IMG/VR virus record: IMGVR_UViG_3300010885_034363
Coordinates: 1-64,000 of that record
Direction: 5' to 3' (one strand)
Length of the DNA: 64,000 nucleotides
DNA from: a virus
Shown piece after piece: positions 1 through 64,000 of this stretch. Position numbers and translations under genes: made by a program. Every line of letters starts with the position of its first letter. Position 1 is the stretch's first letter. The notes under the pieces are model-generated. The model saw only the letters and a program-made list of their open reading frames with translations, was not told where the DNA came from and did no database searches.

Positions 1-2
1 AG

Positions 3-66
<64 letters not shown>

Positions 67-76
<10 letters not shown>

Positions 77-249
77 GTATTCGGTTTTCCCTCAGACTTT
101 TTTGCAATCAAAACGTTCATGGGGGCTCCATTCCAGGCAACTTGAAAATATTTATCTTGATGGCTGCCGCAACATGGTGTTCCCCATGTGGCACCGTTCT
201 TACATTGCTTGCCCTTGCTAGTTTTTGCTAGGCACCTGACGTATGTCAT
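67..249 (-). CDS. Small Cys/His protein, putative zinc-binding
   Basis: A 60-aa basic protein that begins at ATG and has a compact pattern near the N-terminus: RC, then about nine residues to QC, then CC and a downstream SH. This arrangement (C, TSKGKQC, CC-x2-H) resembles tiny zinc-binding phage and bacterial domains of the DUF5763 kind, but I assign the family only tentatively. It is the last of four consecutive minus-strand mini-genes, and its stop codon runs 10 nt into the tRNA gene. Function is unknown; a zinc-stabilised nucleic-acid or protein-binding role is the most that can be inferred. Confidence 0.6.
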
Positions 250-295
250 GTTTATTTTTTATTCTCTAGATTCATTTTCAATTTCCTCATCTCCT

Positions 296-460
296 CTACT
301 TGTAGCCATTTTTTGAGTTTCTCGCTCCGTATATGCACTTGTGATTGTCGTGCCACATTTGCACATGTTCCCACTTGTGCCAGCGAAATGATTTCTTGCG
401 ACACTCCGTACAAATTCCACGAAAGCTTTTATCGGTGCTTATATTTAAAAGTGTTTCCAT
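296..460 (-). CDS. Small Cys/His/Trp-rich protein
   Basis: A 54-aa frame that starts at an ATG directly abutting the stop of the preceding ribbon-helix-helix gene (TAAATG), suggesting translational coupling. The product has a CTEC pair, two Trp-His/Lys clusters and a later HDNHKC segment, so a single zinc site is plausible. There is no clear Shine-Dalgarno sequence apart from the purine-rich end of the upstream gene. I do not recognise the family. It is supported mainly by its position in a gap-free row of mini-genes. Confidence 0.5.
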   Translation of the reverse strand: METLLNISTDKSFRGICTECRKKSFRWHKWEHVQMWHDNHKCIYGARNSKNGYK

Positions 461-613
461 TTATTTAATTTTGTTCTCTTTGTAAAACAATTCTAGTGCT
501 TGTCGGATTACAGAACTTCTAGCAAGCTTCATGTTCTGAGATGCTAGTTCCATCTTTCTAGCGCTTTCTCCAGAAAGGTAAACAACCAATCTCTCTGATT
601 CTTTTTTACTCAT
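461..613 (-). CDS. Ribbon-helix-helix DNA-binding protein
   Basis: A 50-aa protein with the typical CopG/Arc/MetJ layout: a short N-terminal beta strand (RLVVYLSG), a first helix (ESARKMELASQ), a turn, and a second helix starting SSVIRQALELF. It fills the expected length for a minimal RHH domain, which binds operator DNA as a dimer. The start ATG overlaps the stop of the upstream 82-aa gene (GATGAGTAA), and a purine-rich AGAGGCGA lies upstream. It is likely a small phage repressor, possibly of local promoters; the target is unknown. Confidence 0.75.
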   Translation of the reverse strand: MSKKESERLVVYLSGESARKMELASQNMKLARSSVIRQALELFYKENKIK

Positions 614-854
614 CATTCGCCTCTTCTGAATCGGTAGAACTCATAAATTTATTAGCAGATGGAGTTACTGGAGGGAAGCGCATTATTGGTAGGTCAATAT
701 AGGGATGTTTTGGCAGACGCATTAACTCAAGTTCATGTTCAAGTTCATGTATCCTTATCTGGAGACTCAGTATATCTGGATAGTTGTCTATTGAACGTGG
801 ACACTCATTGCATGTGTACTTTCCACCTGGGGTGAATGGCTTCCAATGTTTCAT
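606..854 (-). CDS. Hypothetical 82-aa protein with CxxC
   Basis: It starts at ATG with a good ribosome binding site (GAAGGGA, about 6 nt upstream). The N-terminal part carries a CNEC pair followed by Pro and Arg, then a short amphipathic Glu/Leu/His-rich helix, then a Pro-rich tail ending in an acidic patch. It heads the row of minus-strand mini-genes that runs down to the tRNA at the window start and is separated from the upstream tRNA-Ile by about 27 nt. I do not recognise a family. The lone CxxC cannot form a full zinc site without a partner. Confidence 0.6.
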   Translation of the reverse strand: MKHWKPFTPGGKYTCNECPRSIDNYPDILSLQIRIHELEHELELMRLPKHPYIDLPIMRFPPVTPSANKFMSSTDSEEANDE

Positions 855-881
855 ATCATTCCCTTCTTTCGTTAACTATAG

Positions 882-955
882 TACCGCACCTGGGAATTGA
901 ACCCAGCCGTGGATGTTTATAAGACATCTGTGTTCTACCAGCTCACCCGTGCGGT
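882..955 (-). tRNA. tRNA-Ile(UAU)
   Basis: A cloverleaf on the minus strand. The acceptor stem pairs ACCGCAC with GTGCGGT and is followed by A; the anticodon stem pairs GATGT with ACATC around the loop CTTATAA; the T-arm contains GGTTCAATTCC. With U33 in place the anticodon is UAU, reading AUA isoleucine codons. AUA is rare in most actinobacteria, so the tRNA probably supplements the host pool for this AT-richer genome. Confidence 0.93.
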
Positions 956-1042
956 CAGAATCATGCCCGCACAAAGCGGGCTAGGTTATTGAATTCGCAC
1001 GAAAAATTGAGCTTGGCACGCCGTTATTATATCTGGCTTTTT

Positions 1043-1237
1043 TTATTTTTCTATTTTTTTACCGAAATATTTCTTCATTTCATCTCCATCTAATATTATG
1101 TCTGGAGTCATGTTTCTTATATCCAGCAACCTGTCTATGACGCTACTAATTGACAAAAGCCTATGTTGGTCATGAGCGTATATACTGGAAAGTTCTTCTA
1201 GGTAATCGTCTATTTCTTTCACTTCTGAAGCATACAC
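1043..1237 (-). CDS. Hypothetical 64-aa acidic protein
   Basis: The open frame starts at GTG and has no clear ribosome binding site. The predicted protein is helical and acidic at first (a DDYLEEL segment) and ends with a basic FGKKIEK tail. It lies between tRNA-Ile and the divergent basic protein gene. Amino-acid composition is protein-like and no overlapping alternative frame exists, but with a weak start and no recognisable family it may not be expressed. Confidence 0.4.
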   Translation of the reverse strand: MYASEVKEIDDYLEELSSIYAHDQHRLLSISSVIDRLLDIRNMTPDIILDGDEMKKYFGKKIEK

Positions 1238-1274
1238 GATTAAGGTTGAATATTTTTAAAATAATATTTGTTAG

Positions 1275-1317
1275 AGGTTGTTGTATTTAAAAAAATCTCA
1301 TAATATAACAACAACCT
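1275..1317 (+). promoter_or_regulatory. Promoter with perfect inverted-repeat operator
   Basis: A perfect 10-bp inverted repeat (AGGTTGTTGT at 1275-1284, ACAACAACCT at 1308-1317) brackets a plausible promoter. The -35 is TTGTTG at 1278-1283, the spacer is 17 nt, and the -10 is TAATAT at 1301-1306. One arm covers the -35 and the other the expected transcription start, as for a dimeric repressor operator; a leader hairpin is the alternative. It drives the plus-strand basic-protein gene at 1352. Confidence 0.55.
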
Positions 1318-1351
1318 ACAAACAATGGCTAAATGCCTAAAGGAGATTAAA

Positions 1352-1555
1352 ATGTCCGAATACAATAAGCTTAAAAGCAAAGGACTTGGACGCGGTCGTC
1401 CAGCACTCAGCGCAGAAGAGCGTGAATCACGCCGTGACAGCAATGCGAAGCGCCAAGAAGCACGTCGTCGTGCTCATATTGTTTTGCAGCATAAGTACGC
1501 TGAAGAGTACGAGCGAATCTTCTCTACAGAGCTTCGTGAACTTACAAAAAAGTAA
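1352..1555 (+). CDS. Small basic protein with AT-hook-like GRGRP
   Basis: I place the start at the second ATG (MSEYNK) because an AAGGAG ribosome binding site lies 7 nt upstream; the upstream in-frame ATG has none. The 67-aa product is strongly basic, with a GRGRP core like an AT-hook followed by a highly charged helix rich in Arg/Glu (ERESRRD to RRRAH). It is a single-gene unit with its own promoter/operator and a strong terminator, which suggests high or tightly regulated expression. A minor-groove DNA-binding role is inferred from the GRGRP motif only. Confidence 0.75.
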   Translation: MSEYNKLKSKGLGRGRPALSAEERESRRDSNAKRQEARRRAHIVLQHKYAEEYERIFSTELRELTKK

Positions 1556-1565
1556 TACTTTTTAA

Positions 1566-1736
1566 CTAGACACCAGGTGATTTAACGTCGCCTGGTGTCT
1601 TTTTTTTATTCATTTTGAACTCAAGTGATGCTATTTGATCAAGCATATCTTCTCGTTCTGCTTTGTCTTTTTGCTCGTAAATTTTAACGCTACTTATCTG
1701 GGCTTTTTCTGATGAGTTTCTTATTGGAAGTGGCAT
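1566..1736 (-). CDS. Hypothetical 56-aa charged protein
   Basis: An ATG-started minus-strand frame of 56 residues, Lys/Glu-rich and probably helical through the middle. Its last codons are built from the terminator hairpin shared with the convergent plus-strand gene, so the C-terminal tail (TPGDVKSPGV) may be incidental. The start lies 2 nt after the stop of the 55-aa gene. No family is recognised. Confidence 0.4.
   Translation of the reverse strand: MPLPIRNSSEKAQISSVKIYEQKDKAEREDMLDQIASLEFKMNKKKTPGDVKSPGV
1569..1608 (+). terminator. Strong intrinsic terminator
   Basis: A 9-bp perfect stem (GACACCAGG with CCTGGTGTC) with a 13-nt loop is followed by nine T residues. It lies just after the stop of the basic-protein gene and ends that single-gene plus-strand unit. 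The minus-strand 56-aa frame reads through the same bases. Confidence 0.9.
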
Positions 1737-1738
1737 TT

Positions 1739-1906
1739 TTACATCTCGTAATATTTGTTGTTGTTTTTTTGTTTATGTGGTCTTTTGCGTGATTCGCCGT
1801 AAGCAGTTTGAACCCATGTATCGTAATCTTCTGGTATTCCAGAATTTGATATTACGTATTTTTGATACATTTCAAAAAGATCTTCATCTTCCTCAAAATT
1901 TGGCAT
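1739..1906 (-). CDS. Hypothetical 55-aa acidic-to-basic protein
   Basis: An ATG-started frame downstream of the 1191-aa gene. The N-terminal third is acidic (NFEEDEDLFEMY) and the C-terminal third is basic (SRKRPHKQK, then a run of Asn). The composition is protein-like and the gene is evenly spaced with its neighbours, but the ribosome binding site is weak and no family is recognised. Confidence 0.45.
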   Translation of the reverse strand: MPNFEEDEDLFEMYQKYVISNSGIPEDYDTWVQTAYGESRKRPHKQKNNNKYYEM

Positions 1907-1950
1907 TTTATTTTTTATCTTTCATATATTTATGTACTTAACTTTTTATT

Positions 1951-4900
1951 TTAGAAATCAATTTTTGATTTTATCCTGATTGACGTTCCTGCCCACCTGT
2001 CGTTGTTGGCTAAGCGCATTCTTGCGTTCTTGCTCAACTCCGCCAACTGTCTTGCGCCGTATTCCATTTTTTTTCTACTCTTGGACACTGCTTGCTCCAT
2101 CCAGTAATGGGACATGTCAGCATGTGCGCCAAATGCAGCGCCAAGATTCTCTGCTAAACGGCGCGCTGCTTCGTCTTGCGCTGTCGTTGAGTATGACTCT
2201 CCGCCAGTGAATATTTTTCTTGCTCCCATTTCCTTAAGCATGTCAGCTACTTCTTTGTCAACAGTGTCACTGTTTTTGTTTTTAACTACTCTTGCGTTAG
2301 GAAGCCTTAGCGGTTCTCCCGGTTTTGGAACTAGATACGTATCTACGGGAAATAAAACATCAAGACTGTCTGGGTTTGCATCAAGAACGTCTTTTAATGG
2401 AACAATAATTATATTTGTCCCAGAATCACTACGTTGTCTCCACATGTGACCCTGAGCTAGGTGGTTTAGCGTGAAGTGAAGAGTGTCTCTGTAGTATTCG
2501 TATGGTTTTCCATCAGCGTCTACAGTTTCTCCATCATACCCTTTTATTTCATAGTCACCCATTGGACGCAGAATAATATTTCCATCTTCGTCTTCCTCTG
2601 TGTCGTATTTTGATTCATGGACTAGATAGAGGTCTTCAATTTTCAGATCAGACACACCTTCTCTGGCCATTTCAGATTCTATTTGCTTTAATCGTTCTTC
2701 AGATCGAGTAAAGCCAGTCAATCTTTCCTGTCTGGCTTCTTCTATTAGTCTTTCTCCGCTCTCAGCCAACGCATTGAACTCATCCATGGCATCTTCGTCG
2801 CCCCTTGACCCGGCATATAGGAGTGCTTCAACCTTGGTGCCGTCTCCTGACGCAGCCTTTGCTGCCGTCCACTTGAGTGCGAACTCCTGTCCCTCTATTG
2901 AATCAGGAGAATACCCAGTTATCTCGTATGGGTTTATAGCAACTCTTTCAAAATCTTGCTCACTCCAGTCTTCCCCAGAGAATTCATCTTGCGACATGAA
3001 CGCTACTTTTTCTCCACCAATATCCCATACGTCTGCTTCAAACGACACGTCCTCCGAAGAATTAACTGCCTTTTCTTTACTTGAAACAGATGTTGGTTCT
3101 GGTTTGAGGTCGCCTCTTTTAAAATTCCTAGAAACTTTTTTGCCAGACGATAAACCTATTTGCTTACTATCCTTAACATCGCCTCTGTCAATCAAGAACT
3201 CCAAGTCAAATGGCGATAGGTCTCCAAATTCGTTGCCATCTTGTTTTTTTATTTTCTGTTTTGCTGCGCTTAATCCAGAACTGAGCGAACTAGCCGTGTC
3301 GTTATCAACCTTTTGTAAAGATAGGAAATCAGCCATGTCCTTTTCGTACTGAGCCATTTCTTGGGCGTACTTTTGTTTCTTGGCATCTTGTCTCTTTGGT
3401 ATGCCTTCTACGTCTAATAGTTGTCTTGGTGCTCTCTGATTTCTAATGCCATACTCAAACATCTTGTTCACGATCTCTGCAGATGTTTCTGAATCTACGT
3501 CAGCAGTATGCCAACCACCAGCCATATCAACTCCAAGGTAATCAGCAACTGGACCCAGTGAACTAGATGCAGACTTCTTTCCGTTCCTCTCGGTAAATGG
3601 TCCATCTGGATTTTCTGGAGACCATCTTGGCAGTAACTCATCAGCCATTGGCTTGCTATCAATTACGCCAGCATGTTGAAAGTCAAGACCGCTTTCACTG
3701 AGAGATCTTTCAAGAAAACCTAAGTCAAAAGGAGTGTACTGACCGCCAAGTAAAGGGTTTTTCCCCGCCCACGTAATAAACTGAGCGTGAGCTTCTTTAT
3801 TTGACATCTGACTATCAGCCCACTCTTGAGTTAGTGGATCGCCATTTGCGTCTTTCAGATTCTTGAGTGACCACTCACTTAATTTTCTGTCTGGTTTTAT
3901 AAATAGATTAAATCTTTCAACAACTTTTCCGCCCTTAACTCTGACAGCACCAAGTTGAACTGGCTTGTCTTCATCTCCAAGACCAGTTGTCTCGTAGTCA
4001 AAAAATATAACCTCTAGAGCCTCGTACCTTTGTTTCATTTCTTCGTATGTTGTACAGCCCTTGAATATCTCTAAGAATTTTCCAGTGAATGGGCCATTGT
4101 CGGGTGGTCTTGGAGCAAAAGGTTCTCTTGCGGGTTTTTTTGCTTCTTCTGGTTTGCTGATTTCTTTCCCTAAGTCAAGCGATATCTGATCGGTGTCTTC
4201 TTTTCTTTTTCTCTTACGACCAGAAGAAAGTCCATTTGGAAGGACGTCCCAAGGAGATTCGTCTTTGTCAACATCGAGCATGTCTTCTATGTCTTTTTTC
4301 AAAACATCATTTATGGCGAAATGTTTTACTTCTCTGTTTGGGTGAAGATATGCAGAAAAACCTTCCGCAAGCATCTCACTCATTGATGAGTGTGCGTAAG
4401 CCGATCTAGCCCACGGCATACTCTTGTCGGAACTTCCAGATAGCAAATTCTGGACAAGTGGTTTTTCTGTATTATATTTTTCAGCTATTGATTTTTGTTT
4501 ATATGAATTTTTTCTTGTAAGTAATTTCTTGCCTGTTGGCATCTCGTCATCTTCACTCATTAAGGCATGAAGATAATGACCCCACTCATGCCTAATTATT
4601 CCACCAAGCGTTTCATCAATAACAGCCATTCCAACCGGAGTTGTGTATCCGTCTTCACCAAAATTTATTTTGTTCTGGTCAATGGGGGAAATAAATACTG
4701 TTCTTATGTTTCCATAGGTCGTTGCGACTGGTGGATCTACGTCAACATTTTCAAGGTCTGGTCTTTTTGCTACTGCATCTGCTGCGTATATTTTTTGTTC
4801 TGGCAAATCCATGAACGCATCATTTGCTGATTTTGTTCTTTTTACAAAAGACGGCATTCCGTAGTTTGAAACAGCCCATTGAAATGATGGTGATTCATCT

Positions 4901-5526
4901 ATTGCTTTTTCAACAATCGCTCTTACTTCGGCAACCGCAGAATCACTAAAGTCAATCTGCTTGTGGGGGGCATCAAGCGCAGATGAAAATAGTAATTTTG
5001 CTTGTTTTTGCATTGCTGGATCAGATATGTGAGAAAGGCGGGAGTTTTTAAACATCTCCCACATTTGGTCTTCGTTGCCGGGAACAACAAGTTTTGAAAT
5101 CTGCTTAGAGGTGAGACCCTTTAGCCAGTCTGCCCTGTTCGGCAATATTTGCTTTCCGTCAATTTCACTAATATCGCCTAATTTATAATCTTTTGCTTGG
5201 TGTCTTGCTAGCGCTTCAGATACTCCGCTTGGTAGAGCGCCGAGGGATGGACGAGCACTAGGTGGAGACTGCTCAGGTTGCATTTCGTTCTTTGGCGATG
5301 GTTTTGCTGAGCTCAGTCCCCCAACATTTGGTACTGCTGGCCTTCTGAAAAGTGGACTGTCATCTTGCACGAATCCATCATCATCACCGTCTATGGCTTT
5401 TGGGTCAAAGCTGTCAACAGCTCCCCTAGCCTTACCGATAGTGCGACCTAATTTTCTAGATTTAGTATCTATTCTTCTTCTAAATCCCCTTGGCGTTCCA
5501 TCAAGGTTGATGTATCTATTTTCCAT
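1951..5526 (-). CDS. Multidomain polyvalent protein: zincin plus DnaQ exonuclease
   Basis: About 1191 aa from ATG at 5526; a GTG 13 codons upstream is open but lacks a ribosome binding site. Around residue 49 is a Ca-loop-like DGDDDGFVQ segment inside an N-terminal module shared with the 2489-aa protein. Near residue 312 is HEWGH with a downstream EMLAEGF, a gluzincin-type metallopeptidase signature. Residues ~509-690 form a DEDDh 3'-5' exonuclease with FDYETTGLG, TPFDLGF and HTADVD. The C-terminal domain has LHFTLNH and is unrecognised. LSSG-type motifs at about 72 (LSSA variant), 436, 749 and 795 separate these parts. I infer a virion-packaged polyprotein of effector enzymes; cutting at the motif is not proven. 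Confidence 0.85.
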   Translation of the reverse strand: MENRYINLDGTPRGFRRRIDTKSRKLGRTIGKARGAVDSFDPKAIDGDDDGFVQDDSPLFRRPAVPNVGGLSSAKPSPKNEMQPEQSPPSARPSLGALPSGVSEALARHQAKDYKLGDISEIDGKQILPNRADWLKGLTSKQISKLVVPGNEDQMWEMFKNSRLSHISDPAMQKQAKLLFSSALDAPHKQIDFSDSAVAEVRAIVEKAIDESPSFQWAVSNYGMPSFVKRTKSANDAFMDLPEQKIYAADAVAKRPDLENVDVDPPVATTYGNIRTVFISPIDQNKINFGEDGYTTPVGMAVIDETLGGIIRHEWGHYLHALMSEDDEMPTGKKLLTRKNSYKQKSIAEKYNTEKPLVQNLLSGSSDKSMPWARSAYAHSSMSEMLAEGFSAYLHPNREVKHFAINDVLKKDIEDMLDVDKDESPWDVLPNGLSSGRKRKRKEDTDQISLDLGKEISKPEEAKKPAREPFAPRPPDNGPFTGKFLEIFKGCTTYEEMKQRYEALEVIFFDYETTGLGDEDKPVQLGAVRVKGGKVVERFNLFIKPDRKLSEWSLKNLKDANGDPLTQEWADSQMSNKEAHAQFITWAGKNPLLGGQYTPFDLGFLERSLSESGLDFQHAGVIDSKPMADELLPRWSPENPDGPFTERNGKKSASSSLGPVADYLGVDMAGGWHTADVDSETSAEIVNKMFEYGIRNQRAPRQLLDVEGIPKRQDAKKQKYAQEMAQYEKDMADFLSLQKVDNDTASSLSSGLSAAKQKIKKQDGNEFGDLSPFDLEFLIDRGDVKDSKQIGLSSGKKVSRNFKRGDLKPEPTSVSSKEKAVNSSEDVSFEADVWDIGGEKVAFMSQDEFSGEDWSEQDFERVAINPYEITGYSPDSIEGQEFALKWTAAKAASGDGTKVEALLYAGSRGDEDAMDEFNALAESGERLIEEARQERLTGFTRSEERLKQIESEMAREGVSDLKIEDLYLVHESKYDTEEDEDGNIILRPMGDYEIKGYDGETVDADGKPYEYYRDTLHFTLNHLAQGHMWRQRSDSGTNIIIVPLKDVLDANPDSLDVLFPVDTYLVPKPGEPLRLPNARVVKNKNSDTVDKEVADMLKEMGARKIFTGGESYSTTAQDEAARRLAENLGAAFGAHADMSHYWMEQAVSKSRKKMEYGARQLAELSKNARMRLANNDRWAGTSIRIKSKIDF

Positions 5527-5542
5527 GATTATATTGTAGTTC

Positions 5543-5854
5543 CTATTTTGGTAGACGTTTCCCACATTTAGTGCAAATAGTCGCCCAAGGGTAGAACTTA
5601 GTCATGTTCACTGGATGATCGCATTCGAGGAGTGATCTAGCAGCGGCATCAAGGGTGTCTCTTATCCATGAAGAAAGTGTTTCTCCTGATATCTCAGAAG
5701 CCTTTTTCCAGTAATCCCTTTGCTTATCTGTTGTTCTTATAAGAACCTGCTTGTCAGCAGTTCCGCCGTCTTCGTTGATTATTGGACTAACCCCAAGGTC
5801 TTTTGATTCCATTACCTTGTCTATGGCTGCTCTTATGTTGTTGTCTTTACTCAT
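5543..5854 (-). CDS. RHH-like protein with C-terminal zinc ribbon
   Basis: The start is placed at MSKDNN because GGAG sits 6 nt upstream and the ATG overlaps the stop of the preceding gene. The central stretch (VLIRTTDKQRDYWKKAS, then SSWIRDTLDAAA) has the strand-helix-helix pattern of ribbon-helix-helix or antitoxin-like DNA-binding domains. The C-terminus has a C-x-H and a later CTKC pair, enough for one zinc site. The 103-aa product is encoded between a small-terminase-like gene and the giant zincin gene. A DNA-binding role is inferred. Confidence 0.6.
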   Translation of the reverse strand: MSKDNNIRAAIDKVMESKDLGVSPIINEDGGTADKQVLIRTTDKQRDYWKKASEISGETLSSWIRDTLDAAARSLLECDHPVNMTKFYPWATICTKCGKRLPK

Positions 5855-6464
5855 CTGCTTCTCCAACTATCTCTGCATCAACTATTGAATCATCACCAAG
5901 CATTCTCTTGACCTGCTCGGGGGGTAGAACTCCAGATATCCCCATTAGTTCAAGAAGTTGTCTTGCCTCTGTCTCTGGATTAAATGCATCAACTGCAGGT
6001 ATGTCGCTTATTGACCCAGCAAGCGTGGCCTTTATCGGTTCCGAGTTTCTGGACTGAACATCCATCTGGACACTGACGTTGACCTGATCCATTCCTAGCA
6101 GCTTTGTTCTTCTATCCATGATTGACAGAACTTGCTGGATGGCTTTCAGGTCTGGTTCTATTTGTACTTCTGTACCATCGTCCATTACCTGTCTGCGGTG
6201 TTGCGTGAGTGGCCATATTGCCTGCTGAAGACTATCTAAGCGTTCCAACTCAAGACGAAGTACTTCTGGGTAGGCAAGAAGAACTTCTCTGTTCATTTTT
6301 TCAAGCTGACGCTGTATGGATTTTGATACGGCTGCTGTTGTTATTCCGAATCTGCGCGCTATCTCGCTTGTAGATGTACCCGCTTGGCGCATCTTGAATA
6401 TGCGCATATCACGTTCTGATAAAAATTCTTTCGTAACAATTTTGTTTGATTTTTCGTCAGCCAT
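5847..6464 (-). CDS. terS: Putative terminase small subunit (HTH)
   Basis: The 205-aa protein has an N-terminal helix-turn-helix (AGTSTSEIARRFGITTAAVSK, residues ~29-49), then a long helical segment and the sequence IMDRRTKLLGMD. That RR-KLLG pattern is common at the oligomerisation part of small terminase proteins. The small subunit recognises the packaging site and recruits the large subunit. Here it lies about 40 kb from the large terminase in the window and on the opposite strand, an unusual arrangement. An ordinary HTH regulator is the main alternative. Confidence 0.6.
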   Translation of the reverse strand: MADEKSNKIVTKEFLSERDMRIFKMRQAGTSTSEIARRFGITTAAVSKSIQRQLEKMNREVLLAYPEVLRLELERLDSLQQAIWPLTQHRRQVMDDGTEVQIEPDLKAIQQVLSIMDRRTKLLGMDQVNVSVQMDVQSRNSEPIKATLAGSISDIPAVDAFNPETEARQLLELMGISGVLPPEQVKRMLGDDSIVDAEIVGEADE

Positions 6465-6491
6465 TACACACCTAAGACAACTGTAGCCGAA

Positions 6492-8219
6492 CTATGTACT
6501 AACTTTAGCGAACTCCAGTACGTGGAATGGGAACATCTTTCCTCTAGTTATTTTTGTGGGCCATTGCCTCTCGTCTCGGGCTCCACGGAAATGCCTAAGA
6601 TCATATACATACGGGGTTGGGGCAGTGAAGTCTGGGGTTATGGATATTCCGAATTCTGGCCACCTAGACCACACTGCTGATCCGAATGGTCGCAGGTCTC
6701 TGGTCGTCATACTTGTCCCAAGTGGGGCGTGGTGTTCTAGCCATAGAGCACATCCGTAGATGGTTCTGATGTAGTCAAGATATTTTGCAACCTCCAACGC
6801 AACTGCCTCGGATGTTCTTCCACCTGGGTCAACGAACGACTTATACAACGGCCCCAACACCAGTAGCTCTGGCTTTGCTTCCTCTATTTGTTGCTCCAGA
6901 AGCATCCTGTCTTCTTTTTTCAGAAGATCAAGACCTGCTGGCTGTGTATAAAGGTAGTTTGATGGATTTTTCATTCTTGACCTAGAAACGGCAGCCTCTA
7001 GAATTCTTCTTGATGTTCTCCTAATAATTCTTTCTGGGTTTTCTAAGTCAATGGTGAGCGTTCTTACGGGTTTTATATCCTGAAGTGTGAACGGATGTAT
7101 CCCACATGATGACAAAATTGCCACTTGCCTAGCAAGCATTGTTTTTCCGACACCTTCGGCGGCAACAATTATTACTCTTTCTGATCTTTCCAGCAAGCCC
7201 GGAATAATCCAGTCGTAGGAATCGTCATCTGATTCTTTTACGAATTCATCCCAAAGGACTAGACGACCCGTGTTGACTGGTTGCTCAGAAGATGTTGATT
7301 CAAGAATTGAATATGTCTTTGCAATCTTTTGGATTAGTGACATATCATCTCTTGATAGGAGAAGTGATATTTTTTCCAGAGCCAATTCTTCGGCTGATTT
7401 TTCTACTTCTTCTACTGCTTCGGCTTGTGGCTTATCTACGTCACCATCAAACCCGAGTTCAACCAAATCAGAAAAACGACCACCAGCAACAATGTGGTCA
7501 GTAATGTCCTTAGACGTAGGGGAGTGCATCACCATGACGGAACAACCAGCGGCAGAAAGTTCTTGCGAAACTAGTTTGGCATGGTTTTTTCCAGGTTCAT
7601 CATTGTCGGCGATTATTGTTATGTACCCACCACGAAGTGTTTCCGTGTGAATGTCAAGCCATTTGCCAGCACCTCCGGGCATTGTCGTTGCAATTACCCC
7701 TTTTTCTGTGAGCGTGTCAGCATCTTTCTCGCCCTCAACTAAAAATACTCTGTCACCATTTTTTATTGCTTGAGTAACTAGTGGTAAATTATACAAAACT
7801 TTTGGAGTGTCACCAAGCGAGTAGACCCATTCATCTTTCCCGTTTCCCACTGGTTTTCTTTGTCTAAAAGTCTTTTTACCATCTTGATCTATGTATCTGA
7901 CTTTTTGGAATAGAAGATTCCATTCTTCGTCAACGTAGTCGTACGCCTTGACGAAAGTTATATATTCTTTTTTCTTTTCTAACTGCTTTTCTGGCATTAG
8001 GTCAGCAACCTTTATTCCAACAGAAGTACATATTGCCCCCACATCACACACCCCCCTGTGGCAGTGAACTAATGCCCTTCCGTCATTTCCCTCACTAACC
8101 ACAAGGCTGGGATTCTGATCGTCATTTCTGCATGGGCATCTTGCTTGCCATCCAGTTGAGGTTTCTTTTACCCCCTCAAGCCTGTCTAATAAATTTTGTA
8201 CCTGCGGTGAAGTGCTCAT
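6492..8219 (-). CDS. DNA primase-helicase (zinc finger, TOPRIM, RecA-like ATPase)
   Basis: 575 aa. The N-terminus has a CHC2-like zinc finger (CPCRNDDQNPS, then CHRGVC). A TOPRIM domain follows with LVEGEKDADTL and IIADNDEPGK (residues ~165-215). The C-terminal half is a RecA/RepA-type ATPase with Walker A AAEGVGKTML near residue 355 and Walker B LLVLGP, followed by an LEHHAPLG sensor segment. It would prime and unwind DNA at the phage fork. Its ATG overlaps the WhiB stop by 4 nt, so the two are co-transcribed. The toprim-plus-RepA-like architecture is common in actinophages. Confidence 0.9.
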   Translation of the reverse strand: MSTSPQVQNLLDRLEGVKETSTGWQARCPCRNDDQNPSLVVSEGNDGRALVHCHRGVCDVGAICTSVGIKVADLMPEKQLEKKKEYITFVKAYDYVDEEWNLLFQKVRYIDQDGKKTFRQRKPVGNGKDEWVYSLGDTPKVLYNLPLVTQAIKNGDRVFLVEGEKDADTLTEKGVIATTMPGGAGKWLDIHTETLRGGYITIIADNDEPGKNHAKLVSQELSAAGCSVMVMHSPTSKDITDHIVAGGRFSDLVELGFDGDVDKPQAEAVEEVEKSAEELALEKISLLLSRDDMSLIQKIAKTYSILESTSSEQPVNTGRLVLWDEFVKESDDDSYDWIIPGLLERSERVIIVAAEGVGKTMLARQVAILSSCGIHPFTLQDIKPVRTLTIDLENPERIIRRTSRRILEAAVSRSRMKNPSNYLYTQPAGLDLLKKEDRMLLEQQIEEAKPELLVLGPLYKSFVDPGGRTSEAVALEVAKYLDYIRTIYGCALWLEHHAPLGTSMTTRDLRPFGSAVWSRWPEFGISITPDFTAPTPYVYDLRHFRGARDERQWPTKITRGKMFPFHVLEFAKVST

Positions 8220-8566
8220 GAAATATCCGTTTTTGCGTAGTTGTAATTATTGATAATCACTCCAGCACTGTACGAAACATTTTTTATATACCCCGATAGG
8301 ACTATTCCTCTTTTGTTTCTCATATCCGCTCTTTGAGATTCGTTTTTTCCACCCCATGTTCCAAAAGGTTCATGCCTTAGTGAGTATTCGAGGCAATGTT
8401 CCCGAACTTCGCATCCTCCACATACTTGAGCTACGTAGGTGTCATTTGCAATTTTCTGTTTCTTCTCCGAAGGATTCATTCCGCCTTTTTTTATTGACGG
8501 AAACCAAAGCTGAACATCTTTCCCGGCACAAGACCCTCCAACTGGAGCGAAGTCGTAGTTGCTCAT
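8216..8566 (-). CDS. whiB-like: WhiB-family iron-sulfur transcription factor
   Basis: 116 aa with the WhiB signature: a first Cys (GGSCAG), then CGGC and a third-pair Cys (REHCLEY) forming the four-Cys Fe-S site, followed by the GTWGG turn and a basic tail. WhiB proteins are essentially confined to actinobacteria and their phages, where they act with sigma factors in transcription. A GAGGGGA ribosome binding site precedes the ATG. A 30-residue hydrophobic/Asn-Tyr-rich extension after the basic tail is unusual. This is the best single host indicator in the window. Confidence 0.92.
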   Translation of the reverse strand: MSNYDFAPVGGSCAGKDVQLWFPSIKKGGMNPSEKKQKIANDTYVAQVCGGCEVREHCLEYSLRHEPFGTWGGKNESQRADMRNKRGIVLSGYIKNVSYSAGVIINNYNYAKTDIS

Positions 8567-8592
8567 AAATTCCCCTCTACAGATGCATATTT

Positions 8593-9015
8593 TTAATTAG
8601 GTTTTGAGATCCTAGCAACATCATGTGAAGAAAGAAATACCACTGCGCTCTTAATTACAAATTTTCCGTCAACGTCACGAACTGATATGTCAATCGCATC
8701 AATGGGAATACCAAACCTACTGGCAATACCGGATCTAGTTCTTTCTACTGTCATTTCAAAATCAGTTAAAGACTGTTCTTCTTCTTCTTCTTCAAAAATA
8801 TGAACAGGAGAAGCGGAAATGGCTTTCATCTCCGATGACTTTTCATCCACGCGAAGGCACCATGCACAAGCAAGCGACTCGGTAGAAGATGCTCTTGCTC
8901 TTGATTCAACGTGACCACAAGAAAGTTTATGCAAATAACGCACCTGACCCCAAGAGCCAGTTTTAGTTACTTCAGTTACTTTTCGTCTAGGAGCACGGCG
9001 ATGCTCTGTGGACAT
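8593..9015 (-). CDS. Hypothetical protein with zinc ribbon
   Basis: 140 aa. The N-terminal half has a SCGH pair and a CAWC pair separated by about 17 residues, a zinc-ribbon arrangement seen in many small actinophage proteins. A run of six Glu residues divides it from a C-terminal alpha/beta segment (MTVERTRSGIASRFGIP onwards). It lies between the WhiB and Lys-rich protein genes in one minus-strand unit. Function is unknown; nucleic-acid binding is plausible. Confidence 0.65.
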   Translation of the reverse strand: MSTEHRRAPRRKVTEVTKTGSWGQVRYLHKLSCGHVESRARASSTESLACAWCLRVDEKSSEMKAISASPVHIFEEEEEEQSLTDFEMTVERTRSGIASRFGIPIDAIDISVRDVDGKFVIKSAVVFLSSHDVARISKPN

Positions 9016-9021
9016 ATTTTA

Positions 9022-9408
9022 TTACTTGGCTTTAATACCAAGAATACGACGCCAGAACTTAATTTTCTTTTGGCCGTTGTTGATTGCTTCACTGAAGATA
9101 GTGGTTGCTTCCGAGATCAACTCATCAGCTTTCTGAGTATCAATCACTTCGCTTGCTTCAGCGACTAAGCGTGAAAGACCAGCGCGATCAATTACATCAT
9201 CAATGAATGATCCACTAGTGCTTTCTTCTTCAACTTTAGTTGTTGCTACTTTTTTAGCTGGTGCAGTCTTTTTTGCTGCAGCTTTTTTTACAGGTGCTTT
9301 TTTAGCAACTGTTTTTTTAGCAACTTCTTTTTTTGTAGTTGATTTTTTAACTGGTGTTTTTTTGTTATTTGACATGACAGTAATACTAGTCACAAATGTT
9401 TCCCTCAT
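9022..9408 (-). CDS. Lys/Ala-rich histone-like protein
   Basis: Up to 128 aa. Residues ~16-60 are a low-complexity Lys/Ala/Pro/Thr tail with repeated AKK, VKK and PAKK units, like the tails of actinobacterial HU or histone H1. The C-terminal part (FIDDVIDRAGL onwards) is a conventional helical domain ending in a basic FWRRILGIKAK. The start is uncertain: ATG 9408 has GGGGAGG 12 nt upstream, GTG 9393 has AGGGA at closer spacing, and ATG 9375 begins the basic tail. A nucleoid- or genome-binding role is inferred from composition. Confidence 0.7.
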   Translation of the reverse strand: MRETFVTSITVMSNNKKTPVKKSTTKKEVAKKTVAKKAPVKKAAAKKTAPAKKVATTKVEEESTSGSFIDDVIDRAGLSRLVAEASEVIDTQKADELISEATTIFSEAINNGQKKIKFWRRILGIKAK

Positions 9409-9447
9409 GGCGGAATTGCACCTCCCCTAGAAAAATTTAAAACAGTT

Positions 9448-9459
9448 TAGGCTCTTAGT
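9448..9459 (+). promoter_or_regulatory. Leaderless -10 element (TAGGCT)
   Basis: TAGGCT at 9448-9453 sits exactly 6 nt before the ATG of the 212-aa gene, which has no Shine-Dalgarno. This TAnnnT-N6-ATG layout is the usual one for actinobacterial leaderless transcripts. Confidence 0.5.
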
Positions 9460-10098
9460 ATGGAGGACAGTTACGCCGACAATTTCAGTAAACTCGCACT
9501 AGCTGCCACATCTGCGCAGCTAGCCAAAACTGTCTGCGTTCAAGAATACGGGGTCGGCGAAGATCTAACCTTTAATTTCATGGGGTGGAATGGTGATGAA
9601 CTCATCATTGTTTGCCAAATGAAAAAAGAAATGATGCGAATGCACCCAAATGATAGGTTGGAGCGCTGTTCTTCCCTACTTACCGCACTCCGCAGGTACT
9701 GGTACATTACCGCTGTAACTATGGTTGCCGAAGGGTATTGCTCTCTTGACCCAGAAAAGACAAAGGGTGTTGAGTTAGCCAAAGATTTTGCAAAACAGGA
9801 TTCAGCAGTTGAGGAGTGCATAACGCTAACTCATGCAGAAATAATTGATAACACTATAATTAATGTTAATTTAATTGCTTTACCATATGTTTACGAAATT
9901 GGAAGAAACATAACTTGGCTAGAACTGCTCACTTGGCCGACGAAGGCTGAAAAGATACTAAGAAATTCAGAATATCCAAAAATGCTAGAAAACTGCCTTA
10001 GGGGTGGCGTTGCTATGGATGATATTCCCATAGAGGCATACGACGAACTTCGTAGCACAATAAATCAAAATGGATTCTATATACAGGAACTATTTTAG
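9460..10098 (+). CDS. Hypothetical 212-aa protein
   Basis: It opens the plus-strand metabolic block, divergent from the Lys-rich protein gene. No ribosome binding site is present; the transcript is probably leaderless (TAnnnT 6 nt upstream). The protein is a mixed alpha/beta chain with an FMGWNGDELIIVCQ strand-like segment, a basic helix (RLERCSSLLTALRRYW) and an acidic C-terminal half. Similar-looking small proteins occur upstream of nucleotide metabolism genes in actinophages, but I do not recognise a named family. Confidence 0.75.
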   Translation: MEDSYADNFSKLALAATSAQLAKTVCVQEYGVGEDLTFNFMGWNGDELIIVCQMKKEMMRMHPNDRLERCSSLLTALRRYWYITAVTMVAEGYCSLDPEKTKGVELAKDFAKQDSAVEECITLTHAEIIDNTIINVNLIALPYVYEIGRNITWLELLTWPTKAEKILRNSEYPKMLENCLRGGVAMDDIPIEAYDELRSTINQNGFYIQELF

Positions 10099-10110
10099 TA
10101 CAATCTACTT
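10099..10110 (+). promoter_or_regulatory. Leaderless -10 element (TACAAT)
   Basis: TACAAT at 10099-10104 lies 6 nt before the ATG of the 114-aa gene and directly after the upstream stop. No Shine-Dalgarno is present, so a leaderless message is likely. Confidence 0.5.
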
Positions 10111-10455
10111 ATGGACAGGCCATTCTACGATTCTCAATATAACAATTCAGAATCTTCACGTAGGCTCTTTGATGACACCACAATAAGCGGAGCAAATAGG
10201 GAACCATGCATTGTCTGTGGACACCCAACCGGCGACTGTCACGGAGAGTCTGCCCCACTAAAGGGAATAGCTGGCTTCGGTATTACTGAATCGCTTAAGC
10301 AAGTGCAAACTTTTTATGTTGAAGAAGATATTTATGAAGAAAAACAAATAACTCCGTTCACGAAAATAAAAGTGCTTGTCCATCGAGCAGGAAAGCACAT
10401 TCCGTACTTAGAAGCAGAAAAACTTGGGTTAATTGTTGACAAAAATGGTAAATAA
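10111..10455 (+). CDS. Small zinc-knuckle phage protein
   Basis: 114 aa with a tight Cys/His cluster, CIVCGHPTGDCHG (residues ~33-45), a pattern found in short conserved actinophage proteins and likely to bind one zinc ion. The C-terminal half holds a strand-rich segment with IKVLVHRAGKHIP and the sequence YLEAEKLGL, resembling proteins that interact with the head or with DNA ends. Function is unassigned. It is read together with the ribonucleotide reductase that follows after 120 nt. Confidence 0.7.
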   Translation: MDRPFYDSQYNNSESSRRLFDDTTISGANREPCIVCGHPTGDCHGESAPLKGIAGFGITESLKQVQTFYVEEDIYEEKQITPFTKIKVLVHRAGKHIPYLEAEKLGLIVDKNGK

Positions 10456-10575
10456 AAAACACAGAAGTGCATATTTGTTAACGGCAAAAATTTAACACAA
10501 CTTTAGACTCTTTCAGTATTTTGTGGTACGTTAAACTCTTACTTCCAAGTCAATCACAACACACCTAGGAAAATC

Positions 10576-12498
10576 ATGAAAATTCTTGAACAATCATTTG
10601 TAGATTCGTATTCCCAAAAAGTAGCCCCATGGGGTTTTAGTGGCTTGGGTGAAATCGTTTTCTTGCGTACGTACAGTCGCAAAAAAGACAACGGTGACAC
10701 TGAAACATGGCCCGAAACAATTCAGCGTGTTATTGATGGCGCTTACGCTATTGGTGTTCCGTACACCAAGAAAGAAGCGGAAAAATTGTTTGACCACGTA
10801 TTTAATCTTCGCTGTTCTTTTAGCGGAAGAGCGCTATGGCAACTCGGCACGCCAATGGTTGAAAAGTTTGGCGGAGCATCTCTCAATAACTGCTACTTCA
10901 CCAACATTGAAAAAGTTGAAGACTTTGAGTTCCTGTTTGAGTACTTAATGCTTGGTGGTGGAGTTGGATTTTCTGTTGAGCGCTCAAAGATCCATGATCT
11001 GCCAAAGGTAAGGGGATCTGTTGTTATCTCGCATGAGCGCAGCAATGACGCAGACATAATCGTCCCAGACAGTCGTGGCGGTTGGAAGCGTCTTCTTCAT
11101 AGCGTTCTCAAGTCCTACTTTGAGACTGGCAAGTCGTTTACCTACTCAACAATTCTCGTCAGAGAATACGGTGCTCCGCTTAAGGGATTTGGTGGGACAG
11201 CATCGGGGCCAGGGGCACTAATTGACGGAATTGCCGATATCTGCAAAGTGCTAGATGGAAGAGTTGGAAAGAAACTCCGCTCTATTGATGTGCTCGATAT
11301 TTGTAATATCATTGGACGAATTGTTGTTTCTGGTTCATCTCGTAGGTCTGCTCAGATCTCAATGGGAGATCCTGACGACGTGCTGTTTCTGCGTGCAAAA
11401 AACTGGTCATCTGGATCAGTGCCTGCTTGGCGTGCTAACAGCAATAACTCAATATATGCAGATGGGTACGAAGAACTCCCAGCAGAGCTCTGGAAGGGAT
11501 ATGACGGCTCTGGAGAGCCTTATGGACTCATCAACCGCAAGCTTGCACGCAATGTTGGTCGTTTAGGAGAGAAGCGATCAGATCCGAGCATTGAGGGATT
11601 TAACCCATGTGCAGAAATTGGTCTTGCAGATGGCGAATCGTGCAACTTGGCAACAATATTCCTGCCAAATATTGACACAATTGAGCAGTTCAAAGAAGTC
11701 TCACGCCTCTTGTACATGACCCAGAAGCAAATAACCCGCCTTGCGTACCCATATGAGAAAACAACCAATATTGTTCGCCAAAATGCTCGCCTAGGGCAGA
11801 GCATTACGGGCATATTGCAGTCCTCAAGCAAGCAACTCTCATGGTTGTCACCTGTTTACTCGTATCTTCGTGAAATTGATAAAGAGTATTCAGCGAAAAA
11901 TGGATTCCCAGAGTCAATTCGCATGACTACAGTGCAGCCTTCGGGAACATTATCCCTTCTCCCTGGAGTAACGCCCGGCGTTCACCCAGCATACGCTTCG
12001 CACTACATTCGGCGTGTTCGGTTTGGCTCAAATGACCCATTGGTTGACGCATGTCGTAAGCGTGGATACAAAGTTGTTTGGGATATAGGCATTGATGGAC
12101 GCGAAGATCACACACGTTATGTTGTTGAGTTCCCATGCCAGTCACCTGAAGGTTCAATTCTTGCCAAGGACATGACTGCCGTTGAGCAACTTGAGTGGGT
12201 AAAGAAAATGCAAACAGAATGGGCCGACAATGCCGTCTCTGTGACTGTGTATTACCGCAAGGAAGAACTTCCATTAATCAAGGAATGGCTAGAGAAGAAT
12301 TACGACAAGAGCGTAAAGTCTGTTTCATTCCTGCTCCATTCTGACCACAACTTCTCGCTACCTCCATACGAGGAAATCACAAAAGAAGTGTATGAAAAAC
12401 TCTCCAGCAAGGTGGATATGAGCATCCCATTGGTGCGGAGTTCTTTTGGAATGGTTGACTTTGGGGATTGCGAAGGCGGAGCCTGTCCAGTACGTTAG
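10576..12498 (+). CDS. nrdJ: Class II (adenosylcobalamin-dependent) ribonucleotide reductase
   Basis: 640 aa, close to the monomeric triphosphate reductase of Lactobacillus leichmannii in organisation. Visible hallmarks are NNCYFTN near residue 97, the catalytic NPCAEIGL (Cys and Glu of the thiyl-radical site) near residue 345, the phosphate-binding PSGTLSLLPG near residue 458, and the C-terminal redox pair in CEGGACPVR. It reduces NTPs to dNTPs using a B12 radical, needing neither oxygen nor a second subunit. An AGGAAAA ribosome binding site precedes the ATG. With the dCMP deaminase downstream it feeds dNTP synthesis for phage replication. Confidence 0.95.
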   Translation: MKILEQSFVDSYSQKVAPWGFSGLGEIVFLRTYSRKKDNGDTETWPETIQRVIDGAYAIGVPYTKKEAEKLFDHVFNLRCSFSGRALWQLGTPMVEKFGGASLNNCYFTNIEKVEDFEFLFEYLMLGGGVGFSVERSKIHDLPKVRGSVVISHERSNDADIIVPDSRGGWKRLLHSVLKSYFETGKSFTYSTILVREYGAPLKGFGGTASGPGALIDGIADICKVLDGRVGKKLRSIDVLDICNIIGRIVVSGSSRRSAQISMGDPDDVLFLRAKNWSSGSVPAWRANSNNSIYADGYEELPAELWKGYDGSGEPYGLINRKLARNVGRLGEKRSDPSIEGFNPCAEIGLADGESCNLATIFLPNIDTIEQFKEVSRLLYMTQKQITRLAYPYEKTTNIVRQNARLGQSITGILQSSSKQLSWLSPVYSYLREIDKEYSAKNGFPESIRMTTVQPSGTLSLLPGVTPGVHPAYASHYIRRVRFGSNDPLVDACRKRGYKVVWDIGIDGREDHTRYVVEFPCQSPEGSILAKDMTAVEQLEWVKKMQTEWADNAVSVTVYYRKEELPLIKEWLEKNYDKSVKSVSFLLHSDHNFSLPPYEEITKEVYEKLSSKVDMSIPLVRSSFGMVDFGDCEGGACPVR

Positions 12499-12507
12499 TA
12501 ATGGTTA

Positions 12508-12580
12508 GCTCCCATGGCTCAGCGGATAGAGCAACAGTTTCCTAAACTGTAGGTCGCATGTTCAAATCATGCTGGGAGCG
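12508..12580 (+). tRNA. tRNA-Arg(CCU)
   Basis: 73-nt cloverleaf: GCTCCCA pairs with TGGGAGC and the discriminator is G. The anticodon stem ACAGT/ACTGT encloses loop TTCCTAA, giving anticodon CCU for AGG codons. The T-arm has GTTCAAATC. It lies between the RNR stop and the dCMP deaminase ATG, only 4 nt before the latter. Confidence 0.95.
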
Positions 12581-12584
12581 CAAT

Positions 12585-13052
12585 ATGGAAAACGCACACC
12601 CACACGAAGTTAAATGGTTGAAAGCGTGTTCTACGCTGGCAGAAATATTTTCAACTTGTTCAAAAAGGCAATACGCAGCAGTTATTCTGGCGCCAAATAA
12701 ACGAGTGGCTGGATTTGGATATAACGGCTCACCTCCCGGAATGGCTCACTGTTCTGACGGCGCATGCCCAAGGCTCCAAGCAGATTCGGACTCTGGCAGC
12801 AATTACGATACCTGCATATCTCAGCACGCTGAAGCAGGGGCGCTACTTTGGTCTGATCCATCAATGCGTATTGGCGGAACCATAATAGTAAATGGCCCAC
12901 CATGTATGGGGTGTGCGAAACTTATTGCAAGTTCTGGATTATCTAGGGTTGTGCACAGAGAAGACACAAGTTACTCTCAATGGCCCGACATTGGTAAATA
13001 TCTAAATAGTGCAGGTATCGTAACGGTAGGCGTTAATTTAACTCAAGAGTAA
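12585..13052 (+). CDS. dcd-like (dCMP deaminase): Deoxycytidylate deaminase
   Basis: 155 aa from ATG 12585; the open frame extends upstream into the tRNA, so the longer start is rejected. It has the cytidine/deoxycytidylate deaminase zinc signature: HAEAGAL (His ligand and catalytic Glu) and PPCMGCAK (two Cys ligands). An extra Cys/His cluster (HCSDGACPR) fits the structural zinc of dCMP deaminases, and GYNGSPPGM is the family's substrate-loop motif. The product dUMP would feed thymidylate synthesis. The start lies 4 nt after the tRNA-Arg, so tRNA processing may release a leaderless message. Confidence 0.93.
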   Translation: MENAHPHEVKWLKACSTLAEIFSTCSKRQYAAVILAPNKRVAGFGYNGSPPGMAHCSDGACPRLQADSDSGSNYDTCISQHAEAGALLWSDPSMRIGGTIIVNGPPCMGCAKLIASSGLSRVVHREDTSYSQWPDIGKYLNSAGIVTVGVNLTQE

Positions 13053-13061
13053 AAGGGCATA

Positions 13062-13604
13062 ATGGCTGAAAAATATAGTGCTTACTATTTTAACGATAAA
13101 GAAAAGGGAACTGCGTTCTTTACCGCTCAACTCGAACAGGGTCATAAATGGACAAATCACATTGCGGGAATATTCCAAGAAAATAACATTGAATGCTACG
13201 TTGATAAGATGCATGTCGCCAAGACTGTTGACGAAAGAAAAAAGTTCCACAATGAAAAAGATATTGTTTTTACAAAAATGCCCGGCTGCATAGAGACCAA
13301 ATCCCAAAGCAGGCACTTTACCGAAGACCCAAAGAGTTTCCCATTTAAAAAAACAATAGTTGACACGGAACTTGGGTGGTCTAGAAAGAACCCCAAGCCG
13401 TTAGCGGTAGTTCTTGTATCAATACAGACTGGAAATTCATTAGTCATACCAAGAAGCACTGAAGGCTCGTGGTGGACAGAGAAAATCTACGACAATTTCA
13501 GGAAAATAAACGACACGTTTTTGTGTGCTGACATAAAAGTGCTTAGACCACTTGACGAGTTAATTGAGTTTTTGCAAAAAAGGCAACACAAATACTGCAA
13601 GTAG
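13062..13604 (+). CDS. Putative PD-(D/E)xK nuclease-like phage protein
   Basis: 180 aa with an AAAGGG ribosome binding site. The central part reads KDIVF, about ten residues, then IETK, fitting the D...ExK active-site spacing of PD-(D/E)xK nucleases. It is followed by FKKTIVDTELGW and a hydrophobic strand AVVLVSIQ, the fold order expected for that family. Proteins of this kind are common hypothetical genes in marine and freshwater phages. The catalytic assignment is by motif only. It sits 9 nt after dCMP deaminase in the same operon. Confidence 0.55.
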   Translation: MAEKYSAYYFNDKEKGTAFFTAQLEQGHKWTNHIAGIFQENNIECYVDKMHVAKTVDERKKFHNEKDIVFTKMPGCIETKSQSRHFTEDPKSFPFKKTIVDTELGWSRKNPKPLAVVLVSIQTGNSLVIPRSTEGSWWTEKIYDNFRKINDTFLCADIKVLRPLDELIEFLQKRQHKYCK

Positions 13605-13609
13605 TTAGG

Positions 13610-13621
13610 TAAGATAGGTAC
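13610..13621 (+). promoter_or_regulatory. Leaderless -10 element (TAAGAT)
   Basis: TAAGAT at 13610-13615 is spaced exactly 6 nt from the ATG at 13622, with no Shine-Dalgarno sequence. It is the third case of this layout in the plus-strand block. Confidence 0.5.
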
Positions 13622-13837
13622 ATGAAGCACATAATACACGTACATCAGCAGAACATAAAAAAGGGAATATCTGCGATTATTGATAGAACATATAAGGGGT
13701 CTAAACATCAAAGGAAACTTAGTATTGTTTGCCCCAACTGCAACAGTATTGCCGCAACAGTAGTTCAGTCAGATGAGCCAGACAGATGTGGCGCTAGAGT
13801 ATGGATAGAAGCAGAAAAGACTGGAATAGCGGAATGA
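13622..13837 (+). CDS. Conserved small phage protein (IHV...CGARVWIE)
   Basis: 71 aa. The N-terminal KHIIHVHQQNIKK and the C-terminal CGARVWIEAE ends match a small conserved protein of unknown function that recurs in actinophage genomes. It also has a central CPNC pair; with the CGARVW Cys this could bind zinc. It appears to have its own leaderless promoter. Function is unknown. Confidence 0.7.
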   Translation: MKHIIHVHQQNIKKGISAIIDRTYKGSKHQRKLSIVCPNCNSIAATVVQSDEPDRCGARVWIEAEKTGIAE

Positions 13838-13935
13838 GATACTACATTTGATGGTCAATAGGAATTTTAAATCTTGCAGTAACTATCTATCTGCATAAGC
13901 TAAACAAAAAAAGATAGTTTCATAAAGAACAAAAT

Positions 13936-14008
13936 GCCCTCGTAGCTCAGGGGATAGAGCAACGGACTTCTAATCCGCAGGTCGTACGTTCAAATCGTAC
14001 CGAGGGCG
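13936..14008 (+). tRNA. tRNA-Arg(UCU)
   Basis: 73-nt cloverleaf: GCCCTCG pairs with CGAGGGC, discriminator G. The anticodon loop CTTCTAA gives UCU, reading AGA. The T-arm has GTTCAAATC. An 8-bp inverted repeat (AACTATCT 13881-13888, AGATAGTT 13912-13919) lies just upstream and may form a processing hairpin. Confidence 0.95.
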
Positions 14009-14035
14009 CAATTAATGTAAATGGAGAGTTCCAGC

Positions 14036-14203
14036 ATGGCACCATACAGTTATGGAAGATTAATAATACTTAGATGCTGTAGAGACTGGCCGTGTCACGA
14101 AGCGTACGCTTACGGCAGAGGTGGAAGATGTGCTATTTGCAGGAACTTTCCGGTAGTCATTGAAGAAGACTACGTTACTCCCACATCTCCTTGTGTAGAT
14201 TAA
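14036..14203 (+). CDS. Hypothetical 55-aa Cys-rich protein
   Basis: The start is placed at MAPYSYG because GGAGAG lies 7 nt upstream; an ATG 15 nt earlier has no ribosome binding site. It contains CC, HEAY and CAIC segments (four Cys plus His), so a zinc site is likely. It follows tRNA-Arg by 27 nt and ends the plus-strand block, overlapping the 3' end of a convergent small membrane-protein gene by 29 nt. No family is recognised. Confidence 0.6.
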   Translation: MAPYSYGRLIILRCCRDWPCHEAYAYGRGGRCAICRNFPVVIEEDYVTPTSPCVD

Positions 14204-14288
14204 TCAATTCTCTAGACCCAGATGATCTTACGTAAAAAGCGATGACTGCTAGTAATGGGAGAATGATGAACAATATTGCTTTTTTCAT
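14175..14288 (-). CDS. 37-aa single-pass membrane protein
   Basis: The frame begins at an ATG that overlaps the stop of the upstream 61-aa gene (ATGA). The product is MKKA followed by about 16 hydrophobic residues (ILFIILPLLAVIAFYV) and a polar tail with RSSGSR. This is a classic short inner-membrane protein, possibly lysis-related or a signal-anchored peptide. It is the last gene of the long minus-strand late operon; a convergent gene overlaps its end. Confidence 0.6.
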   Translation of the reverse strand: MKKAILFIILPLLAVIAFYVRSSGSRELINLHKEMWE

Positions 14289-14470
14289 TTCTTTTCCAGG
14301 TTCATCATTTCAGCAGTAACAGCACCATCGTGCCAATGGTTTATTGAGTGCTCAATACTGTCAAATTGATTCTTGGTTTTTATATCTGGCGGGAATTTAT
14401 TTATTTTCTCTGGGTCATAAATATATTCTTCTGGATTCTCGTTATCTAAAAACATATTTTTTTCATTCAT
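14285..14470 (-). CDS. Hypothetical 61-aa acidic protein
   Basis: A short ATG-started protein rich in Asn, Asp and Glu, with a HWHDG segment near the C-terminus. It is 5 nt from the preceding gene and overlaps the next by 4 nt, so it is clearly within the operon. No domain is recognised. Confidence 0.55.
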   Translation of the reverse strand: MNEKNMFLDNENPEEYIYDPEKINKFPPDIKTKNQFDSIEHSINHWHDGAVTAEMMNLEKK

Positions 14471-14475
14471 TTTAT

Positions 14476-15096
14476 TTAAGTATCCTTATTTTTTTTACTT
14501 ACCCATTCAAAAAAATTAAATAATTGTATTTCATTTAGATCCGCAATAGATTTTTCGTATTCACCAGAGTCCATTTTCCCAGAACGGTAACCGCCGCCGC
14601 GTTTTTTATATTCTCTAACTAGCCATGCGTTTGCGTAAGCGGATGGGTAAACATCAAATTTTGCTTTAGCTTCTGCTTTTACTCGAGCGTACAGTTCTGG
14701 GTTTGTTGGAATTGCTGCTTTTTCTTCTACTGGCGTAAATCTTGCATCTTTTTTTTCCGTTGACACGTTAATTGGTTTTTTGTCTTTTCTAACCTGTGTT
14801 GACTCTGCTCGTCTTTTTCTTGAAACTGCAGACCTTATTTCATCTGCTGACATTGTTCTTGCTTTTGACAGAGGAACGCATTTTGGATACTTTCCACTCC
14901 CTGCTTCGTCTCTTCCGCATGGCTCAAAACCACCACCTGGTTTTGGTCGTGATATATCAACCCATTTTTCTTTAAACCATTGCTTTAGAGATTTTTCCTC
15001 ATAAGAGAAATCAAGATCTTCATGAGATTCTTTTTTTTCTTCAAAACGAAAACCTAAAATTTTTCCTTCGTAGTTTCCCCACGTGACTTCATTCAT
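14476..15096 (-). CDS. Conserved phage protein (CGR/KYPKC domain plus helical C-terminus)
   Basis: 206 aa with two recognisable parts. Residues ~35-90 read WFKEKWVDISR, then CGRDEA and KYPKC, a small Cys-pair domain of the DUF5872 kind known from aquatic phages. Residues ~130-180 contain AKFDVYPSAYANAWLVREY and KKRGGGYRS, another repeated phage module. Neither has a known biochemical role; I suspect virion association because the gene is in the late operon. It overlaps the nuclease gene by 4 nt. Confidence 0.7.
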   Translation of the reverse strand: MNEVTWGNYEGKILGFRFEEKKESHEDLDFSYEEKSLKQWFKEKWVDISRPKPGGGFEPCGRDEAGSGKYPKCVPLSKARTMSADEIRSAVSRKRRAESTQVRKDKKPINVSTEKKDARFTPVEEKAAIPTNPELYARVKAEAKAKFDVYPSAYANAWLVREYKKRGGGYRSGKMDSGEYEKSIADLNEIQLFNFFEWVSKKNKDT

Positions 15097-15497
15097 TTTG
15101 TCTTAAATTCTTTCCACGTTTTGTCACCGATTCCAAAGTATTCTCTAGCATAGCCAGACTCAATAATGTCTTTATTGAGGCATGCCGTATCTGGCAATTC
15201 TATATTGTCGGATGAGTAGATACGAGCAAGCACGCGACCGTACTTATCGTTTTTATCTGGAATTGTGTTTACGTAAACCCATTTGTGGTTTGTCATCCAG
15301 TCCTCAGTGAAACTTTTTGCTTTTAAGCCAAGTTCCTTCTCCGCAAGATCTTTTGTGCGTGACTCTGGAGTATTCACTCCATAGAGCCTAACTCTTATCT
15401 TGTGATGTATGTTAAATCCAAGATCAATCATCAGATCCAAGGTATCGCCATCAATTACTTTTAGTACAGTTGCTCCGTACCAAAATCTTTCACTCAT
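15093..15497 (-). CDS. Staphylococcal-nuclease-like (SNase/TNase) protein
   Basis: 134 aa, close to the minimal SNase OB-fold. Visible landmarks are VIDGDTLDL (metal-binding Asp), VRLYGVNTPES (catalytic Arg and Glu-bearing strand) and DKYGRVLARIY (second catalytic Arg). No signal peptide is present, so it would act in the host cytoplasm or from inside the virion. It would cleave DNA or RNA in a Ca-dependent way if the family's metal site is intact. Four-nt overlaps on both sides tie it to the late operon. Confidence 0.88.
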   Translation of the reverse strand: MSERFWYGATVLKVIDGDTLDLMIDLGFNIHHKIRVRLYGVNTPESRTKDLAEKELGLKAKSFTEDWMTNHKWVYVNTIPDKNDKYGRVLARIYSSDNIELPDTACLNKDIIESGYAREYFGIGDKTWKEFKTK

Positions 15498-16390
15498 TAT
15501 TTTCTACCAGTATTTTTTGTTTTTTCATATCTAGCAAGGAGAGATCTTCCTTTTTCTGCAAGCTTTGCAGCTGATTCCATATTTTGTGGAATTGGCTCTC
15601 CCCAAGCAGCTGCGGACAGTGCGAGTCTTGTCGGTTGCCCTTTTTCGTCTTTCATTGGGCCAGATGGATTTGTGAAGAATCTTGTCAAGAAAGAACCTTT
15701 ACGCCTCATTTTTTCTGGAGTGTCTGCTGGACCCTTTACACCAGGCTTAAGGTTTGCGCCTTGAGTTCTTTTGAAGTATTTCCTGCCAGCAGCGGTAAGT
15801 CCACCCTTTGGATTCTTTAATCTTTGCTTTGCTGCTTTGGCATCTATTATTGCATTCTTATCGTTAATTGCTTTTGATGATAAAAAATAATATTCATTAT
15901 GTTTTGGCAAGTATTCTTTATCTAGCGACTTTACTTCAGTTTTGCGATCTTCGGTTATCGGTCCACCAACAACCCACGCATCGCAGGTTCTTGATGCAGC
16001 GCATTTAAAATCAAATGCTTCGCAGTATCCGAGTTCTGCCTTGTCAATAGCATCCCATGCATTACTTTTGCTACTATCTCCAGATTCAAGCCCCTTCTCA
16101 ATGCATTCAAGAATACTTGGTGTGCGTATAAACATTACACAGTTTCCACAAAGTGACTTTTTTGCCTCATCTTCGCTGACGTCCCAGCGATCCATCTTTT
16201 CTTTCCAGAAGTCCTTATTCTCTTCTTCTGGATTCAATGGACCGTACTTTGCGGTCTTGATTGACTTTTCCCTATTCTGGAGGTTTACGCCAATGTCCTT
16301 GGTGGCGATTGGGCATTTTTCATCGGCTTTTACCAGTATGTCTTCAATTCTTTTCAGTTCTTCATACAGGTTTTCTATTTGATTTTCCAT
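15497..16390 (-). CDS. Conserved phage protein: Cys-cluster domain plus GGLTAAGRKYFKR domain
   Basis: 297 aa. The middle (residues ~80-145) contains CGNCVMF, then EYC-type, FKC, RTC and DAW elements, an iron-sulfur or zinc cluster pattern; the CxNCVM start is shared with the protease polyprotein. The C-terminal ~110 residues contain GGLTAAGRKYFKR, GANLKPGVKG and WGEPIP, a DUF6321-like module widespread in aquatic phages. Function is unknown. The gene overlaps the SNase gene by one base. Confidence 0.7.
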   Translation of the reverse strand: MENQIENLYEELKRIEDILVKADEKCPIATKDIGVNLQNREKSIKTAKYGPLNPEEENKDFWKEKMDRWDVSEDEAKKSLCGNCVMFIRTPSILECIEKGLESGDSSKSNAWDAIDKAELGYCEAFDFKCAASRTCDAWVVGGPITEDRKTEVKSLDKEYLPKHNEYYFLSSKAINDKNAIIDAKAAKQRLKNPKGGLTAAGRKYFKRTQGANLKPGVKGPADTPEKMRRKGSFLTRFFTNPSGPMKDEKGQPTRLALSAAAWGEPIPQNMESAAKLAEKGRSLLARYEKTKNTGRK

Positions 16391-16442
16391 AGGTTTATTC
16401 TCTCATAGTTATTTGGTATGGATAAGAAGTATCCAATATACG

Positions 16443-16480
16443 AAAAAAGCCCTACACCGCAATTTACGATGTAGGGCTTT
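16443..16480 (-). terminator. Intrinsic terminator after the 125-aa gene
   Basis: Perfect 10-bp stem (AAAGCCCTAC with GTAGGGCTTT, arms 16446-16455 and 16471-16480) with a 15-nt loop; the transcript then ends in a U tract (A43-A48 on the plus strand). It lies between the 125-aa gene and the 297-aa gene on the minus strand. Confidence 0.88.
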
Positions 16481-16494
16481 ATTTCAACTACCTA

Positions 16495-16872
16495 TCAGTA
16501 GTAGCCTCTTGCCGTTGGCAAAACGCTAATAGCAATAGTGAAACCAGTTGATGCTACAGATGAACCAATCTGGTCACAGTCAACAGTAATAACGTCGCCA
16601 AGTGCGAGTGTTGTTACGTTTGGCAAAGCTACGGAAGCCGATACTGCTCCAGCAACAATTGTTGGGCGGTTAGCCTGGGTTGTGAACAGAGTTGTGCCAT
16701 TGTTGTTGACATCAAAAATCAGCGAAGCACCAGTTGGTGCAATATCAGTTGCAACTGTTACTGCCCTGATTTTACATGCAAATGGAACTCTGAAACGCAA
16801 TTTATTCGCAGCAACGCTGTTTGCAGCATCTCTGCTGAGCGTAAATGTTGATACGGGGACCTTTCCAAACAT
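16495..16872 (-). CDS. Putative capsid decoration or minor virion protein
   Basis: 125 aa from ATG 16872, which has an AAAGGAG ribosome binding site; a longer frame starting at 16956 runs through the upstream terminator and is rejected. The protein is small, Ala/Thr/Val-rich and probably all-beta, with FRVPFACKIRAVTVATD and a short basic end. It is flanked by strong terminators and sits directly after the major capsid gene, the usual place for a decoration or head-fibre base protein. No sequence family is certain. Confidence 0.6.
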   Translation of the reverse strand: MFGKVPVSTFTLSRDAANSVAANKLRFRVPFACKIRAVTVATDIAPTGASLIFDVNNNGTTLFTTQANRPTIVAGAVSASVALPNVTTLALGDVITVDCDQIGSSVASTGFTIAISVLPTARGYY

Positions 16873-16943
16873 AATTTCTCCTTTGAACGAAGTTTGGCTT
16901 ATACGGACAATATAGATTATACCATTAGTTGTTTTTATAAAAA

Positions 16944-16986
16944 GCAAAAACCCCACTCATCCCCTATAGGACAAGTGGGGTTTTGC
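16944..16986 (-). terminator. Intrinsic terminator after major capsid gene
   Basis: A stem pairing GCAAAACCCCACT with AGTGGGGTTTTTGC around a 16-nt loop, followed in the transcript by TTTTT. It lies 11 nt beyond the capsid stop, as expected for a highly expressed structural gene. Confidence 0.88.
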
Positions 16987-16996
16987 TTACAGGTTA

Positions 16997-18334
16997 TTAG
17001 GCTGGTTCGTTGTCAAATGTTACTTCAACGAATGCCTCTGGACGCTTGACAGCAAGCGCAAGTCTCTGCTCTGCAAGGATGACGATTGCGTTGCGGACGA
17101 AGAAGTCCGAATGCTGTTCGCTGATGCGGATTGAAGCCTGCTCACGGTCGTACAGCTGAGCGCCAGTGCCGAATGCACCAACGAGAGCTGTTCCTGCTGC
17201 GATTGCTGGAGTGTCAACGATTGGCATACGCCATACCTTTGGCTCGCCACCCATTGCAACCGAAACTGCGATGAGGTACTGGCCGTTGGCATCCTTGGTC
17301 AACTCGATGTCTTCCCAATCGTTCGGGTGAAGAACGATACCGGTTGGCTCGTAGTAAGCGAGGAATGACAAGGTAGCGGCACGGCGAAGTGCGTCAGCCT
17401 TTGTGTCAGGAACTGGCGTTGACAAGCCCGAAGACCAGCTGTACGTCTGAATTCCTGAAGTCTGAAGAACGCCGAGCAAGTTTTCGCCTACTCCGTCACC
17501 GTTGAGGATTTGTGAATCCTCAAGAAGGCGAAGACCGTACATCAACTCGTTGTCAATGATTGAACGAAGTTGTGGTTCGTCAGCAAGCACGTTGCGGTGT
17601 GCAGCTTCCCAGTGTGCGAGTGTACGCACTGGAGCCTGCTCACCAACAAAAGCGAACGATGACTGTGGTTTTGCACCAAATGCGGCGTTTCCAGCGGCTC
17701 GTTCTGCTACTGAAGAAGCGCTGTTGACGCCATGACCAGCATCCAAGGTTGTGAAACCAAGTTGACGGAAGTATTCAATAACTGCTGCAGTTGTGGTACG
17801 GGTTGGGAACAAGTCACGAACGCGCTTTGTGCGGGTTGGTGGCGTAACGATTGGGTCACGCTGAATTGTTCCGAATGAACCTGGTGTGCCAGATGGGATT
17901 GCTGAGTAAACATCTTTAACATTGTACGAAGACAACGAAACATTTGCTTGCCAAGGGGCAGGCATGTTTGCGCCGTTACGTCCACCGTTAAGTGCTTTGA
18001 ACTCTGCTGACTCAAGGAACATTGCGCCAATTGACTTGATTTCACGTGAAGAGAGTTGAGCAACTTCATTTGCAGTTGCTGCATATGTTGATCCTACTGA
18101 TGCCTGTGGATCTCTTGCCCATGAGTCAACCTGGTCCATGGTCTCGAGACCAGAGATGAGGCTCTTGATTTCCTTGATATCTGACATGTTCTTGTCAAAA
18201 GCTGTTTTTTGTTCAGTAGAAACAACTACTGTTCCGTCTTCTATTTTGAAAGAATCTGCAATGGCTTTGTTGTCTGCCATTTTTACTCTAAGAGCTGATT
18301 GGAGCTCTTGTACTCTTGCTTTGTCCTGCGACAT
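16997..18334 (-). CDS. HK97-fold major capsid protein
   Basis: 445 aa. Residues ~1-95 are a charged helical delta domain; the mature-like start SIGAMFLESAEFKAL (residues ~101-115) matches the beginning of HK97-family capsids. Further landmarks are the repeated RTRTTTAAVIEYF strand, ALAHWEA-type E-loop/spine region and the ILNGDG loop typical of the P-domain. An AGGAG ribosome binding site precedes the ATG. At residues 93-97 the sequence is QLSSR, close to the GLSSG(R/K) motif of the polyproteins and at the point where the delta domain should be removed. Confidence 0.93.
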   Translation of the reverse strand: MSQDKARVQELQSALRVKMADNKAIADSFKIEDGTVVVSTEQKTAFDKNMSDIKEIKSLISGLETMDQVDSWARDPQASVGSTYAATANEVAQLSSREIKSIGAMFLESAEFKALNGGRNGANMPAPWQANVSLSSYNVKDVYSAIPSGTPGSFGTIQRDPIVTPPTRTKRVRDLFPTRTTTAAVIEYFRQLGFTTLDAGHGVNSASSVAERAAGNAAFGAKPQSSFAFVGEQAPVRTLAHWEAAHRNVLADEPQLRSIIDNELMYGLRLLEDSQILNGDGVGENLLGVLQTSGIQTYSWSSGLSTPVPDTKADALRRAATLSFLAYYEPTGIVLHPNDWEDIELTKDANGQYLIAVSVAMGGEPKVWRMPIVDTPAIAAGTALVGAFGTGAQLYDREQASIRISEQHSDFFVRNAIVILAEQRLALAVKRPEAFVEVTFDNEPA

Positions 18335-18439
18335 AATTTTCTCCTGTTTAGAATTTGAAGGGTTGGGGGTTTATGTTTTTTTAGTGCGGCTTAGGTAAGC
18401 ACCCAGCCCTGCTTATACAAAAGTAACAGAGATTAATGA

Positions 18440-18468
18440 TATTTAGTGGAACTACTTATGTTTTACAA
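18440..18468 (-). promoter_or_regulatory. Putative capsid-gene promoter
   Basis: On the minus strand TTGTAA (18463-18468), 17 nt, then TAAATA (18440-18445). It would give a roughly 100-nt leader in front of the major capsid gene. The same -35 hexamer precedes the protease polyprotein gene. Confidence 0.45.
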
Positions 18469-18485
18469 CTATTGTGTGTAAATAG

Positions 18486-19529
18486 TTATTCTAAACCATA
18501 AATTTCTTCAAAAATTGAAACCTTGCGTTTCAGCTTTCTATTCTCATCTCTGACTACTGTTCTAATAGCGTTTTCAAAGTTGCGCCTTTGCCCTCGTCTA
18601 CCAAGGGAGGTAGTTCCAGCGAGCCTTGAGTAGTCAGACATGTTTGTACATGGCATCCAAACGGCTCTTCCGGTCTTTGAAATTCTCCTACTTATCCCGA
18701 TACATCCAAGTTGCCTTGATCTAAATTTTGCAGATTCTGGATCAATGAAAACATCTGGGTCGTTGTCCCTTACGTATTCAGGACCAGTTGTTTTTACAGC
18801 CTTGGTTTCCATTCCCTCGTCATAGTCGGATTTGCCTCTTTGGTATGGTTTGCCGTCTTCATCAACGAGGTCGTACTTGTCTGCTGGGTAGTTTTTTGGG
18901 TCAGGACCGTTGGGCATCAAGGAACGTGAGTTTCTTCTACCGCCACTATAAATGGTTTGTTTCTTTTTCTTTGGTTGCGGCAAAGTCTGGCCGCTTGTTT
19001 TTGGGGCGACGATGGCTGGTGTTCGTTTTGCTGCGTTTGGTTTCTTTATTGGAGCTGAACGTTCATCATCTGTTCCATCATTGATTTTCCCATCTCCGTC
19101 TTTGTCAATACCACCTGAACCACCAGATGATGAGGCTCCGCCCATTCTTTCCCCGATAGATGCACCAAGGGCGGACTTGCTCCCAGGAGTATGCAAAGTT
19201 TTTCCAGAGGTTATTCCTAGGCCTGGAGTGGCATTTATTGATATAACGCCACGCCCCTTAAGTTTTTCCCATTCATTATCTTTATCTTTTTCAAGATCCC
19301 CGAAATCTTCAATAGATCTTCTTTTTTGCTTACCCGTTATGAATCTTGTTTTTTTAAACTTCTTAGCGTCTCTTAAAGATTTTTTACCGGGTTCAGCTGC
19401 ATTTGATATTTTCTCAAGTTCCTCCATGCTTGAGCACGGCATCCAGTTTCCTTCACTATCCTCATGAGCGCCACTGCAGCCAATGTTCTTTGCCATTTTA
19501 AGCGCATCAATTTTTTTAACAATGCTCAT
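18486..19529 (-). CDS. Polyvalent-type protein with repeated Cys motif and Ca-loop
   Basis: 347 aa. Two copies of a motif GC-x-G ... G-x-WMPC-(S/T)-x-M frame the protein, at residues ~17-36 and ~275-300. Between them are a Gly/Ser-rich linker, a canonical Ca-binding loop DKDGDGKINDGTDDE near residue 145, and Lys/Pro-rich disordered sequence. GLGITSGK near residue 103 resembles the delimiting motif of the giant proteins. It overlaps the preceding stop (TAATG). I infer a virion-associated protein of unknown function. Confidence 0.65.
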   Translation of the reverse strand: MSIVKKIDALKMAKNIGCSGAHEDSEGNWMPCSSMEELEKISNAAEPGKKSLRDAKKFKKTRFITGKQKRRSIEDFGDLEKDKDNEWEKLKGRGVISINATPGLGITSGKTLHTPGSKSALGASIGERMGGASSSGGSGGIDKDGDGKINDGTDDERSAPIKKPNAAKRTPAIVAPKTSGQTLPQPKKKKQTIYSGGRRNSRSLMPNGPDPKNYPADKYDLVDEDGKPYQRGKSDYDEGMETKAVKTTGPEYVRDNDPDVFIDPESAKFRSRQLGCIGISRRISKTGRAVWMPCTNMSDYSRLAGTTSLGRRGQRRNFENAIRTVVRDENRKLKRKVSIFEEIYGLE

Positions 19530-20107
19530 TACGCCCTAAACTTTCTGGACTTGTCATCCATGGATATCTCTATTTTCTTACGCATTGAATAAGCATTTTT
19601 TGAATAATTTGCTTCAAGCGATTTAACCCTACGGGATATCCTTCTTACTGCTGCCCTGTTTGCTACTTCGTTCTGCGTACTTGATTTTTTAATTCTTTTT
19701 AAAAACATCTTTGCTTTAAAGTCAATAATTGAATTTTTTGTTTTTCTATCAAAATTTCTAATATTTGCAAAAGATGAAACTACTGATTTTTTACCAGTTT
19801 TGCTTCTCTTCGTAAAGACATGCTTAGCATCCAAAAGATTGGAGAATAGTAAAACTTCTTTTTTTTCAAATTCGTTACAGCACTGATTTGTTAATTTGCT
19901 TATTATTTTTTCCGTCTTTGTCGTTACTTGCTTAAACCCCGACGAAGTCATGCCGTCCGGCACTGAATAATTGTCATCAAACTGCGAGTTTGCCCAAGAT
20001 TTTGCTTGATTGTTAAAAGGAAATATATTTATTTCATTGTTTTCTTTTACTACTAATGCAAAAACTGAATTCCTGACTGGATCTTTTATTAAAGAAAACT
20101 CAGACAT
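19529..20107 (-). CDS. Hypothetical basic 192-aa protein
   Basis: A GGGAGG ribosome binding site lies just upstream. The first half is mixed alpha/beta and contains PVRNSVFALVV and GMTSSG; the second half is highly basic, Lys/Arg/Ser-rich and helical (RAAVRRISRRVKSLEANY). Basic virion-internal proteins that bind packaged DNA look like this, but I do not recognise a family. It is tightly coupled to both neighbours. Confidence 0.6.
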   Translation of the reverse strand: MSEFSLIKDPVRNSVFALVVKENNEINIFPFNNQAKSWANSQFDDNYSVPDGMTSSGFKQVTTKTEKIISKLTNQCCNEFEKKEVLLFSNLLDAKHVFTKRSKTGKKSVVSSFANIRNFDRKTKNSIIDFKAKMFLKRIKKSSTQNEVANRAAVRRISRRVKSLEANYSKNAYSMRKKIEISMDDKSRKFRA

Positions 20108-20108
20108 A

Positions 20109-22118
20109 TTAGCCTCCCAGCAGTTCTATTAGTTTCTTTTTTTGCGAAGATAAAGATTCAACTCGAATCTCAAATAATCTGTCAATAATCTTGATGTGCG
20201 CCAACTCTCCCACAGACAACCCATCTAGCGCCATGCGGGAACGAAGGTCATCAACCCTAAAGGATCTTGCTCTTTTTAGCATGCTTTCAATAGCTTTTTT
20301 AAAAATAATTTGCTGTTCAATTTTTAGTTCTTTGTAATAGTCTGAGTAGTCAATTTTCCCAGTTTCTCCATAAAACTCTAAAATATTCATTTTTGTTCTT
20401 TTTGTAATTTCTATTTTGCTCAAGTCGGTGAGACCGGACGTAGTGTTTTGAGCAAGCATTGGAATAACTCCATCAATCGTCTGCATTCCGTAGACTGATG
20501 AAAGATCCCTTTCTCTCTGATCTGTCAAGAAATCTGAAATCATCATGATTGCGACATCTTTTGGATTCAAGTCATAAAGTTTTACGTCTGGGTTAAAAAC
20601 TGAACCAGGCATTGCCGTTTCAACGTCTTGCCTCATGTATCGTCTTTTATCTCCCTGTGGCCCAGAGAATATTACGTCTGGAGATGAGAGACCAAGATGC
20701 TCTTGAAGATCCGAAGCAAATCTTTCGCCAATGTGCTGGAATTGCTTTGGATTCGTATACTCAAAGTATTTTCCATTGCCAACAGTGAGCAAGTTTTGGC
20801 TTTGTGAAATTTTTTCTTTTTTCACGAGGTTTGTTTTTGCGAGTACACGCTGAAGTATTTTTGGGTCAATCATTGATAGCGATCCACCATTGTTTACAAA
20901 TTCAATAGCATCCGTCAGTGATGAGATCTTTTTGCTCATTGCTGCATTGCTTGTTGTTTCTCTGCCTAGAGTTCCGTCTTCACCTACTGGTTTTGTTATA
21001 TTTTTCTTGTTAAATACTTCGTTTGCCCATCTTGGCTTATTATTTTTTATTTCGTTCGGATTCCTTATATTTACAAACTCTTCAGAGTAGGATATTCCAT
21101 CTCCCATTTCATTTGCTAAGTACTTGAGCCTCGCAGATGGGTCTTTTGAGTTATTCTGCGCCATTGAGATGGTTATTGTCTTGCCAAGTTTTCTTCTCTC
21201 ACCAACGGTCAACTGTCTTGCTTTTTCAATCGTGAGACTAGAGCCACTTGGTGTTACGTAGATAACTGATTTTACTCCACTGTTTGACAGCATCCCAAGC
21301 TCGTCATTGCCGATGTCTTGTGGACCAAAAGCGGAGAGGATGTAGGTAGCTCCATCCATATCCCTGTTATCTGGGATTTCCCTTAGTACCTTTGCTGGAA
21401 CAACTGGTTCAAGAAGGAATCCATCACGGCGAACCATTCTCGCTGTTTTTGCGGGATGGGTAGCTATTGACCGTTTCATTTCTTTAATTCTTATGTCGGC
21501 AAGCCGTGAGTTATCTTTTGAAACTTTTGGTATTTGCGGTTTTCTTGACTCAATGAGTGAATCTGGATACTCTCCGCCAGTTATTGGATTACCAGTTATT
21601 GGGTCAGCGGCGCGTGTTCTGAATTTTTTTGCTAATGCTGATATGAGCATCCCAAGTGGAGATGGTATGTCAAAAAGTTTAACTCCGCACGTTGATAGCC
21701 GAGAGTCCGTGAAGCGTCCTCCATACTGGTAACCCTCTGGGCACCTGTATGGCTTGCCTTTTCTCCGAGAGCTTCCGCCACTCCCAAAACCCGGGGTGAG
21801 TGTTCTGTATATGGCGGAGCGCACTGGAGAACGAATTGGATCACTATCGCCAGGGATTGCCAAACTTGCCAAAGTATGAATAGCTCTTCCGCCAGAACCT
21901 GCTTTTATTGAATATTCTTCGGTAATTCTTTCGCTAGCCATCCTTCTAGAAGAGCCATTAACTAGAGAAGTTGCCTTAAAGTCAATAAAGTTTTTACTTA
22001 GGGGTGTTTTTGTGCGCACCACATGGGTATGCGTCTTTTGTTCCGAAGATTCAAAAATAACTCTTGTTATTATTGTTTTTCTAATGTCACCAGAACAGCA
22101 ACTTTCATCTTTATTCAT
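20109..22118 (-). CDS. Large virion-associated protein, ~669 aa, shared CP-FTD-C module
   Basis: The start is placed at ATG 22118, overlapping the previous stop; GTG 22145 is possible. Residues ~120-160 contain YRCPEGYQYGG, FTDSRLSTCG and KLFDIPSPLG, a module also present near residue 220 of the 2338-aa protein. The middle has a phosphatase-like GGDKRR-type stretch with no clear motif. The C-terminal half (residues ~420-669) has KYFEYTNPKQFQHIGERF and ends in a Lys/Leu-rich helix. It may be a kinase- or ART-like enzyme, but I cannot support either. I infer virion association from its operon. Confidence 0.65.
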   Translation of the reverse strand: MNKDESCCSGDIRKTIITRVIFESSEQKTHTHVVRTKTPLSKNFIDFKATSLVNGSSRRMASERITEEYSIKAGSGGRAIHTLASLAIPGDSDPIRSPVRSAIYRTLTPGFGSGGSSRRKGKPYRCPEGYQYGGRFTDSRLSTCGVKLFDIPSPLGMLISALAKKFRTRAADPITGNPITGGEYPDSLIESRKPQIPKVSKDNSRLADIRIKEMKRSIATHPAKTARMVRRDGFLLEPVVPAKVLREIPDNRDMDGATYILSAFGPQDIGNDELGMLSNSGVKSVIYVTPSGSSLTIEKARQLTVGERRKLGKTITISMAQNNSKDPSARLKYLANEMGDGISYSEEFVNIRNPNEIKNNKPRWANEVFNKKNITKPVGEDGTLGRETTSNAAMSKKISSLTDAIEFVNNGGSLSMIDPKILQRVLAKTNLVKKEKISQSQNLLTVGNGKYFEYTNPKQFQHIGERFASDLQEHLGLSSPDVIFSGPQGDKRRYMRQDVETAMPGSVFNPDVKLYDLNPKDVAIMMISDFLTDQRERDLSSVYGMQTIDGVIPMLAQNTTSGLTDLSKIEITKRTKMNILEFYGETGKIDYSDYYKELKIEQQIIFKKAIESMLKRARSFRVDDLRSRMALDGLSVGELAHIKIIDRLFEIRVESLSSQKKKLIELLGG

Positions 22119-22779
22119 AAACGGGTCCACCGCAACATTTCTCACTTAGCGAAGAATCAAAGTTAACTGATTTAATCCGACCCTTATCATCTTCCCCGAC
22201 GACTTCCCAGTTGTTCTCATCGCGGAGGTAGTCACAGAATGATTTTTCCATTTCAACAAAATCTGCCAAAACCTTCATTGCGTAAGTAACATCATCCTCT
22301 GTGACTACTTCTTCTGTCATGCCTTTTACGAGTGGTTGAAACTCCGTATAGAAAAAATCTTCTTTTCTAAGGTAATCGTACTCAGCAGACTTCTTTCCAG
22401 CAGTTTTTGGTGGTGTTATTGATCTTTTTAGTCTTGACGCAAATTGCGAATTTGACCAATTTTGCTTTTTTAGCTTACCTTTGCAGTTCTTCATGCCGGG
22501 GTGGTGGCATCCCTCGTTGGGCCATAGGCCAGTTGTTTCGTGGTGAAGCCAAGCACAAATTCTCTCAAGAGGATAAAGTTCTGGGTGATTCGCCAGAATG
22601 ACTCGACAGCGTGTGAATCCACCTTCTTTACGCATGATTGGACGCCAGTAGCGGAGAAGTCTTTCCAGGTTGCCACGACGCGGCCCACGACCCTTAAGGA
22701 TGTCTCCGGTTACGCGCTCCTGCGGGAGATCAAGAATTGCATCTTGGGGAGCTTTTATCCTTATGTTTCTCTCGTACAT
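22111..22779 (-). CDS. Conserved phage protein with HH/CH motif
   Basis: 222 aa. The N-terminal half has RRGNLERLLRYWRPIM, GGFTRCRVILANHPEL, then ICAWLHHETTG and EGCHHPG. This run is recognisable as a short module carried by head-gene products of many actinophages; the Cys/His residues may bind a metal. The rest is acidic and helical, ending in KCCGGP. Biochemical role is unknown. Confidence 0.65.
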   Translation of the reverse strand: MYERNIRIKAPQDAILDLPQERVTGDILKGRGPRRGNLERLLRYWRPIMRKEGGFTRCRVILANHPELYPLERICAWLHHETTGLWPNEGCHHPGMKNCKGKLKKQNWSNSQFASRLKRSITPPKTAGKKSAEYDYLRKEDFFYTEFQPLVKGMTEEVVTEDDVTYAMKVLADFVEMEKSFCDYLRDENNWEVVGEDDKGRIKSVNFDSSLSEKCCGGPVYE

Positions 22780-22791
22780 TTTTTCTCAGTT

Positions 22792-23106
22792 CTATTTTTT
22801 TGTGTCAAGACTTGTTATAACTGGTAATCCATCTATCTTTTTATCATCAATTTGATTTTTCTTTAAAAGAAACATATTGACCCATTCTTTTTTCTTACTT
22901 TCCGTAGGCGGAGCCCAAAGAAGGTTGTGAAATGGTGATTTCATTATTTTGTTGATACCTGTTGTCTTGTTGACGAATGAGAAAAAATTAAACTCCATTA
23001 CTTTGCCTGCGGCAGTTACAAGTGCACCGTCATTCTCGTCGGGACCGGCATCAATTATGTAGTAGAGCCTTCTATCTCCCACTGTCCCAACTAGCGTTGC
23101 CTTCAT
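22792..23106 (-). CDS. Hypothetical 104-aa protein
   Basis: Begins with a short beta segment (ATLVGTVGDRRLYYIID) followed by aromatic-rich sequence and a basic C-terminal helix. The start ATG overlaps the preceding stop by 4 nt. No family is recognised; operon position suggests a small virion or accessory partner of the 303-aa protein. Confidence 0.55.
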   Translation of the reverse strand: MKATLVGTVGDRRLYYIIDAGPDENDGALVTAAGKVMEFNFFSFVNKTTGINKIMKSPFHNLLWAPPTESKKKEWVNMFLLKKNQIDDKKIDGLPVITSLDTKK

Positions 23107-24014
23107 TTGTCCTCTTTTGCCATCTTCGCTGGTTTATTCATTTTTCCAATATCTTTTGATATTACTGCAGAGACTTCCCTTTTTATTTTGTTTATCAAAG
23201 TTTTCTCTACGCCATCAATCATGTTCGCTGATTTTTCGTATGTTCTTGGATCATCAATACTCTTCCCATCTGGGCGATTGAAAAGAACGTAGCCAATACC
23301 AAGGTCTTCGTACTTTTTCTTTATATTGAGCGATGTTCTATATACCTTTAGATCTTTTAATGATGGCGTAATCGGTATTGATTTGTTGTATTTATTTTTT
23401 AATTCATTTATATTTTGTTCTGATAAATTTTCATTCTTCATTATTGATTCAATGTCAATTTTTAAAACAACATCAGAAACTTCTGCATTTTCTGAGTCTT
23501 GAACGAGTCTGTCGTAAGAGTAGGAAATGCCCTCAATGTCATCGGAGTCAAACCCACCAAGGATCTGTGCCTCTATGGGCTCGGTACCTTCTTTGTATTT
23601 ACCATTTTTGTCTTTTGAAAGAGATTTTGTTAATCCAGAAAAATCTTTTTCAGTATACGATTTAAGTAAACCTAATAATGAGTCAGCTATGTTACTTGCA
23701 GACTTTCTTCCATCGGAATTCACCAGCGCATCAACAATTGCATCGCTATCATTTGACGAGAGTGGGACAGTTCTTCCTCCGGTTTTAAGAGGATCACCTC
23801 TTGTGTAAGAAGTTCTATTTGCGGTGTCTTTCCTCAGGATCACTTCTATGTCACCCTGTGCTTCTATCTCTGGAGGAGCAGATCCAAAGCCCATAGGAGC
23901 GTCTTTGTGGACTAGGTAGCCCGACAACGGCCTTGAACTCAATGGGGTATCTTTCGGTATCCCATTTCTCTTATTGAACTCTTGCCTTACGAATTCATCT
24001 GAACTTCTAGCCAT
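23103..24014 (-). CDS. Hypothetical 303-aa protein with LSS motifs
   Basis: The N-terminal part contains PLSSRPLSGYLVHKDAP and VPLSSND, close relatives of the LSSG motif of the giant proteins, and RTSYTRGDPL. The Arg and Ser placement recalls ADP-ribosyltransferase strands, but no glutamate motif is visible, so I do not make that assignment. The C-terminal half is Lys/Asn-rich and helical. It overlaps genes on both sides by 4-8 nt. Confidence 0.55.
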   Translation of the reverse strand: MARSSDEFVRQEFNKRNGIPKDTPLSSRPLSGYLVHKDAPMGFGSAPPEIEAQGDIEVILRKDTANRTSYTRGDPLKTGGRTVPLSSNDSDAIVDALVNSDGRKSASNIADSLLGLLKSYTEKDFSGLTKSLSKDKNGKYKEGTEPIEAQILGGFDSDDIEGISYSYDRLVQDSENAEVSDVVLKIDIESIMKNENLSEQNINELKNKYNKSIPITPSLKDLKVYRTSLNIKKKYEDLGIGYVLFNRPDGKSIDDPRTYEKSANMIDGVEKTLINKIKREVSAVISKDIGKMNKPAKMAKEDK

Positions 24015-24261
24015 TTCTGTACTCTCCGAGAAGCTCTTCTATGTCTACGTTTGGATATAGTTTTTGTGCTTCCTCTTCATCTATTTCGTCAATTTCTGTT
24101 GACCCAGTTATTAGTGACTTCATGACTTCACTTGTTTCAATTAGTTCGCCTTCGCGTAATTCAAACTCGTCTAACGTTTTTTTTGCATCATCAAATATTA
24201 AGACCATAAGTTTTACATTATCTGTATTGTTTTTTACTTTTGTGAAAAATCTTAACCTCAT
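24007..24261 (-). CDS. Hypothetical acidic 84-aa protein
   Basis: Short protein with a basic N-terminal strand and a strongly acidic C-terminal half (DEIDEEEAQ), beginning 4 nt inside the end of the 2338-aa gene. It may be an immunity- or chaperone-like partner for the RelA/SpoT-like domain just upstream, given its size, acidity and overlap; that is a guess from layout only. Confidence 0.5.
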   Translation of the reverse strand: MRLRFFTKVKNNTDNVKLMVLIFDDAKKTLDEFELREGELIETSEVMKSLITGSTEIDEIDEEEAQKLYPNVDIEELLGEYRNG

Positions 24262-27200
24262 GAAGAAACTCCCATTGTTTCCAATTCCCTGATTAGTGAC
24301 TTTATGTCAACTTCTTGGAATGGCTGAAACTTTGTTTCTCCTATGCTGAGTAACTCGTCAGGCGGGTATGGAACGCCGATCTTGTTAGCCATTTGAACCA
24401 TCTCATCATAAAGCTGACGGCGTTGTGCATTGTCTTTTGACTCCCTGTACGTCTCGTACAGTTTGTGTATATCTTCTTTGTCTTCAACAGACTGTGGCGT
24501 GTGGAACTGTAATTCAAATTTTGTTCCGTCTGGGCCAATTGCTGCGATGTTTATGCCCTGATATGGGTCATCGCCCTTCCAGTAGTTTTTTATTCTTAGT
24601 TTGTATCCAGCGGCTTGTAGTTCTTCTACCATGTTCTTCACGCCGGAAACATATTCTTCTGGATCAAAAGCAGTTGTGTACCTGATTACGTCGCTCATTG
24701 ACTCGGCGGCTTTTTGAGCATCGCCGCCATGTTCTGTATCTTTTTCATCAAGGATCTTGCGGACCAAAGATTTGAGTGCTTTTATTCTAAAGTCAAGACC
24801 ACGCATTTCTCCTTCATGCTTATTAGCGAGGTCAATCAGTGTCTTTGTTATCTCTTTTTCTGCTTCTACTAGTTTTTCTCTTTGTGCAGTAGCTGCTTCA
24901 ATAACGTCTCTTGGGGCGCCGGGTTTTGGTTCGGGGTTATCTGGCTCGATCATGTCGTAGCCACCGTGCTTGTACTGCACTTTTTTAATTGTTTTACCAG
25001 AAGATAGACCTGCCGACCTTCCGGGGGACGAGCCTCCCCTGCCGAATCCGTATTCGTCTTCAAGTTTCGCTAGGCTTTCTCTATCTTCTCTGCTCCATCC
25101 AGAAGTATCTGGGGCAACCGACATGAGGAAATCTCTTATTCCTGCGTCTTCTCCTGCGTACTCTTGTTCTCTGTCTGCGTCTTGCGAACGGTTGGCTTTT
25201 CCTCGCCCTAACTGACTAACGGTATTTCTGTACCAACTTGAGTAATCTGTTGATGCCTTCTGCTTGGGGTTGAAGTTTTTGGGCTGCTCCGCAGTTCCTT
25301 TTCCGAACCATCTTGACCTTGCGTCGTTATACCCAACTTCTCGTGCGCGAAGGAAATCTGGCGAGAACCTTCCGCCGACCTCATCTCGCTGACGTTCAAT
25401 TGTGGTGAAACTCATATCCATTCCAGCTTCCCAGTCTGATATGAACTTTTCGTGTGCTTCGCGTTTTGCGTTCTCTTCTGGGTCTGGGAATTGACGCTCA
25501 AGATCAGGATCCCTGTTTGAGTGACGAGTTGTCTTGCGTCCAGAAGATAGACCTGCTGACCTTCCAGAAGATAGACCTGCTGGTTGTCTGTCTTGAGTTC
25601 CCCACGGAGCGCTTGTCTCTCTCAAGTCCAAAACACGTGCTTGCATATTCTTGTTACCAAGAGCTCTATGCATAGCAACTCTGTTGTGTCCATCAATTAC
25701 GAATATCTTGCCAGTTTCATCTATCAGCAGGTATGGGTCGTAACCCTCTCTAAACGGCTCTTCACCCGAAACAACCTTGTCTATGGAGGATCCCTTGAGG
25801 TGTGACTCCGTAGGGAGAATGTCTAGATCAAGATCAACTTTTGAAACAGGAATATCGTCCCACCCATCCCATGTTTTTGCTGACTCAACGTTGGCATCTT
25901 CGGTGTATTCGAGTTTCCAGTCCATCCCGTACTCGCTCATGGGGCGATCCCTGTTTGCCTTCAAGCCAGGAGACCTATCTGGTGTTGCTCCTTTTTTAAT
26001 ATCCCTAACTACTGGAGGACTAGAATTACCATCGCCTTTTCCTGATTTTGAAGCCATACCAAAATCTGTGGCCCACTTGTTTGCTTCCCTGAGTATCTCG
26101 GATATTGGAGAGTCAACCACGATAACGTTTAGTTCAAGGTCGCCAAGTTTTCCATCGCTTAGGTCTCTTCCTACCTGAGCAGCCCATCTGTGGTGTCCGT
26201 CAATAACGTAGCCGTCTCTACTTACAAATATTGCTTCACCTTCTGGATCAAATTTTTCGTTTGTGATCATTCCCACTACTTTTGATCCAACTAACTCATT
26301 TTGCGTTGCTTTAAGTTCTGAGGCTTTTACCTTTTTCCTCTTTACGCCTATTCCTATTTTAGATAGGTGCTCTTCAAATGCTTTTGTTCCGTCAACTCCG
26401 CCCCCTTTGTCCTTTGGCAACTTGTCAGCATCAGAACCCGGAACTGGAGTACCACTGAACTGTGGCATATTTATTCTTTCTATGCCCTTTGAATCAGAGC
26501 AGAACAAGTTTGTTCCCGGCACAGAGACTCTACATAGGTCATAGTTTGGAGCCTTGTCTCCCTTGCTCAAGGCATCCTGAACTATCTCGTTTAGTTTGTC
26601 AATCAATGTTGATACTTGGTCAACTGAATCAAGTTCAACTAATTTTCCTTCTTTTATCATCTTCAGGGCATCATCAATTGATTCTGGCTTGAATATTTCT
26701 TCGCCACGGGAAGATACTGATTTCTTTGCCCCAGAAGAAAGACCTCTTCTTTTTTCCCTTCTTGTTCTGACTGCTGCTCTGGCGGCGTTCAGCTTTCCAA
26801 ATGCCCAGTCCTCTGCGCTTGTGGCATCTATGCCTTTCATTAGCAAGGCAATCATTAGCAGGTCTTTTGTTCCTTGTAGGTTGTCTGGATCTGCGTTGTT
26901 CCACTCATTCCAAGCACTTACCGCAGTTCCGACTAAGCCTGAACTTAACCCAGAACTTCTTCTAGCAGAATTTTTTGCTTTTTGTTTTTCTATAACAGAC
27001 GTTATTGCTTCAAAAAGTTCAAAAGAATCAAAATCTGCTTCGTTTTCTGGTATCGCTACATCAAGTATGTCTTCAAGCTTTTTCTTTGTATCTAATTCAA
27101 TTGTTCCATCTTCAACAAGGTAGTCAAGTTCGTCCTTAGCTAGTTCCCGCATAGCCTTTTTGCCCATTGATGTTGCGAATTTTTTAGACTCATCAGTAGT

Positions 27201-30200
27201 TAAAGTGTCAAGTGCGTCTCTTAATTGAGCGGCTAGTACATCTCTTCTTCTCTGTTCATTGACAAATGATCTATCGCCGTAGCGAAGTGGTCTGCCGCTT
27301 GGCCCAACCATTACATCATCTAACTCTTCGCCAGAAAGTCTGACCCTCGGTCTCTTGTCTACTGAATTATGGAACTCAAGAGCTTGTTTGATTATTATTT
27401 CAGACAGTTCTTCATTTGACTTTGTTTTTAGCAATGTGCGGACTGATTCAGGTACGTCTGATTCGGATATTTCAATATCGTCGTCGCTTCCGCCGAACTG
27501 GAGAACGTCACGTAGCCTCTCAAACGTCTCGGAAGTGCGTGACTGTAGTTCCACTTTTCTATCTACCGGAGAAAGCTCCTCACCATATACGTCATCAAGT
27601 GGGTCTGGATCTGCTTTTGGTGCTCTTCTCTGTGGACTACTTGAAGCTTTTACTACATCTATGTCGTCATTTATCTTTTTTGTTTTTGCTTCAATATCTT
27701 TTTGTTTTGTAAGCGGGGTAACGACAGTTGAAGACTTTCCTTCTTTTCTTCTCCTCGCAGCATGGGAGTTTACTGATTTCTCCAACTTCCTTCTTGTCCC
27801 CTTGGCATGCTGGTTTGGGTTTGGTCCTTCTTCGCCTATATTTGAGATCATTGAATCGAGTGACTGCATTGGGTCGTTTTGATGAACTATCTCAGCGATT
27901 AGAATCTCATTGCCATCGTCGTCTATTTTTGTGCCTACAATTTTAAGTTTTCCGGGAGGGAGCAGAAGTTTTTGCTCGTAGTCGTCTGGCTTATCTGAAG
28001 ATAAATCGCTCCAGTGGGGGAAGTGACCCTTCTGTCCTGCTTGAACCCGAACCATTACTCTTGTTGGCTTTTTCCCACCATCAGTAGGGTTGCCTTCCAA
28101 GGAATCAGCATTAAATGGTCTTTTCTTACCAAGAACTGAACCCGTAAGTATTCCATCCACTATTACCAAATCAGCATCTTTTTTTGCACCTAGTTGATTC
28201 AAGTCAAGATCAAGCGTTGTCTCAATCTCAATTGCATCGGTAAGTTCCGACCTGTCAATAAGTTCCAGAGATGGTATTAATATGTTGTCAACTTGACCAA
28301 CCAAAGACCCAGTAAGTCTTGATGTATCGTCAACATCAGCGCCACTGCCGTCAGAGTACATTTTGATGGCGCGACGATTTCTTTTGTTTATTGCCTTCGC
28401 AGCGCCAACTTGTTTTTCTGGATCTAAAATGTTTCCAATATCAACTTGCTCTGGATCTGCGAGTTGTGTTATTGCGTCACGCTCTTGTGGTGTTGCTGTT
28501 TTTAGAAGTTTTGCTCTTTCGTTTAATGCGTGCTCTTCTGCGTCTTTTTTACTGTTAAAAGTTTTAGGTTTTGGCTTTTGTTTTTTATTTTTTCCAGAAC
28601 TAGTTAATATTGCATCAACTTTTTTATCAATAAACTTATTTAGAGAACTTACTGACGCATTCTCGTCAGATTCGCTACGCCGATCCCTTATCGCTTGACG
28701 ATACTTTCTTTTTTCTGCTTGAAGTTTTGATTTTAGATCTTCACTGATGCCATCCTGCATGAGATCAACTTCTATCTCAGCAAGCCTGTTTAGTAGTTGT
28801 TCTTCTGTATCGTTATTGACATTATTGTTTATTTCTTCAATTCTTCTTTTTTCTGCAATTTCAGATATTTCTTTATCTGATAGCAAGCCATTTTGTTCTC
28901 TCGCAGTTTTTAAAATGTCAGAAAAGCTATCCTTAAACTTTGAGTTTCCAGCTTTTTCGTATTCTTTTGCTATGTCACTGAAGTACGAAGAATCGTCAAG
29001 ATTTCCATCTATTTTTGCTTTTTCTGCACTCGCTTCATGAGCGATTATCGCTTTAATTATTTCATCTTCAGAAAGATCTGATGCTAGAGTTTTTACATCT
29101 TTTAGATTTTGTGATCTTCTGTCATTTCTTCTTTTTCTCACATCATCAATTGATGATTGATAATATATTTTATTTTTGGAAACTTTTGATAGCGGACTTG
29201 ATCCAGCAGTATTGAAAACATCTTGCTCATATAGGTCATATTCTGCCCTATCTTCAAAAAATCTTCCATCAGAAACGTCATCCATCCACTCAAGCGCCCC
29301 ATCAACGTCGTCGCCCCATATGAGCCCAGACATTCTTAATGCAAACAATTCAGCAGATACTTCCGCTGCTCGTATCCCTGGGTTTTCTACTGTTTGTGGA
29401 TACGAGCCAGCAAGAAACTTAACTGAATCAGAACGACTCATAACGTTATTTATGGACTCAAGAAGATCGGGATCACTAAATGCATCAAGAACCGCTTCTG
29501 GTGTTATTTCTTCTACTTTTGTTATTCTTTTTTTATTTCCTTGGTAATCAAAGTATTCATAGTATCCATTTGAATCAATTTCTGATTTTATTTTTCTTCC
29601 TACTGCGGTTATTTGCAGAGTATGTCCAAGTTCGTGGTACATTATGTGCCTTGCAAAACCTTCGTGACCCAAGGCGAGGGCGGCAGTCCTGCGGGCTTCT
29701 AGTTGTGAGCTAACTAAGAAGTCGTTAGCGGCTTGTGCATTTTCTGAGTCTGAACCACCTATTGCGTCAATCCTCATTCTTGAATACTCATCAAGGCTTG
29801 GCAACATTGCTTCTTGGTTGTCCATTATTGTTTCAAGGTCAATACCTATTGTTGAGTGCTCAAAACCAGAGCCGAAAGCATTTGCCCTTGCCTCATCAGG
29901 ACCTTCTGGGTTCTTACTCCAGCTTAGTTCCCTTAAGTTTTTTCCTATATGGTCAGGCATCTGGACATACGTATCAAGCAATGCGTCGAGCATTGATCTT
30001 TCTGTTGCGTACCATCTGTCAACATCTGCTTCAATTAACTGCTGTCTTTGATTGTCAGACATTTTTGCCCAAGCTTCTGGGTTTTTGTCTCTTAATCTGT
30101 TTGATATGACTGATACAACTTCGCTGTAAGATTTTCTATCAGTAAGTTCTAATTCAAGCAATCCTCTTTTATTGAGTTCTTCAATTGCTTCTATCCTGTC

Positions 30201-31274
30201 GGCGTTAACTGCTTCTTTTTCTGGAGATGACTCTATTCCAAGTGAATCCTGAAGTCTAGAGACTCGCCGCTTTGATGCTTCAAGACCAGTTCTTGCCCTT
30301 TTTGCTCCACTGACAAACCAGCGAAACTCAGACGGTGTTTCCTCTACGGAAACATTCTCTAGATCTAGTTCTGGAGAATATGGGTCATTTCTATTCTTTG
30401 CCCTTGTCTGCTTTACTCCCCAGTGATTTTTCCACCACATATTGTTAAAGACGCGACCAGAAGAAAGTCCAGCCGTTTGCGGTCTTCCTCTTATTGCATC
30501 TCTTTCGCTGAGTTCAATACGTGACATTTCATCTGCCACGCCCGTCACTCTTCGTGCAAAATCTATTAGTTTCCCTGGAGAAAATCCAAAGCAGTTTGAA
30601 CCACTTGCATCAGTAAATTGGTTTGCGGCAGGACTTCCTGGAGGGCACCTAAACTTGTTTAAGTCGTCAACCCATATACCTAGTTTTGCTGCTGCTCTTG
30701 CGCCAAGGCTCCCACCGGCAACGCTCCTACCAATATTCATTCCTGGTAATTTTTTAAACTCAATAGATTTCTCCATTGGTTCACCAGACCAGAGCTTATA
30801 AGGATTTACCCGCTCTTCCGAGCCTTCAATAACTCCACCAGTCTTCGGACTGATCTTGTATTTACGTACACGGATTTCTGGTTTTTTTCTTTTTTCTTCT
30901 GCTTCTGGTTTTGCTTTTTCAACCCAGCCAAAGTTAACATCTTTTCTTGATTCGTTAATTTTTGATTGTAGGTTTGGAAGCCACAGGAACGTTTTGTTTT
31001 CTCCGCCCTTTTCTCCCGGCTTGAATCTCACACCGTTTATATCAACTACACCAGGAATCTCTCCGGTGTTGGTTCTTTTCTTTCCGTCTGAGTCTTTTGC
31101 ACCAGGGAGTGCTTTGACTGCAAGATCTGCATTAAGGCGTGCAGATTTAATTGAATTTATTACTGAGTTCTTAAAAGCTATGGCAGTCTCGTCAAAGTCT
31201 CTCATTTCTGAGAGAGGTGAGAAAAGACTAGGAGATAGATAGACTCTATTTTTACGGTGTCTCTTACCCGTCAT
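24258..31274 (-). CDS. Giant polyvalent protein, 2338 aa: zincin, two ParB-like domains, RelA/SpoT-like domain
   Basis: Domains in order: basic N-terminus with the CP-x-FTD-C module (residue ~220); zincin with YHELGHTL (~545) and downstream EVSAELFAL; long coiled-coil region; a strand-rich segment with YEQKLLLPPG (~1100) that resembles an ADP-ribosyltransferase but lacks a second Glu; ParB-like IDGHHRWAA (~1693) and IDGHNRVAM (~1861); a duplicated module (~1916-2078) also in the 2489-aa protein; and a C-terminal RelA/SpoT-like domain (~2110-2338) with DVIRYT, YQGINI, FELQFHT and LYETYR. LSSG motifs lie at about 272, 1445, 1515, 1903, 1910 and 2090, each at a domain border. I infer a polyprotein packaged in the head. 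Confidence 0.85.
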   Translation of the reverse strand: MTGKRHRKNRVYLSPSLFSPLSEMRDFDETAIAFKNSVINSIKSARLNADLAVKALPGAKDSDGKKRTNTGEIPGVVDINGVRFKPGEKGGENKTFLWLPNLQSKINESRKDVNFGWVEKAKPEAEEKRKKPEIRVRKYKISPKTGGVIEGSEERVNPYKLWSGEPMEKSIEFKKLPGMNIGRSVAGGSLGARAAAKLGIWVDDLNKFRCPPGSPAANQFTDASGSNCFGFSPGKLIDFARRVTGVADEMSRIELSERDAIRGRPQTAGLSSGRVFNNMWWKNHWGVKQTRAKNRNDPYSPELDLENVSVEETPSEFRWFVSGAKRARTGLEASKRRVSRLQDSLGIESSPEKEAVNADRIEAIEELNKRGLLELELTDRKSYSEVVSVISNRLRDKNPEAWAKMSDNQRQQLIEADVDRWYATERSMLDALLDTYVQMPDHIGKNLRELSWSKNPEGPDEARANAFGSGFEHSTIGIDLETIMDNQEAMLPSLDEYSRMRIDAIGGSDSENAQAANDFLVSSQLEARRTAALALGHEGFARHIMYHELGHTLQITAVGRKIKSEIDSNGYYEYFDYQGNKKRITKVEEITPEAVLDAFSDPDLLESINNVMSRSDSVKFLAGSYPQTVENPGIRAAEVSAELFALRMSGLIWGDDVDGALEWMDDVSDGRFFEDRAEYDLYEQDVFNTAGSSPLSKVSKNKIYYQSSIDDVRKRRNDRRSQNLKDVKTLASDLSEDEIIKAIIAHEASAEKAKIDGNLDDSSYFSDIAKEYEKAGNSKFKDSFSDILKTAREQNGLLSDKEISEIAEKRRIEEINNNVNNDTEEQLLNRLAEIEVDLMQDGISEDLKSKLQAEKRKYRQAIRDRRSESDENASVSSLNKFIDKKVDAILTSSGKNKKQKPKPKTFNSKKDAEEHALNERAKLLKTATPQERDAITQLADPEQVDIGNILDPEKQVGAAKAINKRNRRAIKMYSDGSGADVDDTSRLTGSLVGQVDNILIPSLELIDRSELTDAIEIETTLDLDLNQLGAKKDADLVIVDGILTGSVLGKKRPFNADSLEGNPTDGGKKPTRVMVRVQAGQKGHFPHWSDLSSDKPDDYEQKLLLPPGKLKIVGTKIDDDGNEILIAEIVHQNDPMQSLDSMISNIGEEGPNPNQHAKGTRRKLEKSVNSHAARRRKEGKSSTVVTPLTKQKDIEAKTKKINDDIDVVKASSSPQRRAPKADPDPLDDVYGEELSPVDRKVELQSRTSETFERLRDVLQFGGSDDDIEISESDVPESVRTLLKTKSNEELSEIIIKQALEFHNSVDKRPRVRLSGEELDDVMVGPSGRPLRYGDRSFVNEQRRRDVLAAQLRDALDTLTTDESKKFATSMGKKAMRELAKDELDYLVEDGTIELDTKKKLEDILDVAIPENEADFDSFELFEAITSVIEKQKAKNSARRSSGLSSGLVGTAVSAWNEWNNADPDNLQGTKDLLMIALLMKGIDATSAEDWAFGKLNAARAAVRTRREKRRGLSSGAKKSVSSRGEEIFKPESIDDALKMIKEGKLVELDSVDQVSTLIDKLNEIVQDALSKGDKAPNYDLCRVSVPGTNLFCSDSKGIERINMPQFSGTPVPGSDADKLPKDKGGGVDGTKAFEEHLSKIGIGVKRKKVKASELKATQNELVGSKVVGMITNEKFDPEGEAIFVSRDGYVIDGHHRWAAQVGRDLSDGKLGDLELNVIVVDSPISEILREANKWATDFGMASKSGKGDGNSSPPVVRDIKKGATPDRSPGLKANRDRPMSEYGMDWKLEYTEDANVESAKTWDGWDDIPVSKVDLDLDILPTESHLKGSSIDKVVSGEEPFREGYDPYLLIDETGKIFVIDGHNRVAMHRALGNKNMQARVLDLRETSAPWGTQDRQPAGLSSGRSAGLSSGRKTTRHSNRDPDLERQFPDPEENAKREAHEKFISDWEAGMDMSFTTIERQRDEVGGRFSPDFLRAREVGYNDARSRWFGKGTAEQPKNFNPKQKASTDYSSWYRNTVSQLGRGKANRSQDADREQEYAGEDAGIRDFLMSVAPDTSGWSREDRESLAKLEDEYGFGRGGSSPGRSAGLSSGKTIKKVQYKHGGYDMIEPDNPEPKPGAPRDVIEAATAQREKLVEAEKEITKTLIDLANKHEGEMRGLDFRIKALKSLVRKILDEKDTEHGGDAQKAAESMSDVIRYTTAFDPEEYVSGVKNMVEELQAAGYKLRIKNYWKGDDPYQGINIAAIGPDGTKFELQFHTPQSVEDKEDIHKLYETYRESKDNAQRRQLYDEMVQMANKIGVPYPPDELLSIGETKFQPFQEVDIKSLIRELETMGVSS
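25039..25526 (-). repeat. Dispersed module copy (RHSNRD...GFGRGG), copy 2
   Basis: A ~163-residue module whose DNA and protein match 41371-41859. Both copies start with RHSNRD and end with GFGRGG, and both are bracketed by LSSG motifs. The product has a Trp/Arg-rich helical segment (YNDARSRWFGKGTA) and contains no known active site. Confidence 0.9.
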
Positions 31275-31291
31275 CTGCGGGCCAGTCTTTC

Positions 31292-32854
31292 TTAGTTGGT
31301 GTCTGTGTCTGATTGGAGCAACTCAAACTCAACCAAAGATGCGATGAAACTTTCATCAACATTCCCTGACTTCTTTGACATATCTCCACCCATAACCCAA
31401 TTTGGTGGGATCAAGTTTTCTTTTCCAAGATCCTTGGCACGCTTCATGATGTGAAGTCTTGCTGCTTCTTTATCCTTGGCACGACCATAGGACTGCACCG
31501 CGTTACGCAAGTCTTCTTCTGAAGTTATTGGGTAAGATCCATCAGGAAGGGCCATTCCTTCCTTAGCAAGAGACATTCTCTTATCATCAGAGAAAGCTCT
31601 CTTCAAGGCGATCTCTGCTGCTTCAGCTTCAATCTCTTGTGCTTCCTCTGATTCGTACTTGTCGTAGCCAAGAACTTCGCCATCAAGTGACACGAAAACA
31701 TCGTATGACTTTCCATCTATTCCATCAATCTCTACAGCGTATGAGTCAACGCCTTCAAATACGTCTGGCTCAACTGCGATTACTTGTCCCTCTATTGACT
31801 TGATTGCAATTTCAGCAGCATCAGAGAAACCAATAACAGTCATTCCACTAAGTGCTGACTTTTGCTCAAAGACTGACTCGTCAAGTTTGTGGAAACCAAC
31901 AACTTCTGCTGAAGTTCCATCAACGAAAACTTCACGTACTTGACCATCTTTTGTTTGAACATCAACAACGAACATGTCAGCGGCAGCGGAGTATCCAGAG
32001 TCAATGACTATTCCCTTGAATTGTGATTCAACCAATCCTTCAATTTGAAGTAATCCGGGGAATCCTTTTTCTGAGATGCATCCACCTGGGCAGTCATCAC
32101 ATACTGCTGCGTTGCCGGGGTGTGTCTTTCTCTCAATTGCGCAAACGTATCCGTTTTTGCCAATTTCGGCAGCCTTCATACCCATTGATTCAATTCTGCG
32201 CTTACGCATGTCTTCGAGCATCATGGCTTTTTCTTCGTCCATCATCTCGTCGTCTTCTTCTTCATCTTCCATCATAGGCACGCCCATGCCCATGCCTTTT
32301 TTCTTCTTTGGCATCGTATTCATGCCGTACATCTTCTCTTCGCCGTACTCTGCTGCTTCAAGCTCTTCGTCTGACATTTCTGCCATCATGCCCATTGGCG
32401 ATGGAGCATTACGCTTGCCCATGCCTTTTTTCTTAGGCATGCCGTGCATGCCCTTTTCTTCGGTCATTTCTTCGCCCATTTGCTCTGGAACATAAGGCAG
32501 TTTTCCGTACTTTTTCTTATATCCATCCCAGCCATACTGCTTGTAGTAGGACATCTTCATCTCGTCCATGTCTTCTGGAGACTCAACTTCTTCTTCTATC
32601 TCGTCGGCTTCTTCGTCGCCTTCGCCGAGATAGATATTTACTTCGTTCTCATCTTCCGACATCTCTTCATCTTCCATCATTTCCTTATTTTTGGAAATTG
32701 GAATCATTTTCATCTCAACTGGAGCTGCTCCACACTTTGCACATACCGCTGCGCCAGCCTTGTAGCCGCAATCGGTGGCTACTGCACCTTTTGCACATTT
32801 AAGGACATTTCCTTCTCCGTCAATGCTTAACATTGGTTTATTTTCAGTTTCCAT
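31292..32854 (-). CDS. Putative scaffold/internal head protein, 520 aa
   Basis: Starts at ATG with TTAGGAG upstream and its own promoter. The N-terminus has a Cys cluster (CAKGAVATDC, CAKCG) and a later one (CAIERKT to CDDCPGGC). Residues ~50-230 are acidic and Met/Lys-rich, resembling disordered scaffolding sequence. Two PepSY-like repeats follow, VFVDGTSAEVVG and VFVSLDGEVLGY. The C-terminal ~70 residues contain ALPDGSYPIT, GRAKDKEAARLHIMKRAK and LIPPNW, a short helical module seen in actinophage capsid-region proteins. It may be the scaffold; I see no LSSG motif in it. Confidence 0.65.
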   Translation of the reverse strand: METENKPMLSIDGEGNVLKCAKGAVATDCGYKAGAAVCAKCGAAPVEMKMIPISKNKEMMEDEEMSEDENEVNIYLGEGDEEADEIEEEVESPEDMDEMKMSYYKQYGWDGYKKKYGKLPYVPEQMGEEMTEEKGMHGMPKKKGMGKRNAPSPMGMMAEMSDEELEAAEYGEEKMYGMNTMPKKKKGMGMGVPMMEDEEEDDEMMDEEKAMMLEDMRKRRIESMGMKAAEIGKNGYVCAIERKTHPGNAAVCDDCPGGCISEKGFPGLLQIEGLVESQFKGIVIDSGYSAAADMFVVDVQTKDGQVREVFVDGTSAEVVGFHKLDESVFEQKSALSGMTVIGFSDAAEIAIKSIEGQVIAVEPDVFEGVDSYAVEIDGIDGKSYDVFVSLDGEVLGYDKYESEEAQEIEAEAAEIALKRAFSDDKRMSLAKEGMALPDGSYPITSEEDLRNAVQSYGRAKDKEAARLHIMKRAKDLGKENLIPPNWVMGGDMSKKSGNVDESFIASLVEFELLQSDTDTN

Positions 32855-32885
32855 GAATTCTGGCTCCTAAGTGTCGTGCCGTAAA

Positions 32886-32915
32886 ATTATACCTAAAATT
32901 TAGTCTATAAAAATA
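32886..32915 (-). promoter_or_regulatory. Putative promoter of the 520-aa gene
   Basis: On the minus strand a perfect -10 TATAAT (32886-32891) lies 32 nt upstream of the ATG in a 105-bp intergenic region. The -35 is AT-rich and weak. It gives internal transcription to the lower part of the late operon. Confidence 0.45.
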
Positions 32916-32937
32916 ACTTATGATGAAAGAGTACCCT

Positions 32938-32956
32938 ATTATTCGCTGAGAATAAT
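32938..32956 (-). terminator. Weak hairpin after the ArdC gene
   Basis: ATTATTC and GAATAAT form a perfect 7-bp stem with a 5-nt loop just past the stop of the 1030-aa frame. There is no U tract after it, so it is at best an attenuator or a 3'-end stabiliser. Confidence 0.35.
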
Positions 32957-32959
32957 GGA

Positions 32960-35900
32960 TCATTTCTTTTTTCTTGTTGTTGGTTTCCTTGTTGTTGCTG
33001 ATCTCTTCTTTGGTGCTGGGCGTGATGCTTTTACGGCATCTGCCCTTTCCTTTGCTTCTTGCCTCGCTTCGTTGGCAATAGCGTCTGCTCTGTCTTGCGC
33101 TTCCTTGAGGGCTGGAACGTTCTCAATTATGTAATCAACGGCTTTTTGTGCAGATGTTGCTGCGCGCATCAAGCCGTCTGGATCATCTTTTAGCCTCTGT
33201 ACCCAGAATGCGAGGTATTGAGCATGGTCTTCTCTCGGCTCAACAGTTATGTCAAGTATTGACATAAGGTATGCCGTTCCAAGTTCTGCTATTAATTCCT
33301 CAAATGCATATTCTGACTCAACTTTGGGTGAACCCATGTTTGGCCTATCAAGACGACTGCTGTGCCCAGTCCAGTGAACTATCTCGTGGAGAAGTGTTCC
33401 GTAGTACCCCTCTGGAGATGAGAACTCCGAGAATGGCGGGATTACTATCTTGTCTTGAAGGGGGCTGAAGTATGCCCTATCTCCAGAATGGTTGAGGTCA
33501 ATATTTAGAGCTTTAGAGATGTCATCAACATCTGTTCTTCTCATGTCCTCAGGCAATGCATCCTCAGGGTCGTATATTGAACGATCTATCCCTTCAACCT
33601 GATCTAAGTTGAAAACATAACTTTCGCGGAGTATTCCACGGCTCTCCGTTTTAAGTTCTCCTGGATTGTTCCTATCTTCAACTTCCCTGCCAACTCTTGA
33701 GTAGAAGATAATTGGAGTTCCTTTTTCTCCCTTTTTGACACTTCCACCCTTGCTCTTCCATTGGTCAAAAGAAGCCCATATTGGCTTTTCGTAGCCACCT
33801 TCCTGCTGGGCTATTGAGAGCATTAGTGTATTTATGCCTCTGTATCTGGCCTTAGTCGTGCCGTTTTGAGGAGTCATTCCACCCATGCGCCATGGCGGTG
33901 ACCATCTTGTGCCATTTGCTATTGAATCTTCCATTTGCTGTATAACGCTCTTGGTCAATGTCTGGTATAGCTCGTCTCTTCTTCCCGACGAAAGGGGGGC
34001 GCCATCGAGCCTTGCTGGGGTTGGAATGTCTGAAATATTTGAATATGCCTTTGGCAGCGATGGGTACTTAACGTCAACGCGTGCAGTCATTTTCCTATTC
34101 GCATTTCCATCTACATTTGAGAATCTTTTTGCGCCACTACTAAGCCCAGACGAAGGATTTCCAAATATTTCATCGTACGTAAGGGATGGGAGTCCTTTTT
34201 TCTTCGCTGCTAGGTTGTATCTTTCAACCATCTCTTTTTTCTTAGAATCGGAGATACGTGATGCTTTTCCTGAAATCTTTATTGGCGAAGTAGGGCTAGC
34301 AGCCTTTGCTTTTGCTTTTCTTTCTTTCCATCTAGATATTATTCCATCTAGATCTTCCGACTTACTAAAGTTGAGAATTGCGTATGCTTTACCAACTCTG
34401 TTTTTCTCAACAACAGCCTTAAATCTCTCGTAAGCTTCTCCGGCCTGTGACATTCTGTCAAACTCTCCGACTTCTGGGCCAAATGCATCTGCGGCGCTCT
34501 TGATCACGCCACGGTCAATAAGGTGGTCAATATACTGCGATGGAACACCCTTCTTAGCCCAGTTGTTGAACCCTTGTTTGTCAATAACTAATCCTGTATC
34601 TAGTATTTTTTGCAAAACATCTAGTCTATTGTCTGGATCTGCCCCAAGTGCTTGAATTAGTTTACTCAATGGGAAGTTTGAACTCTCTAGTACAACACCT
34701 TGTGGAACCAGTTCCCCAGCATTTGCGCTAGGAGCTTTTGTTACCGTCTCGGCTCCAATGACCACATCAGACAAATCGTCCGTGTATCCAAATGGTTCTG
34801 GAGATGGGTAAACGCTTCTTAGAATTTCCCCATCCTCAAGCAGTGCTCGGAATGAATCTTTTGCTCTATCTGAATCTCTTGATGTTTTGCCAATAGAAGT
34901 TATTGTTGTTTCTTCAGTGCTATCTATCCAGTAAGGAGAGTAGCCAAATCCCCATATTTGAGTACCAACTACATCTGGGTAGTCAAGGATCCCAATACGG
35001 CTACCAACTCCTTGGGATTCTTCGGCTGACTGGAATAAAGCTCCAGCCAAACCCCTATCTTTTTCAGGGATTCGGCTAAGTTCTTGTTCGCTTATTACCG
35101 AGCTATTCACTCTTCCTTCAGTCAAGCCAAGGAAAATTGCCTCTGTTATTTTACGAATATCAAGTTCTGATACTCCATTACCTTCTGCTGTTATGCTTTC
35201 CAGTTCTTTAACTGAAATGTTCAAAGTCTTTGCTATTTGGCTGTCTGGTATTGATTTTCCAGTTTCGTCAACAAATAAGCTACGGATTTTTGCTCCATCC
35301 AGCAACCATTCTCCACCAGGAGAGTGCTCCAAGTTTTGCGTCATTGGTCTTGACTTTATTTTTGAACCAATAAATCTTGTTCTTATTTTTTCTTTAATAA
35401 GATCATTCATTGGTGGAACATAAGTGCTTCTAGCCCCGGAAGACAAACCTCTGGAAACGGTTAGTGGGAGTTGGGTTCTCCTGCTCAACCTGTTAGTTGG
35501 CGTTCCATCTCTTTGAACTAAATTAGTTGAAGAGTTTCTATTTGGTTTTCTGAAAACAGATATTTCTTCAAGTTTTCTTGGAATTGAAACAAGTCTTCCA
35601 GAAGTGTTTGGAGTTCCATCATTCCACTCCAGTGGCTTGATCCAGATATTCCTTCTGTCAACTCTTTCTACCGAGCCCCAGTCTTCTCCGCCAACCTGCA
35701 CCATGTCGCCAACTTCTACGTTGCTACGTTCTGCTAGTGCTGCGCCAGATGAAAGTCCAGCTCTAGACCTATTTTCATAGGATCCTGGCCTGTTTCCAAA
35801 TTCGTTATACCTGTCTGACAGCATACGTACTGCCATGTCTTCTTGTTCTTTGTCTCCGTCTGCAAAACTAAGCAAATCGTATGCAATTCTTTCGCGCATT

Positions 35901-36265
35901 GAAGCCAATTCTTCACGCTCATTAGCAAATGATGGTACTGATTCGTACTTTCTTCTATATCTGCTCTGTGCTTCTGAAACTTCTTTTGGCGTAGAGTTAA
36001 GCCTCTTGGCTATGTCTTCTGGAGTTAGTCCTTCGTAGCCAAGTAACCACATTTCACGGTCATTTGCGCGCTCTTCTACTCTTGCTGTTGCGCCAGATGT
36101 CCTTGAGGTACTTTTGCCTGAACTTAATTCTCTGTACTCGTCGGATGACGGGCCTGGTCTTCTTTTTCCTGGGCGTGTTTGTGCGCGTAGGATATCCCTA
36201 TCCGCAAATTTCTGCCTATCTTCTTCAGACCAGGGGCGACGATTTGATACCTCGCCCCTTACCCT
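32960..36265 (-). CDS. ardC-like: Polyvalent protein with ArdC antirestriction/zincin domain, read by -1 frameshift
   Basis: From ATG 36052 this is 1030 aa, but the frame is open for 71 more codons, without ATG, GTG or TTG, up to the slippery site at 36265. Those codons contain ELSSGK, showing they are translated. HTH-like segments occur at the N-terminus (EGLTPEDIAKRLNSTPKEV) and near residue 250. LSSG motifs lie near 103, 207, 640 and 690. After the last one comes ArdC: residues ~692-800 are the ArdC-N ssDNA-binding domain (GINTLMLSIA, FDQWKSKGGSVKKGEKG), and HEIVHWTGH near 891 is its zincin part. ArdC blocks host restriction. No ribosome binding site precedes ATG 36052. Confidence 0.85.
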   Translation of the reverse strand, partial: RVRGEVSNRRPWSEEDRQKFADRDILRAQTRPGKRRPGPSSDEYRELSSGKSTSRTSGATARVEERANDREMWLLGYEGLTPEDIAKRLNSTPKEVSEAQSRYRRKYESVPSFANEREELASMRERIAYDLLSFADGDKEQEDMAVRMLSDRYNEFGNRPGSYENRSRAGLSSGAALAERSNVEVGDMVQVGGEDWGSVERVDRRNIWIKPLEWNDGTPNTSGRLVSIPRKLEEISVFRKPNRNSSTNLVQRDGTPTNRLSRRTQLPLTVSRGLSSGARSTYVPPMNDLIKEKIRTRFIGSKIKSRPMTQNLEHSPGGEWLLDGAKIRSLFVDETGKSIPDSQIAKTLNISVKELESITAEGNGVSELDIRKITEAIFLGLTEGRVNSSVISEQELSRIPEKDRGLAGALFQSAEESQGVGSRIGILDYPDVVGTQIWGFGYSPYWIDSTEETTITSIGKTSRDSDRAKDSFRALLEDGEILRSVYPSPEPFGYTDDLSDVVIGAETVTKAPSANAGELVPQGVVLESSNFPLSKLIQALGADPDNRLDVLQKILDTGLVIDKQGFNNWAKKGVPSQYIDHLIDRGVIKSAADAFGPEVGEFDRMSQAGEAYERFKAVVEKNRVGKAYAILNFSKSEDLDGIISRWKERKAKAKAASPTSPIKISGKASRISDSKKKEMVERYNLAAKKKGLPSLTYDEIFGNPSSGLSSGAKRFSNVDGNANRKMTARVDVKYPSLPKAYSNISDIPTPARLDGAPLSSGRRDELYQTLTKSVIQQMEDSIANGTRWSPPWRMGGMTPQNGTTKARYRGINTLMLSIAQQEGGYEKPIWASFDQWKSKGGSVKKGEKGTPIIFYSRVGREVEDRNNPGELKTESRGILRESYVFNLDQVEGIDRSIYDPEDALPEDMRRTDVDDISKALNIDLNHSGDRAYFSPLQDKIVIPPFSEFSSPEGYYGTLLHEIVHWTGHSSRLDRPNMGSPKVESEYAFEELIAELGTAYLMSILDITVEPREDHAQYLAFWVQRLKDDPDGLMRAATSAQKAVDYIIENVPALKEAQDRADAIANEARQEAKERADAVKASRPAPKKRSATTRKPTTRKKK

Positions 36266-36271
36266 TTTTTT
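36233..36271 (-). other. -1 programmed ribosomal frameshift signal
   Basis: Read on the minus strand: seven A residues (36271-36265) in the phase A_AAA_AAA, a 6-nt spacer GGGTAA (containing the zero-frame stop), then a perfect 7-bp stem GGGGCGA / TCGCCCC (36258-36252 and 36239-36233) with a 12-nt loop. A -1 slip moves reading from the protease polyprotein frame exactly into the open 71-codon lead of the ArdC frame. Slippery run, spacer and GC-rich stem match the classical design. Confidence 0.85.
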
Positions 36272-39200
36272 CTGTTACGTCCTGACGAGAGTCCACGCCC
36301 AGAATCTCTTCCAGACATTTCTCCGCTATCTTCACGCATTATCAAGTCGCTCTCAAGCCCAGCGATCCATCTCTTGAAAGAAGGGTCATTTGGGTTTGGG
36401 GACTTGCCTGTTTCACGCCTGTAGCTTGCGAACGCAGAAGCCCTCTCAGATGACGGACGGCTCATGAATGAACTGTACATCCTGTCGGTTTCTGCCATGT
36501 CGGCATCAAGCAATGACTCACGTCTAGCGCTGTTCTCATCTGCGGCTATTGTGTCTTGCATCATCTCACGACGCCCAGATGAGAGGGAAGAACGTCGAGC
36601 GCTTCTTGGGTTACCAGAATCACTGAAGTTCATGTAGTTAGCAACCATGTCATTAACCTGTGCTGACATTTTACCATCACCAAAAAATGCAGCTTCCGAT
36701 ACTTCTTCTGCCAAATCGTCTCGATTGCTTCTATATTCATCAAGCTGTTGATTAAGTTCATTTACTCTTGAGTTTATTTCTTCAACCAATTTTGTGTATT
36801 CGTCTAGTTCAATGTCGCCTTCATCAAGATCCATTCTTGCTGACTCAAGTTCAAGTTTTGCTGCCTCAACTTCTCTATATGTATCCGGAATTAGTTCTCT
36901 TGCATCTTCTAGATCCTGAGACTTCCTGTCGTACCTGTCCTCAAACATTTCAACTTCATCACGGATCTTTTGAATAAAATCATCAAGATCAGCAAGACTA
37001 TCAACCGTTTCCGAACGTAATGGACCTCCATTATTTTTGTCAAAGTCGTATACGTCCATTGCGTTTATTTGTCTTTGTACGTCTGGATTTTTTTCGTATA
37101 CTGCTTTTACTATTTCTTCACGCACCTTGAGAGCATGTTCCAATTTTGCAAGTTGGTAATTTCTTATTTCATCTCGATATGGTGCTGAGTTTTCTGCGTT
37201 TGGCATTACATATGAATACAGTTGTTCACCTGAAAATTCTTTTTCAACTTCTGGTGTCTCTGCCAAAACTTGAATAGCTGCTGTCCTGAGGGACGATTCG
37301 TTATTTGCATCAATCCTCTCGTAAGCATCGCCCATTGGCTCAAACTTCATTCCAGAAGACATTCCTCTTGTTGCTGTTGAACTGTATACAGATCCAGCTA
37401 CCGTTCCTACGTCTACGCCGTCGCTGTCACTTCTGCTGCGTCCAGAGGAGAGTCCCCTTGCGCTGCTTGGTGTTCTAGGCTTGCTAGGAACGTCAACATC
37501 TTGCAATGCTGCGTTGACTGCGTTTGTCGCTTCTGCTTCAAGTTTAAAGATTTCATTTATATTTTCTTTTTCTGAAGCATTTAGAGCTGGGTCATTTGCT
37601 TGTAGTTTTGATGCAACTTCTTTATAGCGGTTTAATTCAAGTTCAATCTGTTTTGCCTGATTGAAAGCCAATACCCGTATAACGTTTTCGTCAGGTATCA
37701 AAGCAGCAACATCATTAAAAACTAAACCAGAAAGAATCTCTTCTGCGTCTTCATCATCTTTTGCTTGTCCGCTGTCTACGAGGACATTTACTAAATTCCA
37801 ATCTTTTATTAGATCCTGCTTGGCATCTTCTACATCATAAAATGCACTTTCAGAACCAATGTACTCGCCATCTTCATCAAAGTCTTCTGATAAATTTTCT
37901 TCAAATATTTCTCTTGCCGTAGATGCTAAATCCTCATCATCTACGTCATATATTTCCTTGAGCTTTGCGTTGACTATTTTATTATCTTCTGATCGCAGCG
38001 CTTCAAGATCTTTATCGGCAGTTTCAAACGATACTCCAGCTAAGCGTAGCTTTTGCTTGGCTAGCCTTAGTGCTTGAACATCTTTCATACGCTGAGTTGA
38101 TGGGTGTTCTGCAATAAGATCACTTCTTCTAGAAAGTATATCTTTGTTGGTTTTTAATGCAGTGTCATACTCTTGTGCCAGCTCAATTCTTTCTCTTCTT
38201 AGCCTTTGCACTTCTCTTGATGGAGATGGTATATCAGTAGCTCTTCTATCGCCGTCAAAAGTTTCAGGAGCTAACTCTGCTACTGAATCAAGAACATCAT
38301 GTATCTGCAATGGCGTTGCATTAAACCTGTAAGCAAGTTCATCTACGCTTAGTCCACTATGTGAAAAATCTTTAGCTATTGCTTCAGCAACTAATTGCTT
38401 TTTGTATTCCGTTTCGTCTTCACTCATCTGCCCAAACTGACGAATACGCTTTGGCTTTAGTTTTCCATCAAATGGCAATCCCATCCTAAAGCGCCTCGCA
38501 GCTGCAAGTCTTTGCACTCTGCCTGATATGGCAGGGCTTTTTTCTCCAGCAACAACTGGGTATTCGGCTAGGAGTTCTTGGTACGGGATTGTAACGTAGT
38601 CCCTCCAGAACATATCGTGGTCTTCTGCTGGTGTATCGGGAGTATCCCAGTTATGTGGTCGGGTTTTTGATGTTCCGTCATCTGGAGTGTCATAAACCCA
38701 TTGTCCGGACTTTCCGTCCCAACGCGGCCTATGAGGTTCTCCATTGAGTTGTGCGTAATCGCTTGGATCTCTCTTTGAAGGATCGTATTCCTCTCCGTAC
38801 CTACCAGAAGACAGACCACCCCTGCCGTAAGGCCTATCAAGGTAGTCATCGTACGCACTGGTCATTGCCTCAAGCGTGTTGCCATTAGCCATTCCTATGT
38901 ACCGATTATGAATGGCATCACTTTCTTCCCAGTACCCAACTATGCTTGCTGCATCATCTGAAGAAACGCCATTTTCCTTGAGTGCGTTAATCGCGTCTCT
39001 TCTGAAGTTTGCTGAATAACCATATTTTGCTGGATTGTCTTCAAAGTCGGCTTTGGCAATTTCTGGGTCATAATCACGCGAACCGGGTCGTTCGCTGTTT
39101 GCATTGTCTACGAAATAAATCTGCTCAATATTGGATCGTTCATTGTCGCTGAGTTCTTCCCATGAGGAGAATGGTTTACCTAGTTCTCTTCTTCCAGAAG

Positions 39201-42200
39201 ACAATCCTCTTCTGCCTGAAGACATTCCTGCTCTGCTGTATGGGCCAGATGACGTGCTTTGCCTGCTTGCTCCAGGGATAAGTCCCTCTATTCTGTCAAG
39301 CCTGAATGTCCTATATTCACCGGACTCGCTATCTATGCCACCAAAGTAAAGAGCTCCAGCCTTTGACCGACGAAGAGAGTCGTAAATACCATTATCCGAC
39401 TCTGCTCTGATCTCACGCATTTTGCCGTTGTACTTGAATGCAACCGCATCTGGGGAAACAAACAAGTATCTGAAGTTTGCACCAATGTCATCGGTGCGGG
39501 CTGCTGCCTCTTCTGGGGTTATGTTTGCTGGGTCTCCTTGGCGTGGATCAATTCCTCGTCCAGAAGAGAGACCACCTTCACCTTCTAGGCCAGCCTCAAG
39601 TTCGGATGAAGTCTTTAAAAAGTTCCGCTGCTCATCTTCGGACATTGAATCTTCTATTGCTTGCCTGATGTCATAACTGTCTTCATCGTACGAGCGGTAC
39701 CCAAAGTCGCCGGGGCGGTTTTTGTAGTCGGACTTATTGATGCCGTGGTTTCTTTCTAAATAATCCCAACCAGGGTCGTCGCTTAGTGAACTCGTAGTGT
39801 TGGTCAGTACTTCATATACTTCGTAACCTAGATCTTCAGTGGAAAATTCGTCTATTTCTTTCAGGCGCTCAGCCAATGGCACATCTTTGCCAAGGGAGTT
39901 GACGACAAGTTTTTCACCAGTTGGCTTTTTACCAGAAGACAGACCACCTTCTGGAATAAATATACCTCTAGTTGCGCCACTTTCATAGTCTCTTATTGAC
40001 TTTTCAAACTGTTCTGGCGTCATATTTGCTCTGAGGGCGGTAAGGAAATCCTCGCCAGTCATTTCATCAATAGACTCTGATATATATGCTTCTTCAACTT
40101 CATCGCTTGATGGGCTGTAGTCACGTTCTGACCCACGTGATCCAGATGACTCAAAACCAAAATCAACACTGCCCGCATACGAGTCAAGTTCATCTTCATC
40201 CGGCATGCCACCATAAACGGCATCATAGATCTCTGCGTCACTCATCACGTCCCGTGCGGAGTTTGATGAATAGTCATACCAAGAGTTATCACCTGTAATC
40301 GTTCCGTCAGATATCAACTTCTCAATTACGTCTGCGTATTTTTTATCATTATCAGAAAGGTTTATATAAACTTCTTCTTTGCGATGATCGGGAAGTGCTG
40401 CAACCATCCTCAGTCGTTCTTTTAATTGCTCAGGAGACATTCTTCTACCAGAAGACAGACCACCCCTGCCATACGGTCTATCAAGGTAGTCGTCGTAAGC
40501 ACTGGTCATTGCCTCAAGCGTGTCGCCATTTGCATTTCTCAGGTAGCGCTTATGAATAGCGTCATTCTGTTCCCAGTTGGCAACTATGTCTCCTGCTTCA
40601 TCTGAGGAGAGTCCAGTTTTCTTGAGTGCATTGACAGCGTCTCTTCTGAAGTTTGCAGAGTAACCATACTTTGATGGATTATCTTCAAAGTCTGCTTTAG
40701 CAATTTCTGGGTCGTAGTCACGTGAACCAGGACGCTCGCTGCCTGGATTATCCGCAAAATACGTCTGCTCAATAGCGGAGCGCTCATTATTGCTGAGTTC
40801 TTCGTATGAGGAGAATGGCTTGCCTAGTTCTCTTCTACCAGAAGAGAGACCACCTCGTTCGGCATCCATTTCGGCAAGCATTTCAAATGCCTTCTCATAT
40901 TCAGCGTCGTTTGTTTTGTTGTTTCTAAGCTTTTTAATTGTTGGGTGGTCTTCTTCGAGGACCCCTCTGTCAATCAGGAAATCGGCAAGTGCTTTAGGAT
41001 CGTTTCCTGCTTCTTCTTCTGCGAGGTCTACCCAACTCTTTTTACCAGAAGAGAGACCATCCCGCTGAATATCTGCGGCTAGAATTTCTTGCATTTTCTG
41101 TGCAACCAGTGAATTTGGCTCCCCATACTCATTGGTTAATCTATATCCCGGAACGCCCTCATTTGAAAGAGCTTCCCTTGCTCTTTGCATGATGGAGTCA
41201 TATTCTGCATCACCAGAATTCGCCATCTCCTCAAGCCTGCGCTCGGCAGTCATCATTGCTCGATTTTTTGAGGTATTTCTTAGACTTGGGTCAACTGTCC
41301 GTTTAGGCTTTCTAGGCTTTGCGGGAATGTCTCCAGATTCATTAAAGCGAATGCCAGAAGAGAGACCGCCTCTACCGAATCCATATTCGCTTTCGAGTTT
41401 GGCTAGACTTTCTCTATCTTCCCTGGCCCAGCCAGAAGTATCTGGAGCGACGGCCATGAGGAAATCTTTCATTCCTGCGTCAATTCCTGCGTACTGCTGT
41501 TCTCTGCTTGAATCTTCCGAGCGGTTAGCTTTGCCTCGTCCTAATTGAGAAACGACGTCTCTGTACCAACTTGAATACTTCGTAGAAGCCTTCTGCTTTT
41601 CATTGAAGTCTTTTGGCTGCTTTGCTGTGCCTTTGCCAAACCAGCGTGACCTTGCGTCGTTGTAGCCAAGTTCACGACCACGAAGGAAGTCCTCTGAGAA
41701 TCTGCCACCACGCTCGTCTTGCTGACGCCCAATCGTGGTGAAGCTCATGTCCATGCCAGCTTCCCATGCATCAATCAGTTTGTCATGCGCTTCTCTCTTT
41801 GCATTTTCTTCTGCATTTGGGAATTGCTTCTCAAGGTCACGATCCCTATTTGAGTGACGGCTCAGATCTCTTTTACCAGAAGATAGAGCTCTCCTGTCTG
41901 CTGCTGGTTTCTTGCTTCCGCCTTTTTGCTTCTTGAATGCTGCTGTTGCGCGTGCTGCGTCAACGACGCCTCTTGTTCCGAAGTCATTGATGCCTGGAAT
42001 TGCTGGTCTTTGGTATGGAGTTCCTTCTTGAACTAATCCGTCGTTGTCGCCGTCCCATGCCTTTGGATTAAATCTTGCAGCCATTCCACGGCCAGCCCTA
42101 GCAGTACGTCCTGCAAGGTTTCTGCCGAGTGCTTTTACTGCGTTATTAACTGCTTCTGCAAAATCTTTATTTACGCCAGATGTGAAAACAATTCCACCAT

Positions 42201-43728
42201 CATCAACATATGCTTCTGCTCGGTAGTAGTCAATGATTGGGTCAATTGCCTGCTTCATCTCAAATGCATCTTTTTTAGTTACTGGCAAGTAATAAATTTC
42301 ATTGCTTGCAGACTTTACGGAGTATTCGCCTATGCGTGTCAACTTGACTGAAGGCACAAGCGCATCACGCTTGCTCTTGACTGCATGCCTTAGGTCGCCT
42401 TTTACAAATACTTCTAGGTACTTGTCTTCAACCTCTTTGAGCCACTTGACTTCTTCTTCTTGCATTTCTTCTAAGACTTCTTGCTTCTTGATAGGGCTTA
42501 CCTTCACTACGCCCTCTGGGATAACGGCGAAGCGACACTTGCCACCATCTTCCACTTTCAATGCAATTATCTTGCAAACACCATTGCCTTCATACATGAC
42601 GCAGTTTGAGCATTTGACGCCAATTTTTGCGACCATGTTCTCCGCTGCAGGCTTATATCCAGCCCAAACGCCGTTCGCATCTTCGTTGAACTTGCCGTGT
42701 CTTTTGGTTATCTTTATAAGGGCTTCAGCAAGATCTGCTTCTTCCTGAACCAACTTTGGCTTTCCTGCTGGCTTGCTTGATGAATCTTCACCAGCGTAGT
42801 CAATTTGAACAAGTGGCATCTGGTTAGGCATGCCACCTGGCAAGACCTGTGGAACAATAACTGTCTGATTTGGATTCTGTGGAACCATTGGACGCGAAGG
42901 CATTCCCATTGGCATCATTGGTTGTGGTTGTTGTGGCATCTGGCCTGGCATTTGCATTGGCTTATTTATGCGCTGTGGAGCAGAGAACATATAGGTACCG
43001 TTGTCATTATGAAAACGACACTTGTATGACTCTTCTTCGTCTTCTTCGCCAGTGGTAAATGTGACAGAGCCATCCTCAATGGACGAGATCTTTACTTTTG
43101 ATCCAGTTTGCAAAGAAAGTTCTTCCTGCAGCTTCCTCTGAACTTCATCTTCTGGGATGTTTGGCATTCCCTGCATCATTGGCATCATCATTGGTTTTAC
43201 GCCATCTGCGTTTTTTACAGAAATTGTGCCAGTCAGCTGATTAGCACCGTGCAAAACTGGAGAAACTTCATAGAGTTCAACTTCGTACAAGATGTTTGCT
43301 TGTGATCCTTGGTCAAACTGTGCACGGAGAGTTTTGTATCCGATAGACCACTCTTGCTCTTCACCAAAAAATGCAACATTGGCGAATGCTTCTTTGCCTT
43401 TTTCTGAGTTTAAGTTGAATTGGACTTTCGCATAAAGTCCACCGATTCCGGCTGATCTCATTTTTGGTGGGAGGCGAGGATCGTTTGGCGGAACCTCATA
43501 CATTTCAAGGACTTTACCTATTGGATCGTTCCAGTTATGACCCCATACAACACGTGGCTTACGGCGCAGAAGGCTCTTAGCAAATGCTCCAGTTGCGCAT
43601 ACGTCACCAACGGAATCCTTGTTACCTATACCAGCAACAAAACACTCAACTATTCCCTGTGCTTGGTCTAGATTTACCTGACCAGTGCTTGCTTTGTATT
43701 GAATATTTTGTGAGTATGTATAGGACAT
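36259..43728 (-). CDS. Prohead protease fused to a giant cassette polyprotein, 2489 aa
   Basis: Residues 1-175 are an HK97-type prohead protease: catalytic His in VVWGHNW (64), Ser in EWSIGY (128), and ELYEVSPV. A Pro/Met-rich linker, a Cys cluster with CSNCVMY (~372) and a Ca-loop DGDNDG module (~559) follow. From residue ~618 to the end are 14 LSSG-type motifs delimiting cassettes. These include the RHSNRD module, two copies of a ~136-residue module, a WYL-like segment (ALYFGGID, YRTFRLDRIEG; ~1413-1476), an HTH (SVDELAYRFNATPLQI) and coiled coils. Start: AAAGGAG before ATG 43728. Related proteases are ~200-600 aa, so this is vastly extended. Self-cleavage at the motifs is inferred. Confidence 0.88.
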   Translation of the reverse strand: MSYTYSQNIQYKASTGQVNLDQAQGIVECFVAGIGNKDSVGDVCATGAFAKSLLRRKPRVVWGHNWNDPIGKVLEMYEVPPNDPRLPPKMRSAGIGGLYAKVQFNLNSEKGKEAFANVAFFGEEQEWSIGYKTLRAQFDQGSQANILYEVELYEVSPVLHGANQLTGTISVKNADGVKPMMMPMMQGMPNIPEDEVQRKLQEELSLQTGSKVKISSIEDGSVTFTTGEEDEEESYKCRFHNDNGTYMFSAPQRINKPMQMPGQMPQQPQPMMPMGMPSRPMVPQNPNQTVIVPQVLPGGMPNQMPLVQIDYAGEDSSSKPAGKPKLVQEEADLAEALIKITKRHGKFNEDANGVWAGYKPAAENMVAKIGVKCSNCVMYEGNGVCKIIALKVEDGGKCRFAVIPEGVVKVSPIKKQEVLEEMQEEEVKWLKEVEDKYLEVFVKGDLRHAVKSKRDALVPSVKLTRIGEYSVKSASNEIYYLPVTKKDAFEMKQAIDPIIDYYRAEAYVDDGGIVFTSGVNKDFAEAVNNAVKALGRNLAGRTARAGRGMAARFNPKAWDGDNDGLVQEGTPYQRPAIPGINDFGTRGVVDAARATAAFKKQKGGSKKPAADRRALSSGKRDLSRHSNRDRDLEKQFPNAEENAKREAHDKLIDAWEAGMDMSFTTIGRQQDERGGRFSEDFLRGRELGYNDARSRWFGKGTAKQPKDFNEKQKASTKYSSWYRDVVSQLGRGKANRSEDSSREQQYAGIDAGMKDFLMAVAPDTSGWAREDRESLAKLESEYGFGRGGLSSGIRFNESGDIPAKPRKPKRTVDPSLRNTSKNRAMMTAERRLEEMANSGDAEYDSIMQRAREALSNEGVPGYRLTNEYGEPNSLVAQKMQEILAADIQRDGLSSGKKSWVDLAEEEAGNDPKALADFLIDRGVLEEDHPTIKKLRNNKTNDAEYEKAFEMLAEMDAERGGLSSGRRELGKPFSSYEELSNNERSAIEQTYFADNPGSERPGSRDYDPEIAKADFEDNPSKYGYSANFRRDAVNALKKTGLSSDEAGDIVANWEQNDAIHKRYLRNANGDTLEAMTSAYDDYLDRPYGRGGLSSGRRMSPEQLKERLRMVAALPDHRKEEVYINLSDNDKKYADVIEKLISDGTITGDNSWYDYSSNSARDVMSDAEIYDAVYGGMPDEDELDSYAGSVDFGFESSGSRGSERDYSPSSDEVEEAYISESIDEMTGEDFLTALRANMTPEQFEKSIRDYESGATRGIFIPEGGLSSGKKPTGEKLVVNSLGKDVPLAERLKEIDEFSTEDLGYEVYEVLTNTTSSLSDDPGWDYLERNHGINKSDYKNRPGDFGYRSYDEDSYDIRQAIEDSMSEDEQRNFLKTSSELEAGLEGEGGLSSGRGIDPRQGDPANITPEEAAARTDDIGANFRYLFVSPDAVAFKYNGKMREIRAESDNGIYDSLRRSKAGALYFGGIDSESGEYRTFRLDRIEGLIPGASRQSTSSGPYSRAGMSSGRRGLSSGRRELGKPFSSWEELSDNERSNIEQIYFVDNANSERPGSRDYDPEIAKADFEDNPAKYGYSANFRRDAINALKENGVSSDDAASIVGYWEESDAIHNRYIGMANGNTLEAMTSAYDDYLDRPYGRGGLSSGRYGEEYDPSKRDPSDYAQLNGEPHRPRWDGKSGQWVYDTPDDGTSKTRPHNWDTPDTPAEDHDMFWRDYVTIPYQELLAEYPVVAGEKSPAISGRVQRLAAARRFRMGLPFDGKLKPKRIRQFGQMSEDETEYKKQLVAEAIAKDFSHSGLSVDELAYRFNATPLQIHDVLDSVAELAPETFDGDRRATDIPSPSREVQRLRRERIELAQEYDTALKTNKDILSRRSDLIAEHPSTQRMKDVQALRLAKQKLRLAGVSFETADKDLEALRSEDNKIVNAKLKEIYDVDDEDLASTAREIFEENLSEDFDEDGEYIGSESAFYDVEDAKQDLIKDWNLVNVLVDSGQAKDDEDAEEILSGLVFNDVAALIPDENVIRVLAFNQAKQIELELNRYKEVASKLQANDPALNASEKENINEIFKLEAEATNAVNAALQDVDVPSKPRTPSSARGLSSGRSRSDSDGVDVGTVAGSVYSSTATRGMSSGMKFEPMGDAYERIDANNESSLRTAAIQVLAETPEVEKEFSGEQLYSYVMPNAENSAPYRDEIRNYQLAKLEHALKVREEIVKAVYEKNPDVQRQINAMDVYDFDKNNGGPLRSETVDSLADLDDFIQKIRDEVEMFEDRYDRKSQDLEDARELIPDTYREVEAAKLELESARMDLDEGDIELDEYTKLVEEINSRVNELNQQLDEYRSNRDDLAEEVSEAAFFGDGKMSAQVNDMVANYMNFSDSGNPRSARRSSLSSGRREMMQDTIAADENSARRESLLDADMAETDRMYSSFMSRPSSERASAFASYRRETGKSPNPNDPSFKRWIAGLESDLIMREDSGEMSGRDSGRGLSSGRNRKKG
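38801..39209 (-). repeat. 409-bp module inside the protease polyprotein, copy B
   Basis: Homologous at DNA and protein level to 40445-40853 and of identical length. It encodes GRRELGKPFSS through TSAYDDYLDRPYGRGG and is bounded on both sides by GLSSGR. The copies differ by many synonymous and some conservative changes, so this is an old duplication under selection. Confidence 0.92.
40445..40853 (-). repeat. 409-bp module inside the protease polyprotein, copy A
   Basis: The first-translated copy of the same module. Both copies hold DYDPEIAKADFEDNP, YGYSANFRRDA and DYLDRPYGRGG. Between them lie about 1.2 kb of other cassettes, including the WYL-like one. Confidence 0.92.
41371..41859 (-). repeat. 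Dispersed module copy (RHSNRD...GFGRGG), copy 1
   Basis: Matches 25039-25526 in the 2338-aa gene, about 16 kb away. The module starts just after ALSSGK and ends just before GLSSGI, so the duplicated unit coincides with the interval between motifs. Confidence 0.9.
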
Positions 43729-43755
43729 GCGAATAACTCCTTTGGTTATGAAACG

Positions 43756-43783
43756 ATAATAAACGAGGAAATGGTCGTTACAA
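43756..43783 (-). promoter_or_regulatory. Putative promoter of the protease polyprotein gene
   Basis: TTGTAA (43778-43783), 16-nt spacer and TATTAT (43756-43761) on the minus strand, in the 95-nt gap after the portal gene. The same -35 hexamer is found before the capsid gene. Confidence 0.5.
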
Positions 43784-43823
43784 AGGAAGTATTAGCAATT
43801 TATTGATGTTTTACAGAAATGGT

Positions 43824-45911
43824 TTACTGAAACATTCTTCCAAATGTCCACGCTCTGCGTGATTCGTCTTCGGCAACTTCAAATCTCTTCCGCGCCATGA
43901 CGTTTGCATAGTGAGAAACTACTAATTCCCTAAATGCTGATGATCTTTGCTCTTCTCCTGCAACATTTAAGGATGTGAACATTGATTCTGAGATTTTGTC
44001 TCTTGTTTCTTTATTTATTTCTTTTATTCTGATCATCTGGGAACTTACTTGAGCCTGAATATCTTGACTAGAAGCCCACGCTTTAGCGCTCTTGGTGTCT
44101 TTGTTTGTGACTTCTTTGTGCGCATCTTGAATAATTGCCGCAATGACTGGCTTTATGTCTTCATCCATCTGGCGATCCCATGTTTCTGACTGAAATATGG
44201 AGTCAATGTCTAGAGTTCCAGCAAAGAGTGATTTTTTAGCCTTTGCTCCTGAGATTTTTTCCAGAACAACACGCTGTTGTCTCTCTACAACTCTTTCAAT
44301 GCTTCTGTTCAGAATCTCTTCCCACCTGTCAAGATCCAACTGCTCTAGCGATTTCGTGCCAGGGACTAGTGGTATTGGGGAAAACTGTTCTTCTTCTTCT
44401 TCTTCTTCTGGCGGAGCTGTCGCTAAGGTTGTTTCTGGTGGTGACTGCTCTGGCGGAACTCCCAATGGTGGGGCAACTGCATCTTGAGGCATTGTTGTTT
44501 GAGCAAGTGCTCCAGCCATTGTGTTTGGATCAATCGGCTGCTCTCCGCCTGGCATGCCAGGAGGCATTCCCATTACTGGAGGCATTCCCGGCATTCCGGG
44601 AGCACCTGGTGGCATTCCTGGGGCACCTGGAGGCATTCCTGGAACTCCGCCTTGCTCCGCAGCAGGTGGTTCCATCTTCTTCTTTGTATTTGCAATCGGA
44701 ATGAGGTTTGGATTCATCAATAGCGAGTCCGACAAATCGCTTTCTGTCTCTTTGCGCCCAGAACCATATCTGTATTCGTTGTTTGATATGAGTCCAGCTT
44801 GGAACTCATCCATCAAGTATCTTCTCTGCTCTTGCTTGTAAAGCATGATGATTGGGACGTTTGATGTGTCAAAGTCTAGGTAGTAGTCATCGTCAAGTTC
44901 ATCAAGCCCCCGCTCAAGGATCTCAAGATGAGGAAGCATTGTTTCCATCCAGAAAACACGAATCTCTTCGGCTGCATTGCTGAAGGTTCTGCCAGCAGCG
45001 TTTCCTATTACGGATTCTGGTACACCGAATGATGCAAGTATTTCTTCTTTTGTTATCTGCCTCATCTGCATGTATGCAGCATCTCGTGGGCTGGCAGATG
45101 TGTCAACGTAGTCAACGCCATCATCAGATGCGATCACAGAGGTGTACCCAGTTCTAGACAGGTTTCCCCTGAAGCGACTCTTGAGTTCTTCCTTGTCATC
45201 GTCGTCAATTTCGCCACGGAGAACTAAAAGTCCACCTGGTCTTCCGTCGTTGAGCAAGTAGTTTCTATTGTAGAGCTTTGCTAAGTTTTCTATTTCAATC
45301 GCTACTCCACATGCTTCTAGCGGAGTCAACGAAAGGTAAGGATCGAGCGGGTGAGGTCTGCGAATCCACAGAACATCCTCAGGTTTTAGAGTAACTTTTT
45401 GTCCATGAGGCATTTGAACCTCAAATCCAGAAACGAACTTTTTTGCATCTGGAATTGGAGCCGTAGATTGAGGCGGAAGAAGGTTCAGGCCGACAATGCC
45501 GCCATCACGTCCCCGCACCTTCTCTATAAAGACACCACGGGTACCAAGCAACAATTGAGCAGAAACTCTATATCTAAAGATAAAAGAGTTTTCACCGATA
45601 TTTGATTTATTGTTCAGAACTTCAAGAAGCCTTGAGTTTTTTGCGCCCTTACCAGAGAGTATTTCCCCGTCTGGCGAGTTATCTTTTCTCAGTTGTATTG
45701 GAAGTCTTGCTTGGTTTCCTGCAATAGCGTCAATACACCTAGCAACCCAAGTGACCTTCTGCATGCCCTCTTTGTATGCTCGCTCAATATCCCATGAGTC
45801 CCTATATGGTCTTCCTGAATAGCCGGGGTTGTGAGATATTGGAGCACCAGGCCCAAGATCTTTTGATTCCGCCCCATTTATAGATTTATCACTACGGGAG
45901 TTCCATGCCAT
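43824..45911 (-). CDS. Portal protein
   Basis: 695 aa. The N-terminal ~400 residues are a phage portal domain of the HK97 type, with WVARCIDAIAGNQARLP, LLLGTRGVFIEKVRG, VLWIRRPHPLDPY and the typical ITKEEILASFGVPESVIGNAAGRTFSNAAEE. The C-terminal third has a collagen-like run of PGMPPGAP repeats (residues ~425-470), then Pro/Glu-rich linker and a helical end. The portal ring is the DNA entry vertex. The Pro/Gly/Met run is odd for a portal and may be a flexible link to internal head proteins. It is divergent from the large terminase. Confidence 0.93.
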   Translation of the reverse strand: MAWNSRSDKSINGAESKDLGPGAPISHNPGYSGRPYRDSWDIERAYKEGMQKVTWVARCIDAIAGNQARLPIQLRKDNSPDGEILSGKGAKNSRLLEVLNNKSNIGENSFIFRYRVSAQLLLGTRGVFIEKVRGRDGGIVGLNLLPPQSTAPIPDAKKFVSGFEVQMPHGQKVTLKPEDVLWIRRPHPLDPYLSLTPLEACGVAIEIENLAKLYNRNYLLNDGRPGGLLVLRGEIDDDDKEELKSRFRGNLSRTGYTSVIASDDGVDYVDTSASPRDAAYMQMRQITKEEILASFGVPESVIGNAAGRTFSNAAEEIRVFWMETMLPHLEILERGLDELDDDYYLDFDTSNVPIIMLYKQEQRRYLMDEFQAGLISNNEYRYGSGRKETESDLSDSLLMNPNLIPIANTKKKMEPPAAEQGGVPGMPPGAPGMPPGAPGMPGMPPVMGMPPGMPGGEQPIDPNTMAGALAQTTMPQDAVAPPLGVPPEQSPPETTLATAPPEEEEEEEQFSPIPLVPGTKSLEQLDLDRWEEILNRSIERVVERQQRVVLEKISGAKAKKSLFAGTLDIDSIFQSETWDRQMDEDIKPVIAAIIQDAHKEVTNKDTKSAKAWASSQDIQAQVSSQMIRIKEINKETRDKISESMFTSLNVAGEEQRSSAFRELVVSHYANVMARKRFEVAEDESRRAWTFGRMFQ

Positions 45912-45916
45912 ACTTT

Positions 45917-46033
45917 TTACTCACGACCCAAGATATAACCGAATAGGCCGCAGGAGATACCCGCGGTTATTAAACCAGCTGGCGCATAGATTAACCCAGC
46001 GCCAATTCCACTCAACAGTATAAATGAACTCAT
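45917..46033 (-). CDS. 38-aa small membrane protein upstream of portal
   Basis: ATG at 46033, stop 5 nt before the portal ATG. Nearly the whole sequence is hydrophobic with Gly/Ala turns (FILLSGIGAGLIYAPAGLITAG, shown here in part as FILLSGIGAGL and AGLITAGIS), ending in a charged GRE. It fits one or two short membrane passes. Similar mini membrane proteins occur before portal genes in some actinophages. The gene lies at the divergent junction with the terminase. Confidence 0.55.
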   Translation of the reverse strand: MSSFILLSGIGAGLIYAPAGLITAGISCGLFGYILGRE

Positions 46034-46147
46034 TAGCAAATAAGCGAAGGTTGACCGATTAAACTTGATTAGCAGTGACTGCAGGATTTTTCGCATATGC
46101 TACACAGTAGCCTAATGCAGTGGCTTGTGGCGTAGGAGATAAAAATA

Positions 46148-47455
46148 ATGACAACCGATTGGAATAAGGTTCTTGAATATCTTCAGCCAAGAATGCCACC
46201 GTTTTGCCCAGAGGAACCATCAATAAACCAAAAAGTTTTTTTACGCACAAATTCAATTGAGGGATTATTTGGCGGAGCAGCAGGTGGTGGAAAGAGTTCA
46301 GCATTATTGATGTCTGCTCTGCAGTATGTTGACGTTCCTAGCTATTCAGCGATCCTTTTTAGACGTACCTTTGCCGACCTCTCGCTTCCCGGCGCACTCA
46401 TGGACAGATTTAAGAGCTGGATAAATCTTTACGACGATGTCCACTGGAATAACAACAGTTTCGTGGCGACTTTCCCATCTGGGGCAAGAGTATCCTTTGG
46501 GTACCTAAATAACGCTGGGGACTATCTTCGTTACAAAGGTTCAGAGTTTCAGTTCATAGGAATGGACGAGGTTACGGAAATACGAGAATCGGACTATAGG
46601 TACATGTTCTCCCGTCTACGTCGTCCATCATCTGGTCCGCTTGCCAAGGTTCCACTCAGAATGAGGGCAGCATCCAACCCTGCCCCAAACTGGGTTAGGC
46701 AAAGGTTTATTGTTGAAGGGTTGGCAGAGGGAAGGATATTTGTCCCCTCAAAGTTGACCGACAACCCCGGAATTGACGCAGCATCATACCGTCAAGCACT
46801 TTCCGCCCTTGACCCGATAGAGCGAAGAAGGCTCGAAGAGGGAGACTGGTGGTCAACTACTCTCGGATCGTTGTTTGATAGGACTGCTTTCGTTATTATT
46901 GATAACAATGAGATTCCTCAAATAACAAGTTCCGCAAAAGCAGTTAGATTTTGGGACTTAGCGGCAACTGAGCCGTCCCATTCAAACCAAAACCCAGACT
47001 ACACGGTTGGGACTTTAATGCTATTTGACCAAGGCATTGCTTATGTTCTTGACGTAAAGAGATTCAGGCTAAAAGGCGATAAGGTTGAGCACATGATTGC
47101 TCAAACCGCTTATGAAGACGGGCATGGAGTTCCAATAAGAATTGAACAAGAACCAGGGTCGAGCGGAAAAGCGTTGATGGATCAATATGCTCGCTATGTT
47201 GTCCCTGGATACGACTTTGGTTCAACTAGGCCTACTGGAGACAAGACAACAAGGGCTAGACCTTTCGCTGCAGCAACCGCCAATGGAAACGTAAGAGTTG
47301 TTCGTGGGCCGTGGCTCACTGACTGGCTAGATGAGTTCTCAAGCTTTCCAGAAGCATGTGATCACGACGACCAAGTTGACTCCGCCGTTGGTGCATTTAC
47401 TCATCTTGCAGGGTTGGGGTTGCCACAAAGAAGATCAATCGCTATAGTGGTCTAA
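46148..47455 (+). CDS. terL: Terminase large subunit
   Basis: 435 aa. The ATPase half has Walker A GGAAGGGKS (residue ~42), Walker B FIGMDEV and a coupling SNPAP motif. The nuclease half carries the acidic residues in FWDLAAT, IEQEPGSSGK and HDDQVDS. It packages and cuts the genome at the portal. A GGAG ribosome binding site precedes the ATG. It is divergent from the portal gene, with the two transcription units separated by a 114-bp promoter region. Confidence 0.95.
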   Translation: MTTDWNKVLEYLQPRMPPFCPEEPSINQKVFLRTNSIEGLFGGAAGGGKSSALLMSALQYVDVPSYSAILFRRTFADLSLPGALMDRFKSWINLYDDVHWNNNSFVATFPSGARVSFGYLNNAGDYLRYKGSEFQFIGMDEVTEIRESDYRYMFSRLRRPSSGPLAKVPLRMRAASNPAPNWVRQRFIVEGLAEGRIFVPSKLTDNPGIDAASYRQALSALDPIERRRLEEGDWWSTTLGSLFDRTAFVIIDNNEIPQITSSAKAVRFWDLAATEPSHSNQNPDYTVGTLMLFDQGIAYVLDVKRFRLKGDKVEHMIAQTAYEDGHGVPIRIEQEPGSSGKALMDQYARYVVPGYDFGSTRPTGDKTTRARPFAAATANGNVRVVRGPWLTDWLDEFSSFPEACDHDDQVDSAVGAFTHLAGLGLPQRRSIAIVV

Positions 47456-47484
47456 GTATAAGTAATTAGCAAAAAGGAAATATT

Positions 47485-48027
47485 ATGGACACGGAAGATT
47501 TTATTAGTAACTCTATTATTGAAAATCCAGTAGAAGCAGTAAATGCTCTACGGAAAGCAATAGTTAAAATTGACTCAACATTTACCGCTTTTACAGAAAC
47601 AAACCCTAGCGTTTCTGAAACTGCAGGAATTTTGCTTGAGTTGAACCTTGCCAAGAGAGATCTCGCAATGGTTTACGACTCACTGAGTGCGTCTTTCTCG
47701 CGACTCATGGAAATTGAAAACAGCACAGAGGTTGAACTTGATGGCGGTGCGACTATTGAGAAAAAGAGTTCTTATGATCGCAAGGGATGGCAACATAAAG
47801 AACTTGCCTCTGCTGTCGTTGATCGCATTATTCAGTATTCGGTTGATATGGACACTGGAGAAAACTTAAAGAGCTCGAGAGAAGTGGCACTCGAACTTCT
47901 CAACTATTGCGCACCTTCGTATTGGAGAGTAAAAGAACTTTCCTCAATAGGGATCAATGCTGATACTTATTGCGAAACAGGAGATCTCAAAACATCAATT
48001 ATAGTTAGGAAAGGTAATAACCAATGA
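47485..48027 (+). CDS. Conserved hypothetical protein of the recombination operon
   Basis: 180 aa with AAAAAGGA upstream. The N-terminal half is helical; the C-terminal half reads VDMDTGENLKSSREVALELL, YCAPSYWRVKELSSIGINADTYC and TSIIVRKG. Proteins with this ending are regular partners of Rad52-like annealing proteins in actinophages. It overlaps the annealing-protein ATG by 4 nt. Role unknown, probably recombination or replication accessory. Confidence 0.75.
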   Translation: MDTEDFISNSIIENPVEAVNALRKAIVKIDSTFTAFTETNPSVSETAGILLELNLAKRDLAMVYDSLSASFSRLMEIENSTEVELDGGATIEKKSSYDRKGWQHKELASAVVDRIIQYSVDMDTGENLKSSREVALELLNYCAPSYWRVKELSSIGINADTYCETGDLKTSIIVRKGNNQ

Positions 48028-48707
48028 GTAATGAAATTATGAAGCAATTAGCGGAACCGTTTGCTCCAGAGATGGAAAAAACAATGTCAAAGGGTGGGAC
48101 ACGACTCACCTATATCCCCGTAAGTGAAGTTATCAACAGGCTGAATAAGGTTCTTGGTATTGATAAGTGGTCTTTTGAGGTCATCTCGTGCAGTAGGGAC
48201 GCTATGGATCCAGAGTACATCGTTGCTCACATCCGCCTTTCGTGGATGACTAGCGACAAGTACACAGAAAATTACGGCCCAGTAATCACAAGGGACGGTA
48301 TTGGTGGTCAAAAGATCAAGCGCACAAAAGCTGGAGACATTGTTGACCTTGGCGATGAGATGAAGGGTGCTATGTCTGATGCACTCAAGAAGGCAGCACA
48401 GACTCTGGGCGTTGGTCTTTACCTTGCTCGTTCTGACGATGCTATGGATGCAGAAGATATTGCAGAATCACCCGCTCCCGTTGTTGTTCAAGACAAAGAA
48501 CTTGCTGAGAAGTGGGATCGGTTTACTTCCATTGTTAAGGATTTCAGCAGTGAGCAAAAGGCTGAACTAAATAACTACTGGATTGCAAATGGTGAGGGAA
48601 ATCCAAAGCCAACAAAATCAACAGCAACACACCAAAGCCTAGATTTGCTTGTCGCAGAGTCGGTTCGCATCTCTTTTGGCGGTGAGTATGCAAATAGAGC
48701 AGATTAA
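48024..48707 (+). CDS. Rad52-like single-strand annealing protein
   Basis: 227 aa. The fold is indicated by LTYIPVSEVINRLNKVLGIDKWSFEV, a beta-hairpin region and GDEMKGAMSDALKKAAQTLGVGLYL, all typical of the Rad52/22 superfamily. The C-terminal ~90 residues are acidic and linker-like with a small DUF-like tail. It anneals complementary strands in recombination-dependent replication. The Cas4-like exonuclease that follows would make the single strands. Confidence 0.87.
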   Translation: MSNEIMKQLAEPFAPEMEKTMSKGGTRLTYIPVSEVINRLNKVLGIDKWSFEVISCSRDAMDPEYIVAHIRLSWMTSDKYTENYGPVITRDGIGGQKIKRTKAGDIVDLGDEMKGAMSDALKKAAQTLGVGLYLARSDDAMDAEDIAESPAPVVVQDKELAEKWDRFTSIVKDFSSEQKAELNNYWIANGEGNPKPTKSTATHQSLDLLVAESVRISFGGEYANRAD

Positions 48708-49470
48708 TCTAACTCCCCCACCTCATCTTTCGGTTTCTTCAATACAGACATATCAACAGTGTCCATTAAAGTTTAAGTTCAGTAAAATAGACTTGATCAA
48801 AGACGCACCAAATGAATCGTCAATGCTTGGAAACTTCGTTCATGATGTTCTCGAAATGCTTTATAAGCAAGAAAAAAATTCACGAACATTAAATTTGGCG
48901 AAGTTTTACGCAAGGCAACTATGGGATGAGGTTTGGTTTCCAAACGTGCAAACCCTGATGCTCAGCGAAGAGAAAATTCGCCTATTCAGGTGGAATGCTT
49001 GGTGGTGCATTGAGAATCTTTGGAGACTAGAGAATCCAGAATTAATAGTTCCGCTAGGTATTGAACATGAAGTAAATGTTGATATTGGCGGAGTAAAAAT
49101 AAAGGGATTCATAGATAGATATTCACAAAGTGAAGACTCTTTGATGCTTACTGTAAGTGATTACAAGACTGGCAAGACTCCTAGAAAAGAATTCCAAGAT
49201 GATAAATTTTTTCAACTTAACGTATACGCAAAAGCGCTGTCCGTTTCAGGGGTTGGATACGCAGATCACTTAGAACTTCTATACCTAAAAGATGGTGTCA
49301 GACTGAAGCGAGACATAAGCGAAAAGGGAATAGAAGAAGCTGTAGAAACAATACAGCAAGTTAAAAGTGATATAGATAACAGTTGTTCAACTGGAAATTT
49401 CCCAGCAGTAAAGTCAGTCCTTTGTGGCTGGTGTAGTTATAAACCTATTTGTCCGAAATGGAAAAAGTAA
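48688..49470 (+). CDS. Cas4/RecB-like PD-(D/E)xK exonuclease
   Basis: Start placed at ATG 48688 (MQIEQINL), overlapping the previous stop; a longer frame at 48649 lacks support. The 260-aa protein has SVSSIQTYQQCPLKFKF at the front, a GNFVHDVLE helix, the active-site DYKTGKTP, a QLNVYAKAL helix and the four-Cys end CGWCSYKPICP plus an upstream Cys, forming an iron-sulfur cluster as in Cas4/AddB nucleases. It resects DNA for the annealing protein. Confidence 0.88.
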   Translation: MQIEQINLTPPPHLSVSSIQTYQQCPLKFKFSKIDLIKDAPNESSMLGNFVHDVLEMLYKQEKNSRTLNLAKFYARQLWDEVWFPNVQTLMLSEEKIRLFRWNAWWCIENLWRLENPELIVPLGIEHEVNVDIGGVKIKGFIDRYSQSEDSLMLTVSDYKTGKTPRKEFQDDKFFQLNVYAKALSVSGVGYADHLELLYLKDGVRLKRDISEKGIEEAVETIQQVKSDIDNSCSTGNFPAVKSVLCGWCSYKPICPKWKK

Positions 49471-49976
49471 TGATAAATGATGATGCATTCGCAGAAATGG
49501 TTGCAGAAGAAGTTAAGAATAAACTCCACTCTTCTGAGAAGAAAATTCTTCTTCAAGAAGAGAACTGGGATAGATGGAAGCAGTGCTTGCTTGCGCTGGT
49601 TGACAATCTAGAAGAGCAGATTTACAACATTGAGAACGACGCTGCTCATGACAAAATTAGATATGAGGCAATGGGTGCTGATGGGCGAAGATTAGCCAAG
49701 GAAGCAGCACAAGCTTACAATGGTCGTAAATCAAAGATCGGCAGATTTCTATTCCACGTAAATAAAAGACTTGACCAAGTAACAGGAATGATGGAAACCG
49801 GGAAAGTTATTGAGTCTGACGGATGGATAGAAGCAGAGTTGCTGAAGAAGGCAATTATTCGTCACCGCTCAATGCTGCGTGATTACGATCTTGAAGAGAC
49901 AGCAATTGACAGGGCTCTATGGAGTACACTTGACGGTAGTTGGAAATTTGACGAGATAGATCCGTCATCACTATAG
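49470..49976 (+). CDS. Hypothetical coiled-coil protein of the recombination operon
   Basis: About 168 aa; candidate starts are ATG 49458 and ATG 49470, the latter overlapping the previous stop (TAATG). The chain is almost entirely charged helix, with ENWDRWKQCLLALVDNLEEQ and GRKSKIGRFLFHVNKRLDQV. Such proteins are common next to the Cas4-like gene in actinophages. No enzymatic motif is visible. Confidence 0.65.
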   Translation: MINDDAFAEMVAEEVKNKLHSSEKKILLQEENWDRWKQCLLALVDNLEEQIYNIENDAAHDKIRYEAMGADGRRLAKEAAQAYNGRKSKIGRFLFHVNKRLDQVTGMMETGKVIESDGWIEAELLKKAIIRHRSMLRDYDLEETAIDRALWSTLDGSWKFDEIDPSSL

Positions 49977-49996
49977 ATCCCAACATGGAGGCATCC

Positions 49997-50341
49997 ATGC
50001 TGAACAGGAAAAAACCCCTCAAGCAAAAAAGTCAAATTAAAAAAAGATCTAAAAAAACAGAAGAACTGTACAAACAGCGTCGTCCCTTTGTTGAAAAGAT
50101 ACTGAGAGAGCGACCACTTTGTGAAGCATGCAAAGTTTTTGCGATACATGATGAAAAAGTAACATTTAATCAACATATGAGCAGAGATGTTCATGAGATC
50201 ATCCGCAGATCACAGGGCGGATCAATCCTTGATGAAAATAATGTTCTTGCTGTTTGCAGGCCGTGCCATGTGCGAATTGGTAATTATCCACAATTAGCAT
50301 TTGATCTTGGACTAGCCAAGCACGGATGGGAAAATAATTAA
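49997..50341 (+). CDS. HNH endonuclease
   Basis: 114 aa from ATG 49997, which has GGAGG 7 nt upstream; an ATG 12 nt earlier is rejected. After a Lys-rich tail comes an HNH domain: CEAC, DVHEIIRRSQGG (first His), LDENNVLAVC (Asn) and RPCHVRIG (last His with the second Cys pair). HNH proteins here may be homing enzymes or packaging nickases. It is not adjacent to the large terminase. Confidence 0.85.
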   Translation: MLNRKKPLKQKSQIKKRSKKTEELYKQRRPFVEKILRERPLCEACKVFAIHDEKVTFNQHMSRDVHEIIRRSQGGSILDENNVLAVCRPCHVRIGNYPQLAFDLGLAKHGWENN

Positions 50342-50677
50342 TACAACTATTACTCCTTTCTGTAAAATGAATAAGTCTAAACTTTTTTACTAGGTACCTA
50401 AAGCAACGCTAACTTTCGAGAACAGAAAGGCAAGGTGGTCCAATGTCTAGTGGATTTCTCCACGGCAAGGAAGCTCGGGTCTCATAGGCATATTGAACCT
50501 ATAACCAAAAGCCACAACCGCTGGTTTGCTCTGCAGGCACCGGCGGTTGTTTGCTGTTTTGGGACGAAAATTGATATAAAATGTTTATCTGGGCGCGCCC
50601 AAACCCTTAGGACCGTTACAGATGCAGAAGCCGGGAGATTAAATTCTTCCGGCTTCTGCATGTAGTAGGTTTGTTTC
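50342..50677 (+). ncRNA. 336-bp non-coding region with several strong hairpins
   Basis: No credible gene is present. Predicted stems are: GTGGA/TCCAC (50450-50463); ATAGG/CCTAT (50484-50502), extended by GGT/ACC; CAACCGCTGG with CCGGCGGTTG (50515-50549, 10 bp with one wobble); the palindrome GGGCGCGCCC (50591-50600); and a perfect 13-bp stem ATGCAGAAGCCGG / CCGGCTTCTGCAT (50622-50661). The last has only a U-poor tail, so it is not a standard terminator. A structured RNA, packaging site or replication origin are possibilities. Confidence 0.5.
50666..50677 (+). promoter_or_regulatory. Leaderless -10 element (TAGGTT)
   Basis: TAGGTT at 50666-50671 lies 6 nt before the RuvC-like ATG, and no Shine-Dalgarno is present. 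Same layout as three genes in the 9-14 kb block. Confidence 0.5.
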
Positions 50678-51208
50678 ATGAACCTCATGGGGCTAGACCT
50701 CTCATTAACGTCTACTGGTTATTGCATCAATGAGGAACCTTCTGTCATAAAAACAAAATTTAAAGGGGCGGAAAGACTTTCAGTTATCTCTAACTTGATA
50801 CTTGAAGCCGCCATTGGAAAAAATGTTAATTTAGTGCTAATTGAAGGTTATGCATTTGGGGCTAGGAATAGTCAGTCGCACAGCATTGGCGAACTTGGAG
50901 GGGCGGTGAGGATGAAACTCTGGGAATCCAAGATCCCATTTGTTGATATCCCACCAACGTGCAGAGCAAAGTTTGCAACAGGAAAAGGTAATGCAAGCAA
51001 GAACGAAGTCATCTCTTCAATATCTGCAAAAACTGGAATTGTTTGGGCTGGATCTGGAGCAGATGATATGTGTGATGCTTGGATTCTTGAGCAAATGGCT
51101 ATAGCGAAACTTGGTATTTCAAGATATGATTGGACGCAATTACAACTATCTGCCCTAGACAGTATTGAATGGGGACTACTGAAGGAGATTGATATTGAAC
51201 AGATCTAA
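50678..51208 (+). CDS. ruvC-like: RuvC-like Holliday junction resolvase
   Basis: 176 aa with the RNase H-fold acidic tetrad in place: GLDLSLTSTGY (first Asp), LVLIEGYAFG (Glu), and GADDMCDAW (two Asp). FATGKGNASKNEVI is the Lys-rich loop typical of RuvC. It resolves branched DNA made by recombination or cleans forks before packaging. It starts a second operon segment after the hairpin region. Confidence 0.9.
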   Translation: MNLMGLDLSLTSTGYCINEEPSVIKTKFKGAERLSVISNLILEAAIGKNVNLVLIEGYAFGARNSQSHSIGELGGAVRMKLWESKIPFVDIPPTCRAKFATGKGNASKNEVISSISAKTGIVWAGSGADDMCDAWILEQMAIAKLGISRYDWTQLQLSALDSIEWGLLKEIDIEQI

Positions 51209-51533
51209 TCCTATTAGCCAAGTTGACGTAGAGTCGGAAATTCTCCGTCTTTTGGATGATCTAGAGAGGGAAACTGAGGCATTTGAAACCCTCGCAGTTG
51301 ATTCCTCAAAAAAAGAAGCTCTTTACAAATCAAACTGGGCTAAAGAATATCTTTCGGCAAAAGGATCAATCAAGGAAAGAGAGGCATGGGCAGACTACAA
51401 GATGGACACCATTGCCTATGACCTAAAAATAGCTGAAGCGCTAACCAAGTCAAAGCGCGAGAAGCTGCTAAGTCTCAGAACGGCGATTGACGCCATGAGA
51501 ACACTAAACGCTAACGTAAGGGCTCAGGTATGA
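51195..51533 (+). CDS. Hypothetical coiled-coil protein
   Basis: About 112 aa from a TTG with GAAGGAG 7 nt upstream; another TTG lies 6 nt earlier. The chain is a charged helix throughout (LLDDLERETEAFETLA, KSKREKLLSLRTAIDAM). It overlaps genes on both sides, so it is part of the recombination operon. No family is recognised. Confidence 0.65.
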   Translation: MNRSNPISQVDVESEILRLLDDLERETEAFETLAVDSSKKEALYKSNWAKEYLSAKGSIKEREAWADYKMDTIAYDLKIAEALTKSKREKLLSLRTAIDAMRTLNANVRAQV

Positions 51534-51823
51534 AATTTATAAAAAAGAATAAATCACTATTCCCAGAGAACTTAACAAAACATTGGGAATCGGCAGCGCA
51601 CAGAAGATACTCAAGTATGAACGACGACGATGTTTGTCCATGGAATCTAAGTCCAAAGACAATTGATGAATTCGTACTAGCATGCGATAAGCGCAATGAG
51701 TGGCACAAGAGTAATGCCGGAGACCATCGCTATTCTTGGTGGTCATGCCTATTGACGCACGACTTAATGGAAGACATCGCAAGAACATTAAAGGAAGTTA
51801 AAGATGCCCAACGGAATACATGA
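51530..51823 (+). CDS. Hypothetical 97-aa protein
   Basis: Basic N-terminus followed by CPWNLSPKTIDEFVLACDKRNEWH and a C-terminal helix. The Trp/His content is high. It overlaps its neighbours by 4 and 20 nt. No recognised domain. Confidence 0.6.
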   Translation: MKFIKKNKSLFPENLTKHWESAAHRRYSSMNDDDVCPWNLSPKTIDEFVLACDKRNEWHKSNAGDHRYSWWSCLLTHDLMEDIARTLKEVKDAQRNT

Positions 51824-52583
51824 GTCGTTAAAAAACTTATCAGTTGAAGTTAATACGCTTTCTCCGCTCGATGGTAATCCAAGAATTGGAGACGTTGATG
51901 CGATCATGGCTTCATATAAAGAATTTGGTCAATTAAAGCCGATAGTTGCCAAAAAAAACGACGACGGAACAGCAACAGTAATTGCCGGAAACCATCAATT
52001 AGCTGCCGCAATACAACTTGGGTGGGACAAGATTGCAGTTGTTTTCATTGAGGCTGACGACAAGAGGGCGATTGCTTACGCTATTGCTGACAACAGAACC
52101 ATGGAACTCGGGTATACCGAGCCAGAGTTGCTTGAGAACATGTTAAATGAAATATCTGATTACTACCCAGAGTTACTGGACGGTCTTGGCTGGGACGAGT
52201 TTGACATGGCAGAGATTGAGCAATCTTCACTGCGTGAAGGTTCTGAACTTTCCACCAGTGGAGTCTACTCAACTCCAGTAATGGTTGACCAAAAACCAAA
52301 GTTTGACGATCCCGTAAGACTTCACGTAGAAGAAGACGAGGATGGCGATAGGAAAATAGTTGCTTCGCCCGGAATGGATCACAACGATATAGCAATCAGG
52401 GGTTCAACGATAAACTCACCTTCGCCACAGGCTGTCGTTCAGTACACATTAGTGTTTGATAACACGGATCAGCAAGCAATTTGGTATGACTTCATAAGGT
52501 GGCTAAGGAATGATCCAGCAATTGTTGGGTCAACAACCGCAGAACGCTTAGTTGATTTCATACAGGCACGCACAGAGGTATGA
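51804..52583 (+). CDS. ParB/Srx-like protein, IbrB-type
   Basis: 259 aa. The N-terminal ~100 residues are a ParB-N domain (LSPLDGNPRIG, KEFGQLKPIVAK, VIAGNHQLAAAIQLG, IADNRTMELG). The C-terminal part is an acidic alpha/beta extension. Its stop overlaps the next gene, a PAPS-reductase-like protein, by 4 nt. Adjacent ParB-like and PAPS-reductase-like genes are the arrangement of the E. coli prophage regulators IbrB and IbrA. A nucleotide-dependent DNA-binding role is inferred. Confidence 0.85.
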   Translation: MPNGIHESLKNLSVEVNTLSPLDGNPRIGDVDAIMASYKEFGQLKPIVAKKNDDGTATVIAGNHQLAAAIQLGWDKIAVVFIEADDKRAIAYAIADNRTMELGYTEPELLENMLNEISDYYPELLDGLGWDEFDMAEIEQSSLREGSELSTSGVYSTPVMVDQKPKFDDPVRLHVEEDEDGDRKIVASPGMDHNDIAIRGSTINSPSPQAVVQYTLVFDNTDQQAIWYDFIRWLRNDPAIVGSTTAERLVDFIQARTEV

Positions 52584-53722
52584 CAAGACAGAGAATGTTC
52601 CTTGACATGACATGTGTTGAGGCTGCTAGGCAGAGAATAAGACACGTATACGATACTTTTGACACCGTATGCGTTCAGTTCTCTGGAGGCAAGGACTCAA
52701 CAGCAGTTATGTACCTCGCAAAAGAGATACACGAAGAGCGTGGACTCGGCCCGGTGAAAGTTATCTTCAGAGATGAAGAAATGGTTAGTCCAGCGACAAT
52801 CAAGTATGTTGAGAAGGTTCGCAATTACGACTGGGTTGACATGGAATGGTATTGCCTTCCATACCCAGCGGAGATATGGATACTTGGAACCAGAGTAACA
52901 ACACTGCTATGGAGTAATGCCAGAAAAGAACAGGGAAGGCTTGTCAGAGATATTCCTGAATGGGCAATTACTGGAGAAAACTTCGGGCTGACTCATGATG
53001 TCTCTCTTCCAGAACAGACTGATTACTACACCATGCAGGGAAAGACTGGAAACGTAGCTTTCATCACTGGAGTTAGAGCCAGTGAGTCAATGGTTCGCTA
53101 CAGGTCATGCGTACAGAAGTTACACGAAAGCTACATAGTTACTCCGTACAAGTTGAAGCGCAGTATTCCAATGAAGTTCGCAAAGATCATTTACGACTGG
53201 AATACGAATGATGTATTCAAGTATATAATTGATGAGCATGACGCTGACTTTTGTGAGTACTACGAACTGGCTGCAATGACGGGAAGTAATACAAGAATTG
53301 GCATTCCTCTTCACAGCGTGGCGATTAGGAGAATAGGTGACGTTGTGGCAACTGAGCCAGAATTCTATGATCGCCTCTTCGAGTGCTTCCCTGACATTGA
53401 TGCTCAAAAAAGATGGTGGCCTGATTTTGATATTGAAAAACTTATTTTAAAGTATTCGGAAAAAGGATTTGACGGAGCATCTGCGTTCATCAACGATTAC
53501 TTAATTGGTGACAGGAGAAAAATGGAGGCCAAGGCTTATGTCGCCAAGTTTAGGAAAAAACACTTTGAGAGTCCTTCCTCTTACCCGATAAGTTGGCTAA
53601 TAAGAAACCTCGCCTTAAATGATATAGATGTAAATTCACCAAGCCCAGTCGGACCTGGAACTAGGGCTTATACCGTTCGTGAAATGGAAACAGAGAAAAG
53701 TAATGAACATCCCGAAGATTGA
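52580..53722 (+). CDS. PAPS-reductase-like PP-loop protein, IbrA-type
   Basis: 380 aa. The PP-loop ATP-binding motif VQFSGGKDST is near residue 33, with FRDEEMVSPATIKYVEKV and the later GVRASESMVRYRSC typical of the phosphoadenosine-phosphosulfate-reductase/adenylyltransferase family. The long C-terminal helical region matches IbrA-type proteins rather than metabolic CysH. Substrate is unknown: it could adenylylate or thiolate a nucleic acid or act as a regulator. It sits between two ParB-like genes with overlapping ends. Confidence 0.85.
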   Translation: MTRQRMFLDMTCVEAARQRIRHVYDTFDTVCVQFSGGKDSTAVMYLAKEIHEERGLGPVKVIFRDEEMVSPATIKYVEKVRNYDWVDMEWYCLPYPAEIWILGTRVTTLLWSNARKEQGRLVRDIPEWAITGENFGLTHDVSLPEQTDYYTMQGKTGNVAFITGVRASESMVRYRSCVQKLHESYIVTPYKLKRSIPMKFAKIIYDWNTNDVFKYIIDEHDADFCEYYELAAMTGSNTRIGIPLHSVAIRRIGDVVATEPEFYDRLFECFPDIDAQKRWWPDFDIEKLILKYSEKGFDGASAFINDYLIGDRRKMEAKAYVAKFRKKHFESPSSYPISWLIRNLALNDIDVNSPSPVGPGTRAYTVREMETEKSNEHPED

Positions 53723-54260
53723 GATTGTGCCCATTGATGAATTAGTCGTCCCTAGTTGGAGAGCAACTCACACGCTGAGACCAAACTTGCTGACAGTTTC
53801 AGCCTCCTTGGTAAAGTACGGGTTCATACAACCGATCCACGTTATGAGCCGTAAAAACATAATTATTGACGGCACGGAAAGGGTGAACCTATGCATGTCG
53901 GTAAAGAAACTATCTGAAATAAAAAGCAGTGGTATACCAGTCATTTTTCATGACATATCTGAACAAGAAGCAATGATGATGCACCTTCAGTTCAATAGGG
54001 GAAATGGAAACATCGTTGCGAAGAGAATGTCTTCAATAGTAAGGAAGCTGTACGTTTCTAGTGCATATACAGAAAAAGACTTCAATGAAATGCTTTGCAT
54101 GAAGAATTCAGAGTTTAGTTTAATGCTTGACGGATCTATTTTTAAGAATAGAAAGATACAGGAACACAACTACTCAAGGGCGTGGGTTCCAGTAGAGGCT
54201 CCACCTGGCACGATTGACAATGGACCCTTCATAGAGAAACCGCCAAATGACGATAGGTGA
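53703..54260 (+). CDS. Second ParB-like protein
   Basis: 185 aa from ATG 53703, overlapping the preceding gene by 20 nt. It has an N-terminal ParB-like core (IDELVVPSWRATHTLRPN, YGFIQPIHV, IIDGTERVNLCM, HDISEQEAMMMHLQFN) followed by a short helical domain. Together with the upstream pair it makes a ParB / PP-loop / ParB cassette. Possibly it gives DNA-sequence specificity to the PP-loop enzyme. Confidence 0.75.
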   Translation: MNIPKIEIVPIDELVVPSWRATHTLRPNLLTVSASLVKYGFIQPIHVMSRKNIIIDGTERVNLCMSVKKLSEIKSSGIPVIFHDISEQEAMMMHLQFNRGNGNIVAKRMSSIVRKLYVSSAYTEKDFNEMLCMKNSEFSLMLDGSIFKNRKIQEHNYSRAWVPVEAPPGTIDNGPFIEKPPNDDR

Positions 54261-54279
54261 AAGTTAAAAAAATTGAAAA

Positions 54280-54288
54280 TGCTATAAT
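54280..54288 (+). promoter_or_regulatory. Extended -10 promoter
   Basis: TGCTATAAT, an extended -10 with a consensus TATAAT (54283-54288), 35 nt before the basic-protein ATG. It probably starts the head-tail and tail operon; the -35 is poor. Confidence 0.5.
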
Positions 54289-54322
54289 CTTCTCTACCGA
54301 CTATCATTAGAGGAGCAAATTT

Positions 54323-54826
54323 ATGCCTGGATTGCGCTATGGCCCAGACATTACGGATGATGCGGCATCGTTGATGATTTCCGAAAACAAGATGAAAGCA
54401 AGGCTTCGTGCTGCGCAGAATCCAAGAACTCAGCAAACCATTAAAGCAAGACTTGCAAGACTCAATCAAACTACTCAGGATGTTTTCGGCAGTAGGGAAA
54501 ACAGAAACAGACTTGCGCAGTATTCAATTGGAAATGCTGGCTATGCAAGGGGAAACAGGACTAGCGGAACAAGAAAAGCAATTAGGAGTCCATTGGGCGG
54601 ACCTGCGCAGAAAGCTGGGAAAACAGGGTTTAGAGCTCGTCCCGGCATAAAGAGATCGGATGGATCACTTTATAGGCAGGCAACCGCAAGGGCTAAAGAA
54701 AACGCAGCAGAATTCAAGAAGTCAGTTAGCGCATCAAGCAGGCAGCCATCAACAACTAGGGCCAAGGCAAAACAATCAGTTGCTAAAAAAGCTCAGGCTG
54801 CCCGCAAAACTCCAAGAAAAAAATAA
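54323..54826 (+). CDS. Basic Ala/Arg/Lys-rich virion-block protein
   Basis: 167 aa with GAGGAG upstream. The sequence is disordered-looking and highly basic, with repeated KAR, TRAKAKQ and KKAQAARK units at the C-terminus. It leads the connector and tail genes. Basic proteins here may be internal DNA-binding or head-completion components. No family is recognised. Confidence 0.7.
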   Translation: MPGLRYGPDITDDAASLMISENKMKARLRAAQNPRTQQTIKARLARLNQTTQDVFGSRENRNRLAQYSIGNAGYARGNRTSGTRKAIRSPLGGPAQKAGKTGFRARPGIKRSDGSLYRQATARAKENAAEFKKSVSASSRQPSTTRAKAKQSVAKKAQAARKTPRKK

Positions 54827-54842
54827 ATAGGCGGATGCAAGA

Positions 54843-55490
54843 ATGATAGTGACAAAAGCTGAATTAACCAATTACATGGACATCAAGCTTAGTTTGCGTC
54901 AACAGGACGCTGCTGACCTTATTCTTGCAGGTCTCCAAGGCGAATTGGAAGCATATCTTCGCAGACCAATAGAGCCGCTTGAATTTGAAGAGGAATATAG
55001 ACTCCCCTCAAATCAACACGGAGTTCCGATGGGGACCTTCTTGAGTACAAATACCTCAAACCAATACTCTGACTCATTTTCAACAAACCCTGTTGACTCA
55101 ATGATTTACGCAGAACCACCAAAAATGATTTATTTGAGAAACTCTCCAGTCATTGAAGTAATTTCGGTTACCGTAAAACCAGTACACGGCACACTTAGAA
55201 CGTTAGTTGTTGATGACGACTACGTCGCTCATAGGTTTGGCCTTGAATATTTCTATGGTTTTGAGAATGACTTGGTCACCGTAAACTACACCGCTGGGCT
55301 TGATGGAGGTACGCTTCCTTTCCTCAAATTACTTATACTGCGCGCGGCATCACGGGAAATGCAAAACCTGCATGATGACGTAGTTGGCGTAAAGGATCTC
55401 GAAACACGTAACGTTGGTCCGCTTGTAACTGGATTCCTTGACACGGAACTTGCATCTGTAAGCAGGTATAGGAGAAGGCGAATAGCATAA
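54843..55490 (+). CDS. Head-tail connector (adaptor) protein
   Basis: 215 aa. The N-terminal TKAELTNYMDIKLSLRQQDAADLI and AYLRRPI pattern is that of gp6/gp15-like adaptor proteins which dock under the portal. A beta-rich middle (VIEVISVTVK, YDDDYV-type) and a helical end complete the fold. It overlaps the next gene by one base. Confidence 0.75.
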   Translation: MIVTKAELTNYMDIKLSLRQQDAADLILAGLQGELEAYLRRPIEPLEFEEEYRLPSNQHGVPMGTFLSTNTSNQYSDSFSTNPVDSMIYAEPPKMIYLRNSPVIEVISVTVKPVHGTLRTLVVDDDYVAHRFGLEYFYGFENDLVTVNYTAGLDGGTLPFLKLLILRAASREMQNLHDDVVGVKDLETRNVGPLVTGFLDTELASVSRYRRRRIA

Positions 55491-55963
55491 TGGCTCCCCC
55501 CATTCTAATAACTCTCACCATTGACATTGATGAGACGATGGACAATATAAAAGACATTGAGAAAAGAAGTAGAAACTTCTCTCCCGTATGGAGATGGGCA
55601 AAGAGAAGCCTAGAAAGGTCTTTTTCTGAGAACTTCCGTGCTGGCGGTTCCTTAGTTGGTGGATGGGATCCGCTTGACGTTGGTTATTCATCGTGGAAGA
55701 CTGAACATTTTCCCGGTAGAGGCAAATTGCGCGTCAGTGGCAAACTTTTCCGTAGCATATCAAGCCTTGATGGTGGAGTAAATAAAATTGAAAAGTTAAG
55801 CGCTACATTTGGAACAGATGTAGAATATGCAAAATTCCACCAGTATGGGACGACGAAAATGCCATCAAGAAAAATAGTATTTGAGCCTGCTGGATTTAAG
55901 CGTGAACTCAATAAAAAAATGGTTGACTATGTTGTCAATGGTAAAAAAAGCATGGTTGACTGA
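55490..55963 (+). CDS. Tail-completion/virion morphogenesis protein
   Basis: 157 aa. RSLERSFSENFRAGG, GWDPLDVGYSSWK, LRVSGKLFRSI and KFHQYGTTKMPSRK are hallmarks of the Mu gpG / HK97 gp10-like tail completion family (phage virion morphogenesis). It sits between the adaptor and terminator genes as expected, with one-base overlaps. Confidence 0.82.
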   Translation: MAPPILITLTIDIDETMDNIKDIEKRSRNFSPVWRWAKRSLERSFSENFRAGGSLVGGWDPLDVGYSSWKTEHFPGRGKLRVSGKLFRSISSLDGGVNKIEKLSATFGTDVEYAKFHQYGTTKMPSRKIVFEPAGFKRELNKKMVDYVVNGKKSMVD

Positions 55964-56610
55964 TGCCGCTTTCTTCGTATCCGCTGATGCATGGTGCTCA
56001 GTTTGCTAAATCATATGTTAACAATTATTTTAAACAGGACATACCGGTCCGCATTGTTGATTACAGAAATGGTTGGCAGGTTGACGACATAAACCTACCC
56101 ACCCCAGAGGAATTCTTGGTTTACGAGCCGATAGCAATTGACTCTTGGCCGACCGTAATAACCGTTGCAATATCAACAAGCCAGCTAGCAAGGCTTGGAT
56201 TTTCTGGCCCAGATCCCCTCTACAGGGTTGCCTATCAAATGAGAACATATGTTTGGGTTAGGTGTGAAGGATCTGAAGAAGTGACGATTATGAGAGACAG
56301 GCTCACAACTGTATTGAGAGCAGCCCTTCTTGATTATCCGTGTCTCAAAGCTTACGACGAGCGTGAGTCGTTCAGGGTAAGCATAGATGAAGGAAGCCTA
56401 AGGGAAGAGTTCTCAGACATCACGCTACTCAAGGGAGACAGGATGATGGCTGGGGCATATCTTGGCTACACTCTTGAAATTGATGAGATTGTATCACGTA
56501 AGCCAATTGGCACACTTTCCGAGATACAGGTTGATATCGTTCCTCACTCCATGAGCGCATCCATCAACGTTTCTGGCAGTGTTTCAAGCCCTGAAGTAGT
56601 CGTAAATTGA
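55963..56610 (+). CDS. Putative tail terminator protein
   Basis: 215 aa, coupled to the preceding gene. Its alternating beta segments (PVRIVDYRNGW, TVAISTSQLARLG, RMRTYVWVRCEG-type) and a C-terminal EIDEIVSRKPIG strand fit a tail terminator/completion role, and position supports this. Sequence family is not certain. Confidence 0.6.
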   Translation: MPLSSYPLMHGAQFAKSYVNNYFKQDIPVRIVDYRNGWQVDDINLPTPEEFLVYEPIAIDSWPTVITVAISTSQLARLGFSGPDPLYRVAYQMRTYVWVRCEGSEEVTIMRDRLTTVLRAALLDYPCLKAYDERESFRVSIDEGSLREEFSDITLLKGDRMMAGAYLGYTLEIDEIVSRKPIGTLSEIQVDIVPHSMSASINVSGSVSSPEVVVN

Positions 56611-56682
56611 CAATATATTTACAGGAACCCTTTTATTATATTCTTTTTGATACAGTTGCATCAGATAAACCTCTATCATCTG

Positions 56683-56693
56683 TACAATATAAT
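56683..56693 (+). promoter_or_regulatory. Putative tail-sheath promoter
   Basis: TACAATATAAT (two overlapping -10 hexamers, 56683-56693) lies 48 nt before the sheath ATG in a 130-bp intergenic region. Upstream TTGCAT and TTGATA have non-ideal spacing. Confidence 0.4.
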
Positions 56694-56740
56694 TCGTTAG
56701 GCGGGGTCAATCCCCAAGACAAGATTTATAGGAAGGTCTC

Positions 56741-58231
56741 ATGCCAGGCGTAGTTATCTCCACAGCAGTAAGAACGGGTCCTTCATCGGCAACGGTTCGC
56801 GAGTCATCACAGCTTTTCGTTGTTGGACTGGCAGAGCGCGGTCCATCCGATGAAGCTGTCCTAGTACAAAGCCTTGCCGAATTTGAAAACATATTTGGCG
56901 GTTTTTTTCTTTCAACATCGTACCTTCACCCAACGGTAGAAACCTTCTTTGAAGAAGGTGGAACTCAGGCTTACGTAGCACGCGTTGTTGGCTCATCCGC
57001 AACGACTGGCACAAGAGTATTGCTTGGAACTGCCTCAGCATCGGCTACCACCGTAATGACGATTGATGCAACTGGCCCGGGCTCTTGGAGTTCTAACGTG
57101 TCGGTTACCGTTGAGCATGTTGGTGCATCTTCCTTCAAGGTAAAGATTCTTTACTCTTCTGTTGAGGTTTACAGCACCGGAACAGTCACTAGCCTTACTC
57201 AAGCAGCTGGAAGAATCAATAGCAGCACAATTGCTTCACGTTACGTAGTGGCAAGTGTTGCTAGCGGTCAGACTGCTCGCCCTGCCTCTGGAACACTTGC
57301 CCTTTCTGCTGGTGATTCAAACCTTGGAACAGTTGCTAACTCAACCTATATAACTGCTCTTGATCTTTTCAATGATGCTCTTGGTACTGGTGCTGTATGT
57401 ATTCCAGAAGTTGAGAATGCAACAAACAACACGACATACACTGTTTCTGAAGCATTGGTAACTCATGCAAACGCAAACAGCAGAATTGCAATCCTGCATG
57501 GAGCGATAGACGATACGTCTGCTGAAGTCATTGCAAAAGCTGCATCAATCCAGGCTGACGATAATGCTGAGCATGCAGCAATCTACTACCCATGGGTTGA
57601 TGTTCCAACAACAACTGCTGGCGTTACTCGTAGAATTCCACCAGATGGCTATGTTGCTGCTAAGAGGGCACTTGCCCACAACCAGTCCGGCCCACAAGTG
57701 GCTGCAGCTGGCTTGATCTCTGCATCAAGATTTGTTTCTGGTATTGCTACGGAGATCAACAAGACCACTGGCGATGCTCTCGATGACGCATCTGTCAACG
57801 CAATAAGAATCATCCAGAACTCTGTAAGAATCTATGGTGCTCGTTCGCTTTCATCAGACACAGATAACTTCAGATACATAACTACTCAGGACATCGTCAA
57901 TCATGTTGTCGTTGAGGCACAGAGATCACTGGAAGACCTTGTGTTCGGTGTGATTGACGGCAGAGACACAATCTTTGCTGCAATAACTTCAAGGCTCATA
58001 TCAATTCTTGCCCCAATGCGCGATATTGGTGCATTGTTCCAAGCATTTGATGCTAATGGTAAAAAAATTGACTCTGGGTTCACGGTTAGGTGCGATGCTG
58101 CTCTTAACCCTGTCTCTCAGCTTGCGGGTGGAACCGTGAAAGCAAAGGTTGGCCTTCGCACAAGTAGCGTAGGCGATAAAATAGAGGTTGAGATTACCAA
58201 GTCTAACCTCACGGCAACTGTCGTTCAATAA
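56741..58231 (+). CDS. Tail sheath protein
   Basis: 496 aa. The start PGVVISTAVRTGP, then VGLAERGPSDEA, FGGFF and VETFFEEGGTQAYVARVVG are the conserved N-terminal core of contractile sheath proteins. The C-terminal part (RYITTQDIVNHVVVEAQRSLED, GALFQAFDANGKKI, KVGLRTSSVGDKIEVEI) is the conserved sheath C-domain with its donated strand. It shows that the virus has a contractile tail. Confidence 0.95.
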   Translation: MPGVVISTAVRTGPSSATVRESSQLFVVGLAERGPSDEAVLVQSLAEFENIFGGFFLSTSYLHPTVETFFEEGGTQAYVARVVGSSATTGTRVLLGTASASATTVMTIDATGPGSWSSNVSVTVEHVGASSFKVKILYSSVEVYSTGTVTSLTQAAGRINSSTIASRYVVASVASGQTARPASGTLALSAGDSNLGTVANSTYITALDLFNDALGTGAVCIPEVENATNNTTYTVSEALVTHANANSRIAILHGAIDDTSAEVIAKAASIQADDNAEHAAIYYPWVDVPTTTAGVTRRIPPDGYVAAKRALAHNQSGPQVAAAGLISASRFVSGIATEINKTTGDALDDASVNAIRIIQNSVRIYGARSLSSDTDNFRYITTQDIVNHVVVEAQRSLEDLVFGVIDGRDTIFAAITSRLISILAPMRDIGALFQAFDANGKKIDSGFTVRCDAALNPVSQLAGGTVKAKVGLRTSSVGDKIEVEITKSNLTATVVQ

Positions 58232-58245
58232 CGGAGGAATGACTA

Positions 58246-58713
58246 ATGGCAAAAGTATCTCAAAGGCAAGTTCTCGGGAGCATAGTTCCAGTTGACACAC
58301 TAAAACACCCAAAGTGGACTGGATTTAAGTTCGCTCAAGTTTCTGGTGGCGAAATAACTGCTTCAGTAGAAAAAATCTATGAAGGCGGAAAGTTGCGCCC
58401 AACAGTAATCTGTGCACCATCAGAAATAGGTGACATCACGCTTACTGCACACTATGACGATGAAAGAATTGGTTCTGACACAGCAAGCGGAATAGCAGCA
58501 AAAATAGCTGACTTGCGCCCACTTGTTGGAAGAGCGAAGTACAACGTCACGGTAGAAACTTTTGACTGCGACCTCGCTGTTCCTGGTACCGACAGAGTTT
58601 ATGCAAATGCTCTCTTGGTTGGCATAACTGAGCCAGACGGCGACTCTTCATCTGGTGCTCCAGCAACCTTCGCTTTGACCTTTGCGGTCGAGGACGTTGA
58701 ATCAGGCGCTTAA
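58246..58713 (+). CDS. Tail tube protein
   Basis: 155 aa directly after the sheath, starting AKVSQRQVLGSIVP. The beta-rich composition with KWTGFKFAQVSGGEI, DITLTAHYDDERIG and ATFALTFAVEDVES matches tube proteins of contractile phages, which stack inside the sheath. Position is canonical. Confidence 0.85.
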   Translation: MAKVSQRQVLGSIVPVDTLKHPKWTGFKFAQVSGGEITASVEKIYEGGKLRPTVICAPSEIGDITLTAHYDDERIGSDTASGIAAKIADLRPLVGRAKYNVTVETFDCDLAVPGTDRVYANALLVGITEPDGDSSSGAPATFALTFAVEDVESGA

Positions 58714-58770
58714 TACTTTCTGCGCTTTAAAAATCTGCTCGTAGTTCCACTAAGCGCAATTTTGCTGTGC

Positions 58771-58783
58771 TAAGTTTCCGACT
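58771..58783 (+). promoter_or_regulatory. Possible leaderless -10 element (TAAGTT)
   Basis: TAAGTT at 58771-58776 is 7 nt before the ATG of the chaperone gene, which lacks a Shine-Dalgarno. Slightly off the 6-nt spacing seen elsewhere. Confidence 0.35.
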
Positions 58784-59323
58784 ATGACAACAGAAAATAA
58801 CTCACTCTATACTCCAGAAGAGCCAGCAAAAACACCAAAACAACCTGTTTTGGCAAAGGCTCCTGCTGATGAAACATTGTTGCAGAAACTGACCAGTACG
58901 ATCAATAAAAAAGTTGAACGTCAGGCTGTCCACATAGATGTTCCAGAACGTCCCGGTGTAAGCATCAAGATTAGCCCTAACATTACTCAGAATCAGATGC
59001 GCCAGTGGAGAAAGAATGCTGGTGAGGATTCAAGAAACGGTATGGACGCAACAAAGTTTGCCTGTTCCGTTATTGGTCATACAACCGTTGGTATCTACAT
59101 GAATGGCGAAGAAGTATTTGACGAAGATGGCAATGAATTGACATTTGCTTCTCCGTTAGTTCTCAAGATGACCGAAACGACACGACCACTTCCAGACTGT
59201 GTTCGTGAATTCTTTGGGGTTGACCCTCATATTGAGGCTGCCGCTCTTGCAATCCTTGATGCTTCTGGCTACTCAGACACGGTGGAAACTGTGGACCCTA
59301 CGAAGGAGTCTTCAGCGATCTAG
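58784..59323 (+). CDS. Tail assembly chaperone (short form)
   Basis: 179 aa between tube and tape measure, the standard place for the G/GT-type chaperone. It has a basic/Pro-rich N-terminus, then RPGVSIKISPNITQNQMRQWRKNAG and a helical end. The stop is bypassed by a -1 shift to add the downstream 57-residue extension. Confidence 0.8.
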   Translation: MTTENNSLYTPEEPAKTPKQPVLAKAPADETLLQKLTSTINKKVERQAVHIDVPERPGVSIKISPNITQNQMRQWRKNAGEDSRNGMDATKFACSVIGHTTVGIYMNGEEVFDEDGNELTFASPLVLKMTETTRPLPDCVREFFGVDPHIEAAALAILDASGYSDTVETVDPTKESSAI

Positions 59324-59333
59324 TTGAGGACTC
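59293..59333 (+). other. -1 frameshift signal in tail chaperone
   Basis: GGACCCT (59293-59299), a 6-nt spacer and a 9-bp stem GAGTCTTCA / TGAGGACTC (59306-59314, 59325-59333; one wobble) with a 10-nt loop. The -1 frame is open only from 59260, so the shift must happen here. The slip site is non-canonical: only CCT to CCC re-pairs well. Confidence 0.6.
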
Positions 59334-59493
59334 ATCCGTAATTACGGCAGCTCGTCTTGGAGAATTATTTGGAACAGATCCAATAAGGCTATTAGATTGT
59401 AGCGAAAATGAATGGTTAATACGTCTAGCTTGTGCTACAGTAATAAGTAACGACCGCGAAGAGCAAGAACGTAAGGCAAAAGCCAAGGGGTAG
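59299..59493 (+). CDS. Tail assembly chaperone frameshift extension
   Basis: The -1 frame encodes YEGVFSDLVEDSSVITAARL and continues to an EEQERKAKAKG end with no start codon or ribosome binding site of its own. LIRLACATVI is a typical helical core of the T-part of chaperone pairs. It would be made as the C-terminal extension of the 179-aa protein and ends 51 nt before the tape measure ATG. Confidence 0.75.
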   Translation, partial: YEGVFSDLVEDSSVITAARLGELFGTDPIRLLDCSENEWLIRLACATVISNDREEQERKAKAKG

Positions 59494-59544
59494 AAACCCC
59501 ATTCTTACACTCACGTGATTTTCATAAAATCGTGGAGCTCGCAA

Positions 59545-62500
59545 ATGTCAGATTCGCATGTAGAAGTAAAACTTGATGCTGATATAGCTGGCTTTATAGC
59601 CAACATGAAGCGCGCTGAGCGCGTAATGAAGAGCTTTAACCGCCAAGAGAATAAGATGCTTGCTGGTGGCGGTATGAATTCATACCTATCCCAGATGGAC
59701 AAGAAGAATGTAAGCGTTAAGAAGTCTTTTGACTCACTTGACCAAGGCGTAAAAATGCTTGGAACCGGACTTACTAAGTTCCTCGGCGTTGCGTTAAAAG
59801 GGACAATACTGCAAATGGCCGCAATGGGTGCTGCAATGCTTGCAATTCACGCTTCATTTGTCGTCGGGCAGGGACTGGCTAAGCTCTATGCGGGAGCAAT
59901 GAAACTTATTTCCGGTGGAGCCGCTGGTCTAGTAGTGATTCTTGGGACAGTTGCTGCAGCAATGCGTGAACAGCAGGCAGCAATGTTTTCATTCTCTGGA
60001 GGCGGAGCAAAGCAATTCGGATCTGGAACAAACCAAGCAAGAGTAGCAATGCGTGCCCTTGCCACTGATGCTGATCTTGCTGGTCTTGGAATGAAGAACA
60101 TTAACAAGACATACGCCGCAATGGCCAAAAGCATGAACTCAACGCAGATTCTTGGTTCAAAGAACTCAATTAAGGCATTGTTTGACTTTGGAGCAGCTGG
60201 TCAAGATCCAGCAGCTGCAGCAGAAAAAATTGGTGTTGTTGTTGAAGCATTGAATAACTCAAAGAAGAGTTTTGGAGATGTTCAAACAGCAGCAAAGGCT
60301 CTTGGTCCGCAAATGGAAAAAGCCATGAAGGATCTTGGAATAAAAAGCAAAAAACAATTCCAAGAAGCATTGCTATCTGGAGAACTTGCCAAGAGTGGTG
60401 GAGTTTTTGGTCAGTTTGCTGAAGTAAACAATACCTTGATAGGGAGAGTTAAAACATTTTTTAATCTTGTAAAAGAAGAATTTGCTGATTTTGGTCAAAA
60501 GTTTTTGGAACCAGCAAAAGTAGCAATGCAGAAAGTATTTAGAATAATACAAACAAGCATAATGAAACTTACTGGCGAACTTGATTCTTTTGGAACAGGT
60601 CAATTCTTTGATGGTCTAGTTAGTGTAGTTGAAAAAGTGTCAAACTTTTTTGTTAATGTTGTAAGAAAATACCTTCCAGACGCAAAAACAACAGTTTCTG
60701 GAATGAGTGGAAATTTTGAGAGAATGGCTAAAGGTTGGCAATTCATTGTTGACAAACTTCGTCCGTTTATTGAGGGTGCAAAGGTTCTAGAGCAAGTATT
60801 TGTTCCAATTTTTGAAGTAATAAAAGAACAAGGTGCAAAAAGTTTTGGAAAGTTTAACGAAGAACTTGTAGCAAACTCAGCAGCATTTGCCGACATTGGA
60901 GAAAGATTTGCTGGATTGATAGAGGCTGCTTTTGAAGTTGGCAGAACTTTCAGAGCGATGATAATAGACTCTTTGCCATTCCTGAGTGACGTTGTTGCTG
61001 GGTTAACAACTTTGCTAAATCAGTTAAATGGCGTAAAACAAATATTTGGAAATATGTTTGGATCAACTGGTGGTCTGATGGCATTCTCCGTTATGGCTAG
61101 ACAGATGAAACAAACGCAGGGTGGGATTATGGGAACGGTTAAGGGGACAATGACCCTTACTCCGCATACTGTTGTCATAAATGCTCCAGGCGCCCCACCA
61201 ACAACGCTAACCGCAACCCCGGGTGGTGCTCCGAATAGATATGGAGGCGCAGGTACGGCCCCTGCTGGAACTGGTACTCCACCACCTGGTGGGCTAAGCT
61301 CCGGCAAGGCTCCAGTGTTTGCTCCACCCATTGCTTCACAGGCACAGCCAGCACCAACAAAGCAGTTAATTGCTGGAAAATCAAGATCTAGTTCTTTACG
61401 TTTTTCTTTTGGTGGAAGACAGCAGTATCAACTTCCAGAAAATCAACTCTACAGCCAGACAACCGGACGAACACTAAGGGGTGAAACCAGAGGAATGAAA
61501 CTACGCGCCTTGCGCGGAACAGCTGGTGGTACAGCACTTCTTGGTAATAAACAACTTGGAATAAGTGGTGCCGCAAATGGCATGGGTGCAAAACTTGGCG
61601 TTGGCATGGGTCTTTCAATGCTCTCTCAACGTGCTCCAAAAGAGATGCAAGGCTCGCTCGCTCTTGGTGGAATGGTTGGAATGTACAACCCTATGGCTGG
61701 ATTGGCTATAGCCGGTCTTGGTGGTGCTGCTAGCGCTAGGAACCCAGCTACCGGAGCGCTGGCTGGTGGTGTTGGTGGTGCTGCTGCTGGAGCAATGGTC
61801 GCAGGTCCAGTTGGAGCAGCAATAGGCGGCGCCCTCGGTGCTCTAGGTGGTGCACTTATGGGTGCTGCAAATAAATTTAAAATGGAAGCAAAAGAAGCAA
61901 AAGAAGCAATAGATACATCAATTGAAAGACTCAATCTTGAAGCGATAAGGGACGTTGGCAATAGGCTGTATGCAAATATTCAGGCAGTTAAAGAAGGGCA
62001 ACTAACTGGAAATTCACAAAGCGCAATGGGTGGTTTTAATAAACAGATAAATAGGCAGTCAAACACTGTCCTGAAAGCAGCAAGAGCCATTCAGGAAAAT
62101 TATAAATTATTTACTGATGAAGAGATAAAGGCTGGAACTGGTGCTGGAAGTGCTTCTGATGCAAGAACATTGATGAAACTTAAAGACAATCCAATTCTTG
62201 CACAAAAATTTAAAATGAGATATAAAATTGGCGATGAGAATATTGGTAACAAAACAATAGGCGAGGTTGAAAATTTAGTAAAGACAAATGCTGGCCATGA
62301 GTATAAAACTCTTTTGAAAGATGTTGAAATAAATAATAATACAAATAAATATGGTGGTTATAAAATATCCAAAAATGAAAGTAAAAAAATAGACAAGAAT
62401 GCAACAGTAGCTGCCGAAAATCTTATTAAATTAACAGCAGATCAATTTAAAGCAAGTGATTTGTCAGAAAAGCAATCAAAGTTAAGAATTAGTAATCTTC

Positions 62501-63966
62501 AAGCGATGACTGGCAAAACAATCGCAGAAATTGAAGCGTTGGCTTACGAAACAGGAACGCCACTTTATAGCGCAACAGTAAAATATAAAGACATTGTTGA
62601 ACAACTTGGACTAACAACAGTAAAGACTGCAGCACAAATGAGGCAGTCTAATACCGACATTTTATTAACTGCTGGACAAATATTTAAAGACATAATAAGC
62701 CAAAAAGAAGGCGTTAGCATCACTAACGAAAAAGCAGAGGCAATGCGCGTTCAGCTTGCAAACGGAACAGCAGAATCAACAGATGTTATTAAATTTCTTG
62801 ACGACATGCAGGCACCACTTCTTTCAAAATTTGGTGGTGATCCAATAAAAGTTGTTGAATCAATGATGACCGGACTGGGAACAATTGCTGAACCAGGTAA
62901 GCAATTCCAAAAAGGTGGAGTTTTTGAAAATATAGATCCAAAACTATTCTTCACGCCAGAAGTTCAGAAAGCTCTTCCCGACTTTTACAAAGAAGCATTG
63001 AGTGGCTTAACAGATGGATCAGCAAGTCAGATAATGACAATTCTTGCTGATCAGAATAAAACCACAGATAAAAATTTACTGATGGATAAAATAAAAAATC
63101 TACCAATAGATCAGCAATTGGCATTTTTCCGTGGAGTTCAGGGCACTACAACATCTCTGGAGGATACAGCAAATGGGCCAGTTAGAAATATAGCAGTACC
63201 TGGGTTTGGTGGAATTTCGGGAGGAGAGGGTCAGGATACATCAACTGCATTCCTCAAGATGCTTGGCCTTCCTTCAATGACTACTGGAACATTATTCAAA
63301 GATGGAACAGCAATTGATAATGTAGTAACCAACCTAGACACATACTCAGCAGAAGTGCAAGCATTAATAACAGCCAATGATGAAAAATTTGGAAAACTAT
63401 TTGCTGGGATAAATGCTAGACCAGACTGGATGGGTCCAGATGCTCTTAAGAAAGTATTCATAGAGGCTGGAATCATAAAAAATGACACCAATACACCGCG
63501 TGGTCAAATGGTTGGCGACACGACATCGAGCAGATTGAGTCAGACAATGGCTCGTCATTCCTCAATTGACGGAATGCTGACAGGAAAGAGATCAGTTACT
63601 TCCGCATACAGAACAACTGGTCTTGGATCAATAAATTCAGACCACGTTACAGGTAGGGCACTAGACCTAGTAGGTCCGAACCTCGGTCAATATAAAACGC
63701 TCACTGATCAGGCTGGTGGTTTTGCTGAGTTCCATGGACGCGGAGGAAGCAGACATCTGCATGTGGTTCCAGGACCTGGAGCAATGGGTGATACAACTGT
63801 TCCATCATTAACGCAGAGGCCAATGGCAATGACTCAATCTGGCGGTGGTGGTTCAACAAACTATTACACATTCCAGATAACGGGCGGTAATGCTTCTCCA
63901 GAAGAGATAGCAAACAGAGTTATGGCAAAGATAAAAGATAATGCAAGAGCCGAGATGGAGCGCTAA
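59545..63966 (+). CDS. Tape measure protein with M15-type peptidase domain
   Basis: 1473 aa from ATG 59545 (GGAG 8 nt upstream); an earlier in-frame start is rejected. The long helical chain includes hydrophobic Ala/Gly stretches (residues ~85-140 and ~720-780) that can insert in membranes. Near residue 582 is PGGLSSGK inside a Pro/Gly linker, the same motif as in the giant polyproteins, here written with AGC and TCC serine codons. Near 1365-1405 is SDHVTGRALD and later RHLHV, the zinc-ligand pattern of M15/VanY-type peptidases, which cut peptidoglycan cross-links during DNA injection. Length sets tail length. Confidence 0.92.
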   Translation: MSDSHVEVKLDADIAGFIANMKRAERVMKSFNRQENKMLAGGGMNSYLSQMDKKNVSVKKSFDSLDQGVKMLGTGLTKFLGVALKGTILQMAAMGAAMLAIHASFVVGQGLAKLYAGAMKLISGGAAGLVVILGTVAAAMREQQAAMFSFSGGGAKQFGSGTNQARVAMRALATDADLAGLGMKNINKTYAAMAKSMNSTQILGSKNSIKALFDFGAAGQDPAAAAEKIGVVVEALNNSKKSFGDVQTAAKALGPQMEKAMKDLGIKSKKQFQEALLSGELAKSGGVFGQFAEVNNTLIGRVKTFFNLVKEEFADFGQKFLEPAKVAMQKVFRIIQTSIMKLTGELDSFGTGQFFDGLVSVVEKVSNFFVNVVRKYLPDAKTTVSGMSGNFERMAKGWQFIVDKLRPFIEGAKVLEQVFVPIFEVIKEQGAKSFGKFNEELVANSAAFADIGERFAGLIEAAFEVGRTFRAMIIDSLPFLSDVVAGLTTLLNQLNGVKQIFGNMFGSTGGLMAFSVMARQMKQTQGGIMGTVKGTMTLTPHTVVINAPGAPPTTLTATPGGAPNRYGGAGTAPAGTGTPPPGGLSSGKAPVFAPPIASQAQPAPTKQLIAGKSRSSSLRFSFGGRQQYQLPENQLYSQTTGRTLRGETRGMKLRALRGTAGGTALLGNKQLGISGAANGMGAKLGVGMGLSMLSQRAPKEMQGSLALGGMVGMYNPMAGLAIAGLGGAASARNPATGALAGGVGGAAAGAMVAGPVGAAIGGALGALGGALMGAANKFKMEAKEAKEAIDTSIERLNLEAIRDVGNRLYANIQAVKEGQLTGNSQSAMGGFNKQINRQSNTVLKAARAIQENYKLFTDEEIKAGTGAGSASDARTLMKLKDNPILAQKFKMRYKIGDENIGNKTIGEVENLVKTNAGHEYKTLLKDVEINNNTNKYGGYKISKNESKKIDKNATVAAENLIKLTADQFKASDLSEKQSKLRISNLQAMTGKTIAEIEALAYETGTPLYSATVKYKDIVEQLGLTTVKTAAQMRQSNTDILLTAGQIFKDIISQKEGVSITNEKAEAMRVQLANGTAESTDVIKFLDDMQAPLLSKFGGDPIKVVESMMTGLGTIAEPGKQFQKGGVFENIDPKLFFTPEVQKALPDFYKEALSGLTDGSASQIMTILADQNKTTDKNLLMDKIKNLPIDQQLAFFRGVQGTTTSLEDTANGPVRNIAVPGFGGISGGEGQDTSTAFLKMLGLPSMTTGTLFKDGTAIDNVVTNLDTYSAEVQALITANDEKFGKLFAGINARPDWMGPDALKKVFIEAGIIKNDTNTPRGQMVGDTTSSRLSQTMARHSSIDGMLTGKRSVTSAYRTTGLGSINSDHVTGRALDLVGPNLGQYKTLTDQAGGFAEFHGRGGSRHLHVVPGPGAMGDTTVPSLTQRPMAMTQSGGGGSTNYYTFQITGGNASPEEIANRVMAKIKDNARAEMER

Positions 63967-64000
63967 TGCCTCATAACTACGCAAACAACAGGCTTCCCGA
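63966..64000 (+). CDS. Next tail gene, 5' fragment
   Basis: An ATG overlaps the tape measure stop by one base (TAATG) and opens MPHNYANNRLP before the window ends. Too short to assign; a tail hub or baseplate gene would be expected. Confidence 0.6.
   Translation, partial: MPHNYANNRLP

Follow-up and report, generated by a model that had tools for sequence, protein, structure and literature searches.

In a 64,000-nucleotide stretch of viral DNA (hereafter the window, positions 1 to 64,000 of the single metagenomic record IMGVR_UViG_3300010885_034363), the open reading frame (ORF) at 36259-43728 on the minus strand and the -1 frame that continues it are strongly supported as one gene, encoding a giant late-operon polyprotein with an S78 protease first and an ArdC-type domain last. 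Comparison with related phages indicates that this fusion is ancestral and plainly translated in the family and that the split in the window's phage is derived, since the relatives read the junction in one frame with the protease. For the split itself, the explanation that is narrowly the most likely, with about an even chance of being correct, is that this lineage alone has acquired a -1 ribosomal frameshift helped by a hairpin.

Two reading frames of a single polyprotein gene

The gene is laid out as follows.
36259-43728, minus strand: 0-frame ORF of 2489 aa, with an N-terminal S78-type head maturation protease followed by modules punctuated by LSSG(R/K)
32960-36274, minus strand: -1 frame, open for 1104 codons (1101 from 36265)
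32963-33973, minus strand: C-terminal part with ArdcN and MPTase-PolyVal domains, ArdC-like anti-restriction (PF08401, 1e-29; PF18818, 2e-37; phrog_7245, 1e-82)

The protease occupies residues ~9-176 of the 2489-aa ORF (PF04586, 8e-11; phrog_80, 1.5e-26), whose C-terminal end, GLSSGRNRKKG*, lies at an in-phase A7 run, and portal and head genes adjoin the polyprotein gene. The -1 frame is closed by a TAA at 36277-36275 directly upstream and is open from 36274 to 32963. Its first ATG, GTG or TTG is the ATG at 36052, leaving ~71 upstream codons with no start codon, within which an LSSGK motif begins at 36127. Because a conserved module precedes any start codon, the -1 frame would be entered only from the upstream frame, and because its 1,101 open codons, the conserved module and the ArdC domain are all intact, it is presumably either under selection or only just broken. 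Fusion of the two frames gives a product of 3589 residues. A preliminary description of this DNA, made from its letters and a list of ORFs, had proposed a product of about this size and an open stretch of 71 codons lacking a start codon but containing LSSGK, and both were confirmed.

Slippery heptamer and hairpin at the junction

On the minus strand the junction reads ...AAC AGA AAA AAA GGG TAA GGGGCGA GGTATCAAATCG TCGCCCC TGG..., with the following elements.
36262-36274, minus strand: 13-nt segment in which the frame can change, with the -1 stop TAA (36277-36275) before it and the 0-frame stop TAA (36261-36259) after it
36265-36271, minus strand: A_AAA_AAA heptamer, in X_XXY_YYZ phase with the 0 frame
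36232-36259, minus strand: 8-bp hairpin AGGGGCGA / TCGCCCCT with a 12-nt loop, 5 nt past the heptamer (45-nt fold, -20.6 kcal/mol)
36086-36240, minus strand: conserved module RPWSEEDRQKFADRDILRAQTRPGKRRPGPSSDEYRELSSGK (approximate limits), the first module past the junction

Given the -1 stop just upstream and the 0-frame stop just downstream, the change of frame is confined to 36274-36262. The heptamer at 36271-36265 is indeed in the right phase with the 2489-aa ORF, as had been claimed, and the proposed 6-nt spacer and 7-bp GC stem were also found (spacer GGGTAA, 36264-36259; stem core 36258-36252 with 36239-36233). When an A-T pair is added, the GC-rich stem becomes 8 bp long (36259-36252 with 36239-36232) and the spacer, GGGTA, is 5 nt.

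The A7 run is ordinary, as there are two such runs in the gene, and runs of seven or more number 15 for A and 31 for T across the window. The hairpin at that place is statistically unusual and beyond chance: only 0.08% of the gene's codon positions have a 45-nt fold as strong as -20.6 kcal/mol, 26 kb of minus strand hold four such folds including this hairpin, and shuffling the coding frame synonymously 5,000 times never gave one as strong. In related and module-bearing contigs, an equally strong fold follows 15 of 1,721 A6-9 runs (0.9%); one of these lies in a polyprotein-family contig and the other 14 in contigs with the stand-alone module only, many of the 14 folds being repeated stem-loops that lie ahead of promoter-like TATAAT boxes.

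Related phages read the junction in one frame

Related phages were collected by protease and portal searches, with E<1e-6 as the threshold for a junction match. The module spanning the junction is composed of LSSGR, a basic linker and RPWSxEDRQRFADxxxLRAQTxPGKRRPGPSxDEF, and the part past the junction is well conserved at the protein level (HMM E 5e-22), in agreement with the earlier proposal that the two ORFs make one protein with real coding before ATG 36052. Module and protease share one uninterrupted ORF in 49 of 51 related loci (~27 distinct sequences), and relatives also carry LSSG and a basic linker ahead of the module. The two exceptions were rejected as support for frameshifting: L104 lies in a contig that is broken in several places, and L124 has an in-frame TAA ~1,000 codons upstream.

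No frame change at the junction was found among the related loci. In the 27 distinct junction DNA sequences the length of the A-run is not conserved, the longest run ranging from 2 to 9, and the sequences have no hairpin in common; where the run reaches A9, as in L021, L017 and others, the frame is continuous. A search with the module alignment widened the set to 44 distinct module sequences, among which the window's is the only polyprotein-borne copy to start at the edge of a frame. The junction break is absent from all 29 other distinct polyprotein-borne copies, and of 30 ends of LSSG-bearing ORFs, the window's is the only one beyond which a -1 frame carries more such motifs. When the 120-aa peptide across the junction served as a single query no match was confirmed, whereas the module-alignment search did find relatives. 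No identical or near-identical phage was found by a pattern scan, in phage DNA or in the module search of bacterial and archaeal genomes, although the collections searched may lack the very closest records.

The content of the chain differs among relatives: at L048:1022-10762 the protease, sigma-70 region 4, ArdC and a WYL domain lie in one 3247-aa frame, and at L013:9914-19477 a UvrD helicase is found between protease and module. The module past the junction, in the form WSxEDRQxFADxNxLRAxTIPxKRK, also exists as a small stand-alone gene of ~45-70 aa in seven other loci (L196, L198, L199, L205, L207, L209 and L213), and two examples of this gene gave no PHROG match.

With respect to what is expected of a programmed -1 frameshift, the heptamer is in phase inside the overlap of the frames, the downstream structure is within about 5-9 nt and stronger than chance, and a conserved protein in the -1 frame is fused to the 0-frame product; the site and frame layout are not kept in the relatives, about 50 loci of which are continuous. 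The suggestion that frameshifting is the family's route to the fusion, holding ArdC at a fixed low ratio, is therefore not supported, as the relatives are single-frame and L048 includes ArdC too. Conservation of the A7 and stem in related contigs was checked, and neither is kept. The preliminary description had itself named the loss of the A-run or stem in relatives that retain both frames as evidence against it, and this is largely what we observed; its heptamer, its stem and its claim of one protein stand, and the family-wide ratio device does not.

Derived frameshift or lost base

If the split is bridged by a derived frameshift, ribosomes would slip on A_AAA_AAA, aided by the 8-bp hairpin 5 nt downstream, so that a fraction of the chains would continue into the WSxEDRQ module, an HTH-like stretch and ArdC. 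The remaining ribosomes, which would be most of them, would stop a few residues past a complete LSSG-bounded upstream module, and the protease might cut in cis at the LSSG motifs. Frameshifting is favoured because the junction is pinned to 13 nt with an in-phase A7 and a strong, well-spaced hairpin and because no other real frame break was found in the ~23 kb of the window covered by relatives, and it is disfavoured because the junction is not conserved, one-base breaks are measurable in such contigs and the window comes from one metagenomic record to which no close relative was found. Apparent frame breaks at ~46.1 kb and ~49.5 kb were rejected, since they are antisense to conserved plus-strand genes, the one at 46.1 kb adjoining a small real gene (45920-46063). 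A further point against frameshifting is that the A_AAA_AAA heptamer slips less readily in E. coli than A_AAA_AAG does (PMC5009743). The fuller evolutionary proposal, which we hold at slightly below even, is that an ancestral single-frame polyprotein was turned to frameshift control in one lineage by an A7 and a selected hairpin right after an LSSG site, leaving the ArdC half in a set minority of chains, as against every chain in the relatives.

The principal alternative, somewhat less probable but to be taken seriously, is that this is a normal single-frame gene whose A/G run is one base short, because of a recent mutation or an error in assembly or sequencing, the hairpin being coincidental or contributing to the error. 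In about 50 related loci the junction lies within a single frame, and one extra base in the run restores the family arrangement exactly. Homopolymers are the usual place for indels. Such breaks do occur elsewhere in the family: 441 kb of conserved genes yielded four two-frame matches, two being from the L104 contig (L104/L175, IMGVR_UViG_3300011268_001154), which has several frame breaks, and in L208 a G-run at an LSSG site has lost a single base, whereas L014 and L096 have this site intact. Corrective frameshifting of indels has been reviewed (PMC5009743). Against a lost base, the break coincides with an in-phase heptamer that is followed, at a spacing of exactly 5 nt, by a hairpin ranking among the four strongest in 26 kb, a coincidence expected by chance in ~0.1-1% of cases. 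The parts of the contig that are covered by homology also show no second real break of frame.

A rough weighing can be made from these figures, which are judgements. By our own estimate, with the bad contig left out and polyproteins added, the break rate is ~1 per 235 kb, or a few percent for the gene; multiplied by ~4% for the right run, direction and phase and by 0.1-1% for the hairpin, this gives the weight of an indel, to be set against a prior of ~1e-4 to 1e-3 for frameshifting in such a gene multiplied by ~0.1. The result leans to frameshifting, but this prior is poorly constrained and a hairpin could itself give rise to errors, and for these reasons we place the frameshift no higher than even and keep the missing base as a substantial possibility.

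The two other alternatives are both very improbable. Transcriptional slippage on the A7, adding an A to some mRNAs while the ribosome keeps its frame, is suggested by the homopolymer at the junction and by the known correction of frame through poly(A) slippage in some bacteria (PMC5009743), but the documented efficient bacterial cases have about nine A's or T's (PMC5009743), for which seven is short, the hairpin is left unexplained and the A9 relatives are continuous in frame. Two separate proteins, the ArdC half being started at ATG 36052 (1030 aa from there) or by reinitiation, are hard to reconcile with the conserved module and LSSGK, which precede this ATG without a change of frame and are part of the fusion in relatives, and no Shine-Dalgarno-like sequence was seen by eye before it.

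LSSG(R/K) as a putative processing signal

The fusion contains 19 copies of [LMF]SSG, compared with 0.27 in shuffles. A ~130-aa module (RELGKPFSS...YDDYLDRPYGRG) is duplicated at 40848-40458 and 39204-38814 on the minus strand, both copies being bounded exactly by LSSGR. Because the motif is strongly repeated, bounds duplicated modules and separates modules found alone elsewhere, LSSG(R/K) probably marks where the leading protease processes the chain. We found no paper under the motif names LSSGR or LSSGK. In addition to 32963-43728 (minus strand), LSSG(R/K/A) is present in at least three other ORFs of the window, 1951-5565 (minus), 24258-31274 (minus) and 59515-63966 (plus), and these include head-morphogenesis-like and tape-measure-sized ORFs. 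This suggests a common processing signal across the LSSG-bearing ORFs.

Comparison with known systems

In tailed phages, -1 frameshifts are usually those of the tail-assembly chaperone (G/GT), and the candidate described here is of the -1 class but in a different gene and position. The window also has an apparent G/GT arrangement at 58784-59494 (plus strand), where an ORF ends at 59323, the -1 frame is open to ~59494 and a tape-measure-sized ORF follows at 59515; no strong stem was seen in a short look at this chaperone region. In retroviral Gag-Pol, a slippery site and a stem join a structural/protease part to enzymes. The junction resembles it in having a slippery site and stem and a protease part joined to an enzyme part, and differs in that there is no conserved ratio device and homologous phages translate the full fusion directly.

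Outside tail chaperones, -1 frameshifting in phages is known from coat genes, such as gene 10 of T3 and T7 and those of Lactobacillus A2 and Listeria A118 and A500 (PMC5009743). These share with our candidate site an in-phase heptamer, a short spacer, a stem-loop and a 0-frame stop just downstream, and their use in head genes is also lineage-variable (PMC5009743). In contrast, the 0-frame product here is a 2489-aa protease polyprotein, the putative extension has 1,101 codons and the relatives need no frameshift.

It has been proposed (Iyer et al. 2017, PMC5512222) that polyvalent proteins of phages and conjugative elements are packaged and injected and that peptidases embedded in them set them free, and those with ArdC and MPTase domains have been likened to polyproteins (PMC5512222). 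The present product likewise carries ArdcN and MPTase-PolyVal in a multidomain chain encoded with virion genes, but here an S78 head protease leads the chain and LSSG(R/K) is repeated between modules. The polyprotein may be packaged and proteolytically released.

Implications

If the frameshift is real, a head-protease polyprotein would recently have gained a gag-pol-like control, for which the constitutive relatives offer a natural comparison. If it is not, the case illustrates how a one-base break in a metagenomic contig can look like a frameshift site, and the breaks in L104/L175 and L208 are a warning about indels in such records. Even then, the analysis exposes a widespread family of protease-led phage polyproteins punctuated by LSSG(R/K), which is likely a testable processing signal.
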